Shown here: positions 1 to 40,405 of the stretch, piece after piece | Layout: every line of letters starts with the position of its first letter | Numbering within the stretch: position 1 is the stretch's first letter | NCBI GenBank assembly: GCA_001045525.1 | Contig: LDWW01000030.1 | Span: 1-40,405, forward strand | Origin: Chitinispirillum alkaliphilum | GTDB taxonomy: Bacteria; Fibrobacterota; Chitinivibrionia; Chitinivibrionales; Chitinispirillaceae | Reading direction: 5' to 3' | DNA length: 40,405 bases | Made by a program: the position numbers and the translations under genes | The notes under the pieces: generated by a model | What the model was told of the DNA's origin: nothing | Database searches by the model: none | The model's input: the letters and a program-made list of their open reading frames with translations, nothing else

Positions 1-1023
1 TGCATTGACAGAATTGGTATCACCCAGAACAAAAATTGTCCCGGTTGGTTTCCCTTCTCTTCCTTCAACCGCAATTTCGCCCGCCAGCCCTATAATTCTC
101 TCAAGGACCTCTGGTTTTACATCCGGGGGGAGAAGATTCTGGGATGTTACAAAGAAGAATTCATACTCCAAAGCCACATCAATTGTTACGATAGTGTCAA
201 ACACATTGCTTCTGGAGTTTCCTGACACACAAACAACCCAGTTGTCTTTGCTTATAATCCCTCTGGAGAGGGCAAGAAGAATACCGATCTTTATCTGACC
301 AGTTCTTGAAGCAGGTATTGGAGGAGCCTGGATAATGGCTATAATCCGTTTATCTTTACGGTGCTCAAATCTCGTTTTGTTGCTTGTAACGATGATAATT
401 TTACTTCTGCTTTTGATCTGATCCAGAAAATCATTATCTCTCACACAATCAGCAAACACCATAAGGGCACTGGCCTTGGTTTCACGCACCAGACTCATAG
501 CAGAATTGAATAAGGGAGAAGATGTTTTTTTTACGACTTTCTGAACGGTTTTTTCCTCTACCACACCAGATTTTAAAACTGAAATAATCTGATGAATATT
601 TACAAGAGATTCATCGGCAAGGATTCTTTCCCTGACATCATTTGATTTGAAAAATGTTTCCAGTTCAGAAAGCAGCTGTATCTGGCGGTTTGTATCTGCA
701 TCATCCCGGGTAATGAGCAATACAATGATCTGAGCATTGGCATTTCGGGCTGCATCGTAGCTGATTCCCGAAGAATTCCTTCCAACAACAACTCCGAATT
801 CTTTTTTTATTTGTGCTCTGGCCTGAGGCAGGGCAACACCCTGACCGATAAATGTTGATGAGCTTTCTTCTCTTTTCAGAATCTCATCCACAACCGTCTT
901 TTGCTTTTTAATATCAAGAGCCTTGCATGCCGCAAGTGCCAGCTCCTTCAGAGCATCCTGCTTGTCAACAGACTTAAGCTCAACCACGGTAGGAATAACC
1001 AGATATTCCTCAAACGACATCAT
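1..1023 (-). CDS. Pseudo-EIIA / DacZ-type diadenylate cyclase fusion, C-terminus cut by window edge
   Basis: 341 residues are visible and the frame is still open at base 1. Residues about 1-150 have the fold pattern of a PTS EIIA (type 2) domain. The active-site segment reads GQGVALPQAR, so the phosphorylatable histidine is glutamine (Q67). Residues about 165-300 are an alpha/beta region like the N-terminal domain of archaeal DacZ. Residues about 309-341 are the start of a DisA_N domain, including EGREGKPTGTIFVLGDT, the typical opening of c-di-AMP synthases. The catalytic DGA and RHR motifs lie outside the window. The start ATG (1023) has GGGGAGG upstream and overlaps the stop of the acyltransferase gene as ATGA, so translation is probably coupled. 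Domain identity is from motif recognition; catalytic activity is inferred. Confidence 0.82.
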   Translation of the reverse strand, partial: MMSFEEYLVIPTVVELKSVDKQDALKELALAACKALDIKKQKTVVDEILKREESSSTFIGQGVALPQARAQIKKEFGVVVGRNSSGISYDAARNANAQIIVLLITRDDADTNRQIQLLSELETFFKSNDVRERILADESLVNIHQIISVLKSGVVEEKTVQKVVKKTSSPLFNSAMSLVRETKASALMVFADCVRDNDFLDQIKSRSKIIIVTSNKTRFEHRKDKRIIAIIQAPPIPASRTGQIKIGILLALSRGIISKDNWVVCVSGNSRSNVFDTIVTIDVALEYEFFFVTSQNLLPPDVKPEVLERIIGLAGEIAVEGREGKPTGTIFVLGDTNSVNA

Positions 1024-2159
1024 GTTAATTTTTCCTCCCCGGGAATTTTCAATGCAGCAGCACAGTATTTAATAATCTCGGGATTTTTCATTCTGCAAAA
1101 AGTTTTGCCTCTTTTTATAGCCTTGTATTTTTCGAGCTGTTCAAAGCCTCTTTTCACAATCTCAGGAGCTGTCAGGTCGACAACGGATTTTACATTCAGA
1201 TTTTCCCTAACCGCCTGATCCCGGAACCTGAGTACAGATTTTTCTACAAGGTCAATATCTATCGTGCTTCCCTTCTCTACACCACTCAACCCCTTTGCCA
1301 CGAGATGGAGTGGCAGAATTCTGTAAAGTGAAACAAACCGTTCAAAAACCTTTTCGCTAAGCTGGTCGAGTGATTCCCTGTGAGCAAAAAACTCATCCTT
1401 TGCATCACTATTTTTGTTTTTCTCAATATCTACCAGTTCCTTAACGCAAACCGGTTCCTGATAATCGCTATATATCTCACCATAATTTCTTCTAAACAAC
1501 CGATAAAAGAAAATCGGAATGAATGCCATCAGATCCGCACCATAATAGTAGATATTCCCCAACAATCTTTTGGGCAGAGGATTTGTTTTCTCCCTCAGTC
1601 TTTTACCTTTGAGTAACATCGGGAACCAGGGGACATCGGGTGCGCACTCATAGGATATTGACATAGGAAGAATTCTGACATCCAGATCCGGGTTTCTTGC
1701 CTGGAGGAGAATCGCGGAGTTAAGAATACCGCCCCTGATTTCCAGCGTGTTCCCTGTATAGCTGCGCCCGCCTTCAGGGAAAACCAGAACAATATCCCCC
1801 CCCTTCATCATAGTTATTACATCGTTACAAAGTTTTCTTACATAATTACGCAGAAAACCTTTCCCCCTTGAGACAGTGAATGCCCCAAAATTCCTGAAAC
1901 GTGGTCCGATTATCGGTAGCTTTGTAAGATTGTCCCCCGCAGCAAACCGCAGGTTTGTGAATCCCTTGAAATACATCATTTTACCGACAAAGAAATAGTC
2001 AATGTGACTTCGATGGGTGCTGACGATCATGAGGGGGTTTTTCTGGATTCGCTCAGCGTCAAGATCTGGACCATCAATGTGCACCCTGGAAAAAACGGTA
2101 TCGAAAAACCGGGCAACACTCTCACTGACACTCATAACAGATTTATGGTAATCTTTCAT
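1020..2159 (-). CDS. PlsB/PlsC-like glycerol-phosphate acyltransferase
   Basis: 379 aa. All four blocks of the glycerolipid acyltransferase family are visible. Block I is HRSHID (H49-x4-D54, catalytic). Block II runs through residues 73-97 and includes AGDNLTKLPIIGP. Block III is FPEGGRSYTG (127-136). Block IV is LPMSISYE (164-171). The block spacing and the GGRS motif are closer to PlsB than to PlsC, but the protein is about half the length of E. coli PlsB. It probably transfers an acyl chain to glycerol-3-phosphate or a related acceptor at the inner membrane. The stop overlaps the start of the downstream cyclase gene (ATGA). No strong Shine-Dalgarno precedes the ATG at 2159 (GGAAA about 9 nt away); a second ATG at codon 9 is possible. 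Confidence 0.85.
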   Translation of the reverse strand: MKDYHKSVMSVSESVARFFDTVFSRVHIDGPDLDAERIQKNPLMIVSTHRSHIDYFFVGKMMYFKGFTNLRFAAGDNLTKLPIIGPRFRNFGAFTVSRGKGFLRNYVRKLCNDVITMMKGGDIVLVFPEGGRSYTGNTLEIRGGILNSAILLQARNPDLDVRILPMSISYECAPDVPWFPMLLKGKRLREKTNPLPKRLLGNIYYYGADLMAFIPIFFYRLFRRNYGEIYSDYQEPVCVKELVDIEKNKNSDAKDEFFAHRESLDQLSEKVFERFVSLYRILPLHLVAKGLSGVEKGSTIDIDLVEKSVLRFRDQAVRENLNVKSVVDLTAPEIVKRGFEQLEKYKAIKRGKTFCRMKNPEIIKYCAAALKIPGEEKLT

Positions 2160-2330
2160 TTTCAGAAATTTCCGGTGAGAATTTCCACCAAAGTAGTGAA
2201 TCTTGTTATAGTTAAGGAAGCTATGTTATTCTATATTAATAAGAGTAAAAAATAGGATATGAGGAGGGAAAACCAAAGTAAATTCTGAAAGTAATAATCC
2301 GGTTTGCTTGCAATTCAACTGCCCGGATAC

Positions 2331-2363
2331 AAAAAGCGGATATCCAAAACTCTGGACATCCGC
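2331..2363 (-). terminator. Rho-independent terminator after the zinc-knuckle gene
   Basis: On the minus strand GCGGATGTCC pairs with GGATATCCGC across an 8-nt loop, followed directly by TTTTT. It lies about 33 nt beyond the stop of the gene that ends at 2396 and separates it from the acyltransferase gene. Confidence 0.8.
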
Positions 2364-2395
2364 GGACAATATTCCGAAACTGAGTTCGTTACCGG

Positions 2396-2842
2396 TCAGG
2401 CCACATCTTCAACTTCTGATCCTACCTTATCTTCTCCGTGACTAAACTCAATGCTTTCACCCTCTTTTTTCATCTGTTCAATCAGATCTTCCCTACCGAT
2501 CTGCTGGAGATGGCGGATTCGTTTATACTCGTTACGATGTTCAGGGCAATACTTCGGGTAGATAAACTGTCTGGGGTAGATTTTTACTTCAAATTGATGT
2601 TCACATCCTTCCAGAGCACAATTCATTACCATGGTAACTACTTCGGTATAATTATGCTTGAAGGTCTGATTTTTTATATTGACGTCTTCGGGCTTGGTTC
2701 TTTTTCTTATCCTATACCGATCCTGACGATGCTCAGGACAATATTTTGAAATATGGATTCCGAAAAAGATTTTACCACACCCGGGATAAAGGCACTTTTT
2801 TTCCCGAAGTTTCTGACGCCGTCTCGATTTAGGTAACTGCAT
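2396..2842 (-). CDS. Small protein with two zinc-knuckle modules
   Basis: 148 aa, basic at the N-terminus and acidic at the C-terminus. Two similar candidate metal sites are visible. Module 1 has C17, C22, C35 and H38 (C-x4-C-x12-C-x2-H). Module 2 has C75, C80, C99 and H102 (C-x4-C-x18-C-x2-H). Each ends in YCPEHR followed by a basic stretch (YRIRKR, YKRIRH). This suggests a duplicated zinc ribbon or knuckle that might bind nucleic acid; function unknown. A good GGAGGG ribosome binding site lies 8 nt before the ATG. It is a single-gene transcript with its own terminator. Confidence 0.75.
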   Translation of the reverse strand: MQLPKSRRRQKLREKKCLYPGCGKIFFGIHISKYCPEHRQDRYRIRKRTKPEDVNIKNQTFKHNYTEVVTMVMNCALEGCEHQFEVKIYPRQFIYPKYCPEHRNEYKRIRHLQQIGREDLIEQMKKEGESIEFSHGEDKVGSEVEDVA

Positions 2843-3307
2843 TAAAGAAACCCTCCGCCACTAAAGAAGAATGAACAATACCAAAACAAAAAACCAAAAA
2901 ATTAGCCTAACCTCTTGATGTCTGCCGGGTTATAATATATCGACAATTTGACAGAAATGCAAATCTTTTGTGGAGAATTACCATGCTCAGATAAAACAAA
3001 AAGCGTGCCCCGGATTCGTAACTCCTTGCACACCAACTGATTACAAGAGCCCACACCATACACCAGCGGTTTTCCCACTCAACAGGAACGATTTACTTCA
3101 GGTGGTCCCACAACGTCAAGAACACTCCACATATTCACCTTATTTCACTCCATTCATAGCACCAACTCAAAACAACCATATATTTTTATAACAGAGACAC
3201 TAAGAGAAAGCCGGAAAAAGCATTACGGCCTCAACAGCCCGTTTATTTAAATCAAGAAAGAACTATTTTTCTTTCTGCACACAATCAAGTTCAGGCATCA
3301 AATTTGT
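2843..3307. other. Intergenic region between divergent genes
   Basis: 465 bp, AT-rich, between the divergent zinc-knuckle gene and the MlaE-like gene. It holds a TATAAT at 2931-2936 without a convincing -35, and an inverted repeat AGAAAG...CTTTCT around 3257-3278. Short open frames here have no ribosome binding site or protein-like composition. I see no gene. Confidence 0.5.
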
Positions 3308-4369
3308 ATGAAGGATTCCAAAACCGATAAATTTATAGAAGCACCTCCGTTTCTCGACCGCACATGGATAGAATCAAGTCCACTGATCCAAGGGCGCCAT
3401 GATGTTAAGACAATTATAGACCTGTCCAAAACCGAAAAGATCGATTCTGCAGGCATCTGCTTCATTAAACTGCTGCAAAAAATGCACTCCGATGCCAATG
3501 GCAAACTGGTTCTCAGAAACGTTTCTCCCCAAATCCTTCGGGAGTTTACCTCCCGGGATTCAAAAGAGAAAGCCCCTGAAAAAAAGAGGGGTGGCTTTTT
3601 CTTATCGGTTGGAAACAGTACGGTAAAGGGTATCTCTTCGGCTGTTCAGGCGTTATCGGTTTTGGTGGAGATGCTTTATTGGGGAAGCATAGGCCTGATT
3701 TATCGCAAGGATTTCAAAAAGGGTGGCTTTGGAGAGCAGATGTACCAGCTTGGCTTCAGAGCATTTTTGATTGTCACCCTTCTCTCATTTTTGGTCGGGG
3801 TGGTGCTGGCACTCCAAACGGCGATCCAACTGAAGGTCTATGGTGCGGGAGTTTTTCTGGCGCCTGTTATTGGGATAACCATGGTAAGGGAGCTTGGGCC
3901 ATTGCTAACAGCGGTAATATTGTCGGGGCGGACTGGAAGTGCCACTACAGCAGAAATTGCCACAATGAGCGTTGGCGAGGAGCTTGATGCCCTTCAGACC
4001 ATGGGAATCAACCCTGTGCAATTCGTAGTGGTGCCAAAGTTCTGGGCCATTTCTATCACAATGCCACTTCTTTCCGGCCTTGCTACCGCAGCCGGAATAC
4101 TGGGAGGTTTTTTTGTGGCTTTAATGTACCTTGACATAACACCGGCTCTATACTGGAGCGAATTAATCAAACATCTCCATTTCAGGGACGTCTTTGCAGG
4201 TTTTTTCAAATCATTGGTGTTCTCATGGCTAATAGTCTGGACCGGTGCATATTATGGTCTGAGGGTCAAAGGTGGTGCGGAGGCTGTTGGCAAGGAGACA
4301 ACCTCCAGTGTAGTGACAGGGATATTCATAATTATAGTCGTAAATGCGATTTTTTCATTTTTCCTGTGA
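3308..4369 (+). CDS. MlaE-family ABC permease with N-terminal STAS domain
   Basis: 353 aa. Residues about 1-85 form a STAS-like domain (IIDLSKTEKIDSAGICFIKL). Residues about 105-353 are an MlaE-type permease with several hydrophobic segments and the family signature region VRELGPLLTAVILSGR followed by EELDALQTMGINP. MlaE proteins form the inner-membrane channel of lipid transporters between inner and outer membrane, working with an ATPase (MlaF) and an MCE protein (MlaD). Neither partner lies next to it: the downstream gene is convergent and unrelated. The ribosome binding site is weak. Family assignment is firm; lipid transport is inferred. Confidence 0.88.
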   Translation: MKDSKTDKFIEAPPFLDRTWIESSPLIQGRHDVKTIIDLSKTEKIDSAGICFIKLLQKMHSDANGKLVLRNVSPQILREFTSRDSKEKAPEKKRGGFFLSVGNSTVKGISSAVQALSVLVEMLYWGSIGLIYRKDFKKGGFGEQMYQLGFRAFLIVTLLSFLVGVVLALQTAIQLKVYGAGVFLAPVIGITMVRELGPLLTAVILSGRTGSATTAEIATMSVGEELDALQTMGINPVQFVVVPKFWAISITMPLLSGLATAAGILGGFFVALMYLDITPALYWSELIKHLHFRDVFAGFFKSLVFSWLIVWTGAYYGLRVKGGAEAVGKETTSSVVTGIFIIIVVNAIFSFFL

Positions 4370-4372
4370 TAC

Positions 4373-4428
4373 CCGGCCGAGCAGATTGTTTGGCTCAGAC
4401 ATCTCTTTATCTAAGCTTGCTCAGCCGG
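4373..4428. terminator. Inverted repeat between convergent genes, possible terminator
   Basis: CCGGCCGAGCA at 4373-4383 is matched by TGCTCAGCCGG at 4418-4428 (one mismatch, loop about 34 nt). It sits just after the stop of the MlaE-like gene and before the end of the convergent GGDEF gene. No clear U-tract follows on either strand, so the terminator role is uncertain. Confidence 0.4.
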
Positions 4429-4498
4429 ATTTCCGGAAGAAATGTTGTGCTGAACATGTCTTTGGGCTCTGCATATTTCATCCACCGTAACAATTTGT

Positions 4499-5434
4499 TC
4501 AGAACGCAGGTGTTCTCTTTTTTTCTGATTGATGACCAGTAGAATGTTTCTTAACGTACACTCTGATGTTGTTTTTCCCGCTCCTTTTTGCCTCATAAAG
4601 AGCTGTATCTGCAGCACTGATCAGATCAGGCTTTTCTGTGATGGAATCGTTGTCAAAGGTGGCAGACCCGATACTGACACTAACATGCAACGGGTGTAAT
4701 GCAGAAGATTTTCTGTTAATCAGATCAAGTATTCGTCTTGCGGTATTGAATGCTTCAGATTGTGTGCAGCGTGGCAGCAGCACCACAAACTCATCCCCTC
4801 CATATCTGTACACTGAATCGTAATTACGCAGGTTGTTTCTGATCGATTCACTGATAAACTGGATGCTCTTTGTGCCAGTCTGGTGCCCGAAGGAATCGTT
4901 GATCAGTTTCAGATTATCAATATCGATGAAGAGCAGAGAGAATGTAGTGCCAAAAACTTTTGCATTTTCAATCTCCAGATCCAGATCTGCATCCAGAAGA
5001 TCTTTTTCAAAAGCCTGAGTTGTATTATCGAAGGTGGATCTGTAGCAAAACTCCTCATATTTATCTGTTTCCAGAATAGTTGGTTTTTGAAGAATATTGC
5101 ACACATTCTGAAGATAATCAAGAGCTGCGACCTGAATACTGACATGACGCTGTAATGCTGTTTGGAGCTTATGTCTTTGTTCAATTATGTTTTGAAACAT
5201 TTCCTGTGCTTTTTCTGCATTTTCGACAATTATATGTGCCAGAAGATAAATCGCTTCAACATATATCTGTCCCTTCATTTTTTTTCTAAGCCTCAGCAAA
5301 GCGCGTTTTTCTGCCATGGACCCCTTGCGCTCTGCGGTAAGAATTTCAAGCAGGGCAGAGTCAAGCTGCATCTCCTTTTGAAAACGCGCTTCCCGGGAAA
5401 GTGAAGTTGAGAAAGTTTTTGTATTTTCGCTCAT
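4499..5434 (-). CDS. GGDEF diguanylate cyclase
   Basis: 311 aa. Residues about 155-300 are a GGDEF domain. The metal-binding segment is LLFIDIDNLKLINDSFGH. The active-site loop GGDEF (212-216) is intact. RNYD (203-206) lies five residues before it and fits the RxxD inhibitory I-site. It should make c-di-GMP from two GTP with product feedback. Residues 1-150 are mostly helical with no recognised sensor domain and no obvious membrane segment, so the protein is probably cytoplasmic. The usual DxLTGLxNR entry motif is degenerate (DNTTQAFEK). It is monocistronic and convergent with the MlaE-like gene. Confidence 0.9.
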   Translation of the reverse strand: MSENTKTFSTSLSREARFQKEMQLDSALLEILTAERKGSMAEKRALLRLRKKMKGQIYVEAIYLLAHIIVENAEKAQEMFQNIIEQRHKLQTALQRHVSIQVAALDYLQNVCNILQKPTILETDKYEEFCYRSTFDNTTQAFEKDLLDADLDLEIENAKVFGTTFSLLFIDIDNLKLINDSFGHQTGTKSIQFISESIRNNLRNYDSVYRYGGDEFVVLLPRCTQSEAFNTARRILDLINRKSSALHPLHVSVSIGSATFDNDSITEKPDLISAADTALYEAKRSGKNNIRVYVKKHSTGHQSEKKRTPAF

Positions 5435-5718
5435 ACTTTTACCTAAACCTTAATAAAACGCTGAAACTATAATCTATAATGAATACTTTCATCCTTAGGT
5501 TTTATTGATGAAAATCCCATACACCGCCTCAAATAATCCTTAACGGACAGAGACACTTTACCACCTTTTCGACCACCATTCCTACCCGACATTTATCTCT
5601 GCTTTTCCGTACAGAGCAGAGTTTGTGAAGGGAAACAATACTGTTTGCAAGGTGCAGAAATTGCAATTACTATATACAATGGCAAAGGGAGCGAATTTCA
5701 TAAATGGTGAGGGTTCGG

Positions 5719-6222
5719 ATGAAAAAGATTTTTATCACAGTTGTATACATTCTGTTTTTCTGGGCCATACTGCCCTTTTTGCTTTTGAGTTCTTCCTTTT
5801 TTCTGGACAGAAAAAAAGAACTGGGATTTCAAGGGAGTGCAGCAAAATTATTTACAGGAGCTGCGGTTGCTGTTTTTTCTTTTGTCATGCTTTTGCTGTC
5901 GGTGTTTCAGTTTTCAAAAGGTGCCTGCAAGCTGCCCATATCAGCTCTTCCCCCTTATGACAAACTGGTCAGCACAGGAGTATATGCATTGTGGCGACAC
6001 CCCATTTACCTGTTTTACACTACTCTTTTTGGTGGAATAGGTCTTGCCGCAGGTTCAGGGGGAATGATCTTTGTCATTCTTCCACTGTTCGCTCTCGTAG
6101 TGGTTATTCATGCGTTGATCGAGGAATTTTTTCTTTTAAGAAAGCATGGTGAGGTCTATAGACAGTATCAACGTTCAACCGGGTTACTAATACCAAAGAG
6201 AAAAAAATCGTCTGATCAGTAG
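5719..6222 (+). CDS. Isoprenylcysteine methyltransferase-like integral membrane protein
   Basis: About 167 aa from the ATG at 5719, preferred over an ATG at 5704 because GTGAGG lies 8 nt before it. Four to five hydrophobic segments are visible. The C-terminal half carries the ICMT/PEMT-type pattern TGVYALWRHPIYL, then EEFFLLRKHGEVYRQYQR, known in this family to bind S-adenosylmethionine and shape the active site. Bacterial members methylate varied lipids or small molecules, so the substrate cannot be read from sequence. It stands alone, with no neighbour in the same direction. Confidence 0.78.
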   Translation: MKKIFITVVYILFFWAILPFLLLSSSFFLDRKKELGFQGSAAKLFTGAAVAVFSFVMLLLSVFQFSKGACKLPISALPPYDKLVSTGVYALWRHPIYLFYTTLFGGIGLAAGSGGMIFVILPLFALVVVIHALIEEFFLLRKHGEVYRQYQRSTGLLIPKRKKSSDQ

Positions 6223-6861
6223 TATTTTTTAATGGTTAATTATTTTACAGTACCTTGAGAGTCAGAAAAAAAAGGGTCATTCTGGTTAAACTGTTGAAAG
6301 CAGTTAGAAAATTGTATCTTTAATATCACCTGAAACAGCCCGTAAGGCAAAACATCACTCATCTTCATTTCACAATATCCGAGACATAAAACAGGCGCCC
6401 GATTAAATTTACAGGAGAGGAAAGCATTCCCAGGTTGTAGCTCCCTCTTCAGCTGACCTCATCGGGATGTTCCACTACCCCTTCAATGCGGTCGGGAATT
6501 TATGCTGAGCGTAGCCGAAGTATCACGGGAGCACAGTTCGACAGACTCTCTGCAGGCACTAAGGAAAGCGACATTATAGCCCTTTAGAGTGAGGCTTTTT
6601 TTTCAATATCAGGCGGAGTTGTAAAGTGCAGGCATATCCAAACAGCCCCCGTGCTAAGGGAAAACCGGTCCATCTTCCGAAGTCGCGCTTTCGCCAGTGA
6701 TTGGGGCGGATTTGTACCCGATAGTTTTTTTTAGGAGCTTACTGCCGTTCGCCCTGTGAAATAGATGGAGAAAATTTTTATGCAATTTTAATTGCCGGAG
6801 TAATAGTCTGGAGAAAAACAGACCAATTCATAAAACACCACCACCGATCTAATCCCCCCCT
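6223..6861. other. Long non-coding stretch with a recurrent-type palindromic motif
   Basis: About 640 bp without a convincing gene on either strand. At 6502-6527 there is CTGAGCGTAGCCGAAG. I know this type of motif as part of dispersed, imperfect palindromic repeats in many genomes; that it is repeated in this genome is inference. A run of eight T at 6597-6604 and of eight T at 6725-6732 are the only other notable items. Confidence 0.4.
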
Positions 6862-6898
6862 AAAAAAAACGCCACCGTCCATTAACGGACCAGTGGCG
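6862..6898 (-). terminator. Rho-independent terminator of the 1938-aa surface protein gene
   Basis: On the minus strand CGCCAC pairs with GTGGCG, and an inner GTCC/GGAC stem is separated by a small internal loop. The stem is followed by eight T. It lies about 30 nt past the stop at 6927. Confidence 0.8.
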
Positions 6899-6926
6899 AA
6901 AGGTTTTCAGTGAAAAAGCTAACCTT

Positions 6927-9900
6927 CTAACGATTAACGGAAATTTTCACCTGTTCACTAAGATTCACATTCGGATTATCCGGGCTCACCGCATTAACTA
7001 TCGCCAGATATGTTCCGGTACTTACCAATCTTTGATTCCTGTTTCTCAGATCCCAGACATGTAAAATTTTGCCGGGAACAGTTCTGTCATCAATGGAGGC
7101 AGTGTACACTACGTTCCCCATGTTATCATAAATTGCCAGACTTGCATTCAAATTTATGTCTGCAGCCATGGGATGGTCAGGTTCGATAACAAATGCCATA
7201 CCCTGCCTGAAATCCAACCCTGGTATTACAGGCCCATCACCGACTTTGCACGGGTTTGGACCAACAGCAAGCCTTAGGCTGACTGGAATTTCCCCTGTCC
7301 TCAGCAGTACGCGCCTGTTTTCAGGATTACTCTGAACATTATTGGACTGATCACGCACATTACCCTCAGTATGTATGAAAACAGAATCACCTGAAGCCAC
7401 AAACATATGAGGCGGATTTTTTCCTTTGACAATAAACCTGTACTTCAGAGCATCGCGGTCATGATATTCAACAGTAAAAGTGTACCCTGTTTCGAAACCA
7501 TCTCTGATACCCTTGAGTTTAAAGGGGATCGGTGAGAAAACATCTTCCGCAACCGCTTCACTGAACGTGATGGTAAGAGTATCTTCTGCAACAATGCCTT
7601 CGGAAAGAACTTTGCCCAGACTGTAGAGGGCGTCAACTATAACCGGTGCAGCCCTGTCCCTTACGGTCCCAGCCACCGGCTCATCAAACCCATCCACCTT
7701 TATCTGCGTGATCATGTTTCCTGATGTCTGAAATGGAACATCATGATGAAATGCTTGGGAAATATCCACCGTTATGCTTGAATTGTCTGTGTGATAGGCT
7801 ATCCTTTCACCTTCAAGCGGGTCAGTCTGGTTATTTCCTGTCCAGAATAATTCAACCTGAAGATCATTTTTATTCACATCTTTATTGAACCATATCCTGA
7901 CCTGGTTTACTATACCATCAGCATTGGTGTCAAAGTAAAATGCGGAGTCGATACCCGGGGGTATCGGGCGCAGGCCTAAGATTACGGCCCTGTTTTCAGG
8001 ATGTACCCGTGCTCCATCCCGTGCATCGATAATATTGCGGTTTGGGTTAAATCTGAGCAGATCTCCTTTCTGGGGAGCATTTTGGCCCATATCTGCAGTT
8101 ACCAGTTTAACATGGTCACCCTGTGGCAATACGTTTAGAACAGTTACAGGAATTTCTGTCTGATCCTCCTGCTGTTTTCTTAACAAGAGACTCTGACCGA
8201 GAAGGTTACTTAACACAATATCTTCTGTAAAAGTAAGCAGAAGTGTATCGACTCCTGAACCGATTTTCTCTGATACCATCCCAGATTTAATCAGTGGCCC
8301 AACGCTATCCACAACCCTGAACAGAGCTTCGACACCAGGTATATCGGGTGTAAGAGGGTTATAAAAGAAGTGAGTTCCCAGATCTGGACGACCACTGTAA
8401 GTTGTGTATCCCTGCGGGAATTCCTCGGGGAAATTTACCGTTATATGACGCGGACTGTTAAGCACAATCTGCCCTGATCCCGATGCTACCCTTCTGTAAC
8501 CATCCGTTCTGTTCGGCCAGAAAAGCTCTATAGAATCGGGAATCGTTTCCTCGGTGATATCTATATTATAGTAAACCTCCATTCGGTTCACCCTGCCGTT
8601 TCCATTATCGGCAAACACAGCACCATAATCGATATCTGCAGAGGTGACATAAAAAAAGATGTTACTCCTTGATGCAGAGGTGATGGTAGGATCATCCTGA
8701 GCGGAAACCGAAATAGTTCCGTTATCTATCTCAATTAATCCCTTTACCCATACCCTGATCTCTCCGTTTTGCAGGTTTACACTGGTTACAGGGCTTTCAC
8801 TGTCAGCTGATGTGTAAACCTCTAAACCCGGATAGGGGTCGAAAGAAAAATGAATCATATTTGCCCTGTCTGTAACCAGCTGATTACCATCCTCACCACC
8901 GAGAGCTCGTATGACGACAGGTAACCTCTGACCGGCTTCACCGCTAAGTACAGCTGCTGGGTTGTAATCCACTGTATCCGCGTAGAAAATTGCCAGCCTG
9001 TCGGGGTCGCGCCCAACGATCAGCTCTCCTTCGTCAACAGCACCATTGGCCATGAGCGTCGCGCGAAGTGTATAGATGTCATCACGGCGACCGCCTGTGA
9101 TTGTGGCGTAAAATTGAACAGAGCCGCTTTCGTCTGTGTATTTTAAACGTTCACCCTCTATGGTGCCGATGTTTTCATCCAGACTTTCTATGGCTACCTG
9201 TGTTGGAGTGTTAATCAGGTTACCGAATCTGTCGTACACTGTCAGATTTACAATGTAGTTTTGTCCGGGCATGATAATGGATGGCTGAGCGTCAGGATGA
9301 TTTTTTGAAACCGGATCGGTGAAAACAATACTCTCCGGATCTCCGGGCAGAATTTCAATTGGGTTTGATCTTCCGGAAAACCCGGGGTTCTCAAGTTCAT
9401 CCGCGGCTTCCACATACTCTATACCCCCTTCGGGCACAGTCGTAAAGTATACAATTGCTTCAACATGTTGCAATGCAGGAATATGATCGATATGAACCTG
9501 CCTTGGTGGCTCTATTACCTGAAACAGTGGGTTTCCAGAAGCAAGATTCACCCACACATCTTCAAGATCTCTGTCAAAAGGCTCCATTCCTGCTACCCGT
9601 GGCTTAACGATAAGCCGAACGTGATCTCCGGCACGTACACTGTTTAGAACCTGTTCCGAATGCAGATCCCGGATTTCAACCAGAAAATCGTTTGCCGGTC
9701 TTCTGCCAAGTGTAATTGGTCTGTTGTCAGGATGCACAGTTGCACCATGGCGCATGTCAACAACACCACTTCCCGGAACAAAACGAAGCTGATCATTCTC
9801 CTGAGGTGCATTTGGTCCAAGATCATCCACTACTACATGGAATAAGTTACCATGTGGAAGAATTTCCCTGACATTCAGGATAAATTCCTCATTGCTGCCC

Positions 9901-12743
9901 TGCTTAATAAGGAGCAGAGTGTTTCCGCGCAGACTTTCAAGATTAATCTGCTCTGTAAATGTAAGTATCAGAGTGTCAACCCCTGGGCGGTCTTTGTCAA
10001 TCACCAGCCCGGTACCAAGAAGCGGACCAACGCTGTCTATCACTTTGAAGCTGGTTGCCTGAGTTGGTACATCAGGGGTGAGCGGGTTCCAGTAAAACTG
10101 TGTGCCCAGTTCATCGTTGCTGCCGGTGAATGTGGTAATCCCAGCAGGGAAAGGTTGTGGGAAATTGACTCTGACAATTCTTGAATCTGCCGGGTCCAGT
10201 GAAATGTTGTTGCGATCTACGACTCTTCTTTCTCCGCTGCTGTTTGGCCAGAATAGTTCAATTGAATCAGGGATAGTCTCCTGAGTGAGATTTTCGCCAT
10301 AGTACACTTCAAGATAATCAACCTGTCCGTATCCATTATTGGCGTACACTATCCCATGTTCAATATGAGGAGTGAAAAGAGAGAAAAAGATTCTCGACCG
10401 GGTACCCTGCTGAAGATTGTGTTCATCAGAGGTAACTATGATACTTCCGTTGTCAACTTCATTTACACCTGTAACCCATATTCTGACCTCTCCGCCGGAT
10501 AAGTTAACACTTGATATTGGATCTGTAGCATTCTCTGACTGGTATGCCACAAGATCAGAACTGAGAATAATCTGAACCTGTGCATTCACGTTAAGTCGCT
10601 CACCACCGCTTGTTGCCCGGATGACCACTGGAAGCCTCTGCCCGGCTTCACCCCTTAGCTCTGCATTGGGGTCATACTGCAAAGTGTCTCCGTAGAATAT
10701 TTCAAGGTCATTTACACTGGTGAATGTAACCGAGATTCTCTTTAAGGTAGAATTCCCCGATGCATCAGTTGCCTTAAGCCAGATATAGTTCCCGGGCATG
10801 TTGCTTTGCTGAAGCTCTTCGCGTGAAACGGTAATGTCGAAAACCTTACTTTGAGGGTTTGATACATCCACAGGCTGTGCATCACGCCACACTCTCCACT
10901 CCTGGTCCATTGACCATTTTATGTCCCGGGCTTCTGTTTCGTCGGTAATAGTTGCCCGTACTATTGTGGTCTCACTGTCCTCGCTCTGAGTTCTCCAGGA
11001 AAGGTAGGGGTATTCGTTATCTTGCTCGAATCCAGAACAACTGCTGTTGCTGCCTGAGTGTCTTTGTATGAGTTCCTGTGCATCTCCGGCGATTGCCAAT
11101 CTGCGGGTGAAGTCAAACTCTCCCTTTACCGTTCTCAACAGCGGCAGAAAATCGTAACGGAAACTGATATTGTCACCAGAGACAGACGGAGCCCTTCCCC
11201 TCAAGATATCGAAACCACCGTTTATAGTATCCCAGATTCTTTGCCTAACATTCTGGTGCACAGTTTCATCATCGAAAAAGAATCGCAATATACCACCATC
11301 CCCCTGATTTTGCACTGTGCCGTTATCACCGAAGAATACATCGGTCATGGTTTGGCGGGAGACAGGAAAGTCTATCAGTTCGATTGAGGGGTCGGCGAGG
11401 GACAAACGAGAGGCCTCTATAAACTGACGGCCAAAACCGGTGTAAAAGTCATCTAAGTAATTATTGTTGCCGCGTCCAAAGTGATACCTGTCCAGTGTTC
11501 TGGCATTTTGGTCATACTGGGGGTAACCAAAAGCTTCGGCAATGTTCCCCATGTGCCCCCACAATCCCTGGTTGTAGGCAACGATCATAGCTGAAAGGCC
11601 AAGGTAGGGATCGCCTTCCTCACGAGAAATCTCAATCCCCTCTCTCCAGCAAATATCCTGAGCGTAGGAAACAACATCATAGTTTGCAAAAAGAAAAAGG
11701 CTGGGGAAAAAAGAACCATTAATTGTTGTAGCGCTGTTCATCACAGTGCGCCGTCCATCCTGTGCCCTTGTGTAATAACCCATAAACTCCTCATTGCTTA
11801 TACTTAGCTCTGTGGAATTCCTTGCCGAAGAAAGCTGGGCTTCAAACTTTGGGAAAAAACTGGGATAGTTCATGGCTCTGTCTAAACCGGAAGGTCCCTC
11901 AACATGAAAGGGGGTAAATTCTGTACCATTGATAAAATCTTCCCGGAATGCATTGGTTCCGGCAAATGTCTCCTTAATTCCAATACCCATCAAAGTCTGC
12001 ATATCGATATTCAGGTACTCCTGAGATAGGGCAATACCCATCCAGAACATATACTGCGATTGATCTACTGTGAGATCAGTGTTACTTACTCTGAAGGTTT
12101 CCGTGGGTATAGCTATCTGTAGCTGCGTTTCTCCAAGCCAGGTATCCATCATTCCGGCAGAATACCTTCCTCCGCGTACACCAAGACTGTCATAAACTTC
12201 CGGGCGGTAAGCTGGATCGTAAAATGCGGGCAGATTGCTTATTCTGTCAAGCTGCGAAAGGGTAATGGGGTCCTCACCGATCGGGTCATCTGGAACACCC
12301 GGTGCCCCGGTTCTCAAAAGCAAAAACTCACTTCCTGGAACCGGGGTTGTTGTTTCAGGAAAGTTGCCCCAAGGATGGTTAAAATGACGGGTGTCCCCCG
12401 GGGTAATTCGGGCTGCCTGATCCTGTTGCGCATTGGGCAGATAATATAAATTTACCTCATTTTGTCCCCCACTCCGTGCCCTGTTGATAATCCTGAATGT
12501 AGAGTTATCCCATACCTCATCGGGTGAACCGGTCCACTCCCATCCCTCGTTTAAAAACCTGATACCTCCGAGAGTCCAGGAAGAATTGGTATTGTTCGTA
12601 ATCGACACCGATGTTCCGCTTTGATCAACACGCGCCACAACTGCGGCATATAAAGTGCTGTTAATTAACAGCAGGATCAGAAATAGAGCACTGATGCACC
12701 TAAGAAAATCGACTCCAGGGTATTTGACCCATTTTTTAATCAT
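6927..12743 (-). CDS. Giant secreted multi-domain protein with lysozyme-like N-terminus and duplicated Ig-like modules
   Basis: 1938 aa from ATG 12743, chosen because AGGAG lies 7 nt before it; a TTG five codons earlier is unlikely. Residues 1-35 are a signal peptide (basic start, long hydrophobic core, cleavage after LYA). Residues about 35-110 resemble a small beta (carbohydrate-binding-like) domain. Residues about 230-420 show IGIKETFAG and later MIVAYNQG, reminiscent of lysozyme/SLT-fold motifs; this is tentative. A module of Ig/Big-like beta domains occurs twice (about 680-1130 and about 1250-1690), each starting near GEAGQRLPVVIRA and including DSIELFWPN. A Big_1-like domain (about 1135-1235) lies between them. 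An EF-hand-like DTNADGIVNQ follows. The tail has YDNMGNVVYT...WDLRNRNQ...GTYLAIV, like FlgD/T9SS sorting domains. Probably cell-surface or secreted. Confidence 0.82.
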   Translation of the reverse strand: MIKKWVKYPGVDFLRCISALFLILLLINSTLYAAVVARVDQSGTSVSITNNTNSSWTLGGIRFLNEGWEWTGSPDEVWDNSTFRIINRARSGGQNEVNLYYLPNAQQDQAARITPGDTRHFNHPWGNFPETTTPVPGSEFLLLRTGAPGVPDDPIGEDPITLSQLDRISNLPAFYDPAYRPEVYDSLGVRGGRYSAGMMDTWLGETQLQIAIPTETFRVSNTDLTVDQSQYMFWMGIALSQEYLNIDMQTLMGIGIKETFAGTNAFREDFINGTEFTPFHVEGPSGLDRAMNYPSFFPKFEAQLSSARNSTELSISNEEFMGYYTRAQDGRRTVMNSATTINGSFFPSLFLFANYDVVSYAQDICWREGIEISREEGDPYLGLSAMIVAYNQGLWGHMGNIAEAFGYPQYDQNARTLDRYHFGRGNNNYLDDFYTGFGRQFIEASRLSLADPSIELIDFPVSRQTMTDVFFGDNGTVQNQGDGGILRFFFDDETVHQNVRQRIWDTINGGFDILRGRAPSVSGDNISFRYDFLPLLRTVKGEFDFTRRLAIAGDAQELIQRHSGSNSSCSGFEQDNEYPYLSWRTQSEDSETTIVRATITDETEARDIKWSMDQEWRVWRDAQPVDVSNPQSKVFDITVSREELQQSNMPGNYIWLKATDASGNSTLKRISVTFTSVNDLEIFYGDTLQYDPNAELRGEAGQRLPVVIRATSGGERLNVNAQVQIILSSDLVAYQSENATDPISSVNLSGGEVRIWVTGVNEVDNGSIIVTSDEHNLQQGTRSRIFFSLFTPHIEHGIVYANNGYGQVDYLEVYYGENLTQETIPDSIELFWPNSSGERRVVDRNNISLDPADSRIVRVNFPQPFPAGITTFTGSNDELGTQFYWNPLTPDVPTQATSFKVIDSVGPLLGTGLVIDKDRPGVDTLILTFTEQINLESLRGNTLLLIKQGSNEEFILNVREILPHGNLFHVVVDDLGPNAPQENDQLRFVPGSGVVDMRHGATVHPDNRPITLGRRPANDFLVEIRDLHSEQVLNSVRAGDHVRLIVKPRVAGMEPFDRDLEDVWVNLASGNPLFQVIEPPRQVHIDHIPALQHVEAIVYFTTVPEGGIEYVEAADELENPGFSGRSNPIEILPGDPESIVFTDPVSKNHPDAQPSIIMPGQNYIVNLTVYDRFGNLINTPTQVAIESLDENIGTIEGERLKYTDESGSVQFYATITGGRRDDIYTLRATLMANGAVDEGELIVGRDPDRLAIFYADTVDYNPAAVLSGEAGQRLPVVIRALGGEDGNQLVTDRANMIHFSFDPYPGLEVYTSADSESPVTSVNLQNGEIRVWVKGLIEIDNGTISVSAQDDPTITSASRSNIFFYVTSADIDYGAVFADNGNGRVNRMEVYYNIDITEETIPDSIELFWPNRTDGYRRVASGSGQIVLNSPRHITVNFPEEFPQGYTTYSGRPDLGTHFFYNPLTPDIPGVEALFRVVDSVGPLIKSGMVSEKIGSGVDTLLLTFTEDIVLSNLLGQSLLLRKQQEDQTEIPVTVLNVLPQGDHVKLVTADMGQNAPQKGDLLRFNPNRNIIDARDGARVHPENRAVILGLRPIPPGIDSAFYFDTNADGIVNQVRIWFNKDVNKNDLQVELFWTGNNQTDPLEGERIAYHTDNSSITVDISQAFHHDVPFQTSGNMITQIKVDGFDEPVAGTVRDRAAPVIVDALYSLGKVLSEGIVAEDTLTITFSEAVAEDVFSPIPFKLKGIRDGFETGYTFTVEYHDRDALKYRFIVKGKNPPHMFVASGDSVFIHTEGNVRDQSNNVQSNPENRRVLLRTGEIPVSLRLAVGPNPCKVGDGPVIPGLDFRQGMAFVIEPDHPMAADINLNASLAIYDNMGNVVYTASIDDRTVPGKILHVWDLRNRNQRLVSTGTYLAIVNAVSPDNPNVNLSEQVKISVNR

Positions 12744-13130
12744 GATAATTCTCCTCAATACGTATGCAGAATGTGTGCTGACTTGTGTTTATGATAAGCC
12801 ATGCCCCGCTTAACCGTTTAACTTTTATAAATTCTGAAGCGAGCATAAATATAATATAGGAAATATTCTGCCTAACAGGGGAAAAATTTTGCCCCAATAA
12901 TCTTATACGGGGTATTTCAGTTCATGCTCAACCTGTAAGACACTAATGAGGGGTGTTGTCCGGAAAACTCACTTTTTTAAAAAACATTCCCTTGACGGGA
13001 GTTTCTGAGGGAATGGGAGTATGCTGATCTTTCCCTGAACCCGCTATACTCCATATACAGTATTAGTCGGTAAAATAGCGCTATGAAGCAAATACTGGAA
13101 AGGGTCTTGGAAGCTAAATGCTATGAATAA
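12744..13130. other. Leader and promoter region of the 1938-aa protein gene
   Basis: Non-coding. It contains GGGGAAAAATTTTGCCCC (12878-12895), a near-perfect palindrome and possible operator, and an AT-rich TATATTATA-type segment at about 12848-12858 on the minus strand that could be a -10 region. A terminator for the upstream transcript lies at 12979-13015. Confidence 0.4.
12979..13015 (-). terminator. Second terminator downstream of the split surface protein
   Basis: On the minus strand CATTCCCT pairs perfectly with AGGGAATG over a 15-nt loop and is followed by TTTTTT. It lies about 160 nt beyond the stop at 13176, in tandem with the weaker hairpin at 13131-13159. Confidence 0.7.
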
Positions 13131-13159
13131 AGCACGGGACCCGTAAAAAGCCCCGTGCT
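13131..13159 (-). terminator. Hairpin immediately after the split surface protein
   Basis: AGCACGGG pairs with CCCGTGCT, followed on the minus strand by a short T-rich tract (TTATTC). It is about 17 nt past the stop at 13176. The U-tract is weak, so this may act together with the terminator at 12979-13015. Confidence 0.55.
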
Positions 13160-13175
13160 CAGGAGGGGTACAGCA

Positions 13176-16100
13176 CTACTTAACTACAGCGAATTTTACT
13201 CTTTCAGAAAGTATCACTCTTCCTGCATCAAGGTTGGTAACATTTGCGATTAACAGATAGGTTCCTTCCGAAACAAACCTGCCGTTTCTGTTTCTGAGGT
13301 CCCAGGTCATTACAATTCCGTTGTTTGAACGCTCTTGCGCTTCGGGTGGAGCTGTATAGACGATATTTCCAAGTTTGTCGTAGATAGCAAGATCCAGTTT
13401 GGCGTTGATATTTTCAAAGATCTGTGTGTTATCACCAATAATTTGAATTATAAGGCCTTCATGAGACCTGCCTGTTGAAGGCAGATAAACTCCATCAGCC
13501 CCGACACGCACAGGACTTGGGCCAACTATAAGCCTTAGATTTATGGGAGGATCCCTGACTTCAAGAGGTACCCTACGGTTTGCAGGATTGTTCTGGATAT
13601 TTTCATCCCCATCTCTCACTCCGCTATTAGGGTTGATGAAAATGGAGTCCCCGTTGTTTGGAAAGACAAAGCTTTCCAGTGTTGAGTTAACTGAAAACCT
13701 GTAGGATCCACCGGATCCTCTTCCCAGATACCCCAGTTCGAGCTGGTACCCGGTAATGGGGGAAATGAAGGAAAAAGGTGTTGCAGTGAGCTGGTTTTCC
13801 ATAACGGATTCACTAAACACCACAGTCAGGGTATCTATTCTGTTTTCTCCTTCACCAAACTCATAGACAGCATTTGTGATAACGGGAGCCGCTCTGTCTC
13901 TGACGGTTCCTGTAACAGCCCTGTCGTAATCTGTGCTGTTGATTGTTACTGTCATATTACCAGATGTCTGGTTATCGACACTGTTATTGAAGGCATCTCT
14001 TACATTCACAGCTATAACGGAGTTATCTCCGTAGCTATGGGCTTCCCCGCTGATTTCACCTGTAGTGTTTCCCAAGGTCCAGGAGAAAGTGAAAGTAAGA
14101 TTAGAAATGTTCTCTTCTTTATTCAGCCAGATTATAACATTGTCCACGATACCATCAGCATTGGTGTCATAATAGAATGCTGAGTCGATTCCCGGAGGAA
14201 CTTGCCTCATGTTCAGTGCAACGGGACGGTTCTCAGGATGAACTGTTGCTCCGTGCCGGGCATCCCTTACTCCGCTGCCGGGGTTAAAACGGAGGAGATC
14301 ATGTTCCGCGGGAGAAAGCTCACCATTGTCTTCGATGATAAACCTCACTCTTCCATCTTCAGATATTGCACTGATTACATTGAGAGGTATTTCGTAATCA
14401 AAGCCGGCCTTTCTGAGAAGAAGAGTTTCTCCTCTGAGACTTTCTGGATTGATACTTTCTGAAAAGCTTGCAATGATTGTGTCAACTCCAGGTGTGAGCC
14501 TCTCAACGAGTGTTGCAGAAGTGATCAGCGGACCTATACTATCGATCACATCAAACCGTGTTATTATTTGATTGGTTGCACCCGGACTGGTGTAATAGTG
14601 CGTACCAAGCCTGTTTGTGCTCTGAAAAGAGGTGTATCCTTCACCGAATGGCTCAGAAAACCGCACCGCCACAAGAGTTGGGTTAGCGCTGTCCCACTCA
14701 AGCTGTTCTCCGTATGCTTTTCTGCGATACTGAGGTTCCTCACGAGGCCAGTATAAAACTATCGAATCCGGCTTATCGCTTAGCGGTTGGGTGTAAAATA
14801 CGGCCATGCTGTCAAGTCTGCCGTAGCCGTTATTGGCAAAAACTATCCCATGCTCAATTCCTGAAGGGGGCGGGGTAAAGTATATCTGTGCCCTTTCGGT
14901 ACCAAGCAGGGTAATGTCATCAACAGGGCTTACGGCTATTCTGCCGTTTGTAACCAGGTCAACTCCGGTGATCCACACGACCGCTCTGCCCTCTGTCAGC
15001 CTTGTCTGGGTTATTGGTTCAGCCGATTCCTGAGTTTGGTACACCCTTAGATTTGCGCTTGGGGTGAGTGTGAAAGAGATCTCTGAATTTACATTTGTCT
15101 GGAGCTGTGTGCCACCGATCCCTCCGTGTGCTTCGATAACTACCGGAAATCTCACACCGACCCGTCCTCTTACCTCTTCAGTTCGTGTCCCGAGCGGATT
15201 TTCATAAAAAATAGCAAGGCGGTTTCTTGCTTCACCAACTCTGATTGCAGCAGTGTCCGCAGAGTTAGGATTTCCCGCAATTATAGCTCTCAGATCGAAC
15301 AGATCGTCCCGCAGCCCACCTGTTACGGTTGCTTCAAACTGCACCCGTCCCTCTTCATTTGAAGTTCCCACGCCTGAACCGACGATGTCCCCGATTTCAG
15401 GCTGAAGACTCTCGATTATGATTCCTGCAGACTGGTCGACTCTGTTGCCATATTCATCCCGAACAGAAATTTCGACATCGAAATTGTCCCCGAAATTGAG
15501 TGTGGGGGGAGCAATTCCGGTTCTGTTTGATGGCGGATTGTCGAATTCCACTCTATAGGGGTCCCCAGGCAGAATTGTAATAGGGTCAGAGGCGCCCAGA
15601 AATGGCAGGGACTGGTTGGGGTTTTGTGGGTTTTCCCAATATGCGCTGACCCTTACGATCTCATTTTCTCCTGAAGGGGGTATGGTTGTGAAATATACGG
15701 TCTCCTGTGAAGATAACAAATGCGTTATCTGATCAATCTGCAGGGCCTCATCTGTGGAAGCATCGAAAAGTGTTCTGTTGCCACCAAGACTTACCCTGAC
15801 ATGGTTGATATCATGTATAAACGGTTCACCGTTTCTGGTAGGTGTTATTCTCAGCATCACATGATGGCCGGCTCTGACCCGATTGCCCGGGATTGGATTG
15901 CCCTGTAAATCGAGAACCTGAACCTCTAACTCGGTTTCCAGGCTTCTGTAGGGTAAAAAACCCACATCTGAAGTCACAGGTCTTCCGCTTTCATCCTCCC
16001 CCTCTATTACCAGCTCAACAAAAGCGTACTCCCCTATGGAGGAAACGCCCGAGAAGGTAATATTATTGGAACCGATAGAAATTGGTGTTGGGGGTATGTT

Positions 16101-16250
16101 AAGCTCGACTATGTCCCCCGATGGAATGGGGCGTACATTAAAAGCACCGACATAACTCTCATCGTAAGGAACATCTCTGAGCAGTCTGGCATATCTTATT
16201 CGGGGATTGTTCATAGTACCCTGAACAGTAAAATTAAACTGAGCTTCCAA
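13176..16250 (-). CDS. C-terminal part of a giant secreted Ig-like/FlgD-tailed protein (separated from its N-terminus by a frameshift)
   Basis: 1024 aa from a TTG at 16250 that has no ribosome binding site. Protein-like coding in this frame continues upstream through IIPEDNLFYTGN to the G run at 16311-16319. There it would join the beta-helix protein of the other frame, so the true gene is probably 13176-17763. Domains visible: a beta domain (about 1-105), a Big_1-like domain (about 230-335), and one copy of the module found twice in the 1938-aa neighbour (GRVGVRFPVVIEA, DSIVLYWP). These are followed by PGIDSAFYYDTNADGIVDN (EF-hand-like) and TVRDRAAPVI. The same tail follows: IYDKLGNIVYT, WDLRNRNGR, GTYLLIANV. 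It has no signal peptide of its own, which supports the split-gene reading. Confidence 0.8.
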   Translation of the reverse strand: MEAQFNFTVQGTMNNPRIRYARLLRDVPYDESYVGAFNVRPIPSGDIVELNIPPTPISIGSNNITFSGVSSIGEYAFVELVIEGEDESGRPVTSDVGFLPYRSLETELEVQVLDLQGNPIPGNRVRAGHHVMLRITPTRNGEPFIHDINHVRVSLGGNRTLFDASTDEALQIDQITHLLSSQETVYFTTIPPSGENEIVRVSAYWENPQNPNQSLPFLGASDPITILPGDPYRVEFDNPPSNRTGIAPPTLNFGDNFDVEISVRDEYGNRVDQSAGIIIESLQPEIGDIVGSGVGTSNEEGRVQFEATVTGGLRDDLFDLRAIIAGNPNSADTAAIRVGEARNRLAIFYENPLGTRTEEVRGRVGVRFPVVIEAHGGIGGTQLQTNVNSEISFTLTPSANLRVYQTQESAEPITQTRLTEGRAVVWITGVDLVTNGRIAVSPVDDITLLGTERAQIYFTPPPSGIEHGIVFANNGYGRLDSMAVFYTQPLSDKPDSIVLYWPREEPQYRRKAYGEQLEWDSANPTLVAVRFSEPFGEGYTSFQSTNRLGTHYYTSPGATNQIITRFDVIDSIGPLITSATLVERLTPGVDTIIASFSESINPESLRGETLLLRKAGFDYEIPLNVISAISEDGRVRFIIEDNGELSPAEHDLLRFNPGSGVRDARHGATVHPENRPVALNMRQVPPGIDSAFYYDTNADGIVDNVIIWLNKEENISNLTFTFSWTLGNTTGEISGEAHSYGDNSVIAVNVRDAFNNSVDNQTSGNMTVTINSTDYDRAVTGTVRDRAAPVITNAVYEFGEGENRIDTLTVVFSESVMENQLTATPFSFISPITGYQLELGYLGRGSGGSYRFSVNSTLESFVFPNNGDSIFINPNSGVRDGDENIQNNPANRRVPLEVRDPPINLRLIVGPSPVRVGADGVYLPSTGRSHEGLIIQIIGDNTQIFENINAKLDLAIYDKLGNIVYTAPPEAQERSNNGIVMTWDLRNRNGRFVSEGTYLLIANVTNLDAGRVILSERVKFAVVK

Positions 16251-17763
16251 ACGGTTTCCGGTATAAAAAAGGTTGTCTTCGGGTATGATTCTGGCGAGTG
16301 TGCTCTGTTGCCCCCCCCCTCTGAATCGCTCCGATATCTGCTATTTGGCCATCGCCTCCAAGCATTCCGATAAGATCGCAGCCCCCCCCCGCTATATGCT
16401 GACTAACGAGTGGGTTTTGCCAGTTGGGCACGAGAAAATCGGGACTGTTCGGGTCTTCGGAAAGAAACTCCGTTTCGATCCAGCGGATATTTGCAGATGC
16501 AGGAAAACCGGTTGTATCTTCAGGGCTTAATATCAAAGCCCCCTGTTGGCCACTTTGAGGTCTTCCCATGTTCTGCATGATATTAGGGATCCCTCCCCCA
16601 GCAGGTGGGGGCTCCTGCATAGCAGCATATACAGAATGCCTCATCCTCTTTCTGAACCGAAATTCAAAGGGAGGATGCCACAGCTCCCATCCCTCATACC
16701 TGAACTGGCTTCCGTATCCGTTATTCAAATAGTGCCTTGGCCGCCCGTAGATATTGTTGAAAATCAGATGCTGTACCCCTGCAGCCCAGAAACCAGCGTA
16801 ATTAAGATAATTCCTGAAAAAAGTGTTGTTGTATATGGCCAGAGGTGAGAGGAGATTTTCTTTAAAAGCAATAGCCCCTCCATACTGATATGCGTTTTGG
16901 TTTGTAACCTCCCCATCTGTGATATTGCGGGCATCCACCCTCATCACCTCCTGAAGGACACTGGGAGTATGATAGTTGTCATAGATCAGGTTGTAGCGTA
17001 TTGTGGAACCTAGATCCCACATCATCTCAAAATAGAGCCCCCAGGAGTTTGAGTGTATACGGTTGTTTTCGATAAGATGTCCTCCGCCCTGACCAAAAGC
17101 GGAAAAAGGGATAATATCTTCAACATCGATATCCCCCGGATTAGGATTGCCGAAAATTCCTCCCGCATTTCTGTCCTTGACCGCTATACCATAATAAGCG
17201 TTTTTAAACTCACTGTTTCTGACAATTATGTTACCGGTAATATCCAGGGTGAGTGCGGCATTTCCATAGAACAGACCGTAAACACCATGCTCCCCCCCCT
17301 CTTCGGGCCACACCCCGGGGTATCCGAAGGGGTAAGCGCCGCCACCGTCTACGATGATACCGTCGATTGTGACTCCCTGCACTCCTGAGATTCGCAGTGC
17401 ACCGTTACGGTAAAAGGTGATATGCGCCGGGTCTCTGGATTCCTCATAATTCCTGGGGCCCACGTTTACCCTGTCCTGGTATCGTATGGTGGGTTTGTTG
17501 TTTGGGTCTGCAGATCTGAGGGTAAGGTTGTGGAGCCGTTCATCTCTGGAGTTGACACTGATATGGATCTGCTGCTCAGGAGAATAGACAGCGTTGTCCA
17601 GGATTATGATTTCATCACCCGGGCTTGCCGCATTGATGGCAGACTGGATATCGGAGTACTGTCCGCTGCCGTCCTGTGAGACGGTGATCTGTGACTGTGA
17701 GAAAGCCGTATGTGCAGCGATGGCAAGGAAGAAAAATAGGTGGATAAATTTTCTGTCGAACAT
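16234..17763 (-). CDS. N-terminal part of the split surface protein: signal peptide and right-handed beta-helix
   Basis: 509 aa as read. Residues 1-22 are a signal peptide (cleavage near AFS). Residues about 25-480 are a pectin-lyase-type beta-helix. It opens with VSQDGSGQYSDIQSAINAA and DEIIILDNAVYS, followed by PbH1-like rungs such as NNRIHSNSWGLYF and YNLIYDNYH. The fold is common in polysaccharide lyases and adhesins; no catalytic set is identifiable. The helix closes with QIADIGAIQRGG. From the nine-G run on, the sequence (ATEHTRQNH...) is not protein-like and stops after 25 residues, while a neighbouring frame continues sensibly. AGGAG lies about 10 nt before the ATG. A sigma-70-like promoter is about 145 bp upstream. 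Confidence 0.82.
   Translation of the reverse strand: MFDRKFIHLFFFLAIAAHTAFSQSQITVSQDGSGQYSDIQSAINAASPGDEIIILDNAVYSPEQQIHISVNSRDERLHNLTLRSADPNNKPTIRYQDRVNVGPRNYEESRDPAHITFYRNGALRISGVQGVTIDGIIVDGGGAYPFGYPGVWPEEGGEHGVYGLFYGNAALTLDITGNIIVRNSEFKNAYYGIAVKDRNAGGIFGNPNPGDIDVEDIIPFSAFGQGGGHLIENNRIHSNSWGLYFEMMWDLGSTIRYNLIYDNYHTPSVLQEVMRVDARNITDGEVTNQNAYQYGGAIAFKENLLSPLAIYNNTFFRNYLNYAGFWAAGVQHLIFNNIYGRPRHYLNNGYGSQFRYEGWELWHPPFEFRFRKRMRHSVYAAMQEPPPAGGGIPNIMQNMGRPQSGQQGALILSPEDTTGFPASANIRWIETEFLSEDPNSPDFLVPNWQNPLVSQHIAGGGCDLIGMLGGDGQIADIGAIQRGGATEHTRQNHTRRQPFLYRKPFGSSV
16311..16319. repeat. C9/G9 homopolymer at the frameshift junction of the split surface protein
   Basis: Nine C on the plus strand (G9 in the coding strand). 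With nine G the frame runs into a stop at 16234. With eight G the beta-helix frame passes straight into RGGQQSTLARIIPEDN and on to the 1024-aa C-terminal part, giving one protein of about 1530 aa. It is either a slipped-strand phase-variation tract captured in an off state or a homopolymer sequencing error. Similar runs occur at 16382-16390 (C9, in frame) and 17292-17299 (C8, in frame) in the same gene. Confidence 0.85.
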
Positions 17764-18215
17764 ATTACTGCCACTCCTGTCTTAGAAGAGGAAAAACGGT
17801 TTTATAAATGTATCTCTTTAGAGAAAATCGGTCCAGTTTTGAAAGCGGCGTTTAAAGCGCTTAACTTGATTCTGGATAAGTAGTTGAGCGCTGCCGATAC
17901 AATATAATAATATACACGCTTTTGCTGGAAATGCAACGTTATCTTTCTCAGGGGGAGATTTTTTTGAGAAAAAATTCAGGGGAGGGGGGATTGGTTTGAT
18001 ATTTGTAGGGGAAATAATAACAGAAGTGGGTTAATTTAAAACTCAGAGGTGAAGGCAATAATCGATCACCGGGGTCCGAAATTTTTATAAGGAAGGGAAA
18101 AAAACAGGTAAATTCTGCAGAGGGCCGGTTTACGGATTAAGGGCTGTCTGCAGATCAGAGAGAGAAAGAGAGAGAGAGGAAATGGTTTTGTTGTTTTGGA
18201 TGGGAGGTGTGCGTT
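17764..18215. other. Intergenic region between divergent genes, with a GA-rich tract
   Basis: About 450 bp. It holds the promoter of the split surface protein gene (17907-17936) and the leader of the small plus-strand gene at 18216. A GA-rich simple-sequence tract lies at 18157-18179. A long minus-strand open frame across 18066-18578 looks like chance. Confidence 0.45.
17907..17936 (-). promoter_or_regulatory. Sigma-70-like promoter for the split surface protein gene
   Basis: On the minus strand TTGCAT is followed, after 18 bp, by TATTAT. Transcription would start about 135 bp before the ATG at 17763. Pattern match only. Confidence 0.45.
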
Positions 18216-18374
18216 ATGCATCAGAGAGTTGAGCCATATGTAACGCTTGACGATCGTCCTGACAGGGATACAGTAATAGAAAAAGACGAAGTATTGAGCA
18301 TAATCATAGATGTTGAGACTCTTTGTATAGAGGATTTCTATGACAAGTACTTCGAAACCCACAACAGGAGATAA
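18216..18374 (+). CDS. Small acidic protein of unknown function (52 aa)
   Basis: 52 aa, starting MHQRVEPYVTLDDRPDRD and ending YFETHNRR. A strong GGGAGGTG lies 6 nt before the ATG, and composition is protein-like (acidic, with a central IIIDVETL strand). Its end overlaps the start of the next small gene by 35 bp, and the pair shares the terminator at 18600-18646. I do not recognise a family. The short acidic sequence before an overlapping partner resembles small regulatory or peptide-precursor gene pairs, but that is speculation. Confidence 0.6.
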   Translation: MHQRVEPYVTLDDRPDRDTVIEKDEVLSIIIDVETLCIEDFYDKYFETHNRR

Positions 18375-18552
18375 GTTCTCTTCTGAGCGGGGCGGTTTGT
18401 CGCTGAAAGGAATCGGCAGTGTGGTTGGGATGCAATCTGTGTTTCCCTGGGGGATTCCCCCGGTATTCCAGCCGGATAGGGGTGAAAGCCAAAAAGAGGT
18501 CCGGCCTGAAAACCGTGTGATAGCCAAAAGGGACAGTTTTGCAACAGCTTGA
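18340..18552 (+). CDS. Small Gly/Pro-containing protein overlapping the previous gene (70 aa)
   Basis: 70 aa from ATG 18340, with AGAGG 7 nt upstream, inside the end of the preceding gene. No signal peptide or membrane segment. The middle is GIGSVVGMQSVFPWGIPPVF and the C-terminus is basic and polar. It does not resemble a family I know. Its reality rests on the ribosome binding site, the coupled position and the terminator that follows 48 nt later. Confidence 0.5.
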   Translation: MTSTSKPTTGDKFSSERGGLSLKGIGSVVGMQSVFPWGIPPVFQPDRGESQKEVRPENRVIAKRDSFATA

Positions 18553-18599
18553 GAGGCACTGCCGTTATCTTTGCACATTTTTTTATCTGTAATAAAAGA

Positions 18600-18646
18600 G
18601 GGAAGCGGTACACAAGAATATATCTCGTATACCGCTTCCCTTTTTT
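18600..18646 (+). terminator. Strong terminator after the two small genes (may act in both directions)
   Basis: GGGAAGCGGTA (18600-18610) pairs with TACCGCTTCCC (18630-18640), followed by TTTTTT. On the opposite strand the stem is followed by TCTTTTATT, so it could also end the coiled-coil gene whose stop is at 18655. Confidence 0.88.
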
Positions 18647-18654
18647 CTATCTTC

Positions 18655-18966
18655 TCAGACTATCTTCTCTATAAGATTTCTGATACAGTTTTTTTCTTCA
18701 TCTATTTCCGACAGAGTCTGGGAGATTCTCTGCTCCTGCTCCTCAATGATTCTAAGTCTCCTCACAATATCGTCATGGATGAATTTTAGCTTCTTATCTG
18801 AAATTTCCCCCTGTTTTCCGTTTTCCTTCATTTCGGCAACGGGTGCCACATGCTGCAGCTCTGCCTGGGGTACTTGCTTTGGACCAGGTTCAAACTCCGG
18901 ATTGGGGAACCTGTCCTCCATCTCTATCTCCCGTATTCTTTTCCGTGTACTGGCACTCATAACCAT
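18655..18966 (-). CDS. Coiled-coil protein of unknown function
   Basis: 103 aa from ATG 18966, preferred over the ATG at 19017 because GGGAGG lies about 9 nt before it and the longer start has none. The N-terminus is basic (STRKRIREIEMEDRF). Residues about 30-60 are Pro/Glu-rich linker. The C-terminal 45 residues are a heptad-like coiled coil (LRIIEEQEQRISQTLSEID). There is no signal peptide, so it is probably cytoplasmic. No family recognised. Confidence 0.65.
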   Translation of the reverse strand: MVMSASTRKRIREIEMEDRFPNPEFEPGPKQVPQAELQHVAPVAEMKENGKQGEISDKKLKFIHDDIVRRLRIIEEQEQRISQTLSEIDEEKNCIRNLIEKIV

Positions 18967-19110
18967 ATCTTTAACCTCCCTCCCGCTTAAGTAAGCTAAC
19001 GCACTCTCTTGGGTCATCTATGGAGTTGCAGGACATAGCCTTTCTATATTATTACGTTTTTTTGAGGGGAATTAATCAGCTGCAGCACACGGTTTGGGCG
19101 GTTTTTGAGG

Positions 19111-19152
19111 AAAAAAGCAAAGGCCCCGGCAATCAGAATTACCGGGGCCTTT
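19111..19152 (-). terminator. Terminator of the tRNA-Pro/tRNA-Arg transcript
   Basis: On the minus strand AAAGGCCCCGG pairs perfectly with CCGGGGCCTTT over a 12-nt loop, followed by GCTTTTTT. It lies 16 nt beyond the 3' end of tRNA-Arg. Confidence 0.9.
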
Positions 19153-19167
19153 CTGAATATATGAATC

Positions 19168-19241
<74 letters not shown>

Positions 19242-19260
19242 ACAGCTTTAGCGTTAATGG

Positions 19261-19334
19261 TCGGGGTGGAGGGATTTGAACCCCCGACACCTTGGTCCCA
19301 AACCAAGTGCGCTACCAGACTGCGCTACACCCCG
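19261..19334 (-). tRNA. tRNA-Pro(TGG)
   Basis: The acceptor CGGGGTG pairs with CACCCCG, with discriminator A. The anticodon stem CTTGG/CCAAG carries loop TTTGGGA with anticodon TGG. The T-arm contains GGTTCAAATCC. CCA is not encoded. It is followed 20 nt later by tRNA-Arg on the same strand. Confidence 0.95.
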
Positions 19335-19413
19335 ACAAGGAGAAAAGAAAATAGTTTATAGTTTCTCTTAAAGGAAGAGTAATTATCAAGAATATAAAAA
19401 TTTTTCTCCCCAA

Positions 19414-19429
19414 TGGAAGAGTTTTTGCT
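19414..19429 (+). promoter_or_regulatory. Sigma-54-like -24/-12 element before the two-component genes
   Basis: TGGAAGAGTTTTTGCT has GG and GC separated by exactly 10 bp and a perfect TTGCT -12 box. The -24 box matches the consensus TGGCAC only in part. A transcript would begin about 45 nt before the GTG at 19485. Pattern match only, weaker than the element at 26412-26427. Confidence 0.4.
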
Positions 19430-19484
19430 TTAAAAACCAAAAGAGGTCGGTTGTCAGAGATAAATTGGGGGAGAAAACAACACC

Positions 19485-19925
19485 GTGGAACAGGAATTGT
19501 CCTACATTCTTCTGGTAGAGGATAATGAGAGCCATGCCCTTCTGGTGAAGCGTGGTCTTGAGCAATGCGGCAACAAGTGCAGGCTGGTCCATGTAACGGA
19601 TGGTGAAGATGGGTTGGATTATCTCTTCAACAGGAGAAGTTTCACCCAGGAGAGACGAAACCCCCGGCCCAAGTTTGTGTTTCTGGACCTCAGACTTCCC
19701 AGAATGGATGGGCTGGATGTGTTAAAGGAGATAAAATCCTCCGACTACACCCGTGACATTCCTGTTATCATACTCACAAGCTCAATGGCCGAACCGGATA
19801 TCGTAAGGGCATATTACTACAACGCCAACAGCTATCTGGTAAAACATATAGACTTCTCCCAATTCAGAAAACAGATAATCGACACTGTAGAGTATTGGAT
19901 TAACTGGAACATAACGCCACTTTGA
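19485..19925 (+). CDS. Single-domain response regulator (Rcp1-like)
   Basis: 146 aa, GTG start with GGGGAG about 11 nt upstream. It is a bare receiver domain: acidic pair E12/D13 in LLVEDNESHALL, phosphoacceptor D68 in FLDLRLPRMDG, T98 in IILTSS, and K120 in SYLVKH. There is no output domain. The insert between beta-2 and beta-3 and the ILTSS pattern match the small Rcp1-type regulators that accept phosphate from PAS/phytochrome-like kinases. The kinase gene follows 60 bp later on the same strand, so the two probably form a pair. Output would be through protein contacts or phosphorelay. Confidence 0.92.
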   Translation: MEQELSYILLVEDNESHALLVKRGLEQCGNKCRLVHVTDGEDGLDYLFNRRSFTQERRNPRPKFVFLDLRLPRMDGLDVLKEIKSSDYTRDIPVIILTSSMAEPDIVRAYYYNANSYLVKHIDFSQFRKQIIDTVEYWINWNITPL

Positions 19926-19985
19926 TTTAACGTTTTGACCACTTTTTTTCTCCGGATAAGTCCAAGGGAGAGTGCATCTGTGTTG

Positions 19986-21935
19986 ATGAAAAACAGACCC
20001 TTTTTACGCATACTCCTCTGGAGCGTACCATTTTTCATCATAATCGTACTCTTGTTTCAAAGCCACTCTGGCTACCGCAGACAACAAGAACTGCTGGTTG
20101 AGGTTATCAGGAGCAGAAATAATCATGTCGGGGAGCAGATTCTAATGAGGCTCGACCTGCTGTTTTTCGAACGTGTCAAGGACATAACTCACCTTGCAAC
20201 GATTATAAATAGTAACGGCCTGGAAGAGAGGAGGTTTTTAAGCGATGCAGAAGGAATTTTATCAAGAGAGCCGGGGTATGAGAGTATAGGCTTTTTCTCC
20301 CTTACAGGAGATCTTCTCTTCTCCGTTCCGCAAATCAACACCTATCTGCAGAAGGTCAGTCCCGGTACTGTTTCCAAAGCCTTAGAAGATACCTCTGCAA
20401 TATTTACTCCTCCCATTGCTGTTCAGAATGAGAAAGTATTCACAGTGGGAATTTTAGTTCCTGTTCCACAGACCGGAGTAGCAGCCGGGATGCTGCGGAT
20501 TGAAAAAATCATCCTGGAAGTTATAAAAGAGACTACCCCCTACCCCCAATACGCTGAGGTATATATAGAAAACAGAAGCATATCCGGGTCTCCAATGTGC
20601 AAAGATTCAGAAAATAACACCCGGTCTCAAAGATATGTAACATCCTTTATATCCAAGGAGATAATGGGGCTTCAATGGGGTGTGAGAATTATCAGACCGG
20701 TGGAGGGAAGATATGAGAGGCTTTTTGAAGAGGGCAGATTAAGGTACATAATAACTCAGATTGCAGTTCTATTTGCAGGCGGGTTGTTGTTTCTCTCTTT
20801 TGCCGCCCTTTCAAGGGCTGAGTCGAGTGAAAAGCGCCTTGAAATTTCTGAGGGGCGATACCGGAGACTAACCGAAAACGCAAGGGATCTGATTTTTAGA
20901 TTCAATTGTTCAGAGAAAAGGTTTGAATACGTGAGCCCCGCCTCACTTGACCTCACAGGCTATGCCCCGGAGGACTTCTACTCAAACCCCGCTGTTTTGG
21001 AGCAGATCATTGCTCCGGAGTGGAGGGGGTACTGGGATCAGAGCTGGAAAAATCTTGTTGAGGAGGGAAAAGCGGAGTCGGTTTATGAGTTTAGAATTAT
21101 CGGCAAAGACAAGCAGAGCAGATGGCTCCATTTTCGTGCAGTGGTGATTTTTGGGGAAATGCAAGATCACCCCTTTGCAATAGAGGGAACGGTCACCGAC
21201 ATAACAGAGCTCAAAACAGCCCTCGAGGAACGGGAAAAACTGATAAATGAACTTGAGGCAAAAAACGCAGAACTTGAACGTTTCGCCTACACCATCTCTC
21301 ATGAGCTAAAAACCCCACTTATCACCATACGTGGTTTTTTGGGGTACCTGGTCAAAGAGGCTCAGGAGGGGGATATTGGTGGCTTATATCAGGATGTGTC
21401 ACTTATCAGAACCGCCACCGACACCATGAACAAGCTCCTTGAGGGACTTATTGAACTGACCCGTGTGGGGCGTTCGCCGGTAGAGCCTGAAGTGGTGGAT
21501 CTTGCCGATCTTGCCAGGGAAGTTTTGAATAAATTCAGACGCATTATAAATGAGAAAAATATTGATATTTCTATCTCAGATGATATGCCCCCGGTGTATG
21601 GCAATAAGATGGAGTTTTCCGAACTAATAATAAACCTGATTGAAAACGGGATAAAATTCATGGGAGACAGACCCGACCCCAAAATCCGGGTTGGGTGGTA
21701 CAGGGAAAATCAGGATGTAATTTTTTATGTCCGGGATAACGGTATAGGGATAGAGAGAAAATACCAGGAGAGGATATTTGGAATATTCAACAAACTCGAC
21801 CCCAGATCTGATGGTGCAGGGGTAGGACTGTCTTTGGCCAGGAGGATTGTAGTTTCACACGGAGGATGGATCCGGGTGCGCTCTGAAGGCCCTGGGAAGG
21901 GAAGTAGTTTCGAATTTACCCTTCCCCTGGCCTGA
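19986..21935 (+). CDS. Membrane-bound PAS sensor histidine kinase
   Basis: About 649 aa from ATG 19986; a TTG at 19935 in the same frame is less likely. TM1 lies near residues 8-26. An extracytoplasmic sensor region of about 230 residues follows, then TM2 near residues 260-280. A PAS domain (about 290-410) opens GRYRRLTENARDLIFRF. The HisKA H-box is FAYTISHELKTP (about 435-446). The HATPase has an N-box (ELIINLIENGIKFM), G1 (DNGIGIERK) and G2 (GAGVGLSLARR). All key residues are present. The kinase domain is of the subtype that often pairs with single-domain regulators such as the neighbour upstream. The ligand is unknown. Confidence 0.92.
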   Translation: MKNRPFLRILLWSVPFFIIIVLLFQSHSGYRRQQELLVEVIRSRNNHVGEQILMRLDLLFFERVKDITHLATIINSNGLEERRFLSDAEGILSREPGYESIGFFSLTGDLLFSVPQINTYLQKVSPGTVSKALEDTSAIFTPPIAVQNEKVFTVGILVPVPQTGVAAGMLRIEKIILEVIKETTPYPQYAEVYIENRSISGSPMCKDSENNTRSQRYVTSFISKEIMGLQWGVRIIRPVEGRYERLFEEGRLRYIITQIAVLFAGGLLFLSFAALSRAESSEKRLEISEGRYRRLTENARDLIFRFNCSEKRFEYVSPASLDLTGYAPEDFYSNPAVLEQIIAPEWRGYWDQSWKNLVEEGKAESVYEFRIIGKDKQSRWLHFRAVVIFGEMQDHPFAIEGTVTDITELKTALEEREKLINELEAKNAELERFAYTISHELKTPLITIRGFLGYLVKEAQEGDIGGLYQDVSLIRTATDTMNKLLEGLIELTRVGRSPVEPEVVDLADLAREVLNKFRRIINEKNIDISISDDMPPVYGNKMEFSELIINLIENGIKFMGDRPDPKIRVGWYRENQDVIFYVRDNGIGIERKYQERIFGIFNKLDPRSDGAGVGLSLARRIVVSHGGWIRVRSEGPGKGSSFEFTLPLA

Positions 21936-21974
21936 ATAGCACAAACACTGACTCTACACTACCATCTCTAAATC

Positions 21975-24900
21975 TTAACTGCAACCGGTAAGTGAACCCT
22001 CCTTTTCCAACCTTTTTGGAGAACACTGAGTCTTTTGGAGCTGTTCTGGTTTGTCTGTTTTCGCCAGCTTACTGTGGAGCCGTTCAACCTGGAGACAGAA
22101 AGCTTCTATTCTCGATTCGATTATTTGTGGGAAAGGATTTCCGTCACTTTCAATTGTTAAAAAGGGCAGGAAGTTAATGTTATCCCTGACCTCTGTTTTC
22201 CCCCAAATTTTCTGATCAAGAAACCTTTTGTTTTCAACAGTGGCTTCAGCAGAGAGTACCCCTTCAACTACACGAGTGGGCATGCATGCAAAGGGGCCAA
22301 TCTGTATTGCACCATGGGTTGAGTGGAGAATATCTCTGAAAAAGCTACCTGTTACCAAAATAGCCTCACCGGTAAGTCGGGGGTCAAAAAAGTGTTTGCC
22401 GTAATTTATGATCTCCTTCATGTTTGTCATCTCAAATGTGTAGAGTCCTGAAGTTTCCATAATGCTCTTGATTTTTTTCTCCAGTCTGTGTTGAAGAAAC
22501 ACCCTGGCTCTGAATTCAAGAGTGGATTTAATATCAAACTGAGCTTCAAAAATCCCCTCATTTACATTATAGTCACAGTACTCCAGCCACTCAAAGACAG
22601 GAGCTTTTCTGACCACTATGTCTTTGCTTTGAAGTCGCTGGATGAGATCCTGGGAGGAGAAGTTGTCTCTTCGCACAAAAATCTCTCCCAGAAGGGATAC
22701 CTTTTTTGCCTTTGAAAGGGGGTATTTCAGAGGAATCAAAGAGAGTTTTTTTGCCGCCTCCCCAAGTTGCCGGAAGAGATTACCGGTGTGTCCCGATTTG
22801 AACATTGCCACAATCTTACCCCACTCGCCGGAAAAGATTTTCTCAGCTGATTGTTTGTCGACTGCCAGCACATCCAGGGCGTTCTTAACATCTTCCATAC
22901 AGTCTGAGACTATAATGGATTTGAGTACATTGAGAGCATCTTTAACCGCAAGTCCTGCATATCCGTTTTCGTTTGTCAGTGACAGCAGGGCTACATTGGG
23001 GATTCGCAGTTTTTCAATTAATCTGCTAATGTAAATGTTATATTGAGTGAGCCGGCAATTGCCCCCGCTTGTAGGCATAAAGTACACCAGATTTTCATCT
23101 TCCCTTTTCTTTTTTATGTAGTTAAGAAGACCTCCGGTTGTTAATATCAGGGGCAGACACTCTTTACAGGATGCATGCCCTTTTCCAAGCTTCATCACTT
23201 CACTGTCGTAAACAGGGGTGCTTGAAGCTCTGATTCCTGCACCGGAGAAGGTGGCTGCGATCAGTTCGCTTGACAGTTCACCCATCGACGGGAAAAGGAG
23301 ATGCACGCTTGGATCGGTTAATTCAAACCGCGAGTTTTGGCTCGATATAAAAACCGGTTTCTTTTCATAAGAGATCCGGGCAGGAATGAAAGGTGTCTGC
23401 TGCACAGGGTTTTTTTCCAGTTTTCTGAAAATATCGACGATGTCAAGAAATGCTTCGATTCTGGTATCCACTCCCGCATCCGCAGTATGGCTGTCGAGTT
23501 CCAGTGTAAGGGATGGTTTGCTTTTCATGATATCCCTAAAGTAGCCGGTAAGAAAAGAGTCCGGGCCACAGCTGAAATTTGTAATATATGCTCCGAAGAG
23601 CTGCGGGTGTCGCTCAACGAAAAGAGCTGCTTTCATTATATTCTGGCCAATTGCCCAGTTCATATCCATCGGGCACTTCTCATTTTCAAAAGGAAGAAAG
23701 TCCCATGGGATAATCGTTATGCCCCGTGATGCGAATTTGGCGGGTATTCCCAAATTCCCATCTTCGGAGAATGCATTGTAGGGTCTTCCAAACAAAACGA
23801 TTGCAGTTTGGTCGGGATCGCTCTCGATATCCTGTAAAATTTTCTTACCATGCTGTTTTAGTTTCTGGTTGAATCTGTTTTGCGCCTTAAGGGCTTTATG
23901 GTAAGCTGATGCGCCCTCAAATTCTGTGTATCCGCAGGCGTGGGCAATTGAGGCAAATACAGAGGTTTGGGATTCGTAGCCCTGGGAGAAATCCAGCACC
24001 GGTGAGAGAAACCCGGTAGATATCATCATATCTTTAAAAGCACTTTTTAGAAAGTAAGGTTCACTTTGCAGAAGAAGGCAGGTACATTGATGTTCCCTTC
24101 TTCTTGTTGGGGCATTTTCAACATACAACTCAACCACTTTGGGAAGAAAAAGGAAATCAGGTTTCTCCTCTAACAGGCTGTAGAGAGCTCCGTGTGCTAT
24201 TTCTGCCGGAAAGCAGTAGGAGGAGCGCTTTCGTTTCATCCCCTTGGGGTCTATTCTGCCCGAGGTAACCACTTTCAGTCCCAGCTCTGAGAAAAAGGTG
24301 GAGTATAATGGAAAGAGCATATTGGTTAAAAAAGAGCGGTTGATTCCAACTGTCTTGGAATCATTTCCGGCTTTCTGAGTGAAATCATTGAACAGGAATT
24401 GTTGTCTTTTTGCCACTATATTGTATTTGTCTCTGTCGTGTTTGACATTGTGCAGCTGGTTATAGTACTTGTTGCAGGCGCCGCCGAAAGGATACTTTTT
24501 GTTTTCTATTATTAATGTGTTAATCTCACAGTTTCTGTCGCATCGTTCCCCACCCCCTGCGCACCTGAACTGCCTGCCCTGAGCCACCTCTCTATTAATT
24601 AGGGTACCGAGATTAAAAGATGCCTTTTCGATAAGACCATCGTTAATTCTTTTCTTAATTTCAAGAGCCACCCCAAATGCCCCCATCAGCCCCGGCTCAG
24701 GAGGAACCACAATAGGCTTACCTATAAGATTTGCCATCGCCAGAGGGATAGCTTTGTTGTAGCACACCCCACCCTGCATAAAGATTTTCTCTCCACAGGG
24801 TCGCTGTCCCTTGACTCTGTTTACATAGTTCATACAGATAGAGTACACCAGGCCAGCAATGATATCTTCTTTTGATATCCCCTCATGTGAAGCGGTCTGG

Positions 24901-26333
24901 ATGTCAGAAGAGATAAAGGCAGCACACTGATCATTGAAATTTGGAGGAGCGGTGCTTCTGAGTGCAATAGATTCTATTTCTCTGTAGCCGGTGCTGAGAG
25001 TCTCCCCTGCGGATTCTTCAAGAAACGAACCTGTGCCGGCCGAACAGGCTTCATTCATTGCGTAATCTGAAGCCACACCATTGGTGAGGAATGTGTATTT
25101 GGCGTCCTGTCCCCCGATTTCAAAAATTGTGGTAACATCCTTGTCAAAGAAGGCAGACGCTGCAGCATGGGCTATTATTTCATTAATAACTCCCCTTGTG
25201 CCGGCATGAAGTCCCGCGATTTGCCTTCCGGAGCCGGTAGTGCCCAGTCCGACAATAGTAACAGGTACGGGGATCTGTTTTAGGAGAGCTTTGTAGCAAT
25301 TCCTTGATGCCTCAATGGGGTTGCCGTTTGTCCTTAGGTAAACAGATGCCACTATGGAATTATCCCTGGTTCTGAGTGCTATTGCTTTGGTTGTGGTTGA
25401 TCCAACATCAAGACCGATTATGAGTGTATCATCTTTCCGTGCTTTTTCGATTTGAATCGATTTAAAGTCAACCATTGATTTACTATCAAGAATAGGAGGA
25501 AGGGAGTTAAACGAAACCGAATCTTTTTTAAACAGATCATTTTCATTTAAATGAAGGGGTGATTTTTGTATCATGGCATACCAGGCAGCACCTACAGCTT
25601 CGAAAACATCTGCAAAGTCGGGAACAATCAATTTGCTGATATTTTCTCCCACCATTCTCATAATGACATTGTTATTAGTGATTCCGCCCGTGGCAATCAG
25701 GCCATTATCCGGGACCTTTTGCAAAAGGTCGAGAATTTTCTCACTCATCATACGGCAAAGTCCGGCAGACACCCTGCCTACCGGTATACCTTTGTTCAAT
25801 GCATGGGTACAGTCACTTTTGCAAAACACTGAACATCTTCCTGATACACTGAAAGGTTGTGCCTTTTCTGCCAGCTCTACTGCTTCTTTGGTGGAAATGT
25901 CCATGCGCTGAATTTGTTGAAGAAAAAACTCTCCGGTCCCGGAGGCACATTTATTGCCCGTTTCAACCGAAGAGATTGCTCCATCCTGGTCTAAGGCGTA
26001 TATAATGAAATTTTCTGCACCAAGTGAGGCAACGGCCCCGACATTCTCAAAAATGTTATTCTGTTTCATAAATTGAAGAGCATGTTCAACCGATTCAGGC
26101 TCAGTAATTGATGGAGCATTCACCATTGTTCTGAATTTCCTGCCTGTTATCATGATATGATCATGAGTTTTGAGATCGATTTTTTTGATCAGGTTCTTAA
26201 AAGTTTCTCTTGGATTGCCATTATGAGGGGTATTCCATTTATTCGTAATTTTTGTAATATCGTCAGATTTTGTTAACTGAACAGTCTTGATAGCAGAAGA
26301 TCCAAAACATATTCCCAGGGATTTAGTAGACAT
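21975..26333 (-). CDS. Giant acyl-CoA dehydratase activase-like protein with two ASKHA ATPase domains
   Basis: 1452 aa. ATG 26333 has GAGGAG 6 nt upstream. ASKHA domain 1 is about residues 1-260 (GICFGSSAIKTV; CASGTGEFF; SVFCKSDC). ASKHA domain 2 is about 305-570 (GLDVGSTTTKAIAL; EIGGQDAKY; NEACSAGTGSF). A Cys-rich link follows at about 585-640 (CAGGGERCDRNC). Next come a DUF2229-like domain from about 660 (VGINRSF; EHQCTC near 747) and a C-terminal part with more conserved Cys (FSCGPDSF; ASCKECLP). Related activators (HgdC, BadF) use ATP and a 4Fe-4S cluster to inject an electron into 2-hydroxyacyl-CoA dehydratases or benzoyl-CoA reductases. No dehydratase subunit lies nearby, so the client is unknown. 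A sigma-54 promoter precedes it. Confidence 0.9.
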   Translation of the reverse strand: MSTKSLGICFGSSAIKTVQLTKSDDITKITNKWNTPHNGNPRETFKNLIKKIDLKTHDHIMITGRKFRTMVNAPSITEPESVEHALQFMKQNNIFENVGAVASLGAENFIIYALDQDGAISSVETGNKCASGTGEFFLQQIQRMDISTKEAVELAEKAQPFSVSGRCSVFCKSDCTHALNKGIPVGRVSAGLCRMMSEKILDLLQKVPDNGLIATGGITNNNVIMRMVGENISKLIVPDFADVFEAVGAAWYAMIQKSPLHLNENDLFKKDSVSFNSLPPILDSKSMVDFKSIQIEKARKDDTLIIGLDVGSTTTKAIALRTRDNSIVASVYLRTNGNPIEASRNCYKALLKQIPVPVTIVGLGTTGSGRQIAGLHAGTRGVINEIIAHAAASAFFDKDVTTIFEIGGQDAKYTFLTNGVASDYAMNEACSAGTGSFLEESAGETLSTGYREIESIALRSTAPPNFNDQCAAFISSDIQTASHEGISKEDIIAGLVYSICMNYVNRVKGQRPCGEKIFMQGGVCYNKAIPLAMANLIGKPIVVPPEPGLMGAFGVALEIKKRINDGLIEKASFNLGTLINREVAQGRQFRCAGGGERCDRNCEINTLIIENKKYPFGGACNKYYNQLHNVKHDRDKYNIVAKRQQFLFNDFTQKAGNDSKTVGINRSFLTNMLFPLYSTFFSELGLKVVTSGRIDPKGMKRKRSSYCFPAEIAHGALYSLLEEKPDFLFLPKVVELYVENAPTRRREHQCTCLLLQSEPYFLKSAFKDMMISTGFLSPVLDFSQGYESQTSVFASIAHACGYTEFEGASAYHKALKAQNRFNQKLKQHGKKILQDIESDPDQTAIVLFGRPYNAFSEDGNLGIPAKFASRGITIIPWDFLPFENEKCPMDMNWAIGQNIMKAALFVERHPQLFGAYITNFSCGPDSFLTGYFRDIMKSKPSLTLELDSHTADAGVDTRIEAFLDIVDIFRKLEKNPVQQTPFIPARISYEKKPVFISSQNSRFELTDPSVHLLFPSMGELSSELIAATFSGAGIRASSTPVYDSEVMKLGKGHASCKECLPLILTTGGLLNYIKKKREDENLVYFMPTSGGNCRLTQYNIYISRLIEKLRIPNVALLSLTNENGYAGLAVKDALNVLKSIIVSDCMEDVKNALDVLAVDKQSAEKIFSGEWGKIVAMFKSGHTGNLFRQLGEAAKKLSLIPLKYPLSKAKKVSLLGEIFVRRDNFSSQDLIQRLQSKDIVVRKAPVFEWLEYCDYNVNEGIFEAQFDIKSTLEFRARVFLQHRLEKKIKSIMETSGLYTFEMTNMKEIINYGKHFFDPRLTGEAILVTGSFFRDILHSTHGAIQIGPFACMPTRVVEGVLSAEATVENKRFLDQKIWGKTEVRDNINFLPFLTIESDGNPFPQIIESRIEAFCLQVERLHSKLAKTDKPEQLQKTQCSPKRLEKEGSLTGCS

Positions 26334-26411
26334 AATGCTCCTCGCTAAGGTTAGTCGGTTAATTGTGAGAGAGGGAAGAGGTTTGAGTTTGAGCCCGGAG
26401 TGGTTTGGCCT

Positions 26412-26427
26412 TGCAAATACTGTGCCT
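26412..26427 (-). promoter_or_regulatory. Sigma-54 -24/-12 promoter of the activase gene
   Basis: On the minus strand AGGCACAGTATTTGCA matches the consensus TGGCACG-N4-TTGCA at nearly every position. GG and GC are separated by exactly 10 bp. Transcription would begin about 65-70 nt before the ATG at 26333. This would need a bacterial enhancer-binding protein such as the FHA-GAF-AAA+ protein in this window. Pattern match; not proven. Confidence 0.65.
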
Positions 26428-26431
26428 GTCC

Positions 26432-26445
26432 GGGGGGGGGGGGGG
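26432..26445. repeat. G14 homopolymer abutting the activase promoter
   Basis: Fourteen consecutive G on the plus strand (C14 in the direction of the activase gene), ending 4 bp upstream of the sigma-54 -24 element. Runs of this length are slippage-prone. Changes in length would alter the spacing between upstream activator sites and the promoter. Confidence 0.85.
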
Positions 26446-26693
26446 AATTCTCAGTTGTTTTGGCAGATATACCTTGGAAAAATGATCATGCCGTAACAGA
26501 AAATCGAGCCGTTGAAAATCTGTATCCCACAATGATACATGATGGAATCGAAAAAATCCCTGTAAGTGATATTTGCACCCGATCCGCTGTTTTATACTTC
26601 TGGGTTACCAGTCCGAAATTGCAGGAAGGTCTTTTTCTCCCGTCGAGCTTTTTGCGAGGAAGGGGTGGGAAGGTGGTAATGAAATAATTTGTT

Positions 26694-27212
26694 TCAATCA
26701 AAAAACGATTCTGATTTTTTATGTATTCTCAAATCTGGTTCTTCATTTAAATTCAAAATGGAAATACTATCCCCAGCGCTTGTTGTGACCGAATAACTCT
26801 CGAAATCGCTCCTACTGATTTCGATTTTTACACTGTTTTCTACTTGAAATGAAAAGTATACTTTCGCAAACACCTCTACAAAATCATGTGCCTCCATATC
26901 TGGGAATAATATTCGTAATTCTTTGATATCCACTCTATTATTAGGCTCATGTAATAGCTTTTTGTTCTTTTGATCTGCAAAATAAATTAGAGGCGTTTTA
27001 GGTGAAAACTTGGGGGCGACCACCTTTAGCAATATAAAATCCCTATTTTTTACAAGAGTATCAACAAGTACATCTTTTTTCGAAACACGAATATTTGTTC
27101 TTCGTATGTAGTCTGTAACTATATCCATTTTCGCACATGTCTTTCCAGTAAACATAACAACCAATAGAGCAAAAGTACATTTTATTAACACCATATTACC
27201 GTATTTTTTCAT
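26694..27212 (-). CDS. Secreted protein of unknown function, candidate immunity partner of an Rhs toxin
   Basis: 172 aa. Residues 1-28 look like a signal peptide (KKYGNMVLIK, then a hydrophobic core, cleavage near TCA). The rest is a mixed alpha/beta domain without recognised motifs. Its ATG overlaps (ATGA) the stop of a short open frame ending MNQGKLHTCPKRSNK, which appears to be the end of the upstream Rhs remnant. A gene coupled to the 3' end of an Rhs/polymorphic toxin is often the cognate immunity gene. A secreted immunity protein would imply a toxin acting in the periplasm. This is inferred from position only. Confidence 0.6.
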   Translation of the reverse strand: MKKYGNMVLIKCTFALLVVMFTGKTCAKMDIVTDYIRRTNIRVSKKDVLVDTLVKNRDFILLKVVAPKFSPKTPLIYFADQKNKKLLHEPNNRVDIKELRILFPDMEAHDFVEVFAKVYFSFQVENSVKIEISRSDFESYSVTTSAGDSISILNLNEEPDLRIHKKSESFFD

Positions 27213-27720
27213 TTATTACTTCTTTTTGGGCAAGTGTGAAGTTTACCTTGGTTCATAATACCGCCTGTATTGTCGTCAAAACCAAATAGCGCATGTCCCA
27301 TCAACGCTCCAAGTATTGTCTGTATAAACCCCTGCACATTGCTCATTAATAACTACCGCACCCAAGGCATTACTATTTCCTCTAATCGAAGGGTATGATG
27401 CCTTATCAATATCAGTCAAAAGCAAATATACATCAGTATTATCCCGTGTCCCTAAATAACGCCCCCCCCCAAAACCCTACCTCTTTAACAGACATTTTTT
27501 CTGCGCCACTATATCTAATCTGGGTTTCAACTAGAGAACCAAAATTATCTGGCAAAGACTGTGAGCCAACGTTCCTCAAATAAATGGTGTTTTTTCTACC
27601 ATCTGGATCAACAAATATGATTGGGTTGTTGAGGGCAGTATAAACACCAGTTCTCACGTGCTGGGTCAACAGCCGTCCACATCCCACCTCCGCATCATAG
27701 TACCTTGCTCCAAAAAGGTA
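27209..27720 (-). pseudogene. Rhs/YD-repeat protein remnant: core end and variable C-terminal domain, frameshifted
   Basis: After a stop (TAG at 27723-27721) the frame reads YLFGARYYDAEVG, then NNPIIFVDPDGRKN, the hallmark end of an Rhs core. The downstream part would be the variable toxin-like tip. At a G9 run (27470-27462) the frame shifts. As read it ends ALFRDTG at 27439. With eight G it continues RYLGTRDNTDVYLLLTDID and stays open to 27276. A third frame (27346-27209; MSNVQGFIQTILGALMGHAL) ends overlapping the next gene's ATG. The upstream part of the gene is missing; a 570-bp repeat begins about 100 bp away. It is either a decayed fragment or one with assembly errors. Confidence 0.7.
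27462..27470. repeat. C9/G9 homopolymer at the Rhs frameshift
   Basis: Nine C on the plus strand. Removing one base restores an open, protein-like frame across the next 190 bp of the Rhs remnant. This is the same one-base surplus seen at 16311-16319. Confidence 0.75.
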
Positions 27721-27817
27721 CTATAGTTCAACCCGGCAACCACTTCCCCTGATCACCCCAAAGGCCGTATCAAAGAGCTACATTTGTTAAAACATCTGGC
27801 AAAAAAACGTCTGGATG

Positions 27818-28386
27818 GGCAGGATTTACAGGATGAACAGGATAGTTATTTTTACTCCAATCCCAAGCCAAACACGCCTTAGTTTTTTCTAAATAACCTC
27901 CTGAAATCGAGCTTTTTTCCACCAAAGTTAATAAGCAACCCGATATCCAGATCATAAGCAGTTAAATAATTCAGTCCCTGTGCCAGATGCACATCCTCTA
28001 ATTGTATTTTTGCTTTGATCTCGACCATTATTCTCTTTTCAACCAGAAAGTCAACGCATCGTGAACCGATTTCATGCTCTTTATAGTAAATAGCCTTTTC
28101 CTGTTCACGGGAGTAATATATACCTGCTTCCTTCAATTCTATAGCAAGTGCCCGTTGGTAGATAACCTCCTGGAAGCCATTGCCAAGAGTGTTATGCACA
28201 TTCATAGCACATCCGAAAATACTGTGAGTTAATGGGTCATTAATACTCATTTTTTACACCTTTTTTGATTCTCAACACAAAAGGAAAATATTGTGAAAAA
28301 AGTCGGAATCAGGGTATTAAGGATTGCTGGATTTACATGATATACCTTTGCTCATGTCAACACCAGCGGATCATCCCAAAGGTTCA
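27818..28386. repeat. Direct repeat copy 1 (569 bp) carrying a GxxExxY gene
   Basis: It starts GGCAGGATTTACAGGATGAA and ends CATCCCAAAGGTTCA. It matches the copy at 28584-29153 with about five substitutions and one single-base indel. Both copies lie in the same orientation, 197 bp apart. Outside these borders the two flanks differ, so this is a defined unit rather than two diverged genes. Confidence 0.9.
27879..28250 (-). CDS. GxxExxY protein, PD-(D/E)XK nuclease-like, copy 1
   Basis: 123 aa. The name-giving motif GFQEVIY is present after HNTLGN. The C-terminal half has the nuclease-fold pattern: a D in CVDFLVEKR, then E-x-K in MVEIKAK, and Q in LAQGLNYL. AGGTG lies 6 nt before the ATG. The family is widespread, often in repeated units, and has no settled function. 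This copy has F12 and C77 where copy 2 has I and L. It lies inside a 569-bp direct repeat. Confidence 0.88.
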   Translation of the reverse strand: MSINDPLTHSIFGCAMNVHNTLGNGFQEVIYQRALAIELKEAGIYYSREQEKAIYYKEHEIGSRCVDFLVEKRIMVEIKAKIQLEDVHLAQGLNYLTAYDLDIGLLINFGGKKLDFRRLFRKN

Positions 28387-28583
28387 AAGAGCGACTATAA
28401 TACAAGCTCTCTTTCCTTAAAATATTAGGTGTTTTCCTGAATGTCTATCAGAAAAATTGACCCATTCACAATTTGCCTGCATTATACGATGCCGGTTAAT
28501 CTTTTAAGCCCGCCTGCCCGGCGTGCCGTAGCCAGGGATGGCTGGAGGTGAACGTATAATTATACACTATGGAAAATTGAGGA

Positions 28584-29153
28584 GGCAGGATTTACAGGAT
28601 GAACAGGATAGTTATTTTTACTCCAATCCCAAGCCAAACACGCCTTAGTTTTTTCTAAATAACCTCCTGAAATCGAGCTTTTTCCCACCAAAGTTAATAA
28701 GCAACCCGATATCCAGATCATAAGCAGTTAAATAATTCAGTCCCTGTGCCAGATGCACATCCTCTAATTGTATTTTTGCTTTGATCTCGACCATTATTCT
28801 CTTTTCAACCAGAAAGTCAACGAGGCGTGAACCGATTTCATGCTCTTTATAGTAAATAGCCTTTTCCTGTTCACGGGAGTAATATATACCTGCTTCCTTC
28901 AATTCTATAGCAAGTGCCCGTTGGTAGATAACCTCCTGGAAGCCATTGCCAAGAGTGTTATGCACATTCATAGCACATCCGATAATACTGTGAGTTAATG
29001 GGTCATTAATACTCATTTTTTACACCTTTTTTGATTCTCAACACAAAAGGAAAATATTGTGAAAAAAAGTCGGAATCAGGGTATTAAGGATTGCTGGATT
29101 TACATGATATACCTTTGCTCATGTCAACACCAGCGGATCATCCCAAAGGTTCA
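28584..29153. repeat. Direct repeat copy 2 (570 bp) carrying a GxxExxY gene
   Basis: It is nearly identical to 27818-28386 and has one extra A near its right end. The 197-bp spacer between the copies (28387-28583) has no gene. The sequence right of this copy (29154 on) differs from that right of copy 1, which marks the unit's edge. Confidence 0.9.
28645..29016 (-). CDS. GxxExxY protein, PD-(D/E)XK nuclease-like, copy 2
   Basis: 123 aa, differing from copy 1 at two residues only (I12 and L77). The same GFQEVIY motif, D...ExK pattern and ribosome binding site are present. The frame is intact in both copies, which suggests a recent duplication or recent gain of the unit twice. Confidence 0.88.
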   Translation of the reverse strand: MSINDPLTHSIIGCAMNVHNTLGNGFQEVIYQRALAIELKEAGIYYSREQEKAIYYKEHEIGSRLVDFLVEKRIMVEIKAKIQLEDVHLAQGLNYLTAYDLDIGLLINFGGKKLDFRRLFRKN

Positions 29154-29481
29154 TTACTGGCCAGCAGACCCTAACTTTTCATTGTACATGATAAGTTACC
29201 TTAATTCCAACAATTCTGAAAACGATGAGTGGGCAGTTTATTTTACCAACTTGGCAAGAAAAAACAAGCCAGATAGAAATTAATTGACTATATTTACAAA
29301 CATGATATAGAATACTATACAAGCAAATACAACTTTGACTTAGCTATAGAATTGATAAGTAAACCGCAGTAATTTTAAACAGTAACAAAAAGACCGGAGG
29401 CCTGGAACCTTGTGCAATATTAAAGCAGCCAAAAATGACCGGGGCGCAGAAGACGAGAAAAACCCGGGAGTGAGAACAGTA
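29154..29481. other. Sequence right of the duplicated unit, with a possible gene-end fragment
   Basis: No complete gene. Plus-strand bases 29154-29283 read YWPADPNFSLYMISYL and end NKPDRN before a stop. This is protein-like but starts inside the repeat, so it may be the tail of a gene cut by insertion of the unit. The rest (29284-29481) is AT-rich leader of the acetyltransferase gene. Confidence 0.3.
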
Positions 29482-29925
29482 ATGAAAACATCACAAATTT
29501 CTATTCTGCAAATTGAGGATCTAATAGATGTTTACATAAATACTTTTAATAATTCCAGCTGGAGTGAATCCTGGGAAACCACCGATGCAGAAAAGAGATT
29601 AACCGATATTATCAATACTCCCGGTTTTATTGGTTTAACTGCTATGGATAAAAATAAAATAGTTGGCATGGTTCTCGGAAACATTCATCGGTATTCTCTA
29701 CAAAACCATTATTACCTGCAAGAAATGTGTGTGATTCCTGAATATCGTAATAAAGGCGTTGGATCTTTTTTAGTTTGTGAATTGCAGAATTTTCTGAAAA
29801 AACAAGATATCAGCAAAATATATCTTATAACAGAAAGAGAAAGTTTGGCAGAAAATTTTTATATAAAAAACGGGTTTTACAAGAGCAACAATTTACAACT
29901 ACTTGGAAAAACTATCAATTCGTAA
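29482..29925 (+). CDS. GNAT-family N-acetyltransferase
   Basis: About 147 aa from ATG 29482 (GGGAG 11 nt upstream); a TTG at 29410 would add 24 charged residues and is less likely. GNAT motif A is clear: LQEMCVIPEYRNKGVGSFL, with RxxGxG for acetyl-CoA binding. Motif B is FYIKNGFYKSN. The acceptor is unknown; such cassettes acetylate amines, peptides or small molecules. Codon use is AT-rich like its two downstream neighbours. Confidence 0.88.
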   Translation: MKTSQISILQIEDLIDVYINTFNNSSWSESWETTDAEKRLTDIINTPGFIGLTAMDKNKIVGMVLGNIHRYSLQNHYYLQEMCVIPEYRNKGVGSFLVCELQNFLKKQDISKIYLITERESLAENFYIKNGFYKSNNLQLLGKTINS

Positions 29926-30031
29926 ATCCCGTTTTTCAGAGGTTATACCTTTATCAAATAGCATCCAACGGCTACAAATAATGAGGATGGTTGGATAAGC
30001 ACTAAAACATTACTGGACAAACAAAACTATC

Positions 30032-30856
30032 ATGACAAAATTACAGAAGTTCAACAATGTTATTTTTGCTATATTTGGATCTTTAGGAATTGCTCTGTTC
30101 ATCTTAGCTATTTTAATTATGATCTCCTACAGACTGCCCAGCAGACATAGCAGAAATGCAGTTTTATCTGCAAAAGCTGTAGAAAAACTTTCGGATAAAG
30201 ACTTAATACAGCAAATGCTTGATTTGAGTTTACCAATCGAAATTGACTCCTCAAAAAGCATATTTATCATACCTGTTAGCCAGAAAACTTTGCCTAAACC
30301 TGTTCGTGGTAATAAAGTTACTGTTGCATCAGATTTTTTCGAAAGTGTTCCAATGGAAGCATCAAGTTCGAGAACTGCGTTAACCACCAAAGTGCGGCAT
30401 GGCGATTACAATAATTTGCTTATAGCAAAAGGTGAATTCTCTGATTTTCATCTGATCTTTGACAATAAGGTTAGTATAAACAGAATCGCCTATTTAAACA
30501 GTCCGGAAAATCCTCACCTAGTAATTAGGGGAACACAACATGATTCAAATAAAGATAATGTACTAACATCTGAGGATTTGCAGGAACTCTACCTATTCAA
30601 CATTAATAAAAAAAAGCTTACAGCAATCGAATTTGAAAACCATACGGTTATTGATTTTGCATACATGAACAGCATTAATAAATTGATAATCAGATATGGT
30701 TATGATCTGAACAAGGATGGAATGTATAATTTTGTCTTTGAGCCTACCTTGCTGAAATCTTTTTGCATGGAAACAGGAAAATTGGAATCTTTGATTCAAA
30801 ACGAGCTTTTAAAAGCTGCAACTAATATTTTAATTGGCAAAAGCTCAGAAAATTAA
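30032..30856 (+). CDS. Membrane-anchored protein with EF-hand-like loops, unknown function
   Basis: 274 aa. One strong hydrophobic segment (about 10-33) follows a short basic N-terminus, so it is probably an inner-membrane anchor with the rest outside the cytoplasm. Two calcium-loop-like stretches are visible: DSNKDNVLTSEDL (about 172-184) and DLNKDGMYNF (about 230-239). No family recognised and no clear Shine-Dalgarno. AT-rich coding and its place between other unknown genes suggest accessory DNA. Confidence 0.65.
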   Translation: MTKLQKFNNVIFAIFGSLGIALFILAILIMISYRLPSRHSRNAVLSAKAVEKLSDKDLIQQMLDLSLPIEIDSSKSIFIIPVSQKTLPKPVRGNKVTVASDFFESVPMEASSSRTALTTKVRHGDYNNLLIAKGEFSDFHLIFDNKVSINRIAYLNSPENPHLVIRGTQHDSNKDNVLTSEDLQELYLFNINKKKLTAIEFENHTVIDFAYMNSINKLIIRYGYDLNKDGMYNFVFEPTLLKSFCMETGKLESLIQNELLKAATNILIGKSSEN

Positions 30857-31006
30857 TAACGCATCCAAATGCTCAAGGCCTTGACACGGGTATCTTCAAA
30901 AAAAGGCGATCGTGTATGCAAAAGGGATAAATTACAACAGCCTTATGCGGGTAAAATCAATTTCTTTGCGCCGGGCCTATAGAAACTATCAAAAGGAGAT
31001 AAGTTT

Positions 31007-31591
31007 ATGGATTCAAACAGTATTAAGCCAAGCAAAGTATTTTATGGTGTTTCAGGAGTTACTTTTCTTACTGGAATCATCTTGTTTGTGAGTGTTTTGT
31101 TTTCTGGTATTTCTTCAAGTGCTGGTAAAATAAACAACAGGGTTATTGTACCTGGAAAAGAGGTGATTGAGTTAGAGGAAGTCGGTAAACACACAATTTA
31201 TCTTGAGCATCGCAGTGTTATTGATGGAAAAGTATTTGAAACAAATAACATTAATGGCCTTATGGGCTCATTGAGAAATATTGAAACTGGTGAATCTATA
31301 AATATCACCAGTGCTTCTGTAAATTCCAGTTATTCTTTTGACGGACGTGAAGGAAAAAGCATATTCGACTTTGTCATAAATGAAACAGGAAAATATGAAT
31401 TGGAAGCCTGGTATGAAACAGGCGAAGGTGAAAGAGCAGTATTGGCAATAGGCAAAGGATTTGGCATGGAGTTAATACGCACCGTTATATCAGGTGTAGG
31501 TATACTTTTTATAAGCTTTGGAGTATCGGTTACTATTTTTCTTGTCACATTGTTCAAAAGAAAAAAATCCAAAAATTCTTTTGCTACATAA
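31007..31591 (+). CDS. Two-TM membrane protein with external beta domain, unknown function
   Basis: 194 aa, AAGGAGA 8 nt before the ATG. TM1 is near residues 13-36 and TM2 near 158-184, followed by a basic tail (KRKKSKN). The 120 residues between the membrane segments look beta-rich and would lie outside the inner membrane. No catalytic motif recognised. Confidence 0.7.
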   Translation: MDSNSIKPSKVFYGVSGVTFLTGIILFVSVLFSGISSSAGKINNRVIVPGKEVIELEEVGKHTIYLEHRSVIDGKVFETNNINGLMGSLRNIETGESINITSASVNSSYSFDGREGKSIFDFVINETGKYELEAWYETGEGERAVLAIGKGFGMELIRTVISGVGILFISFGVSVTIFLVTLFKRKKSKNSFAT

Positions 31592-31643
31592 ACAGTGACC
31601 ATCGATTATAGCTTCTCATCAACCATGATGTCTCTGTCTCAAG

Positions 31644-31697
31644 GGTGAGCGGTTGCACAAAGGATAAATTAATCCAGGTCGCTCACCAAATCTTTTT
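31644..31697 (+). terminator. Terminator-like hairpin after the two-TM protein gene
   Basis: GGTGAGCG (31644-31651) pairs perfectly with CGCTCACC (31680-31687). The loop of 28 nt contains a smaller GGAT/ATCC pairing. AAATC and six T follow. The long loop lowers certainty. Confidence 0.6.
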
Positions 31698-31939
31698 TCA
31701 GGCGTATAACAGCTAAGTAAGAAAAAAAGCCTCCCCTATCAGCAGTGTCTTTTTATAATCTTTCTAAACCTCCTCCCAACAACAGTAGACCCTTTTTAAA
31801 TTTACCAGAACTTCTTTATCTACTTTCCCCTTCTTTTTGTTCACAAACCCGATCTATATAGATGTACAGCTCTGCATAAGTGATGCTTTTGGGAAGATTA
31901 CTGAACAAAATCAGGTTTTGGTTTAAAGGAATATTTTTG

Positions 31940-31968
31940 TTTAAAAATACCTGCTGATAAATTATAAT
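31940..31968 (+). promoter_or_regulatory. Sigma-70-like promoter for the small lipoprotein gene
   Basis: TATAAT at 31963-31968 has TTTAAA 17 bp upstream. It would start a transcript about 55 nt before the ATG at 32031. The -35 match is poor. Confidence 0.35.
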
Positions 31969-32030
31969 TAGCCTTAGCGCTTTTAACGGTTTGCTTCGTC
32001 ATACTGTTAAATCAATCCAAAGGAGATATC

Positions 32031-32726
32031 ATGCAGTTTTCAAAATCGGTAAGCTACTGTTTAGTGCTATTTTTTCTTTTTTTGGTTAATTGTCACATGC
32101 TTGAGCTAGACAATGAAACCCCAACGAGAAGTAGAATACAGGGGACATGGGAAGTCGTAGAGGCCTACGATGAGGATGGAATCTGCATTATGGATAAGTT
32201 GAGCTTCCCGGCGACCTTCTTCCATTTCTCAAGCGATAACTCAGTTGTATCAACCGCGGGTCCTCTGACAATGCACCTTGTATACGGGTCAGCCAGATGG
32301 GTTGAAATTGCGGCAAAATTTGATCAGGTATTCAACTATGCAGGGCTTGATTTTACAGGAGGTGAATGGTTCATGAGGGGAGGAAATGTCGATAGATTTA
32401 CTCTTGAGATGAAACTTGAGGGACTTCCGGGGCAGAAAAGTCTCACTGAGCTATTGAACATTCTTGGTATTGCAAGAAATCATCTTGACATGGTTATATA
32501 TCACAAGTTTATGGATATAAATATCAGCTTCAATTTTTGGGACAGAAATACAATGTACTGGGATTTTGACCACAGGACATTTGCAGAATACAACACCAAG
32601 GATGAATATGGCAGATATGTATTATGGGAAGGTGTGCAGGCACATCGTTTCTCAAGAAGCCGTTTTGTTCTTGAAAAAAGATCACGCGATATTAATGATT
32701 TGGTCAGAATGGCTTACGAAGAGTGA
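32031..32726 (+). CDS. Putative lipoprotein with lipocalin-like start
   Basis: 231 aa, AAGGAGATATC before the ATG. The N-terminal signal has a hydrophobic core ending LFLVNC, a lipobox-like site with an unusual Asn before the Cys (C21). The mature part begins with a pattern typical of lipocalin-like beta proteins (IQGTWEVVEAYDEDG) and stays beta-rich to about residue 200. Monocistronic and convergent with the kinase operon. Function unknown. Confidence 0.65.
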   Translation: MQFSKSVSYCLVLFFLFLVNCHMLELDNETPTRSRIQGTWEVVEAYDEDGICIMDKLSFPATFFHFSSDNSVVSTAGPLTMHLVYGSARWVEIAAKFDQVFNYAGLDFTGGEWFMRGGNVDRFTLEMKLEGLPGQKSLTELLNILGIARNHLDMVIYHKFMDINISFNFWDRNTMYWDFDHRTFAEYNTKDEYGRYVLWEGVQAHRFSRSRFVLEKRSRDINDLVRMAYEE

Positions 32727-32824
32727 TAAAACGACAAAATTTTTCCAATGAAAGGGTTTAGTCATTTGCAGCTGAGCATTTCATTTCCTGGCAATTGATA
32801 TGTTCATGTATTTTTAAGTGCCTT

Positions 32825-34603
32825 TCAGGATCTGAACTCATCAGCACTAATACCGTACTCCTGCATTTTTTTCATAAGCCATTTACGATCAATATCAAGA
32901 ATTTTGGCTGCCAGAGATATATTCCCTTTACTTTTATTACAGGCACTCACTATAGCGTCTTTTTCCGCTGCAATACGCGCATCCCGTAGTGTTGCGGTAT
33001 TTTCTATTATAGTATTTTCCCCCATTTGCGCGAAATGAAGGTGTTCCCTTTCTATCCTGTTATCACCTGAAAGTAAAATTGCCTTCTGAATTACATTTTC
33101 CATTTCTCTGATATTTCCGGGCCAATCATAGGTTAAGAGGGCATTTCGTGCTGAAACACTGATAGTCTTTACCGGTAATCCAAACTGCAATGAGTACTTG
33201 TTGTTGAAATAGTCCGCAAGAAGGGTTATATCAGCCCCTCTCTCTCTAAGCGGAGGAATTTCAATTGTTAAAACATTTAACCTGAAGAAAAGGTCCTGTC
33301 TGAATCTCTTTTCTTTCACCTCGGTTTCAAGATTTCTATTTGTCATAGCAACTATACGTACATCGACCTTTACGGTTTCGGTTCCCCCAACTCTGATAAT
33401 TTCAGATTCCTGAAGAACTCTGAGTAACCTGACCTGCAGTTGCAAAGGCATTTCCCCTATTTCATCCAGAACAACCGTACCCCCGTTAGCAGATTCAAAC
33501 AGACCGGTTTTTTTCTGTGTTGCCCCTGTAAACGCACCTTTTTCATAGCCGAAAAGTTCTGATTCTATTAAGTTCTCCGGTATAGCGCCACAGTTTATTA
33601 TTTTAAAAGCTTTGCTTGACCTTGAAGAGTATTCGTGTATTAACTTCGCCATAAACTCTTTGCCAGTCCCGGTTTCACCGAGAACGAGAACGGGACTGTT
33701 TGTACGAGCTTGTCTTTTAACTAATTCAATTACCTGAACCATCCGTTCACACTCATATATAATTGAGCATGAGGAGGGAAGGTTTGCTTTTTGCAGTCTC
33801 TCGATAGTTTCTTTCTGTCTGCGTTTTTCATCAAAATTAGACAAAATTTCTGAGAAAAGGGGTATCAAAACATCACAGAAATCCCTGTCTTTTTCACAGA
33901 ACGGAATATTATTCTGCAATCTGTCCAAATAAAGATAGCCCAACACCTTCTCACCCTGATAAAGTGGTGAACACATAACAGACGCGATATAATTTCTTTT
34001 CAGAGATGTACAGCTGTTTGTATCTTCACACCAATCTTCATCCTGAGCTAAAACAGTTTTTCCCCTTTCCCTCGCCCAGTCAATTGCTCTGTTTGAGAAG
34101 CGATCCAAACCCGACTCCAGGGGATAGCGGGCTACAGTTTTCATGCTCCCTTCTGATCCTTCAGCTACCAGCCTTGCAGCATCACAGTGCAAAAGCCTTG
34201 AGATACTGCAAAGAAGATTACTGAAAAGATCCTGCTTTTTATCTTTTAGTAAAAAAACTATCGTTTTTATAAGCTCAACAACCGGCTCTCCCACATGTGG
34301 TGTAAAATCCTGATACACCATATCATCTCCAAGTTCATCAAAAACAAATTCCTGGTTTCCAAAGGAGATGAGATCTCCGTTCTTCAGTTTTTTTTCATCG
34401 TTAAGCTCTGATCCATTAACCTTTATTGAAATTTCTGAATCAAGTTTCTGAACCAAAAAACTGCCCTTTGTAAAAAGCAGGTGAGCAATAAAAGCTCTGC
34501 ACTTATTAATCTTTATCTGACAATTTTTCGATGATCCTATGGTTATAATTCTACCCTTCAGAAGATGGGCATTTCCCTGCTTATCTACCAATTTAGGTGT
34601 CAT
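32825..34603 (-). CDS. FHA-GAF-sigma54 activator (bacterial enhancer-binding protein)
   Basis: 592 aa from ATG 34603 (GGAG 8 nt upstream; a GTG at 34612 is less likely). FHA domain about 1-85 ([13 protein letters not shown]), which in this family binds phosphothreonine. GAF-like domain about 110-265. AAA+ domain about 285-520, with Walker A GETGTGKE (about 308), intact sigma-54 contact loop GAFTGA (about 358), Walker B VVLDEIGE and arginine finger [10 protein letters not shown] Fis-type helix-turn-helix is at the end ([19 protein letters not shown]). It is the last gene of a six-gene operon, 27 bp after a Ser/Thr kinase gene. The kinase is therefore a natural source of the FHA signal. Confidence 0.95.
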
Positions 34604-34630
34604 TCTGTTCACTCCGAAAGTTCAGGTTAA

Positions 34631-35977
34631 TTATGGTAATTTTATATATCTAACCTGAAAAGGTAAAAGTTCTATTCTTTCATTACGTGCAACACTCATA
34701 TCAGAATTATAAACAGTCAACCAGTGTGCTCCCTGCGCAATCTCTATACCCTTTTGCAAATCCTCTTCATTCAATTTTTCATTACCGATTTTCACAGTGT
34801 AGCCTTCTGACTGCAGTACAAAATTCAATCTTGCCTTCAATGATTTAGGTGAATCAACTGTTTTGAATGTAACCGGAAAATTTTGAAAATCCCGATATGA
34901 CCGTTCGGGCAAAAACGATATCCGAAATTCCTCTGTTTTCTCCAGGGCAACAGCTTGGGGATTTCCGGCACTTTGTTTTCCTGCTAAAAACGACAATACC
35001 AAGAAAATTATAACCGCCAGAAATGCTGAAACTTTGGACACAGCACATCTCATCCTGTGTTTCTTTTTCCTTTGAGAAAATTCCCTAACTAACTGGAGTG
35101 CCTCTCTGTTTTCCGGATCGATTTCAAGACACTCAACCAGATGGGGGTAACTTTCATCAAATCTTCCGTTATAAATCAACTGTTTTGCTGAGAGGAGTAA
35201 TCTGTTTGAAAGGTTTTCATTCAGTATTTTCTCTACCTGTTTTTTCCACCCACACTCAAGTTTAATCTCTTCGATTCCATTCAACCAGTGCAAAAGGGCA
35301 GCATTGGCATCCTCAAGTCGCTCATCAGGGTTGACTTTTAGCAATGGTGACAACAGTTCTATTTTACTGTGCTTAATAATTTTTGAGATGATCCTTCCGG
35401 CTGAAAATATATCGGCTTTAAAAAAATCTATATCTCCACCACACTCCCATACCTCAGGTGCCATATACGCGGGAGTGCCCTTAATATTCATGGACATTGA
35501 ACGTTCACCGTTCAACACATCCTTTGTAAAACCAAAATCCACTAAAAACGTCTCGCCCTCTGAAGTGAAGAGAATGTTTTCGGGTTTAAGATCACGGTGA
35601 GCAAATTTAAGTCTGTGCAATTCAGCTAAAGATTTCAGAAATGCTGTCGCCAGAGAGAACCGCTCTTCCACAGAGAGATCGGTCTGCAGGAGTGATGAAA
35701 GGGAAACGCCTTTGATCCACTGCATTACTATGCATACATGCTTTCCTTTCCATTCGAATGCATCAAACACCTGAGGTATACACTGCGCCTCTATTCTTGC
35801 TTGCACCCGCGCTTCTTTGAGTAGTTTTTTCCTGCTTTTTGCATCCTTTTCTGTTATTATCTTTACAGCAACAAGCCTGTCAAGTGCTGATTGTTTAACA
35901 CGATAAACTGATCCGAACGCACCTTCTCCTATGCGCACGGGTTGCGAAAATTCTTTGGGAAGTGCTGGTTCAATCAT
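34631..35977 (-). CDS. Transmembrane Ser/Thr protein kinase
   Basis: 448 aa from ATG 35977, which overlaps the stop of the TPR lipoprotein gene by 8 nt; AGGAG lies 11 nt upstream. Kinase domain about 10-235: GEGAFG (17-22), K39 in VAVKI, HRDLKPEN (catalytic D129), DFG (D147), and APE (173-175). All catalytic residues are present. A TPR-like segment spans about 255-300. The membrane segment is about 315-332. A periplasmic C-terminal domain (about 340-448) is PEGA-like at best. The kinase therefore faces the cytoplasm with a sensor outside, and the next gene encodes an FHA-containing activator. Confidence 0.93.
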   Translation of the reverse strand: MIEPALPKEFSQPVRIGEGAFGSVYRVKQSALDRLVAVKIITEKDAKSRKKLLKEARVQARIEAQCIPQVFDAFEWKGKHVCIVMQWIKGVSLSSLLQTDLSVEERFSLATAFLKSLAELHRLKFAHRDLKPENILFTSEGETFLVDFGFTKDVLNGERSMSMNIKGTPAYMAPEVWECGGDIDFFKADIFSAGRIISKIIKHSKIELLSPLLKVNPDERLEDANAALLHWLNGIEEIKLECGWKKQVEKILNENLSNRLLLSAKQLIYNGRFDESYPHLVECLEIDPENREALQLVREFSQRKKKHRMRCAVSKVSAFLAVIIFLVLSFLAGKQSAGNPQAVALEKTEEFRISFLPERSYRDFQNFPVTFKTVDSPKSLKARLNFVLQSEGYTVKIGNEKLNEEDLQKGIEIAQGAHWLTVYNSDMSVARNERIELLPFQVRYIKLP

Positions 35978-36647
35978 CTTTTCTAACACTCCTCATCTCG
36001 CTTTCTGCTACTGCAAACCAGTACAGAATATCCTCATCTTCCGGTTCAATTTTTACTGCTAACAGCCACCATTTATGAGCCTGTGGGGTTTCCCCAAGCT
36101 CATAATGAATCAGACCCAAATTGAATAACAGTGCAGCGTTTAAACTGTCAATATTTACAGCACGCTGGAAAATCTCTTTTGATCGGGTGACCTCACCTAA
36201 TCTGAAATAGATAATACCGGCACTGTTAAGGGCGTCAACATTTTCTGAGTTGTATTCTATGGATCTGGTAACTGCCCTCAATGCTTCAGAAGTGTCTCCA
36301 GCCTTTAGAAGATGAGTTGCCCGTTTGTTCCAAATTTCAGACAATAAGGGTTTTAACTCCCCTCCCGGGTTGATATTCTGTGCAGCTTCAAGGTGAAGCA
36401 ACCCCTTTTGCCACAATGAAGCATTTTCTTCAGTGTGTACGTGTGCCCTTTGAAGTAAGGTTTTACCCATACCCAACCTTGCCTGGTAATCTGCAGGATT
36501 TTTAAGCAGGGCGGAATGAAAAAAATATTCCGCCATCTCATAATCACCTAATTTAAGACAGATATTTCCCTTTTCGACTTCTGAGCTGCCACAACCCAAC
36601 AAGGCTATACTTGCTATTACAAATAGAAATGTAAAACTTTTTATCAT
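35970..36647 (-). CDS. TPR-repeat lipoprotein
   Basis: 225 aa from ATG 36647, which forms TGATG with the stop of the upstream gene; AGGAG lies 3 nt before. The lipoprotein signal ends LLGC (C19). At least four TPR-like units follow, e.g. GDYEMAEYFFHSALLKNPAD, SEALRAVTRSIEYNSENVDA and RSKEIFQRAVNIDSLNAAL. It is probably a periplasmic or outer-membrane-anchored adaptor for the operon's other envelope parts. Not related to a specific known partner. Confidence 0.85.
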   Translation of the reverse strand: MIKSFTFLFVIASIALLGCGSSEVEKGNICLKLGDYEMAEYFFHSALLKNPADYQARLGMGKTLLQRAHVHTEENASLWQKGLLHLEAAQNINPGGELKPLLSEIWNKRATHLLKAGDTSEALRAVTRSIEYNSENVDALNSAGIIYFRLGEVTRSKEIFQRAVNIDSLNAALLFNLGLIHYELGETPQAHKWWLLAVKIEPEDEDILYWFAVAESEMRSVRKDD

Positions 36648-38227
36648 CAACTCCTCAATCTATTCAACTCCATCCTCCAATTGGCTCTCAGTTGAAATGT
36701 AAGCGGTTTTAGTTCAACCGGAGCATTTTGAGGCATGTTAGTGAAACTCCTTCTTAAGTTTGCAATCAAATGAAGTGAATTGCAAGCACTCAGATTATAT
36801 CTGAAAGATAGCGATGACTGTAAGGTATGATCGATTCTTCTTTTCTGAATTGAAAGAGGTTTACTTTCAAAAGTAAGTTCTGAACTTGCCCTGTCCAAAT
36901 CCGTTGCCAAATAATAGCTCCCGTCTCGACTATAGATAACCGATTTTGGATTTCCCCCAATTGTGGGCACATTGGTCCTGGCAGTATCTAAATATCTCAA
37001 ACGATACCATTGATGAATGCCGGTGTAAACATTAATGTTATACCCAAAGTTAACCCCGGCATTAAATCTTCCCGCAGAGTAACTGACTCCCTTGGACATA
37101 CCTAACTCAACACGGCTTTCAGGTATATAGGTGGTAAGCAGAAGGTCGTCTCTTAAGGTTTGAAGTTGAAATGGGAAATTTACTGTCTGAGGTGTAGAGA
37201 AGGAGCTGTCTTCATAGTATACGCCGTCATCATAGTAAAAAAGATTTACCATCGGATCATAGGTGAATTCAATCGCTTCAGTATGCAATACAGAAATACG
37301 GGATAGGAAATTCAAACTAAGTTTTTGATTTAATATCCGGCTGTTGAGTGAATTGAATGAAATCCTCACTACATTCTCAGTATCTTCTCCATGCTCAAAT
37401 TCAGAGCTAAACCTGTAGTAATGCACCCAATTATTAACAATTGCTAGTGTGTGGAGGTCGAAGTTGTGAGCATTAGTACGCGTACCACGGTAATTCAATT
37501 TGCTTTTAAAAGTGTAGCCTGTGTTGATATTTTGGATAAAATTTACACCTCTGATAAATGCAGTCATTTCGGTTTCGAGTGAATCACCGATAGAATTTGC
37601 TTTAAATGGCTGAGTGAAACGGTTCTGTCTTATCAGGCCTGCAGCACCCAGAAGAATAGATTTTTTACCGGTTAGGGGTATTTGCCACTCAACTTCTGCA
37701 TCTCCAAAGCCCCCAGGCAGATTTGAAACGAAGGGCCCAATATCCCAGTATGGCAGATAGTTTATTGGTGTAACTGATTCTTTCAGGTACAGAGCCCCCA
37801 GATTCAAGGTAAGCCGGGGGAATAAATTATTCCTCTTCTCCCCGAATTCAGGGATAGAGTCAAGGAGTTTTGATGCCTCGTTTTTCCAGCCAAGGATTGA
37901 ATAGATCACATGCCGCTGTTTAAGAACACTCTCACGCAGGTTCTGTGAAACACTCTCACTTGTTGCAAGATTTAGGGCAAGTGCAGTGTCAACAACACCT
38001 TTTGAAAGGTATAGTTTACTCCACAGATAATATAAACTATCCTCTGACATTCCAAATGCAGTGGCAGTTTTAAAATAGTAAAGAGATGAGTCATGCTGCT
38101 CAGTATCAAAATGTTCAAGCCCTTTTCTGACAAGAGAATCAATACTGGCAGCATTAGCCAGAACAGAAGGGATGCAGATAAAAAACAGCAAAACCGAATG
38201 AATTAAAAACCAACTGAACCTATTCAT
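36647..38227 (-). CDS. Outer-membrane protein: TPR-like N-terminus and beta-barrel C-terminus
   Basis: 526 aa. Signal peptide about 1-25 (cleavage near ANA). Residues about 30-130 are helical TPR-like repeats. From about 135 to the end, alternating aromatic/polar strands dominate (e.g. RLTLNLGALYL, FQLRANWRMEL), typical of an outer-membrane barrel. The layout recalls TPR-porins, but no family is recognised. The ATG at 38227 has only a weak Shine-Dalgarno. It is 30 bp after the preceding gene and coupled (TGATG) to the TPR lipoprotein gene. Confidence 0.75.
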   Translation of the reverse strand: MNRFSWFLIHSVLLFFICIPSVLANAASIDSLVRKGLEHFDTEQHDSSLYYFKTATAFGMSEDSLYYLWSKLYLSKGVVDTALALNLATSESVSQNLRESVLKQRHVIYSILGWKNEASKLLDSIPEFGEKRNNLFPRLTLNLGALYLKESVTPINYLPYWDIGPFVSNLPGGFGDAEVEWQIPLTGKKSILLGAAGLIRQNRFTQPFKANSIGDSLETEMTAFIRGVNFIQNINTGYTFKSKLNYRGTRTNAHNFDLHTLAIVNNWVHYYRFSSEFEHGEDTENVVRISFNSLNSRILNQKLSLNFLSRISVLHTEAIEFTYDPMVNLFYYDDGVYYEDSSFSTPQTVNFPFQLQTLRDDLLLTTYIPESRVELGMSKGVSYSAGRFNAGVNFGYNINVYTGIHQWYRLRYLDTARTNVPTIGGNPKSVIYSRDGSYYLATDLDRASSELTFESKPLSIQKRRIDHTLQSSLSFRYNLSACNSLHLIANLRRSFTNMPQNAPVELKPLTFQLRANWRMELNRLRS

Positions 38228-38257
38228 TTAAGCCACTTACGTCTGAGATCATGTTTT

Positions 38258-39010
38258 CTACTTACCCTTTATCAAAATTTCCCTGATACTTGAATTAAAC
38301 GTTTCTTCCTTGTTTATGTATACACCCTGTGTTGTTTGTCCCCTGTTGGAATTTGGTATCCTCCTTCCCCTGAGGTCAAAAATCTGTTTTGCTGGCTGAT
38401 ATGTGGTCGATGGCGATGCCCCTCTGTTTTCAAACCTTCTGATATTGCTTTTTTCTGCACTTTCTGCAGGGAGCACAATATTTTGGATTATAGCTGCATA
38501 CAAACCTACATTTCGGGCCATATCAGCAGTATCCCCTATTACATACATCTCGTAGCCAAATGTATCAGTTGCGGCAAACCGGATATATTCGTCCCAGTAC
38601 AGGGCGGGGTCACTCAGATAACAAAAACGGGCATAGATCTCTGCTGCACGAAGTGAATCTGGTTGAATTAACTCAGAGGAAGAATCGGCGTAAATTACAA
38701 AGCCGATCGGATTATGCGAATACTCAGCAGACAATTCATAAGCCATATAGTTTACCAGTGTCCACTCTTTTGAATCCTGGAAATCATTATTGCTGAATTT
38801 ATGCCGCACTATACCAATCTGCGCTCTGTACTCACCAGTCGTATCGAAAAACCGATGTTCCTCAGAGGATACCTCCTGAACGATCCAATTATGAGGGATC
38901 AGGATGGAGTAATTTAATTGATTATTGCTGATCTGACGAAAATCTGAAAACACAATCGTTGAAAATACAAGTACCAGAATGAGTGAAACTGTTTTTTTAG
39001 AAAGCATCAT
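38258..39010 (-). CDS. Secreted protein with T9SS/FlgD-like tail motif
   Basis: 250 aa from ATG 39010, after GGGGGG; an ATG one codon later and a TTG at 39028 are alternatives. Signal peptide about 1-23 (cleavage near VFS). The body (about 25-180) resembles a one-domain protein made for export, with LNYSILIPHNWIVQEV at the start. The C-terminal part has IFDLRGRRIPN...GVYI, the pattern of T9SS-type sorting tails. About 20 further residues follow it, which is unusual. It lies between the first gene of the operon and the barrel gene. Confidence 0.68.
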   Translation of the reverse strand: MMLSKKTVSLILVLVFSTIVFSDFRQISNNQLNYSILIPHNWIVQEVSSEEHRFFDTTGEYRAQIGIVRHKFSNNDFQDSKEWTLVNYMAYELSAEYSHNPIGFVIYADSSSELIQPDSLRAAEIYARFCYLSDPALYWDEYIRFAATDTFGYEMYVIGDTADMARNVGLYAAIIQNIVLPAESAEKSNIRRFENRGASPSTTYQPAKQIFDLRGRRIPNSNRGQTTQGVYINKEETFNSSIREILIKGK

Positions 39011-39024
39011 ACCCCCCGAGCCGT

Positions 39025-39399
39025 TCAATTTTGATTGATATTCCTGAATTCCATCATGCGTGCTTCCCGTCTGTTTTCGATATCTAAAATTGTCTGCTCT
39101 ATTCTCTCTCTAACCTCTAAAGGTAGCTGATCAAGAACTTTTTCACTCATTCTTTCCTCAAGACCGTGTTCTTTGTTGTTCAGAGAATTTGCCATGTCTG
39201 AAATTTGCGAATTGTCCATTTTGCTTGCCTCATTTACTTTTTCCCGCGCCCCATCCGGCAAAGCCCGCATGATTTCGCTGAAAAAATGTTCTGTATCGAT
39301 TTTTTGCATTCCCTGGTTTTCCCCGCCTTCTTGCCCCATAACTGTAACAGATAAGCCCAGCAGCAAAACAATTGAAAAAAGTTTACGCATTCTGTTCAT
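39025..39399 (-). CDS. Small secreted helical protein, first gene of the kinase operon
   Basis: 124 aa from ATG 39399, with GGGAGG 4 nt upstream; a TTG five codons earlier overlaps the ribosome binding site and is rejected. Signal peptide about 1-20 (cleavage near VMG). The mature part is highly charged and helical (LPDGAREKVNEASK, LPLEVRERIEQTILDIENR). This is similar in style to the protein at 39852-40271 and to Spy/CpxP-like periplasmic proteins, but without their LTxxQ motif. Preceded by a sigma-54-like element. Confidence 0.7.
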   Translation of the reverse strand: MNRMRKLFSIVLLLGLSVTVMGQEGGENQGMQKIDTEHFFSEIMRALPDGAREKVNEASKMDNSQISDMANSLNNKEHGLEERMSEKVLDQLPLEVRERIEQTILDIENRREARMMEFRNINQN

Positions 39400-39440
39400 T
39401 TTTCCTCCCGGCAAAGATTGTTGGTGATTTCATTCATTGT

Positions 39441-39460
39441 ACAAACAAACCCCATGCCAT
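39441..39460 (-). promoter_or_regulatory. Sigma-54-like promoter of the kinase/activator operon
   Basis: On the minus strand ATGGCATGGGGTTTGTTTGT fits TGGCACG-N4-TTGCW except for C-to-T changes in each box. GG and the -12 dinucleotide (GT for GC) are 10 bp apart. A transcript would start about 30 nt before the ATG at 39399. The last gene of this operon encodes a sigma-54 activator, so autoregulation is plausible. Confidence 0.45.
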
Positions 39461-39784
39461 ACGCCTTAACCCTTTGTCTAAGCGCTAGTTACAGCAACCA
39501 GCACCCCTAAAACCACCGCTTTTTTTGGGGTGATATGACCCCGCATTTAATTCCCACCCAGAGCGTAAATTTTATAACCTCTTTAATTATAAAGATTTAG
39601 GGAAGCGTTTTTCAATGTGGTCTTTTCACCCCATCCCGAAAACAACAGTAACGGGCATATTTGTATAATGAAACTTGATATCTAAACTGTCTGATAAAAC
39701 GTGAAGCCCGGTGATATCCTACCAGGCTCAGGACATATAAATTCTGAATATGTATTCTGTTATAATTTCACGATTTAAACGAAT

Positions 39785-39815
39785 AAAAAAGGGAAGGCGC
39801 AAAACCCTCCCTTCC
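39785..39815 (-). terminator. Terminator of the small secreted protein gene
   Basis: On the minus strand GGAAGGGAGGG pairs with CCTTCCC with one bulge, followed by TTTTTTATT. It lies about 37 nt past the stop at 39852, so this gene is separate from the operon downstream. Confidence 0.85.
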
Positions 39816-39851
39816 ACCAGGAACCGCGCTCTCCCCTTGGTAACTACATAC

Positions 39852-40271
39852 TTATGGCTGGTTTGGTGTACTACCAGGCACTCCCCTGTCCTTAGCCTCT
39901 GAAGTGTTATCTCTTATTCTTTGCTGAATCTCCCTGAGTTCCTCAACCTTGGTGTTGAATCTTTCCCGAGCTACTTCTGCCTGAGCCGCGATTTCCACAT
40001 TATGCCCGGTAAGCACCTCTATGGCCTTTGCAAGTTCAGCCTCGGCAGCAACACGTTTCGATTCCAGAAGAGCAGACTGCTGTTGCTCTGGAAGGAGCTG
40101 GAAATACTCCTCAACTTCAGCCTGAGCTCTTTCGATATGGGGAGCAGCCTGCTCCATCGCAGCAGCCAGTCTCTCCTCCATCATACTCCTTGCACTTTCC
40201 ATGTCGGTTGCATCCTGAGCCATTACAACAGAAAACACTCCGGCTATAAGAATTGTGGCAAACCTTTTCAT
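39852..40271 (-). CDS. Small secreted coiled-coil protein
   Basis: 139 aa, very strong AAGGAGGG before the ATG. Signal peptide about 1-18 (cleavage after VMA). The mature part is almost wholly helical and Ala/Glu-rich (MMEERLAAAMEQAAPHIERA; AAQAEVARERFNTKVEEL), with a short Pro-rich end (GVPGSTPNQP). The periplasm or cell surface is likely. No family recognised. It is a single gene with its own terminator, directly upstream of the kinase operon whose first gene encodes a protein of similar type. Confidence 0.75.
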   Translation of the reverse strand: MKRFATILIAGVFSVVMAQDATDMESARSMMEERLAAAMEQAAPHIERAQAEVEEYFQLLPEQQQSALLESKRVAAEAELAKAIEVLTGHNVEIAAQAEVARERFNTKVEELREIQQRIRDNTSEAKDRGVPGSTPNQP

Positions 40272-40405
40272 AAAACCCTCCTTTTAAGTGAAAAAAAATG
40301 AACATCTGTTTTGCTCTGCACTTTAATACAAATGATTTTGTGCTAATTAACTGATGGTATTTCCGGCAGATCCAAATCATCGGTTGAGTTTATCTCTCTT
40401 ATTCT

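Follow-up and report, generated by a model that had tools for sequence, protein, structure and literature searches.

Among the described systems closest to the locus presented here are the poly-G/poly-C contingency loci of Campylobacter jejuni and hmbR of Neisseria, in which a coding G run of 8–11 bases sets the frame of an exported protein. Contingency tracts of C. jejuni have 7 or more bases and switch at about 1e-3 per division (PMC4965091), and according to the passage of PMC4085013 that cites the finding, those of 8–9 bases are biased to insertion. Switching at G5–G8 is strongly reduced by mismatch repair in the meningococcus (PMC4085013). The authors of GeneTack regard singleton frameshifted genes as likely indel mutations or sequencing errors and clustered ones as phase-variation candidates (PMC3711429). 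The gene that we describe shares with the contingency loci the coding G run that sets the frame of a probably exported product; it differs from them in that its tract is not conserved, coding tracts are not enriched and mismatch repair is present, and it is known here from one assembled length. Like the GeneTack singletons (PMC3711429), it is the one member with a frame transition in an otherwise continuous family; unlike them, it has the transition at a G9 homopolymer and is intact elsewhere.

The window, i.e., the whole stretch of DNA analysed, comprises 40,405 nucleotides of Chitinispirillum alkaliphilum. Nine C on its plus strand at 16311–16319 form a G9 run on the coding minus strand, the length of which sets the reading frame and at which the frame changes, as judged from ORF ends and frames and from homologues that are uninterrupted across the site. 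In the assembly, the first part of the gene is a 509-aa ORF (17763–16234, minus strand) with a signal-peptide-like N-terminus and a right-handed beta-helix; it reads ...ADIGAIQRGG through the run, followed by 24 off-frame residues and a stop. The second part (13176–16319, minus strand), which encodes Ig-like domains and a FlgD/PorU/CHU_C-like C-terminal domain, is open from the run for 1044–1047 codons with a single stop at its end (13176), compared with 60 and 73 stops in the other two minus-strand frames of the same stretch. The first-pass annotation, made from the letters of the window, had described a nine-G run splitting a protein of ~1530 aa, with ~1040 further residues behind it, and both the split and the sizes proved right.

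That annotation had also held that the junction could be placed exactly at the run. Alignments of the first part with relatives stop near residue 484 (480–489 in most), and those of the second part mostly start at its residues 1–8, both parts matching one and the same frame in the relative; homology thus places the junction at the G9 run, 485 codons into the gene, in a Gly-rich spot already present in the family. The gene has a second G9 run (16382–16390, minus strand) at a distance of ~60 bases from the first; it is in frame and encodes A-G-G-G. The codons between both runs align gap-free with relatives, which rejects a frame change at 16382 rather than at 16311. The run listing and frame check revealed a further G8 run (17292–17299, minus strand), also in frame and encoding E-E-G-G-E; neither of these two runs figures in the first-pass annotation. 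The in-frame length of the 16311–16319 run could be eight or eleven, both matching the spacing in some relatives, so that the number of bases gained or lost is uncertain as well. No further stop or frameshift was found in the 1044 downstream codons, as the first reading had stated, and this part still aligns with relatives over its whole length; any real lesion would therefore be recent. Divergent from the gene lies a small ORF of ~52 aa (18217–18375, plus strand; MHQRVEPYVTLDD...), which has 84% DNA identity in the same-genus genome and adjoins a beta-helix gene start there (L168). The neighbouring 1943-aa ORF (6927–12758, minus strand) is paralogous to the C-terminal part, with which it shares 43% identity, and has a weak CHU_C domain.

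Relatives were detected by an alignment-based scan of genome contigs, whereas a scan with P0001 alone gave none, and the comparison covered one genome per species among metagenome assemblies of Chitinispirillaceae, Chitinivibrionales and other Fibrobacterota. The two halves share a single reading frame in all 44 homologous copies, drawn from 20 related genomes, which identifies them as one ~1530-aa gene and rejects two separate genes. Many relatives carry several copies, with open frames of ~1500–1780 aa and some shorter, while the N-terminal domain is single-copy in the C. alkaliphilum genome. Within 50 codons around the junction, none of the 44 copies contained a stop or a G run longer than 5, so that the tract is private to the C. 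alkaliphilum lineage and a conserved contingency site is rejected. The same-genus genome (G001) was left out of the junction comparison since contig ends cut off all copies found in it; every gene-family copy inspected on its contigs C76, C102, C220, C14, C22, C90 and C168 stops in this way, suggesting near-identical repeats common to the gene-family copies. Another split homologue (L078, in G011) is broken at no homopolymer of at least 6 bases within the stretch examined.

The N-terminal part matches Pfam Beta_helix with E = 4.3e-5 and 23.6 bits, just below the curated cut-off of 25.9. Its AlphaFold model (pLDDT 73, pTM 0.81) and a fold search agree on the repeat fold of a right-handed beta-helix, with fold matches to pectin methylesterase, pectate lyase and PL6 alginate lyase (E about 1e-5 to 1e-3 for these three) and to GH136 lacto-N-biosidase. 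The last 347 residues were modelled as a chain of Ig-like domains. The C-terminal domain (13179–13406, minus strand), a probable T9SS sorting domain that is missing from the truncated product, matches FlgD_ig (E = 0.0026), CHU_C (0.028) and the PorU C-terminus (0.036) weakly, each below the family cut-off, and PorU is the second fold match of the modelled C-terminal stretch at a low TM-score. SprA (446.9 bits summed) and PorU (512 bits) of the same genome score over the cut-off, indicating that T9SS machinery is present. Like T9SS cargo of the CHU_C/Por_Secre_tail type in Fibrobacterota and Bacteroidota, the product is a large multidomain predicted-exported protein with a C-terminal Ig-like domain, encoded in a genome with SprA and PorU; it differs from such cargo in that its C-terminal domain matches stay below the family cut-offs and its export is predicted. 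A T9SS-exported carbohydrate-binding or carbohydrate-active protein is the likeliest product, and export of the truncated form, devoid of both the Ig and the sorting domains, is predicted to fail. The first-pass annotation had called it a surface protein: its exported character is borne out, as a prediction, by the signal-peptide-like start and the C-terminal domain, but "surface" should be softened, as the beta-helix best matches carbohydrate-active enzymes.

Run counts were obtained from a 380-kb sample of the genome (241 genes) together with the stretches around G≥9 runs, and expected counts from synonymous resampling that respects amino-acid and codon usage. GGG makes up 23% of the Gly codons of the genome. 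The 241 genes contained 5 coding G≥8 runs (4.0 expected) and 1 coding G≥9 run (1.07 expected); hence, in the 380-kb sample, coding poly-G is not enriched over the codon-usage expectation. The first gene part holds three G≥8 runs (p about 0.0018 by synonymous resampling), which is notable for one gene but not genome-wide, a few such genes being expected by chance among some thousands, and the whole window holds 6 against about 1 expected. About 37 runs of G≥9 occur in the genome. Apart from the run at the junction, some 12 coding G≥9/C≥9 runs, most of the coding ones, are in frame; several lie in housekeeping genes, and the hosts include HisF (a G9 at C14:118012), an RND transporter, radical-SAM proteins and a FliN-like protein (named by eye from sequence). 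Over the 380 kb, A/T runs of at least 7 bases are likewise mostly in frame and the few flagged shifts resemble gene boundaries, which lends no support to a generic homopolymer error of the kind left by a poor long-read consensus. Since most A/T and G runs of the assembly are in frame, the data do not suffer from gross homopolymer error, and an assembly error could have affected the longest G runs only. Illumina data can contain spurious homopolymer indels, chiefly in runs longer than 14 bp (PMC8808543); a miscall at nine bases is therefore possible, though it should not be presumed.

Several other long tracts were observed. In the window, a G14 run (26432–26445, plus strand) lies ~100 bases upstream of the start of a minus-strand gene for a 1452-aa BcrAD_BadFG/DUF2229 protein (CoA-enzyme activase) and is possibly a variable tract in its promoter region; a G9 run with a frame change (27462–27470) lies in a decayed RHS-like remnant that also bears other stops. 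Poly-G tracts of 10–36 bases are common in several Chitinispirillaceae genomes, mostly outside long frames (L269–L298 in G018, L239–L268 in G001, intergenic in G000); some of the long ones directly follow a T run (TTTTTTTTGGGGGGGGGG), and many in G018 lie at contig ends. Among the beta-helix homologues of the termite-gut relative G018, one has a C17 tract ~94 bases before its ATG (L082, position 1748 onward; G018:C76). A second one carries a C9 between Shine-Dalgarno/ATG and signal peptide, out of frame (L185, position 3797; G018:C7).

A second gene is broken in a similar way. At G000:C2:180733-180742 (L004, L215) a G10 run splits a TonB_C/AgmX-like gene adjoined by an ExbD-like gene. In nearly all relatives this gene is a single frame of ~416–480 aa, and in the same genus it is 77% identical, with the conserved stretch TGGGGDPR. 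So broadly conserved a gene is unlikely to be a contingency locus; the same lesion in it therefore points to error or to chance slippage at long G runs.

It is established that the gene is in two halves here and is one gene in relatives, with the junction at the run and no second lesion. Our results favor, with reasonable but incomplete assurance, an assembly length miscall or a recent slippage mutation, taken as one joint reading of a chance indel in a single tract, over an evolved switch. Because all 44 copies in 20 genomes are continuous and none has more than 5 G at the junction, the gene is a singleton frameshift within a continuous family, and by the GeneTack criterion (PMC3711429) likely an indel or a sequencing error. 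The TonB_C gene with the same lesion argues in the same direction. Against the indel or miscall stand the three G≥8 runs in one half-gene, the excess of such runs in the window and the fact that most runs are in frame. Exported proteins are, moreover, the usual phase-variable class. The first-pass annotation had named a phase switch and a sequencing error as alternatives and had called surface proteins with poly-G tracts classic contingency loci. In such a switch, slipped-strand mispairing at the G tract would toggle an exported full-length protein, and the assembly would represent its OFF state. Tract length and frame-setting place speak for a switch: nine bases fall within the known poly-G contingency range, the insertion bias reported for G8–9 (in the cited passage of PMC4085013) is consistent with a gain of one, the remainder of the gene is intact, a second G9 lies close by, and two termite-gut (G018) homologues carry C tracts in their 5′ regions. 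Beyond the tract itself, however, a switch found no support: the site is conserved in none of the 44 homologues and falls on a Gly-rich spot that the family already has, 485 codons in, coding tracts show no genome-wide enrichment, the other coding G≥9 runs are mostly in frame and in housekeeping genes, the conserved TonB_C gene bears the same lesion, MutS and MutL of the mismatch repair system are present in the genome, and the G018 tracts may be artefacts, as contigs of the G018 assembly often end in poly-G. We consider a contingency gene unlikely here, although it is the most probable of the alternatives. Its extension to the family, that Chitinispirillaceae toggle T9SS-exported beta-helix proteins via poly-G/poly-C, coding here and in the 5′ regions in termite-gut relatives, as a phase-variable exported repertoire of uncultured and probably non-pathogenic polymer degraders, is more doubtful still.

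The truncated frame and the single genomic copy of the N-terminal domain would also be consistent with an ordinary pseudogene, the gene being permanently lost in the lineage, but 1044 downstream codons without another stop or frameshift and a downstream part that aligns full-length with relatives make such a loss quite improbable; an old pseudogene in particular is unlikely given the absence of a second lesion in that stretch. Even less credit is given to recoding, by which RNA polymerase would slip, or ribosomes shift by +1, on the G run and some full-length protein would result: polymerases and ribosomes can slip on long homopolymers (PMC3711429, there of poly-A/T), but the site is unconserved in the family, unlike known programmed sites. 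Under the favored miscall or recent indel, a slippery coding G run in a ~1530-aa, probably T9SS-exported gene would have taken a chance length change in this single tract, either as an assembly length miscall or by recent replication slippage in the sampled population. The tract itself would then be under no selection for switching, and the frame loss at G9 would drop the Ig and the probable export/sorting domains from the product.

Where relatives have a single gene, automated annotation would report two genes or a pseudogene. Unless the run proves to occur in mixed lengths, the finding is a caution, as G runs of 9–10 split at least two genes of the assembly, including one that is broadly conserved. 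If mixed run lengths were to be found, simple-repeat phase variation would reach a probable T9SS cargo in Fibrobacterota.

Follow-up and report, generated by a model that had tools for sequence, protein, structure and literature searches.

A 14-base poly(C) tract beside a well-supported sigma-54 promoter of an activase gene in Chitinispirillum alkaliphilum: a possible length-variable spacer

The gene for an acyl-CoA dehydratase activase-type protein of C. alkaliphilum is preceded by a well-supported sigma-54 promoter, and a run of 14 C residues is placed beside the core promoter on its upstream side. On balance, and with no great confidence, we favour the reading that the sigma-54 promoter is conserved and that its upstream arm contains a young C tract prone to slippage, which would make the tract a length-polymorphic spacer with weak and graded effects rather than an evolved on/off switch. 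The stretch analysed (the window, 40,405 nt) is contig C30 of a 4.43-Mb draft genome in 160 contigs (G000). The following features of the region are referred to below.

21975 to 26333, minus strand: gene for a 1452-aa acyl-CoA dehydratase activase-type protein with BcrAD_BadFG/CoA_E_activ matches and DUF2229; ATG start with a GAGGAG ribosome site
26334 to 26411, minus strand: leader of 78 bp between the element and the ATG
26412 to 26427, minus strand: sigma-54 −24/−12 element AGGCACAGTATTTGCA
26432 to 26445, minus strand: C14 homopolymer (G14 on the plus strand), at about −31 to −44 if the GG of the element is −25/−24, a numbering inferred from the element
26521 to 26539, no strand assigned: perfect inverted repeat TGTATC-N7-GATACA, a candidate activator site centred about 105 bp ahead of the −24 GG

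By pattern search, AGGCACAGTATTTGCA, which the initial annotation had named as the best sigma-54 match, was found to be the sole match to NGGCAYN5TTGCW on either strand of the 40-kb window. The GG-N10-GC spacing is kept, and the first base of the −24 box is not T. When up to two mismatches to TGGCACN5TTGCW were allowed, 19 matches were detected in the window against 18.95 expected. As this two-mismatch scan is at the chance level, the motif alone proves nothing, and the element is carried by its location and by the comparative evidence. The genome contains one RpoN gene and 12 matches above the cut-off to the Sigma54_activat profile (ten strong and two weak), one of which lies in the window at 33260-33763. 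Genome-wide, 78 elements were detected against 4 for the reversed pattern, the corresponding counts being 57 against 15 in the same-genus genome G001 and 84 against 22 in G007; by a loose rule, an ORF starts within 320 nt downstream at 73 of the 78 sites.

The same type of element was then found in the upstream 300 bp, on the right strand, for three of 14 close homologues (0.012 in shuffles; 0 in antisense), namely TGGCATACTCCTTGCA at −66 of the same-genus orthologue in G001, AGGCATGTTTTTTGCT at −87 in G006, and TGGCATTGATATTGCA at −246 in G019. It was found for none of 13 far-clade homologues. Since 11 of the 14 close homologues carry no such element within 300 bp, not every member of the clade has this gene under sigma-54 control. 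In G000 itself, an element (AGGCACACCAGTTGCA) also stands 174 bp upstream of the second full-length activase gene (C8:74302-78603). A comparison of G000 with G001 gave 29 pairs of sigma-54 sites located ahead of homologous genes, with identity above 45% for 27 pairs and with the activase gene included; among the others are genes that we take to be flagellar, thioredoxin-like, small-heat-shock-like, and glmS-like. At the same place, sigma-70 promoter matches were at the chance level only, and this candidate was rejected. With RpoN, the EBPs, the genome-wide set of elements, and the recurrence of the element ahead of close homologues and of the paralogue all supporting it, the sigma-54 half of the earlier reading is now well supported, and the predicted promoter is held to be real. 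The 78 sites form a candidate sigma-54 set that is partly conserved in the same-genus genome and includes flagellar and housekeeping-looking genes; this sequence-based list is now available for the lineage.

The G14 run was located exactly at 26432-26445 of the plus strand (C14 on the gene strand), ending 4 bp ahead of the element, in agreement with the initial annotation on both points. The order on the gene strand is C14-GGAC-AGGCACAGTATTTGCA. The length is taken from a draft assembly and may be wrong; as it stands, 14 C residues are long enough for slippage in a simple-sequence-repeat promoter. Runs of at least 14 occur only twice in the 4.43-Mb genome, the other being an 18-mer at C6:114213-114230. 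The genome carries 38 G/C runs of at least 9 (merged from 67 positions), of which 24 are of 9, nine of 10, three of 11, one of 14, and one of 18, so that the C14 tract is the second longest. For the window, G9 or longer was observed at 9 positions against 0.33 expected, and none of 100 dinucleotide shuffles reached 9, while A/T runs reach at most 8 even though the window is 43% GC. Four of the 38 genomic runs lie in the window (at 16311, 16382, 26432, and 27462), against 0.35 expected at the genome rate.

The excess of long G/C runs was also observed for the 69 sigma-54 loci of G000 (187 kb), with four runs of at least 9 against 1.06 expected and two of at least 10 against 0.27. For A/T runs of at least 10 in the same loci, one was found against 3.5 expected, and A/T runs of 5-9 were above expectation too. 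G001 showed the same excess of long G/C runs, and neither genome of the genus showed an excess of A/T runs of at least 10. The long G/C-run excess was not seen in G007 or in the activase loci of other genomes. As to sequence context, seven of the 38 long G runs in G000 directly follow a run of at least 4 T (for example L037 5214-5231, which is C6:114213-114230, and those in L090, L020, and L018) and only one follows A; in G001, 1 of 18 long G runs directly follows at least 4 T.

Retention of the tract at orthologous promoters, a supporting though not strictly defining property, was not observed. Upstream of 27 homologues (up to 450 bp scanned; loci L052 and L066, which are without the N-terminus, stand outside this count), no G/C run of at least 8 was detected, and the only one of at least 7 was a C7 at −393. 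The promoter of the same-genus orthologue carries only C5 and C4, in a C-rich stretch. For the 360-bp intergenic region, the loci compared gave the region itself, matches through the run, a single weak match of 25 bp, and nothing else. Tracts at other orthologous sigma-54 promoters also differ between G000 and G001: one promoter has G8 in G000 and G5 further off in the relative, and another has C8 in the relative and none in G000, the two genes being presumably glmS-like and YtxH-like, respectively. A structured RNA or terminator at the tract was rejected, as no Rfam match was found in 25900-27900 and one weak terminator-like site (26800-26824, plus strand) was at the chance level.

For the sigma-54 polymerase, DNA looping is required together with an EBP bound at a distance of about 100-150 bp upstream, and the activase promoter is like classical sigma-54 promoters in its GG-N10-GC core and in the presence of RpoN and EBPs in the genome (PMC7057263). 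As the activator reaches the polymerase by DNA looping, sigma-54 promoters should be sensitive to helical phase. For the activase promoter, we propose from known sigma-54 biology that RpoN-RNA polymerase would bind the −24/−12 element and that an EBP would open the promoter from an upstream site. The 14-bp poly(C) may have been gained recently in this species, between the core promoter and the EBP site. Each base added or removed by slippage would turn the upstream arm by about 34 degrees as well as displace it, and the phase between the EBP site and the core would change with the core untouched; since the C run is adjacent to the core element and not within it, the −24/−12 spacing is unaltered. 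The tract length probably varies, with a probably minor influence on expression, and an evolved switch is less likely. The switch half of the initial annotation, by which changes of helical phase would give graded or switchable activase expression, is thus far supported only in part. Helical-phase sensitivity could readily be tested with a natural series of one-base length differences next to the −24 box.

A convincing activator site upstream of the activase promoter was not found. Upstream of the 77 other sigma-54 sites of G000 and of the 57 of G001, nothing closer than 2 mismatches to TGTATC-N7-GATACA was detected. By estimate, chance alone would roughly account for such an inverted repeat in a stretch of this length, and this single occurrence was dropped as evidence for a conserved activator site.

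The position of G/C runs relative to the −24 boxes bears on whether the tract is a coincidence. By a rotation test in G000, runs of at least 6 ending within 15 nt upstream of the element were found at 6 of 78 sites (rotation mean 1.4, p 0.002) and runs of at least 5 at 9 of 78 (p 0.0015), the 15-nt bin having been picked after the data were seen. Without the window's own site, five of the 10 remaining runs lie in the last 15 of 120 nt (p 0.004), under a binning different from that of the rotation test, which gives one run more. The enrichment was not reproduced in G001, where the same test gave 2 of 57 for runs of at least 6 (p 0.2) and 3 of 57 for runs of at least 5 (p 0.67). Among 24 family genomes, C8/G8 was found at 6 distinct places within 0-25 nt of NGGCAYN5TTGC, five of these being followed by a correctly oriented ORF, against 2 places at 50-75 nt (p 0.14). 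A further G10 ends one base before TGGAATGGTTTTTGCT, and the gene downstream of it is, as we take it, PAC2-like. Controls for a general promoter effect consisted of 47 upstream regions and 21 sigma-70-like elements, too small a number to decide. Taken together, the counts are suggestive of G/C runs standing beside −24 boxes more often than by coincidence in this genome, without establishing it.

Another reading is that the tract is a neutral by-product with no effect on expression, the genus gathering long intergenic G/C runs and one of them having fallen here by chance. We consider this rather unlikely. It agrees with the 38 genomic tracts of at least 9, most of those of at least 10 lying outside convincing genes, with C11 or longer runs in 23 of 31 relatives (own genome counted; very many in some), and with the absence of the tract from the homologues. 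It is opposed by the concentration of G/C runs next to the −24 boxes in G000, an enrichment that also exceeds what a purely neutral spacer would predict and therefore counts against the favoured reading as well. If the tract is neutral, it cautions against taking every promoter-near homopolymer for a switch.

Evolved phase variation of the promoter is unlikely in our judgement. By this mechanism, slippage of the C tract would reset the distance and helical face between the EBP site (or alpha-CTD/IHF contacts) and the sigma-54 core, and subpopulations would differ in activase level. The enrichment beside the −24 boxes, the 6 against 2 places in the family genomes, and the second case of the G10 before TGGAATGGTTTTTGCT are in its favour; the failure of the enrichment to recur in G001, the p value for 6 against 2, the loss of tracts at orthologous promoters, and the position of most tracts of at least 9 away from sigma-54-like sites are against it. 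The gene, moreover, encodes an enzyme activator and not a surface antigen.

Phase variation draws further support from known repeat-tuned promoters. The fim3 and fim2 promoters of Bordetella pertussis are of the sigma-70 type. In the upstream region of both promoters there is a run of about 14 C, the tract length sets the activator-to-polymerase geometry, and for fim3 one C more or less changes transcription (PMC10172299). In length and position, the tract of the activase promoter resembles the fim3 poly(C) and also the T-tract next to the −35 box of Helicobacter pylori sabA, a homopolymer directly upstream of the upstream core box, for which a rheostat by axial alignment was proposed (PMC10172299; PMC4081817). 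In Neisseria nadA, the number of TAAA repeats alters the spacing of distal sites, and looping by IHF was proposed (PMC2791445). In contrast to the activase promoter, which is of the sigma-54 type and known from its sequence alone, fim3 and fim2 are activated by BvgA~P with the tract tied to defined BvgA sites (PMC10172299), sabA has T instead of C, a sigma-70 promoter, and UP-like elements shown by footprint (PMC4081817), and nadA has a tetranucleotide repeat and the repressor NadR and is not under sigma-54 (PMC2791445). A sigma-54 promoter tuned by a homopolymer, or with one beside −24, was not recognised in the literature searched, including PMC7677240, PMC2846917, and PMC4814513; most subscription journals lay outside its scope, and this is no proof of absence.

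A broader proposal, which we hold to be quite doubtful, is that sigma-54 promoters of the genus recurrently grow G/C runs just upstream of the −24 box, which would serve as mutable rheostats of enhancer-dependent transcription and make up a slippage-tuned set. If true, such a set would contrast with the repeat-tuned promoters compared above, which use other promoter and regulator types.

There is only a slim chance that the run length is an artefact of assembly or sequencing. The genome is a draft of 160 contigs, and contigs C11, C21, C33, C49, C56, and C62 of the relative G010 begin exactly in C runs, so that such runs seem to break assembly. However, the flank on the gene side is clean and functional-looking, and runs of 14 and 18 bases are rare in this genome rather than rampant, while many relatives have such runs. 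Translational phase variation, in which the C run would become part of the coding frame through a start codon located ahead of it, is hardly credible and was rejected. The activase frame does have no stop between the one just ahead of the tract and the ATG, but a clear ATG with its own GAGGAG ribosome site follows the tract at 99 bp. The alignments of all 14 close homologues, moreover, begin at residue 1-4 of the window protein, and for 13 of these homologues an ATG is called there.

Several other features of the window were noted. At 32825-36650, a sigma-54 activator with FHA and GAF domains adjoins a Ser/Thr protein kinase and a TPR protein, and this arrangement suggests that the predicted FHA-GAF EBP is under phosphorylation-dependent control. 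A receiver-only response regulator and a PAS histidine kinase (19485-21935) are convergent with the activase gene. The tracts at 16311-16319 and 16382-16390 are two G9 runs about 60 bp apart. In this region (16234-17763 and 13176-16250), a secreted beta-helix-like ORF loses frame near a G9, and a long same-strand ORF in another frame takes over directly. This would fit a single large surface protein that is broken or phase-variable at the G9, or else a mistake in the assembly. Two ORFs, each of 123 aa, lie at 27879-28250 and 28645-29016, and the first of them matches PDDEXK_3; as TGGCACAGGGACTGAA is present in both stretches, they probably represent a tandem duplication.

Follow-up and report, generated by a model that had tools for sequence, protein, structure and literature searches.

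Most of what is known about signalling from the envelope to transcription concerns histidine kinases and anti-sigma factors. Myxobacteria carry FHA-containing sigma-54 activators beside Ser/Thr kinases, and mycobacteria have in EmbR/PknH an FHA-domain transcription regulator that is linked to a kinase. In the envelope stress response of the enterobacterial ZraP-ZraS-ZraR system, the sensor genes and a small periplasmic helical protein are under the control of the system's own sigma-54 activator (PMC4987338). The locus described here, from the cultured organism Chitinispirillum alkaliphilum (PMC4814513), has in common with that system a sigma-54 activator, a small helical protein and, likely, self-control. 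It differs in having a Ser/Thr kinase, an FHA-GAF activator and an outer-membrane barrel where the enterobacterial system has a histidine kinase and a receiver domain, neither of which was detected by Pfam in our kinase or activator; nor are its small helical proteins clear relatives of ZraP. The pairing with a Ser/Thr kinase is shared with the myxobacterial activators, whereas the loss of the phosphothreonine-holding residues and the presence of an outer-membrane and periplasmic set in the operon are not. EmbR likewise combines FHA with a kinase link, but it keeps the Arg and Ser lost here and does not belong to the sigma-54 activators. The present locus ties an outer-membrane barrel to a Ser/Thr kinase and a sigma-54 activator, and its degenerate FHA domain poses the question of how kinase and activator communicate without phosphothreonine docking. 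A literature search across titles and the opening parts of abstracts returned no description of this gene set, or of the myxobacterial FHA sigma-54 activators beside Ser/Thr kinases, and the main text of PMC4814513 does not contain the terms FHA, TPR or transcription.

The window, meaning the whole stretch of 40,405 nucleotides that we analysed, holds six genes on the minus strand, running from 39399 to 32825 in the order that the earlier note had given. They encode P6 (39025..39399), a secreted helical protein of 124 aa identified from its sequence; P5 (38258..39010, with a possible TTG start at 39028), a secreted protein of PsbP/Mog1 fold with a DxxGRR tail (model, fold comparison, alignment); P4 (36647..38227), with N-terminal TPR-like helices followed by a 14-strand outer-membrane barrel (structure model, fold comparison, orthologs); P3 (35970..36647, possible TTG start at 36650), a TPR lipoprotein (Pfam, orthologs) whose lipobox reads LLGC; P2 (34631..35977, possible GTG start at 35989), a Ser/Thr kinase with a short C-lobe, a TPR-like linker and one TM segment (Pfam, alignment, catalytic motifs); and P1 (32825..34603, possible GTG start at 34612), a sigma-54 activator comprising a degenerate FHA domain, a GAF domain, an AAA+ domain and a Fis-type HTH (Pfam, orthologs). 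The close spacing reported previously, with gaps of at most 30 bp and two overlaps, matches the junctions measured from ATG starts: 14 bp between P6 and P5, 30 bp between P5 and P4 and 27 bp between P2 and P1, with overlaps of 8 bp for P3/P2 and of 1 bp for P4/P3 (4 bp if P3 starts at TTG). Pfam matches above cut-off comprise Sigma54_activat (4.9e-70), GAF (4.6e-7), FHA (4.2e-5) and HTH_8 (3.3e-7) in P1, the kinase domain PF00069 (1.1e-37) in P2 and TPR_2 (2.2e-22) in P3, with none in P4; Rfam at gathering scores returned two tRNAs and nothing else across the whole window.

Five core genes, encoding the PsbP-like secreted protein, the TPR/barrel protein, the TPR lipoprotein, the Ser/Thr kinase and the FHA-GAF-AAA+-Fis activator, occur in this order in 23 of the 33 loci read. 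Members are unscattered in most loci, and the idea of one operon that links proteins of the envelope with a sigma-54 activator is borne out by this conserved order. A chance grouping of unrelated genes, to which we assign next to no probability, is ruled out by the recurrence of the five-gene order in relatives, where it is maintained across genera and families. The profile of the P1 activator type is found in 24 of 167 genomes of the phylum; P4 is found by profile in 23, of which 22 are among those 24, and P7, a further secreted helical protein described below, in 16, every one of them among the 24. One scan of viral contigs returned no relative of the P1 activator. P1 adjoins a P2-type kinase wherever the neighbouring gene is readable, the exception being L068, which has no kinase above the profile cut-off, and P2 immediately precedes P1 in 23 complete loci and several fragments; pairing of the activator with a different kinase elsewhere, raised earlier as a way in which the proposal could fail, is not what the relatives display. 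An apparent kinase-TPR fusion in L065 (a 1095-aa ORF) was dropped from consideration, as the TPR match sits in a different, overlapping ORF and the 1095-aa frame is probably over-called.

We interpret the locus, with a probability of roughly 0.6, as an autoregulated envelope-response circuit in which P3, P4 and P5 would act through P2 and then P1 on the operon itself and on the P7 genes. The TPR-barrel protein P4, the PsbP-like P5 and the lipoprotein P3 would signal some condition of the envelope to P2 at its periplasmic end, the kinase would control the activator, and the AAA+ ring of P1 would open the sigma-54 polymerase. P1 would thereby raise expression of its own operon and of the P7 genes, whose small helical products would be a main output. 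We infer both the direction of the signal and the role of the envelope proteins as sensors, as opposed to export or output, and likewise that P2 acts on P1 and that P1 is the protein binding the palindromes. The operon and its conserved order, the kinase motifs, the complete activator, RpoN, and the conserved element and palindromes can all be read from the DNA, and are best read as an envelope/Ser-Thr-kinase/sigma-54 circuit specific to this lineage, which varies in a new way the pairing of a sensor kinase with an enhancer-binding protein. It is also conceivable, though we put this forward tentatively, that this is a lineage-specific envelope stress system whose eukaryote-like Ser/Thr kinase takes the place of a histidine kinase and is driven by a receptor complex in the outer membrane. 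The FHA domain, having lost phosphothreonine binding, would then serve as the phosphate-independent contact through which the kinase controls the sigma-54 activator, and feedback would act on the circuit and on a multicopy protein of amphipathic helices that shields the envelope.

The kinase looks active from the motifs of Hanks-type Ser/Thr kinases: in a motif search of P2 orthologs, the catalytic Lys and HxDxKPxN are present in 30/30 and DxG in 29/30. A linker and a TM segment, both recognised in the sequence, lead to its periplasmic end, where an LPF motif is conserved; PASTA repeats, the mark of PknB/Stk1 kinases, are absent from the window protein in the Pfam search, and its match to NF033483 is confined to the kinase part. 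The activator of the window has the features of a bacterial enhancer-binding protein, namely an AAA+ sigma-54 interaction domain with Walker A and GAFTGA as well as the HTH, and a single RpoN is encoded in the same genome. GAFTGA is found in 22 of 31 P1 homologs; among the nine others, two end at contig ends and at least four have variants such as GAFTNA or GSFTGA.

An active-looking kinase adjoining an FHA activator invites the reading that P2 phosphorylates itself or a Thr of P1 and that the P1 FHA domain binds the resulting phosphothreonine. Canonical FHA domains hold phosphothreonine with an Arg after the IG motif and a Ser three residues before a conserved His. Both residues are absent in 30/30 readable orthologs (31 homologs were counted, L070 being unreadable as its FHA part is missing, and the Ser position in L064-L068 was judged by eye from aligned segments in which the His column is shifted). 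Among solved structures, EmbR is the best relative of this FHA-GAF profile, and it keeps both residues in the same alignment. The phospho-signalling through FHA that the earlier note had envisaged is not supported by these observations; simple kinase-FHA docking is unlikely, and we consider phosphothreonine binding by P1 very improbable. Given an FHA domain that lacks the phosphothreonine pocket, P2 and P1 probably communicate through phosphorylation elsewhere in P1 or through a phosphate-independent FHA contact. Alternatively, a small molecule at the GAF domain might be what chiefly gates P1, with the kinase having other targets and being co-inherited for other reasons. The GAF domain is indeed better conserved than the FHA domain (mean identity 50% vs 37%, from at most 22 loci per protein), and there are known precedents, NorR among them, for sigma-54 activators gated through GAF (PMC4987338), but the position of P2 directly before P1 in complete loci is hard to explain without a link between the two, and we regard this reading as doubtful.

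In the model of P4 (mean pLDDT 83.9), N-terminal helices are joined by 14 long strands. With the exporters BcsC, PgaA and PelB the protein has in common a TPR part ahead of an outer-membrane barrel; all three are among its Foldseek matches, with Z 16.5 to PgaA and 14.8 to BcsC for the barrel. P3, P4 and P5 could then form an export or uptake channel of this kind, with P2 and P1 merely setting its expression and the envelope proteins being machine and cargo, a role that the secreted P5, P6 and P7 could fill; activators, moreover, often adjoin the operon under their control. The best matches of the P4 barrel, however, are the single-chain, monomeric porins CymA and OmpG (Z 20-22), the six operon genes include no polysaccharide synthase or other export enzyme, and the periplasmic end of P2 itself needs a partner. 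We judge the channel somewhat unlikely and prefer the sensor arrangement of the envelope-response circuit, for which no partner domain points to the signal. The P5 model has the PsbP/Mog1 fold (Z 15.8 and rmsd 3.0 over 150 residues to 2xb3), which is common to the periplasmic proteins CyanoP, DcrB and LpqN (Z 12-16), and differs from these in its extra DxxGRR tail, conserved in the alignment; at the sequence level, the family PF01789 matches only 2/19 members (best 0.0078). This tail had been described as sorting-like; a C-terminal sorting domain of the kind that marks T9SS cargo was not confirmed, as no sorting-domain model of Pfam or NCBIfam matched any of the 19 members, although SprA is encoded in the same genome. 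With ZraP/CpxP/Spy-type membership judged by PF13801 or PF07813 above cut-off, the 14 P6 members show weak similarity, to Metal_resist in 3/14 (best 0.0032) and to LTXXQ in 1/14 (0.033).

Beyond what had been noted before, the region upstream of P6 contains a sigma-54-type element and two palindromes, and a related seventh gene, P7, lies at 39852-40271. The -24/-12 element, TGGCATGGGGTTTGTT (39444..39459, minus strand), has GT in place of GC at -12. Upstream of it lie a proximal palindrome, CGGGGTCATATCACCCCA (39526..39543, minus strand; 11/12), and a distal one, TGGGGTGAAAAGACCACA (39616..39633, minus strand; 12/12), both candidate enhancer sites of consensus TGKRGT-N6-ACYMCA, to which P1 would bind about 84 and 170 bp upstream of the promoter. 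The HTH of P1 is nearly constant across orthologs, as is the palindrome. Among 26 loci with the barrel gene (L064-L070 left out), a sigma-54-type element precedes P7 or P6 in 15, against 8 of 177 other upstream regions, rates that are imperfectly matched because up to four candidate first genes per locus are compared with one window per control ORF. A palindrome at 11 or 12/12 near -84 and/or -170 accompanies the element in 15/15 of these loci (shuffle mean 0.13), the palindrome having first been spotted by eye in the same 15; three of three P7 copies outside the motif definition also have both palindrome and element.

In the other 11 loci the element is below cut-off, and two of these have no readable upstream: L038 and L039 begin within P5. 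L026 begins 154 bases ahead of the first of its P5 copies; palindromes lie close to where P7 is called to start in L036, L061 and L062, all outside the motif definition; isolated palindrome matches occur in L033, L040 and L043; and L032 and L044 have neither an element above cut-off nor palindrome matches. A sigma-70-like site (11/12) also occurs at 39615-39586, such sites being about as frequent as in shuffles (17 vs 17.6). Since the same element-palindrome layout precedes the operon and the P7 copies, autoregulation of the operon is likely, and the conserved element and palindromes offer a direct readout, so that simple reporters could place sensor, kinase and activator in order.

P7 (39852..40271, minus strand) belongs to a set of at least four near copies in its own genome, and the tandem copies, being preceded by this layout, are likely co-regulated with the operon. 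A terminator-like hairpin of 12 pairs 3' of P7 (39787..39815, minus strand) suggests that P7 forms a unit of its own, apart from the operon, such sites being barely more frequent in the region than in shuffles (9 vs 6.7). PF01442, the family of apolipoprotein-type amphipathic helix proteins, matches 10/17 P7 members (best 5.7e-6), the window member excepted, which may reflect helix composition alone. The palindrome by itself is not enriched genome-wide, either as exact matches in six genomes (21 vs 20 in the control; 7 vs 2 in the own genome) or with one mismatch in the own genome (82 vs 124; 80 vs 122 in G001), where places were inspected only among the matches listed. Combining the palindrome core with the element gave five matches in the own genome, four of them the operon and three P7 copies on contig C13, with 0 in the reversed control; across 17 genomes the count was 47 vs 35, with 14 of the 47 at an operon or P7 gene and zero matches in G002 and G012. 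Two candidate targets elsewhere were rejected: an hsp20-like gene in G017, which has a strong element and lacks the full palindrome, and a nifH-like gene in G006, a loose pattern match that we set aside as presumably under the control of NifA. A further target may be a 560-aa secreted repeat protein in G025, which has an element (11.6) together with two palindromes.

The six minus-strand genes at 39399-32825, which the earlier note had described as an envelope-to-sigma-54 signalling operon, stand up as a real conserved operon as observed, with the order P5-P4-P3-P2-P1 recurring on a single strand in 23 of the 33 loci read (in a few of them the contig boundary truncates the first or last gene). 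Spacing is at most 30 bp with two overlaps, and transcription runs from P6 (124 aa, secreted and helical) through P5 (secreted), P4 (TPR/barrel), P3 (TPR lipoprotein) and P2 (membrane Ser/Thr kinase) to P1 (FHA-GAF-AAA+-Fis activator). Taken as a whole, it is best classed with the systems that couple a sensor kinase to an enhancer-binding protein, as a variant not seen before. The order varies in several ways: the contig ends before P2 at L025 and L035, with later genes from the same two genomes at L069 and L070; L029 is without P5, its genome (G009) having P5 paired with P7, a related seventh gene, on a different contig; P5 is placed after P1 at L064; and the divergent loci L065 to L068 are without a recognised P4. 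A 1095-aa ORF with a kinase match (L065:9278-12565, G164) was considered as a fusion and rejected, as another ORF carrying the TPR lipoprotein match overlaps it; it is probably an over-long frame.

P4 is present in 17 of 41 genomes, our own counted, and among 167 genomes of the phylum profiles match P4 in 23, the FHA-GAF part of P1 in 24 and P7 in 16. The 24 P1 genomes include every genome with P7 (16) and all those with P4 except G157 (22 of 23), and G164 and G165 carry P1 without P4; this co-occurrence is partly due to shared ancestry. P4 occurs in three copies in G002 and two each in G003 and G017, and has three matches, two of them partial, in G036. One peptide pattern returned 13 loci among 84,980 genome species, all titled Chitinispirillum, Chitinispirillaceae, Chitinivibrionales, Fibrobacter, Fibrobacteria or Fibrobacteres, a pattern that reaches close relatives only, so that occurrence in other phyla is possible.

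With a mean identity of 23%, P4 varies more than any other member. Its predicted structure combines N-terminal helices with 14 long strands (mean pLDDT 83.9; 20-row alignment), the modelled barrel resembling CymA (Z 22.2, rmsd 3.4, 276 residues aligned) and OmpG (Z 20.4). The P5 model (pLDDT 79.3) is closest to cyanobacterial PsbP (Z 15.8, rmsd 3.0, 150 residues), with LpqN, DcrB and Mog1 at Z 12-13.

The proposal that kinase and FHA domain are linked by phospho-docking was not borne out. Canonical FHA domains hold phosphothreonine through an Arg after the IG motif and a Ser three before the conserved His; in all 30 readable P1 orthologs, and also where P1 is aligned with EmbR (which keeps both residues), the Arg is replaced (by Ser in 23 orthologs) and the Ser is absent. 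The P2 kinase motifs are kept (HxDxKPxN 30/30, DxG 29/30, Lys motif 30/30), as is an LPF motif in its periplasmic end. Judged from its kinase motifs, P2 looks like an active kinase, and it therefore adjoins an activator that is probably unable to read phosphothreonine by the usual route.

Upstream of the operon lie a sigma-54-type element (TGGCATGGGGTTTGTT, 39459-39444, minus) and two copies of a palindrome, TGKRGT-N6-ACYMCA, a candidate enhancer site (39543-39526 and 39633-39616, minus). Scored with a matrix built from the sigma-54 consensus, elements of at least 12.5 precede P7 or P6 in 15 of 26 barrel-gene loci versus 8 of 177 other ORFs of the same loci, a comparison that is not strictly matched. 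The palindrome, first noticed in the same 15 element loci as are counted here, occurs in all of them with no more than one mismatch in its 12 positions; every locus has a copy scoring at least 10 at -69 to -93, and 13 a second scoring at least 9 at -158 to -178. Shuffled sequence reached score 11 in a mean of 0.13 of 15 loci (maximum 2), as did 51 of 3000 random 250-bp windows from these loci. Outside the motif definition, L036 has a palindrome pair spaced by 94 bp, L062 one spaced by 88 bp, and L061 has single copies. Three P7 genes later found by profile in G006 and G017, which took no part in defining the motif, all carry palindrome (11-12 of 12) and element (13.5-15.1), at palindrome distances of 83 bp (L118), 81 and 150 bp (L119) and 176 bp only (L117). 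A sigma-70-like site (39615-39586, minus, 11 of 12) sits between the window's two palindromes and is a possible second operon promoter.

On its own the palindrome shows no genome-wide enrichment; combined with the element, it gives five sites in our genome versus 0 in the reversed control, namely the operon, three P7 copies and one site on contig C18 before another gene. The DNA-reading helix of P1 is almost invariant among orthologs, in agreement with the constant palindrome, and AAA+ is the best-conserved part of P1 (67% mean identity). The genome encodes one RpoN, and its strong sigma-54 activator domains number ten. A likely self-control of the operon can be made out in its DNA. As the most likely mechanism overall, envelope proteins would signal to the periplasmic end of P2, which would act on P1 either at a place other than the FHA pocket or via a phosphate-independent FHA contact, and P1 would use sigma-54 promoters to drive both the operon and P7.

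Contig C13 opens with three tandem copies of P7 (C13:54-2353) that share 80-90% identity with the window's own P7 (39852-40271), and the window's contig therefore probably ends in a P7 array. A terminator-like hairpin follows the window's P7. Each C13 copy is preceded by an element, two by a palindrome pair and one by a single palindrome. Apolipoprotein-type matches occur in 10 of 17 P7 members (best 5.7e-6), for which amphipathic helices alone may account; chaperone or lipid-binding roles for P6 and P7 are a guess. In G025, whose operon locus (L032) is without palindrome or element, a 560-aa secreted repeat protein (L102:1176-2858, contig C10) has two palindromes and a weaker element upstream and is a possible extra target. 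A very strong element (19.0), without a full palindrome, precedes a gene in G017 (L113:977-1414, contig C65) that we take, by eye, to be Hsp20-like.

Elsewhere in the window, a tandem pair of nearly identical 123-aa proteins (27879-28250 and 28645-29016) is presumably GxxExxY-like, a 1452-aa protein (21975-26333) resembles, we assume, a CoA-dehydratase activase fusion, and two large secreted proteins at 6927-16250 have similar repeats and C-terminal ends.
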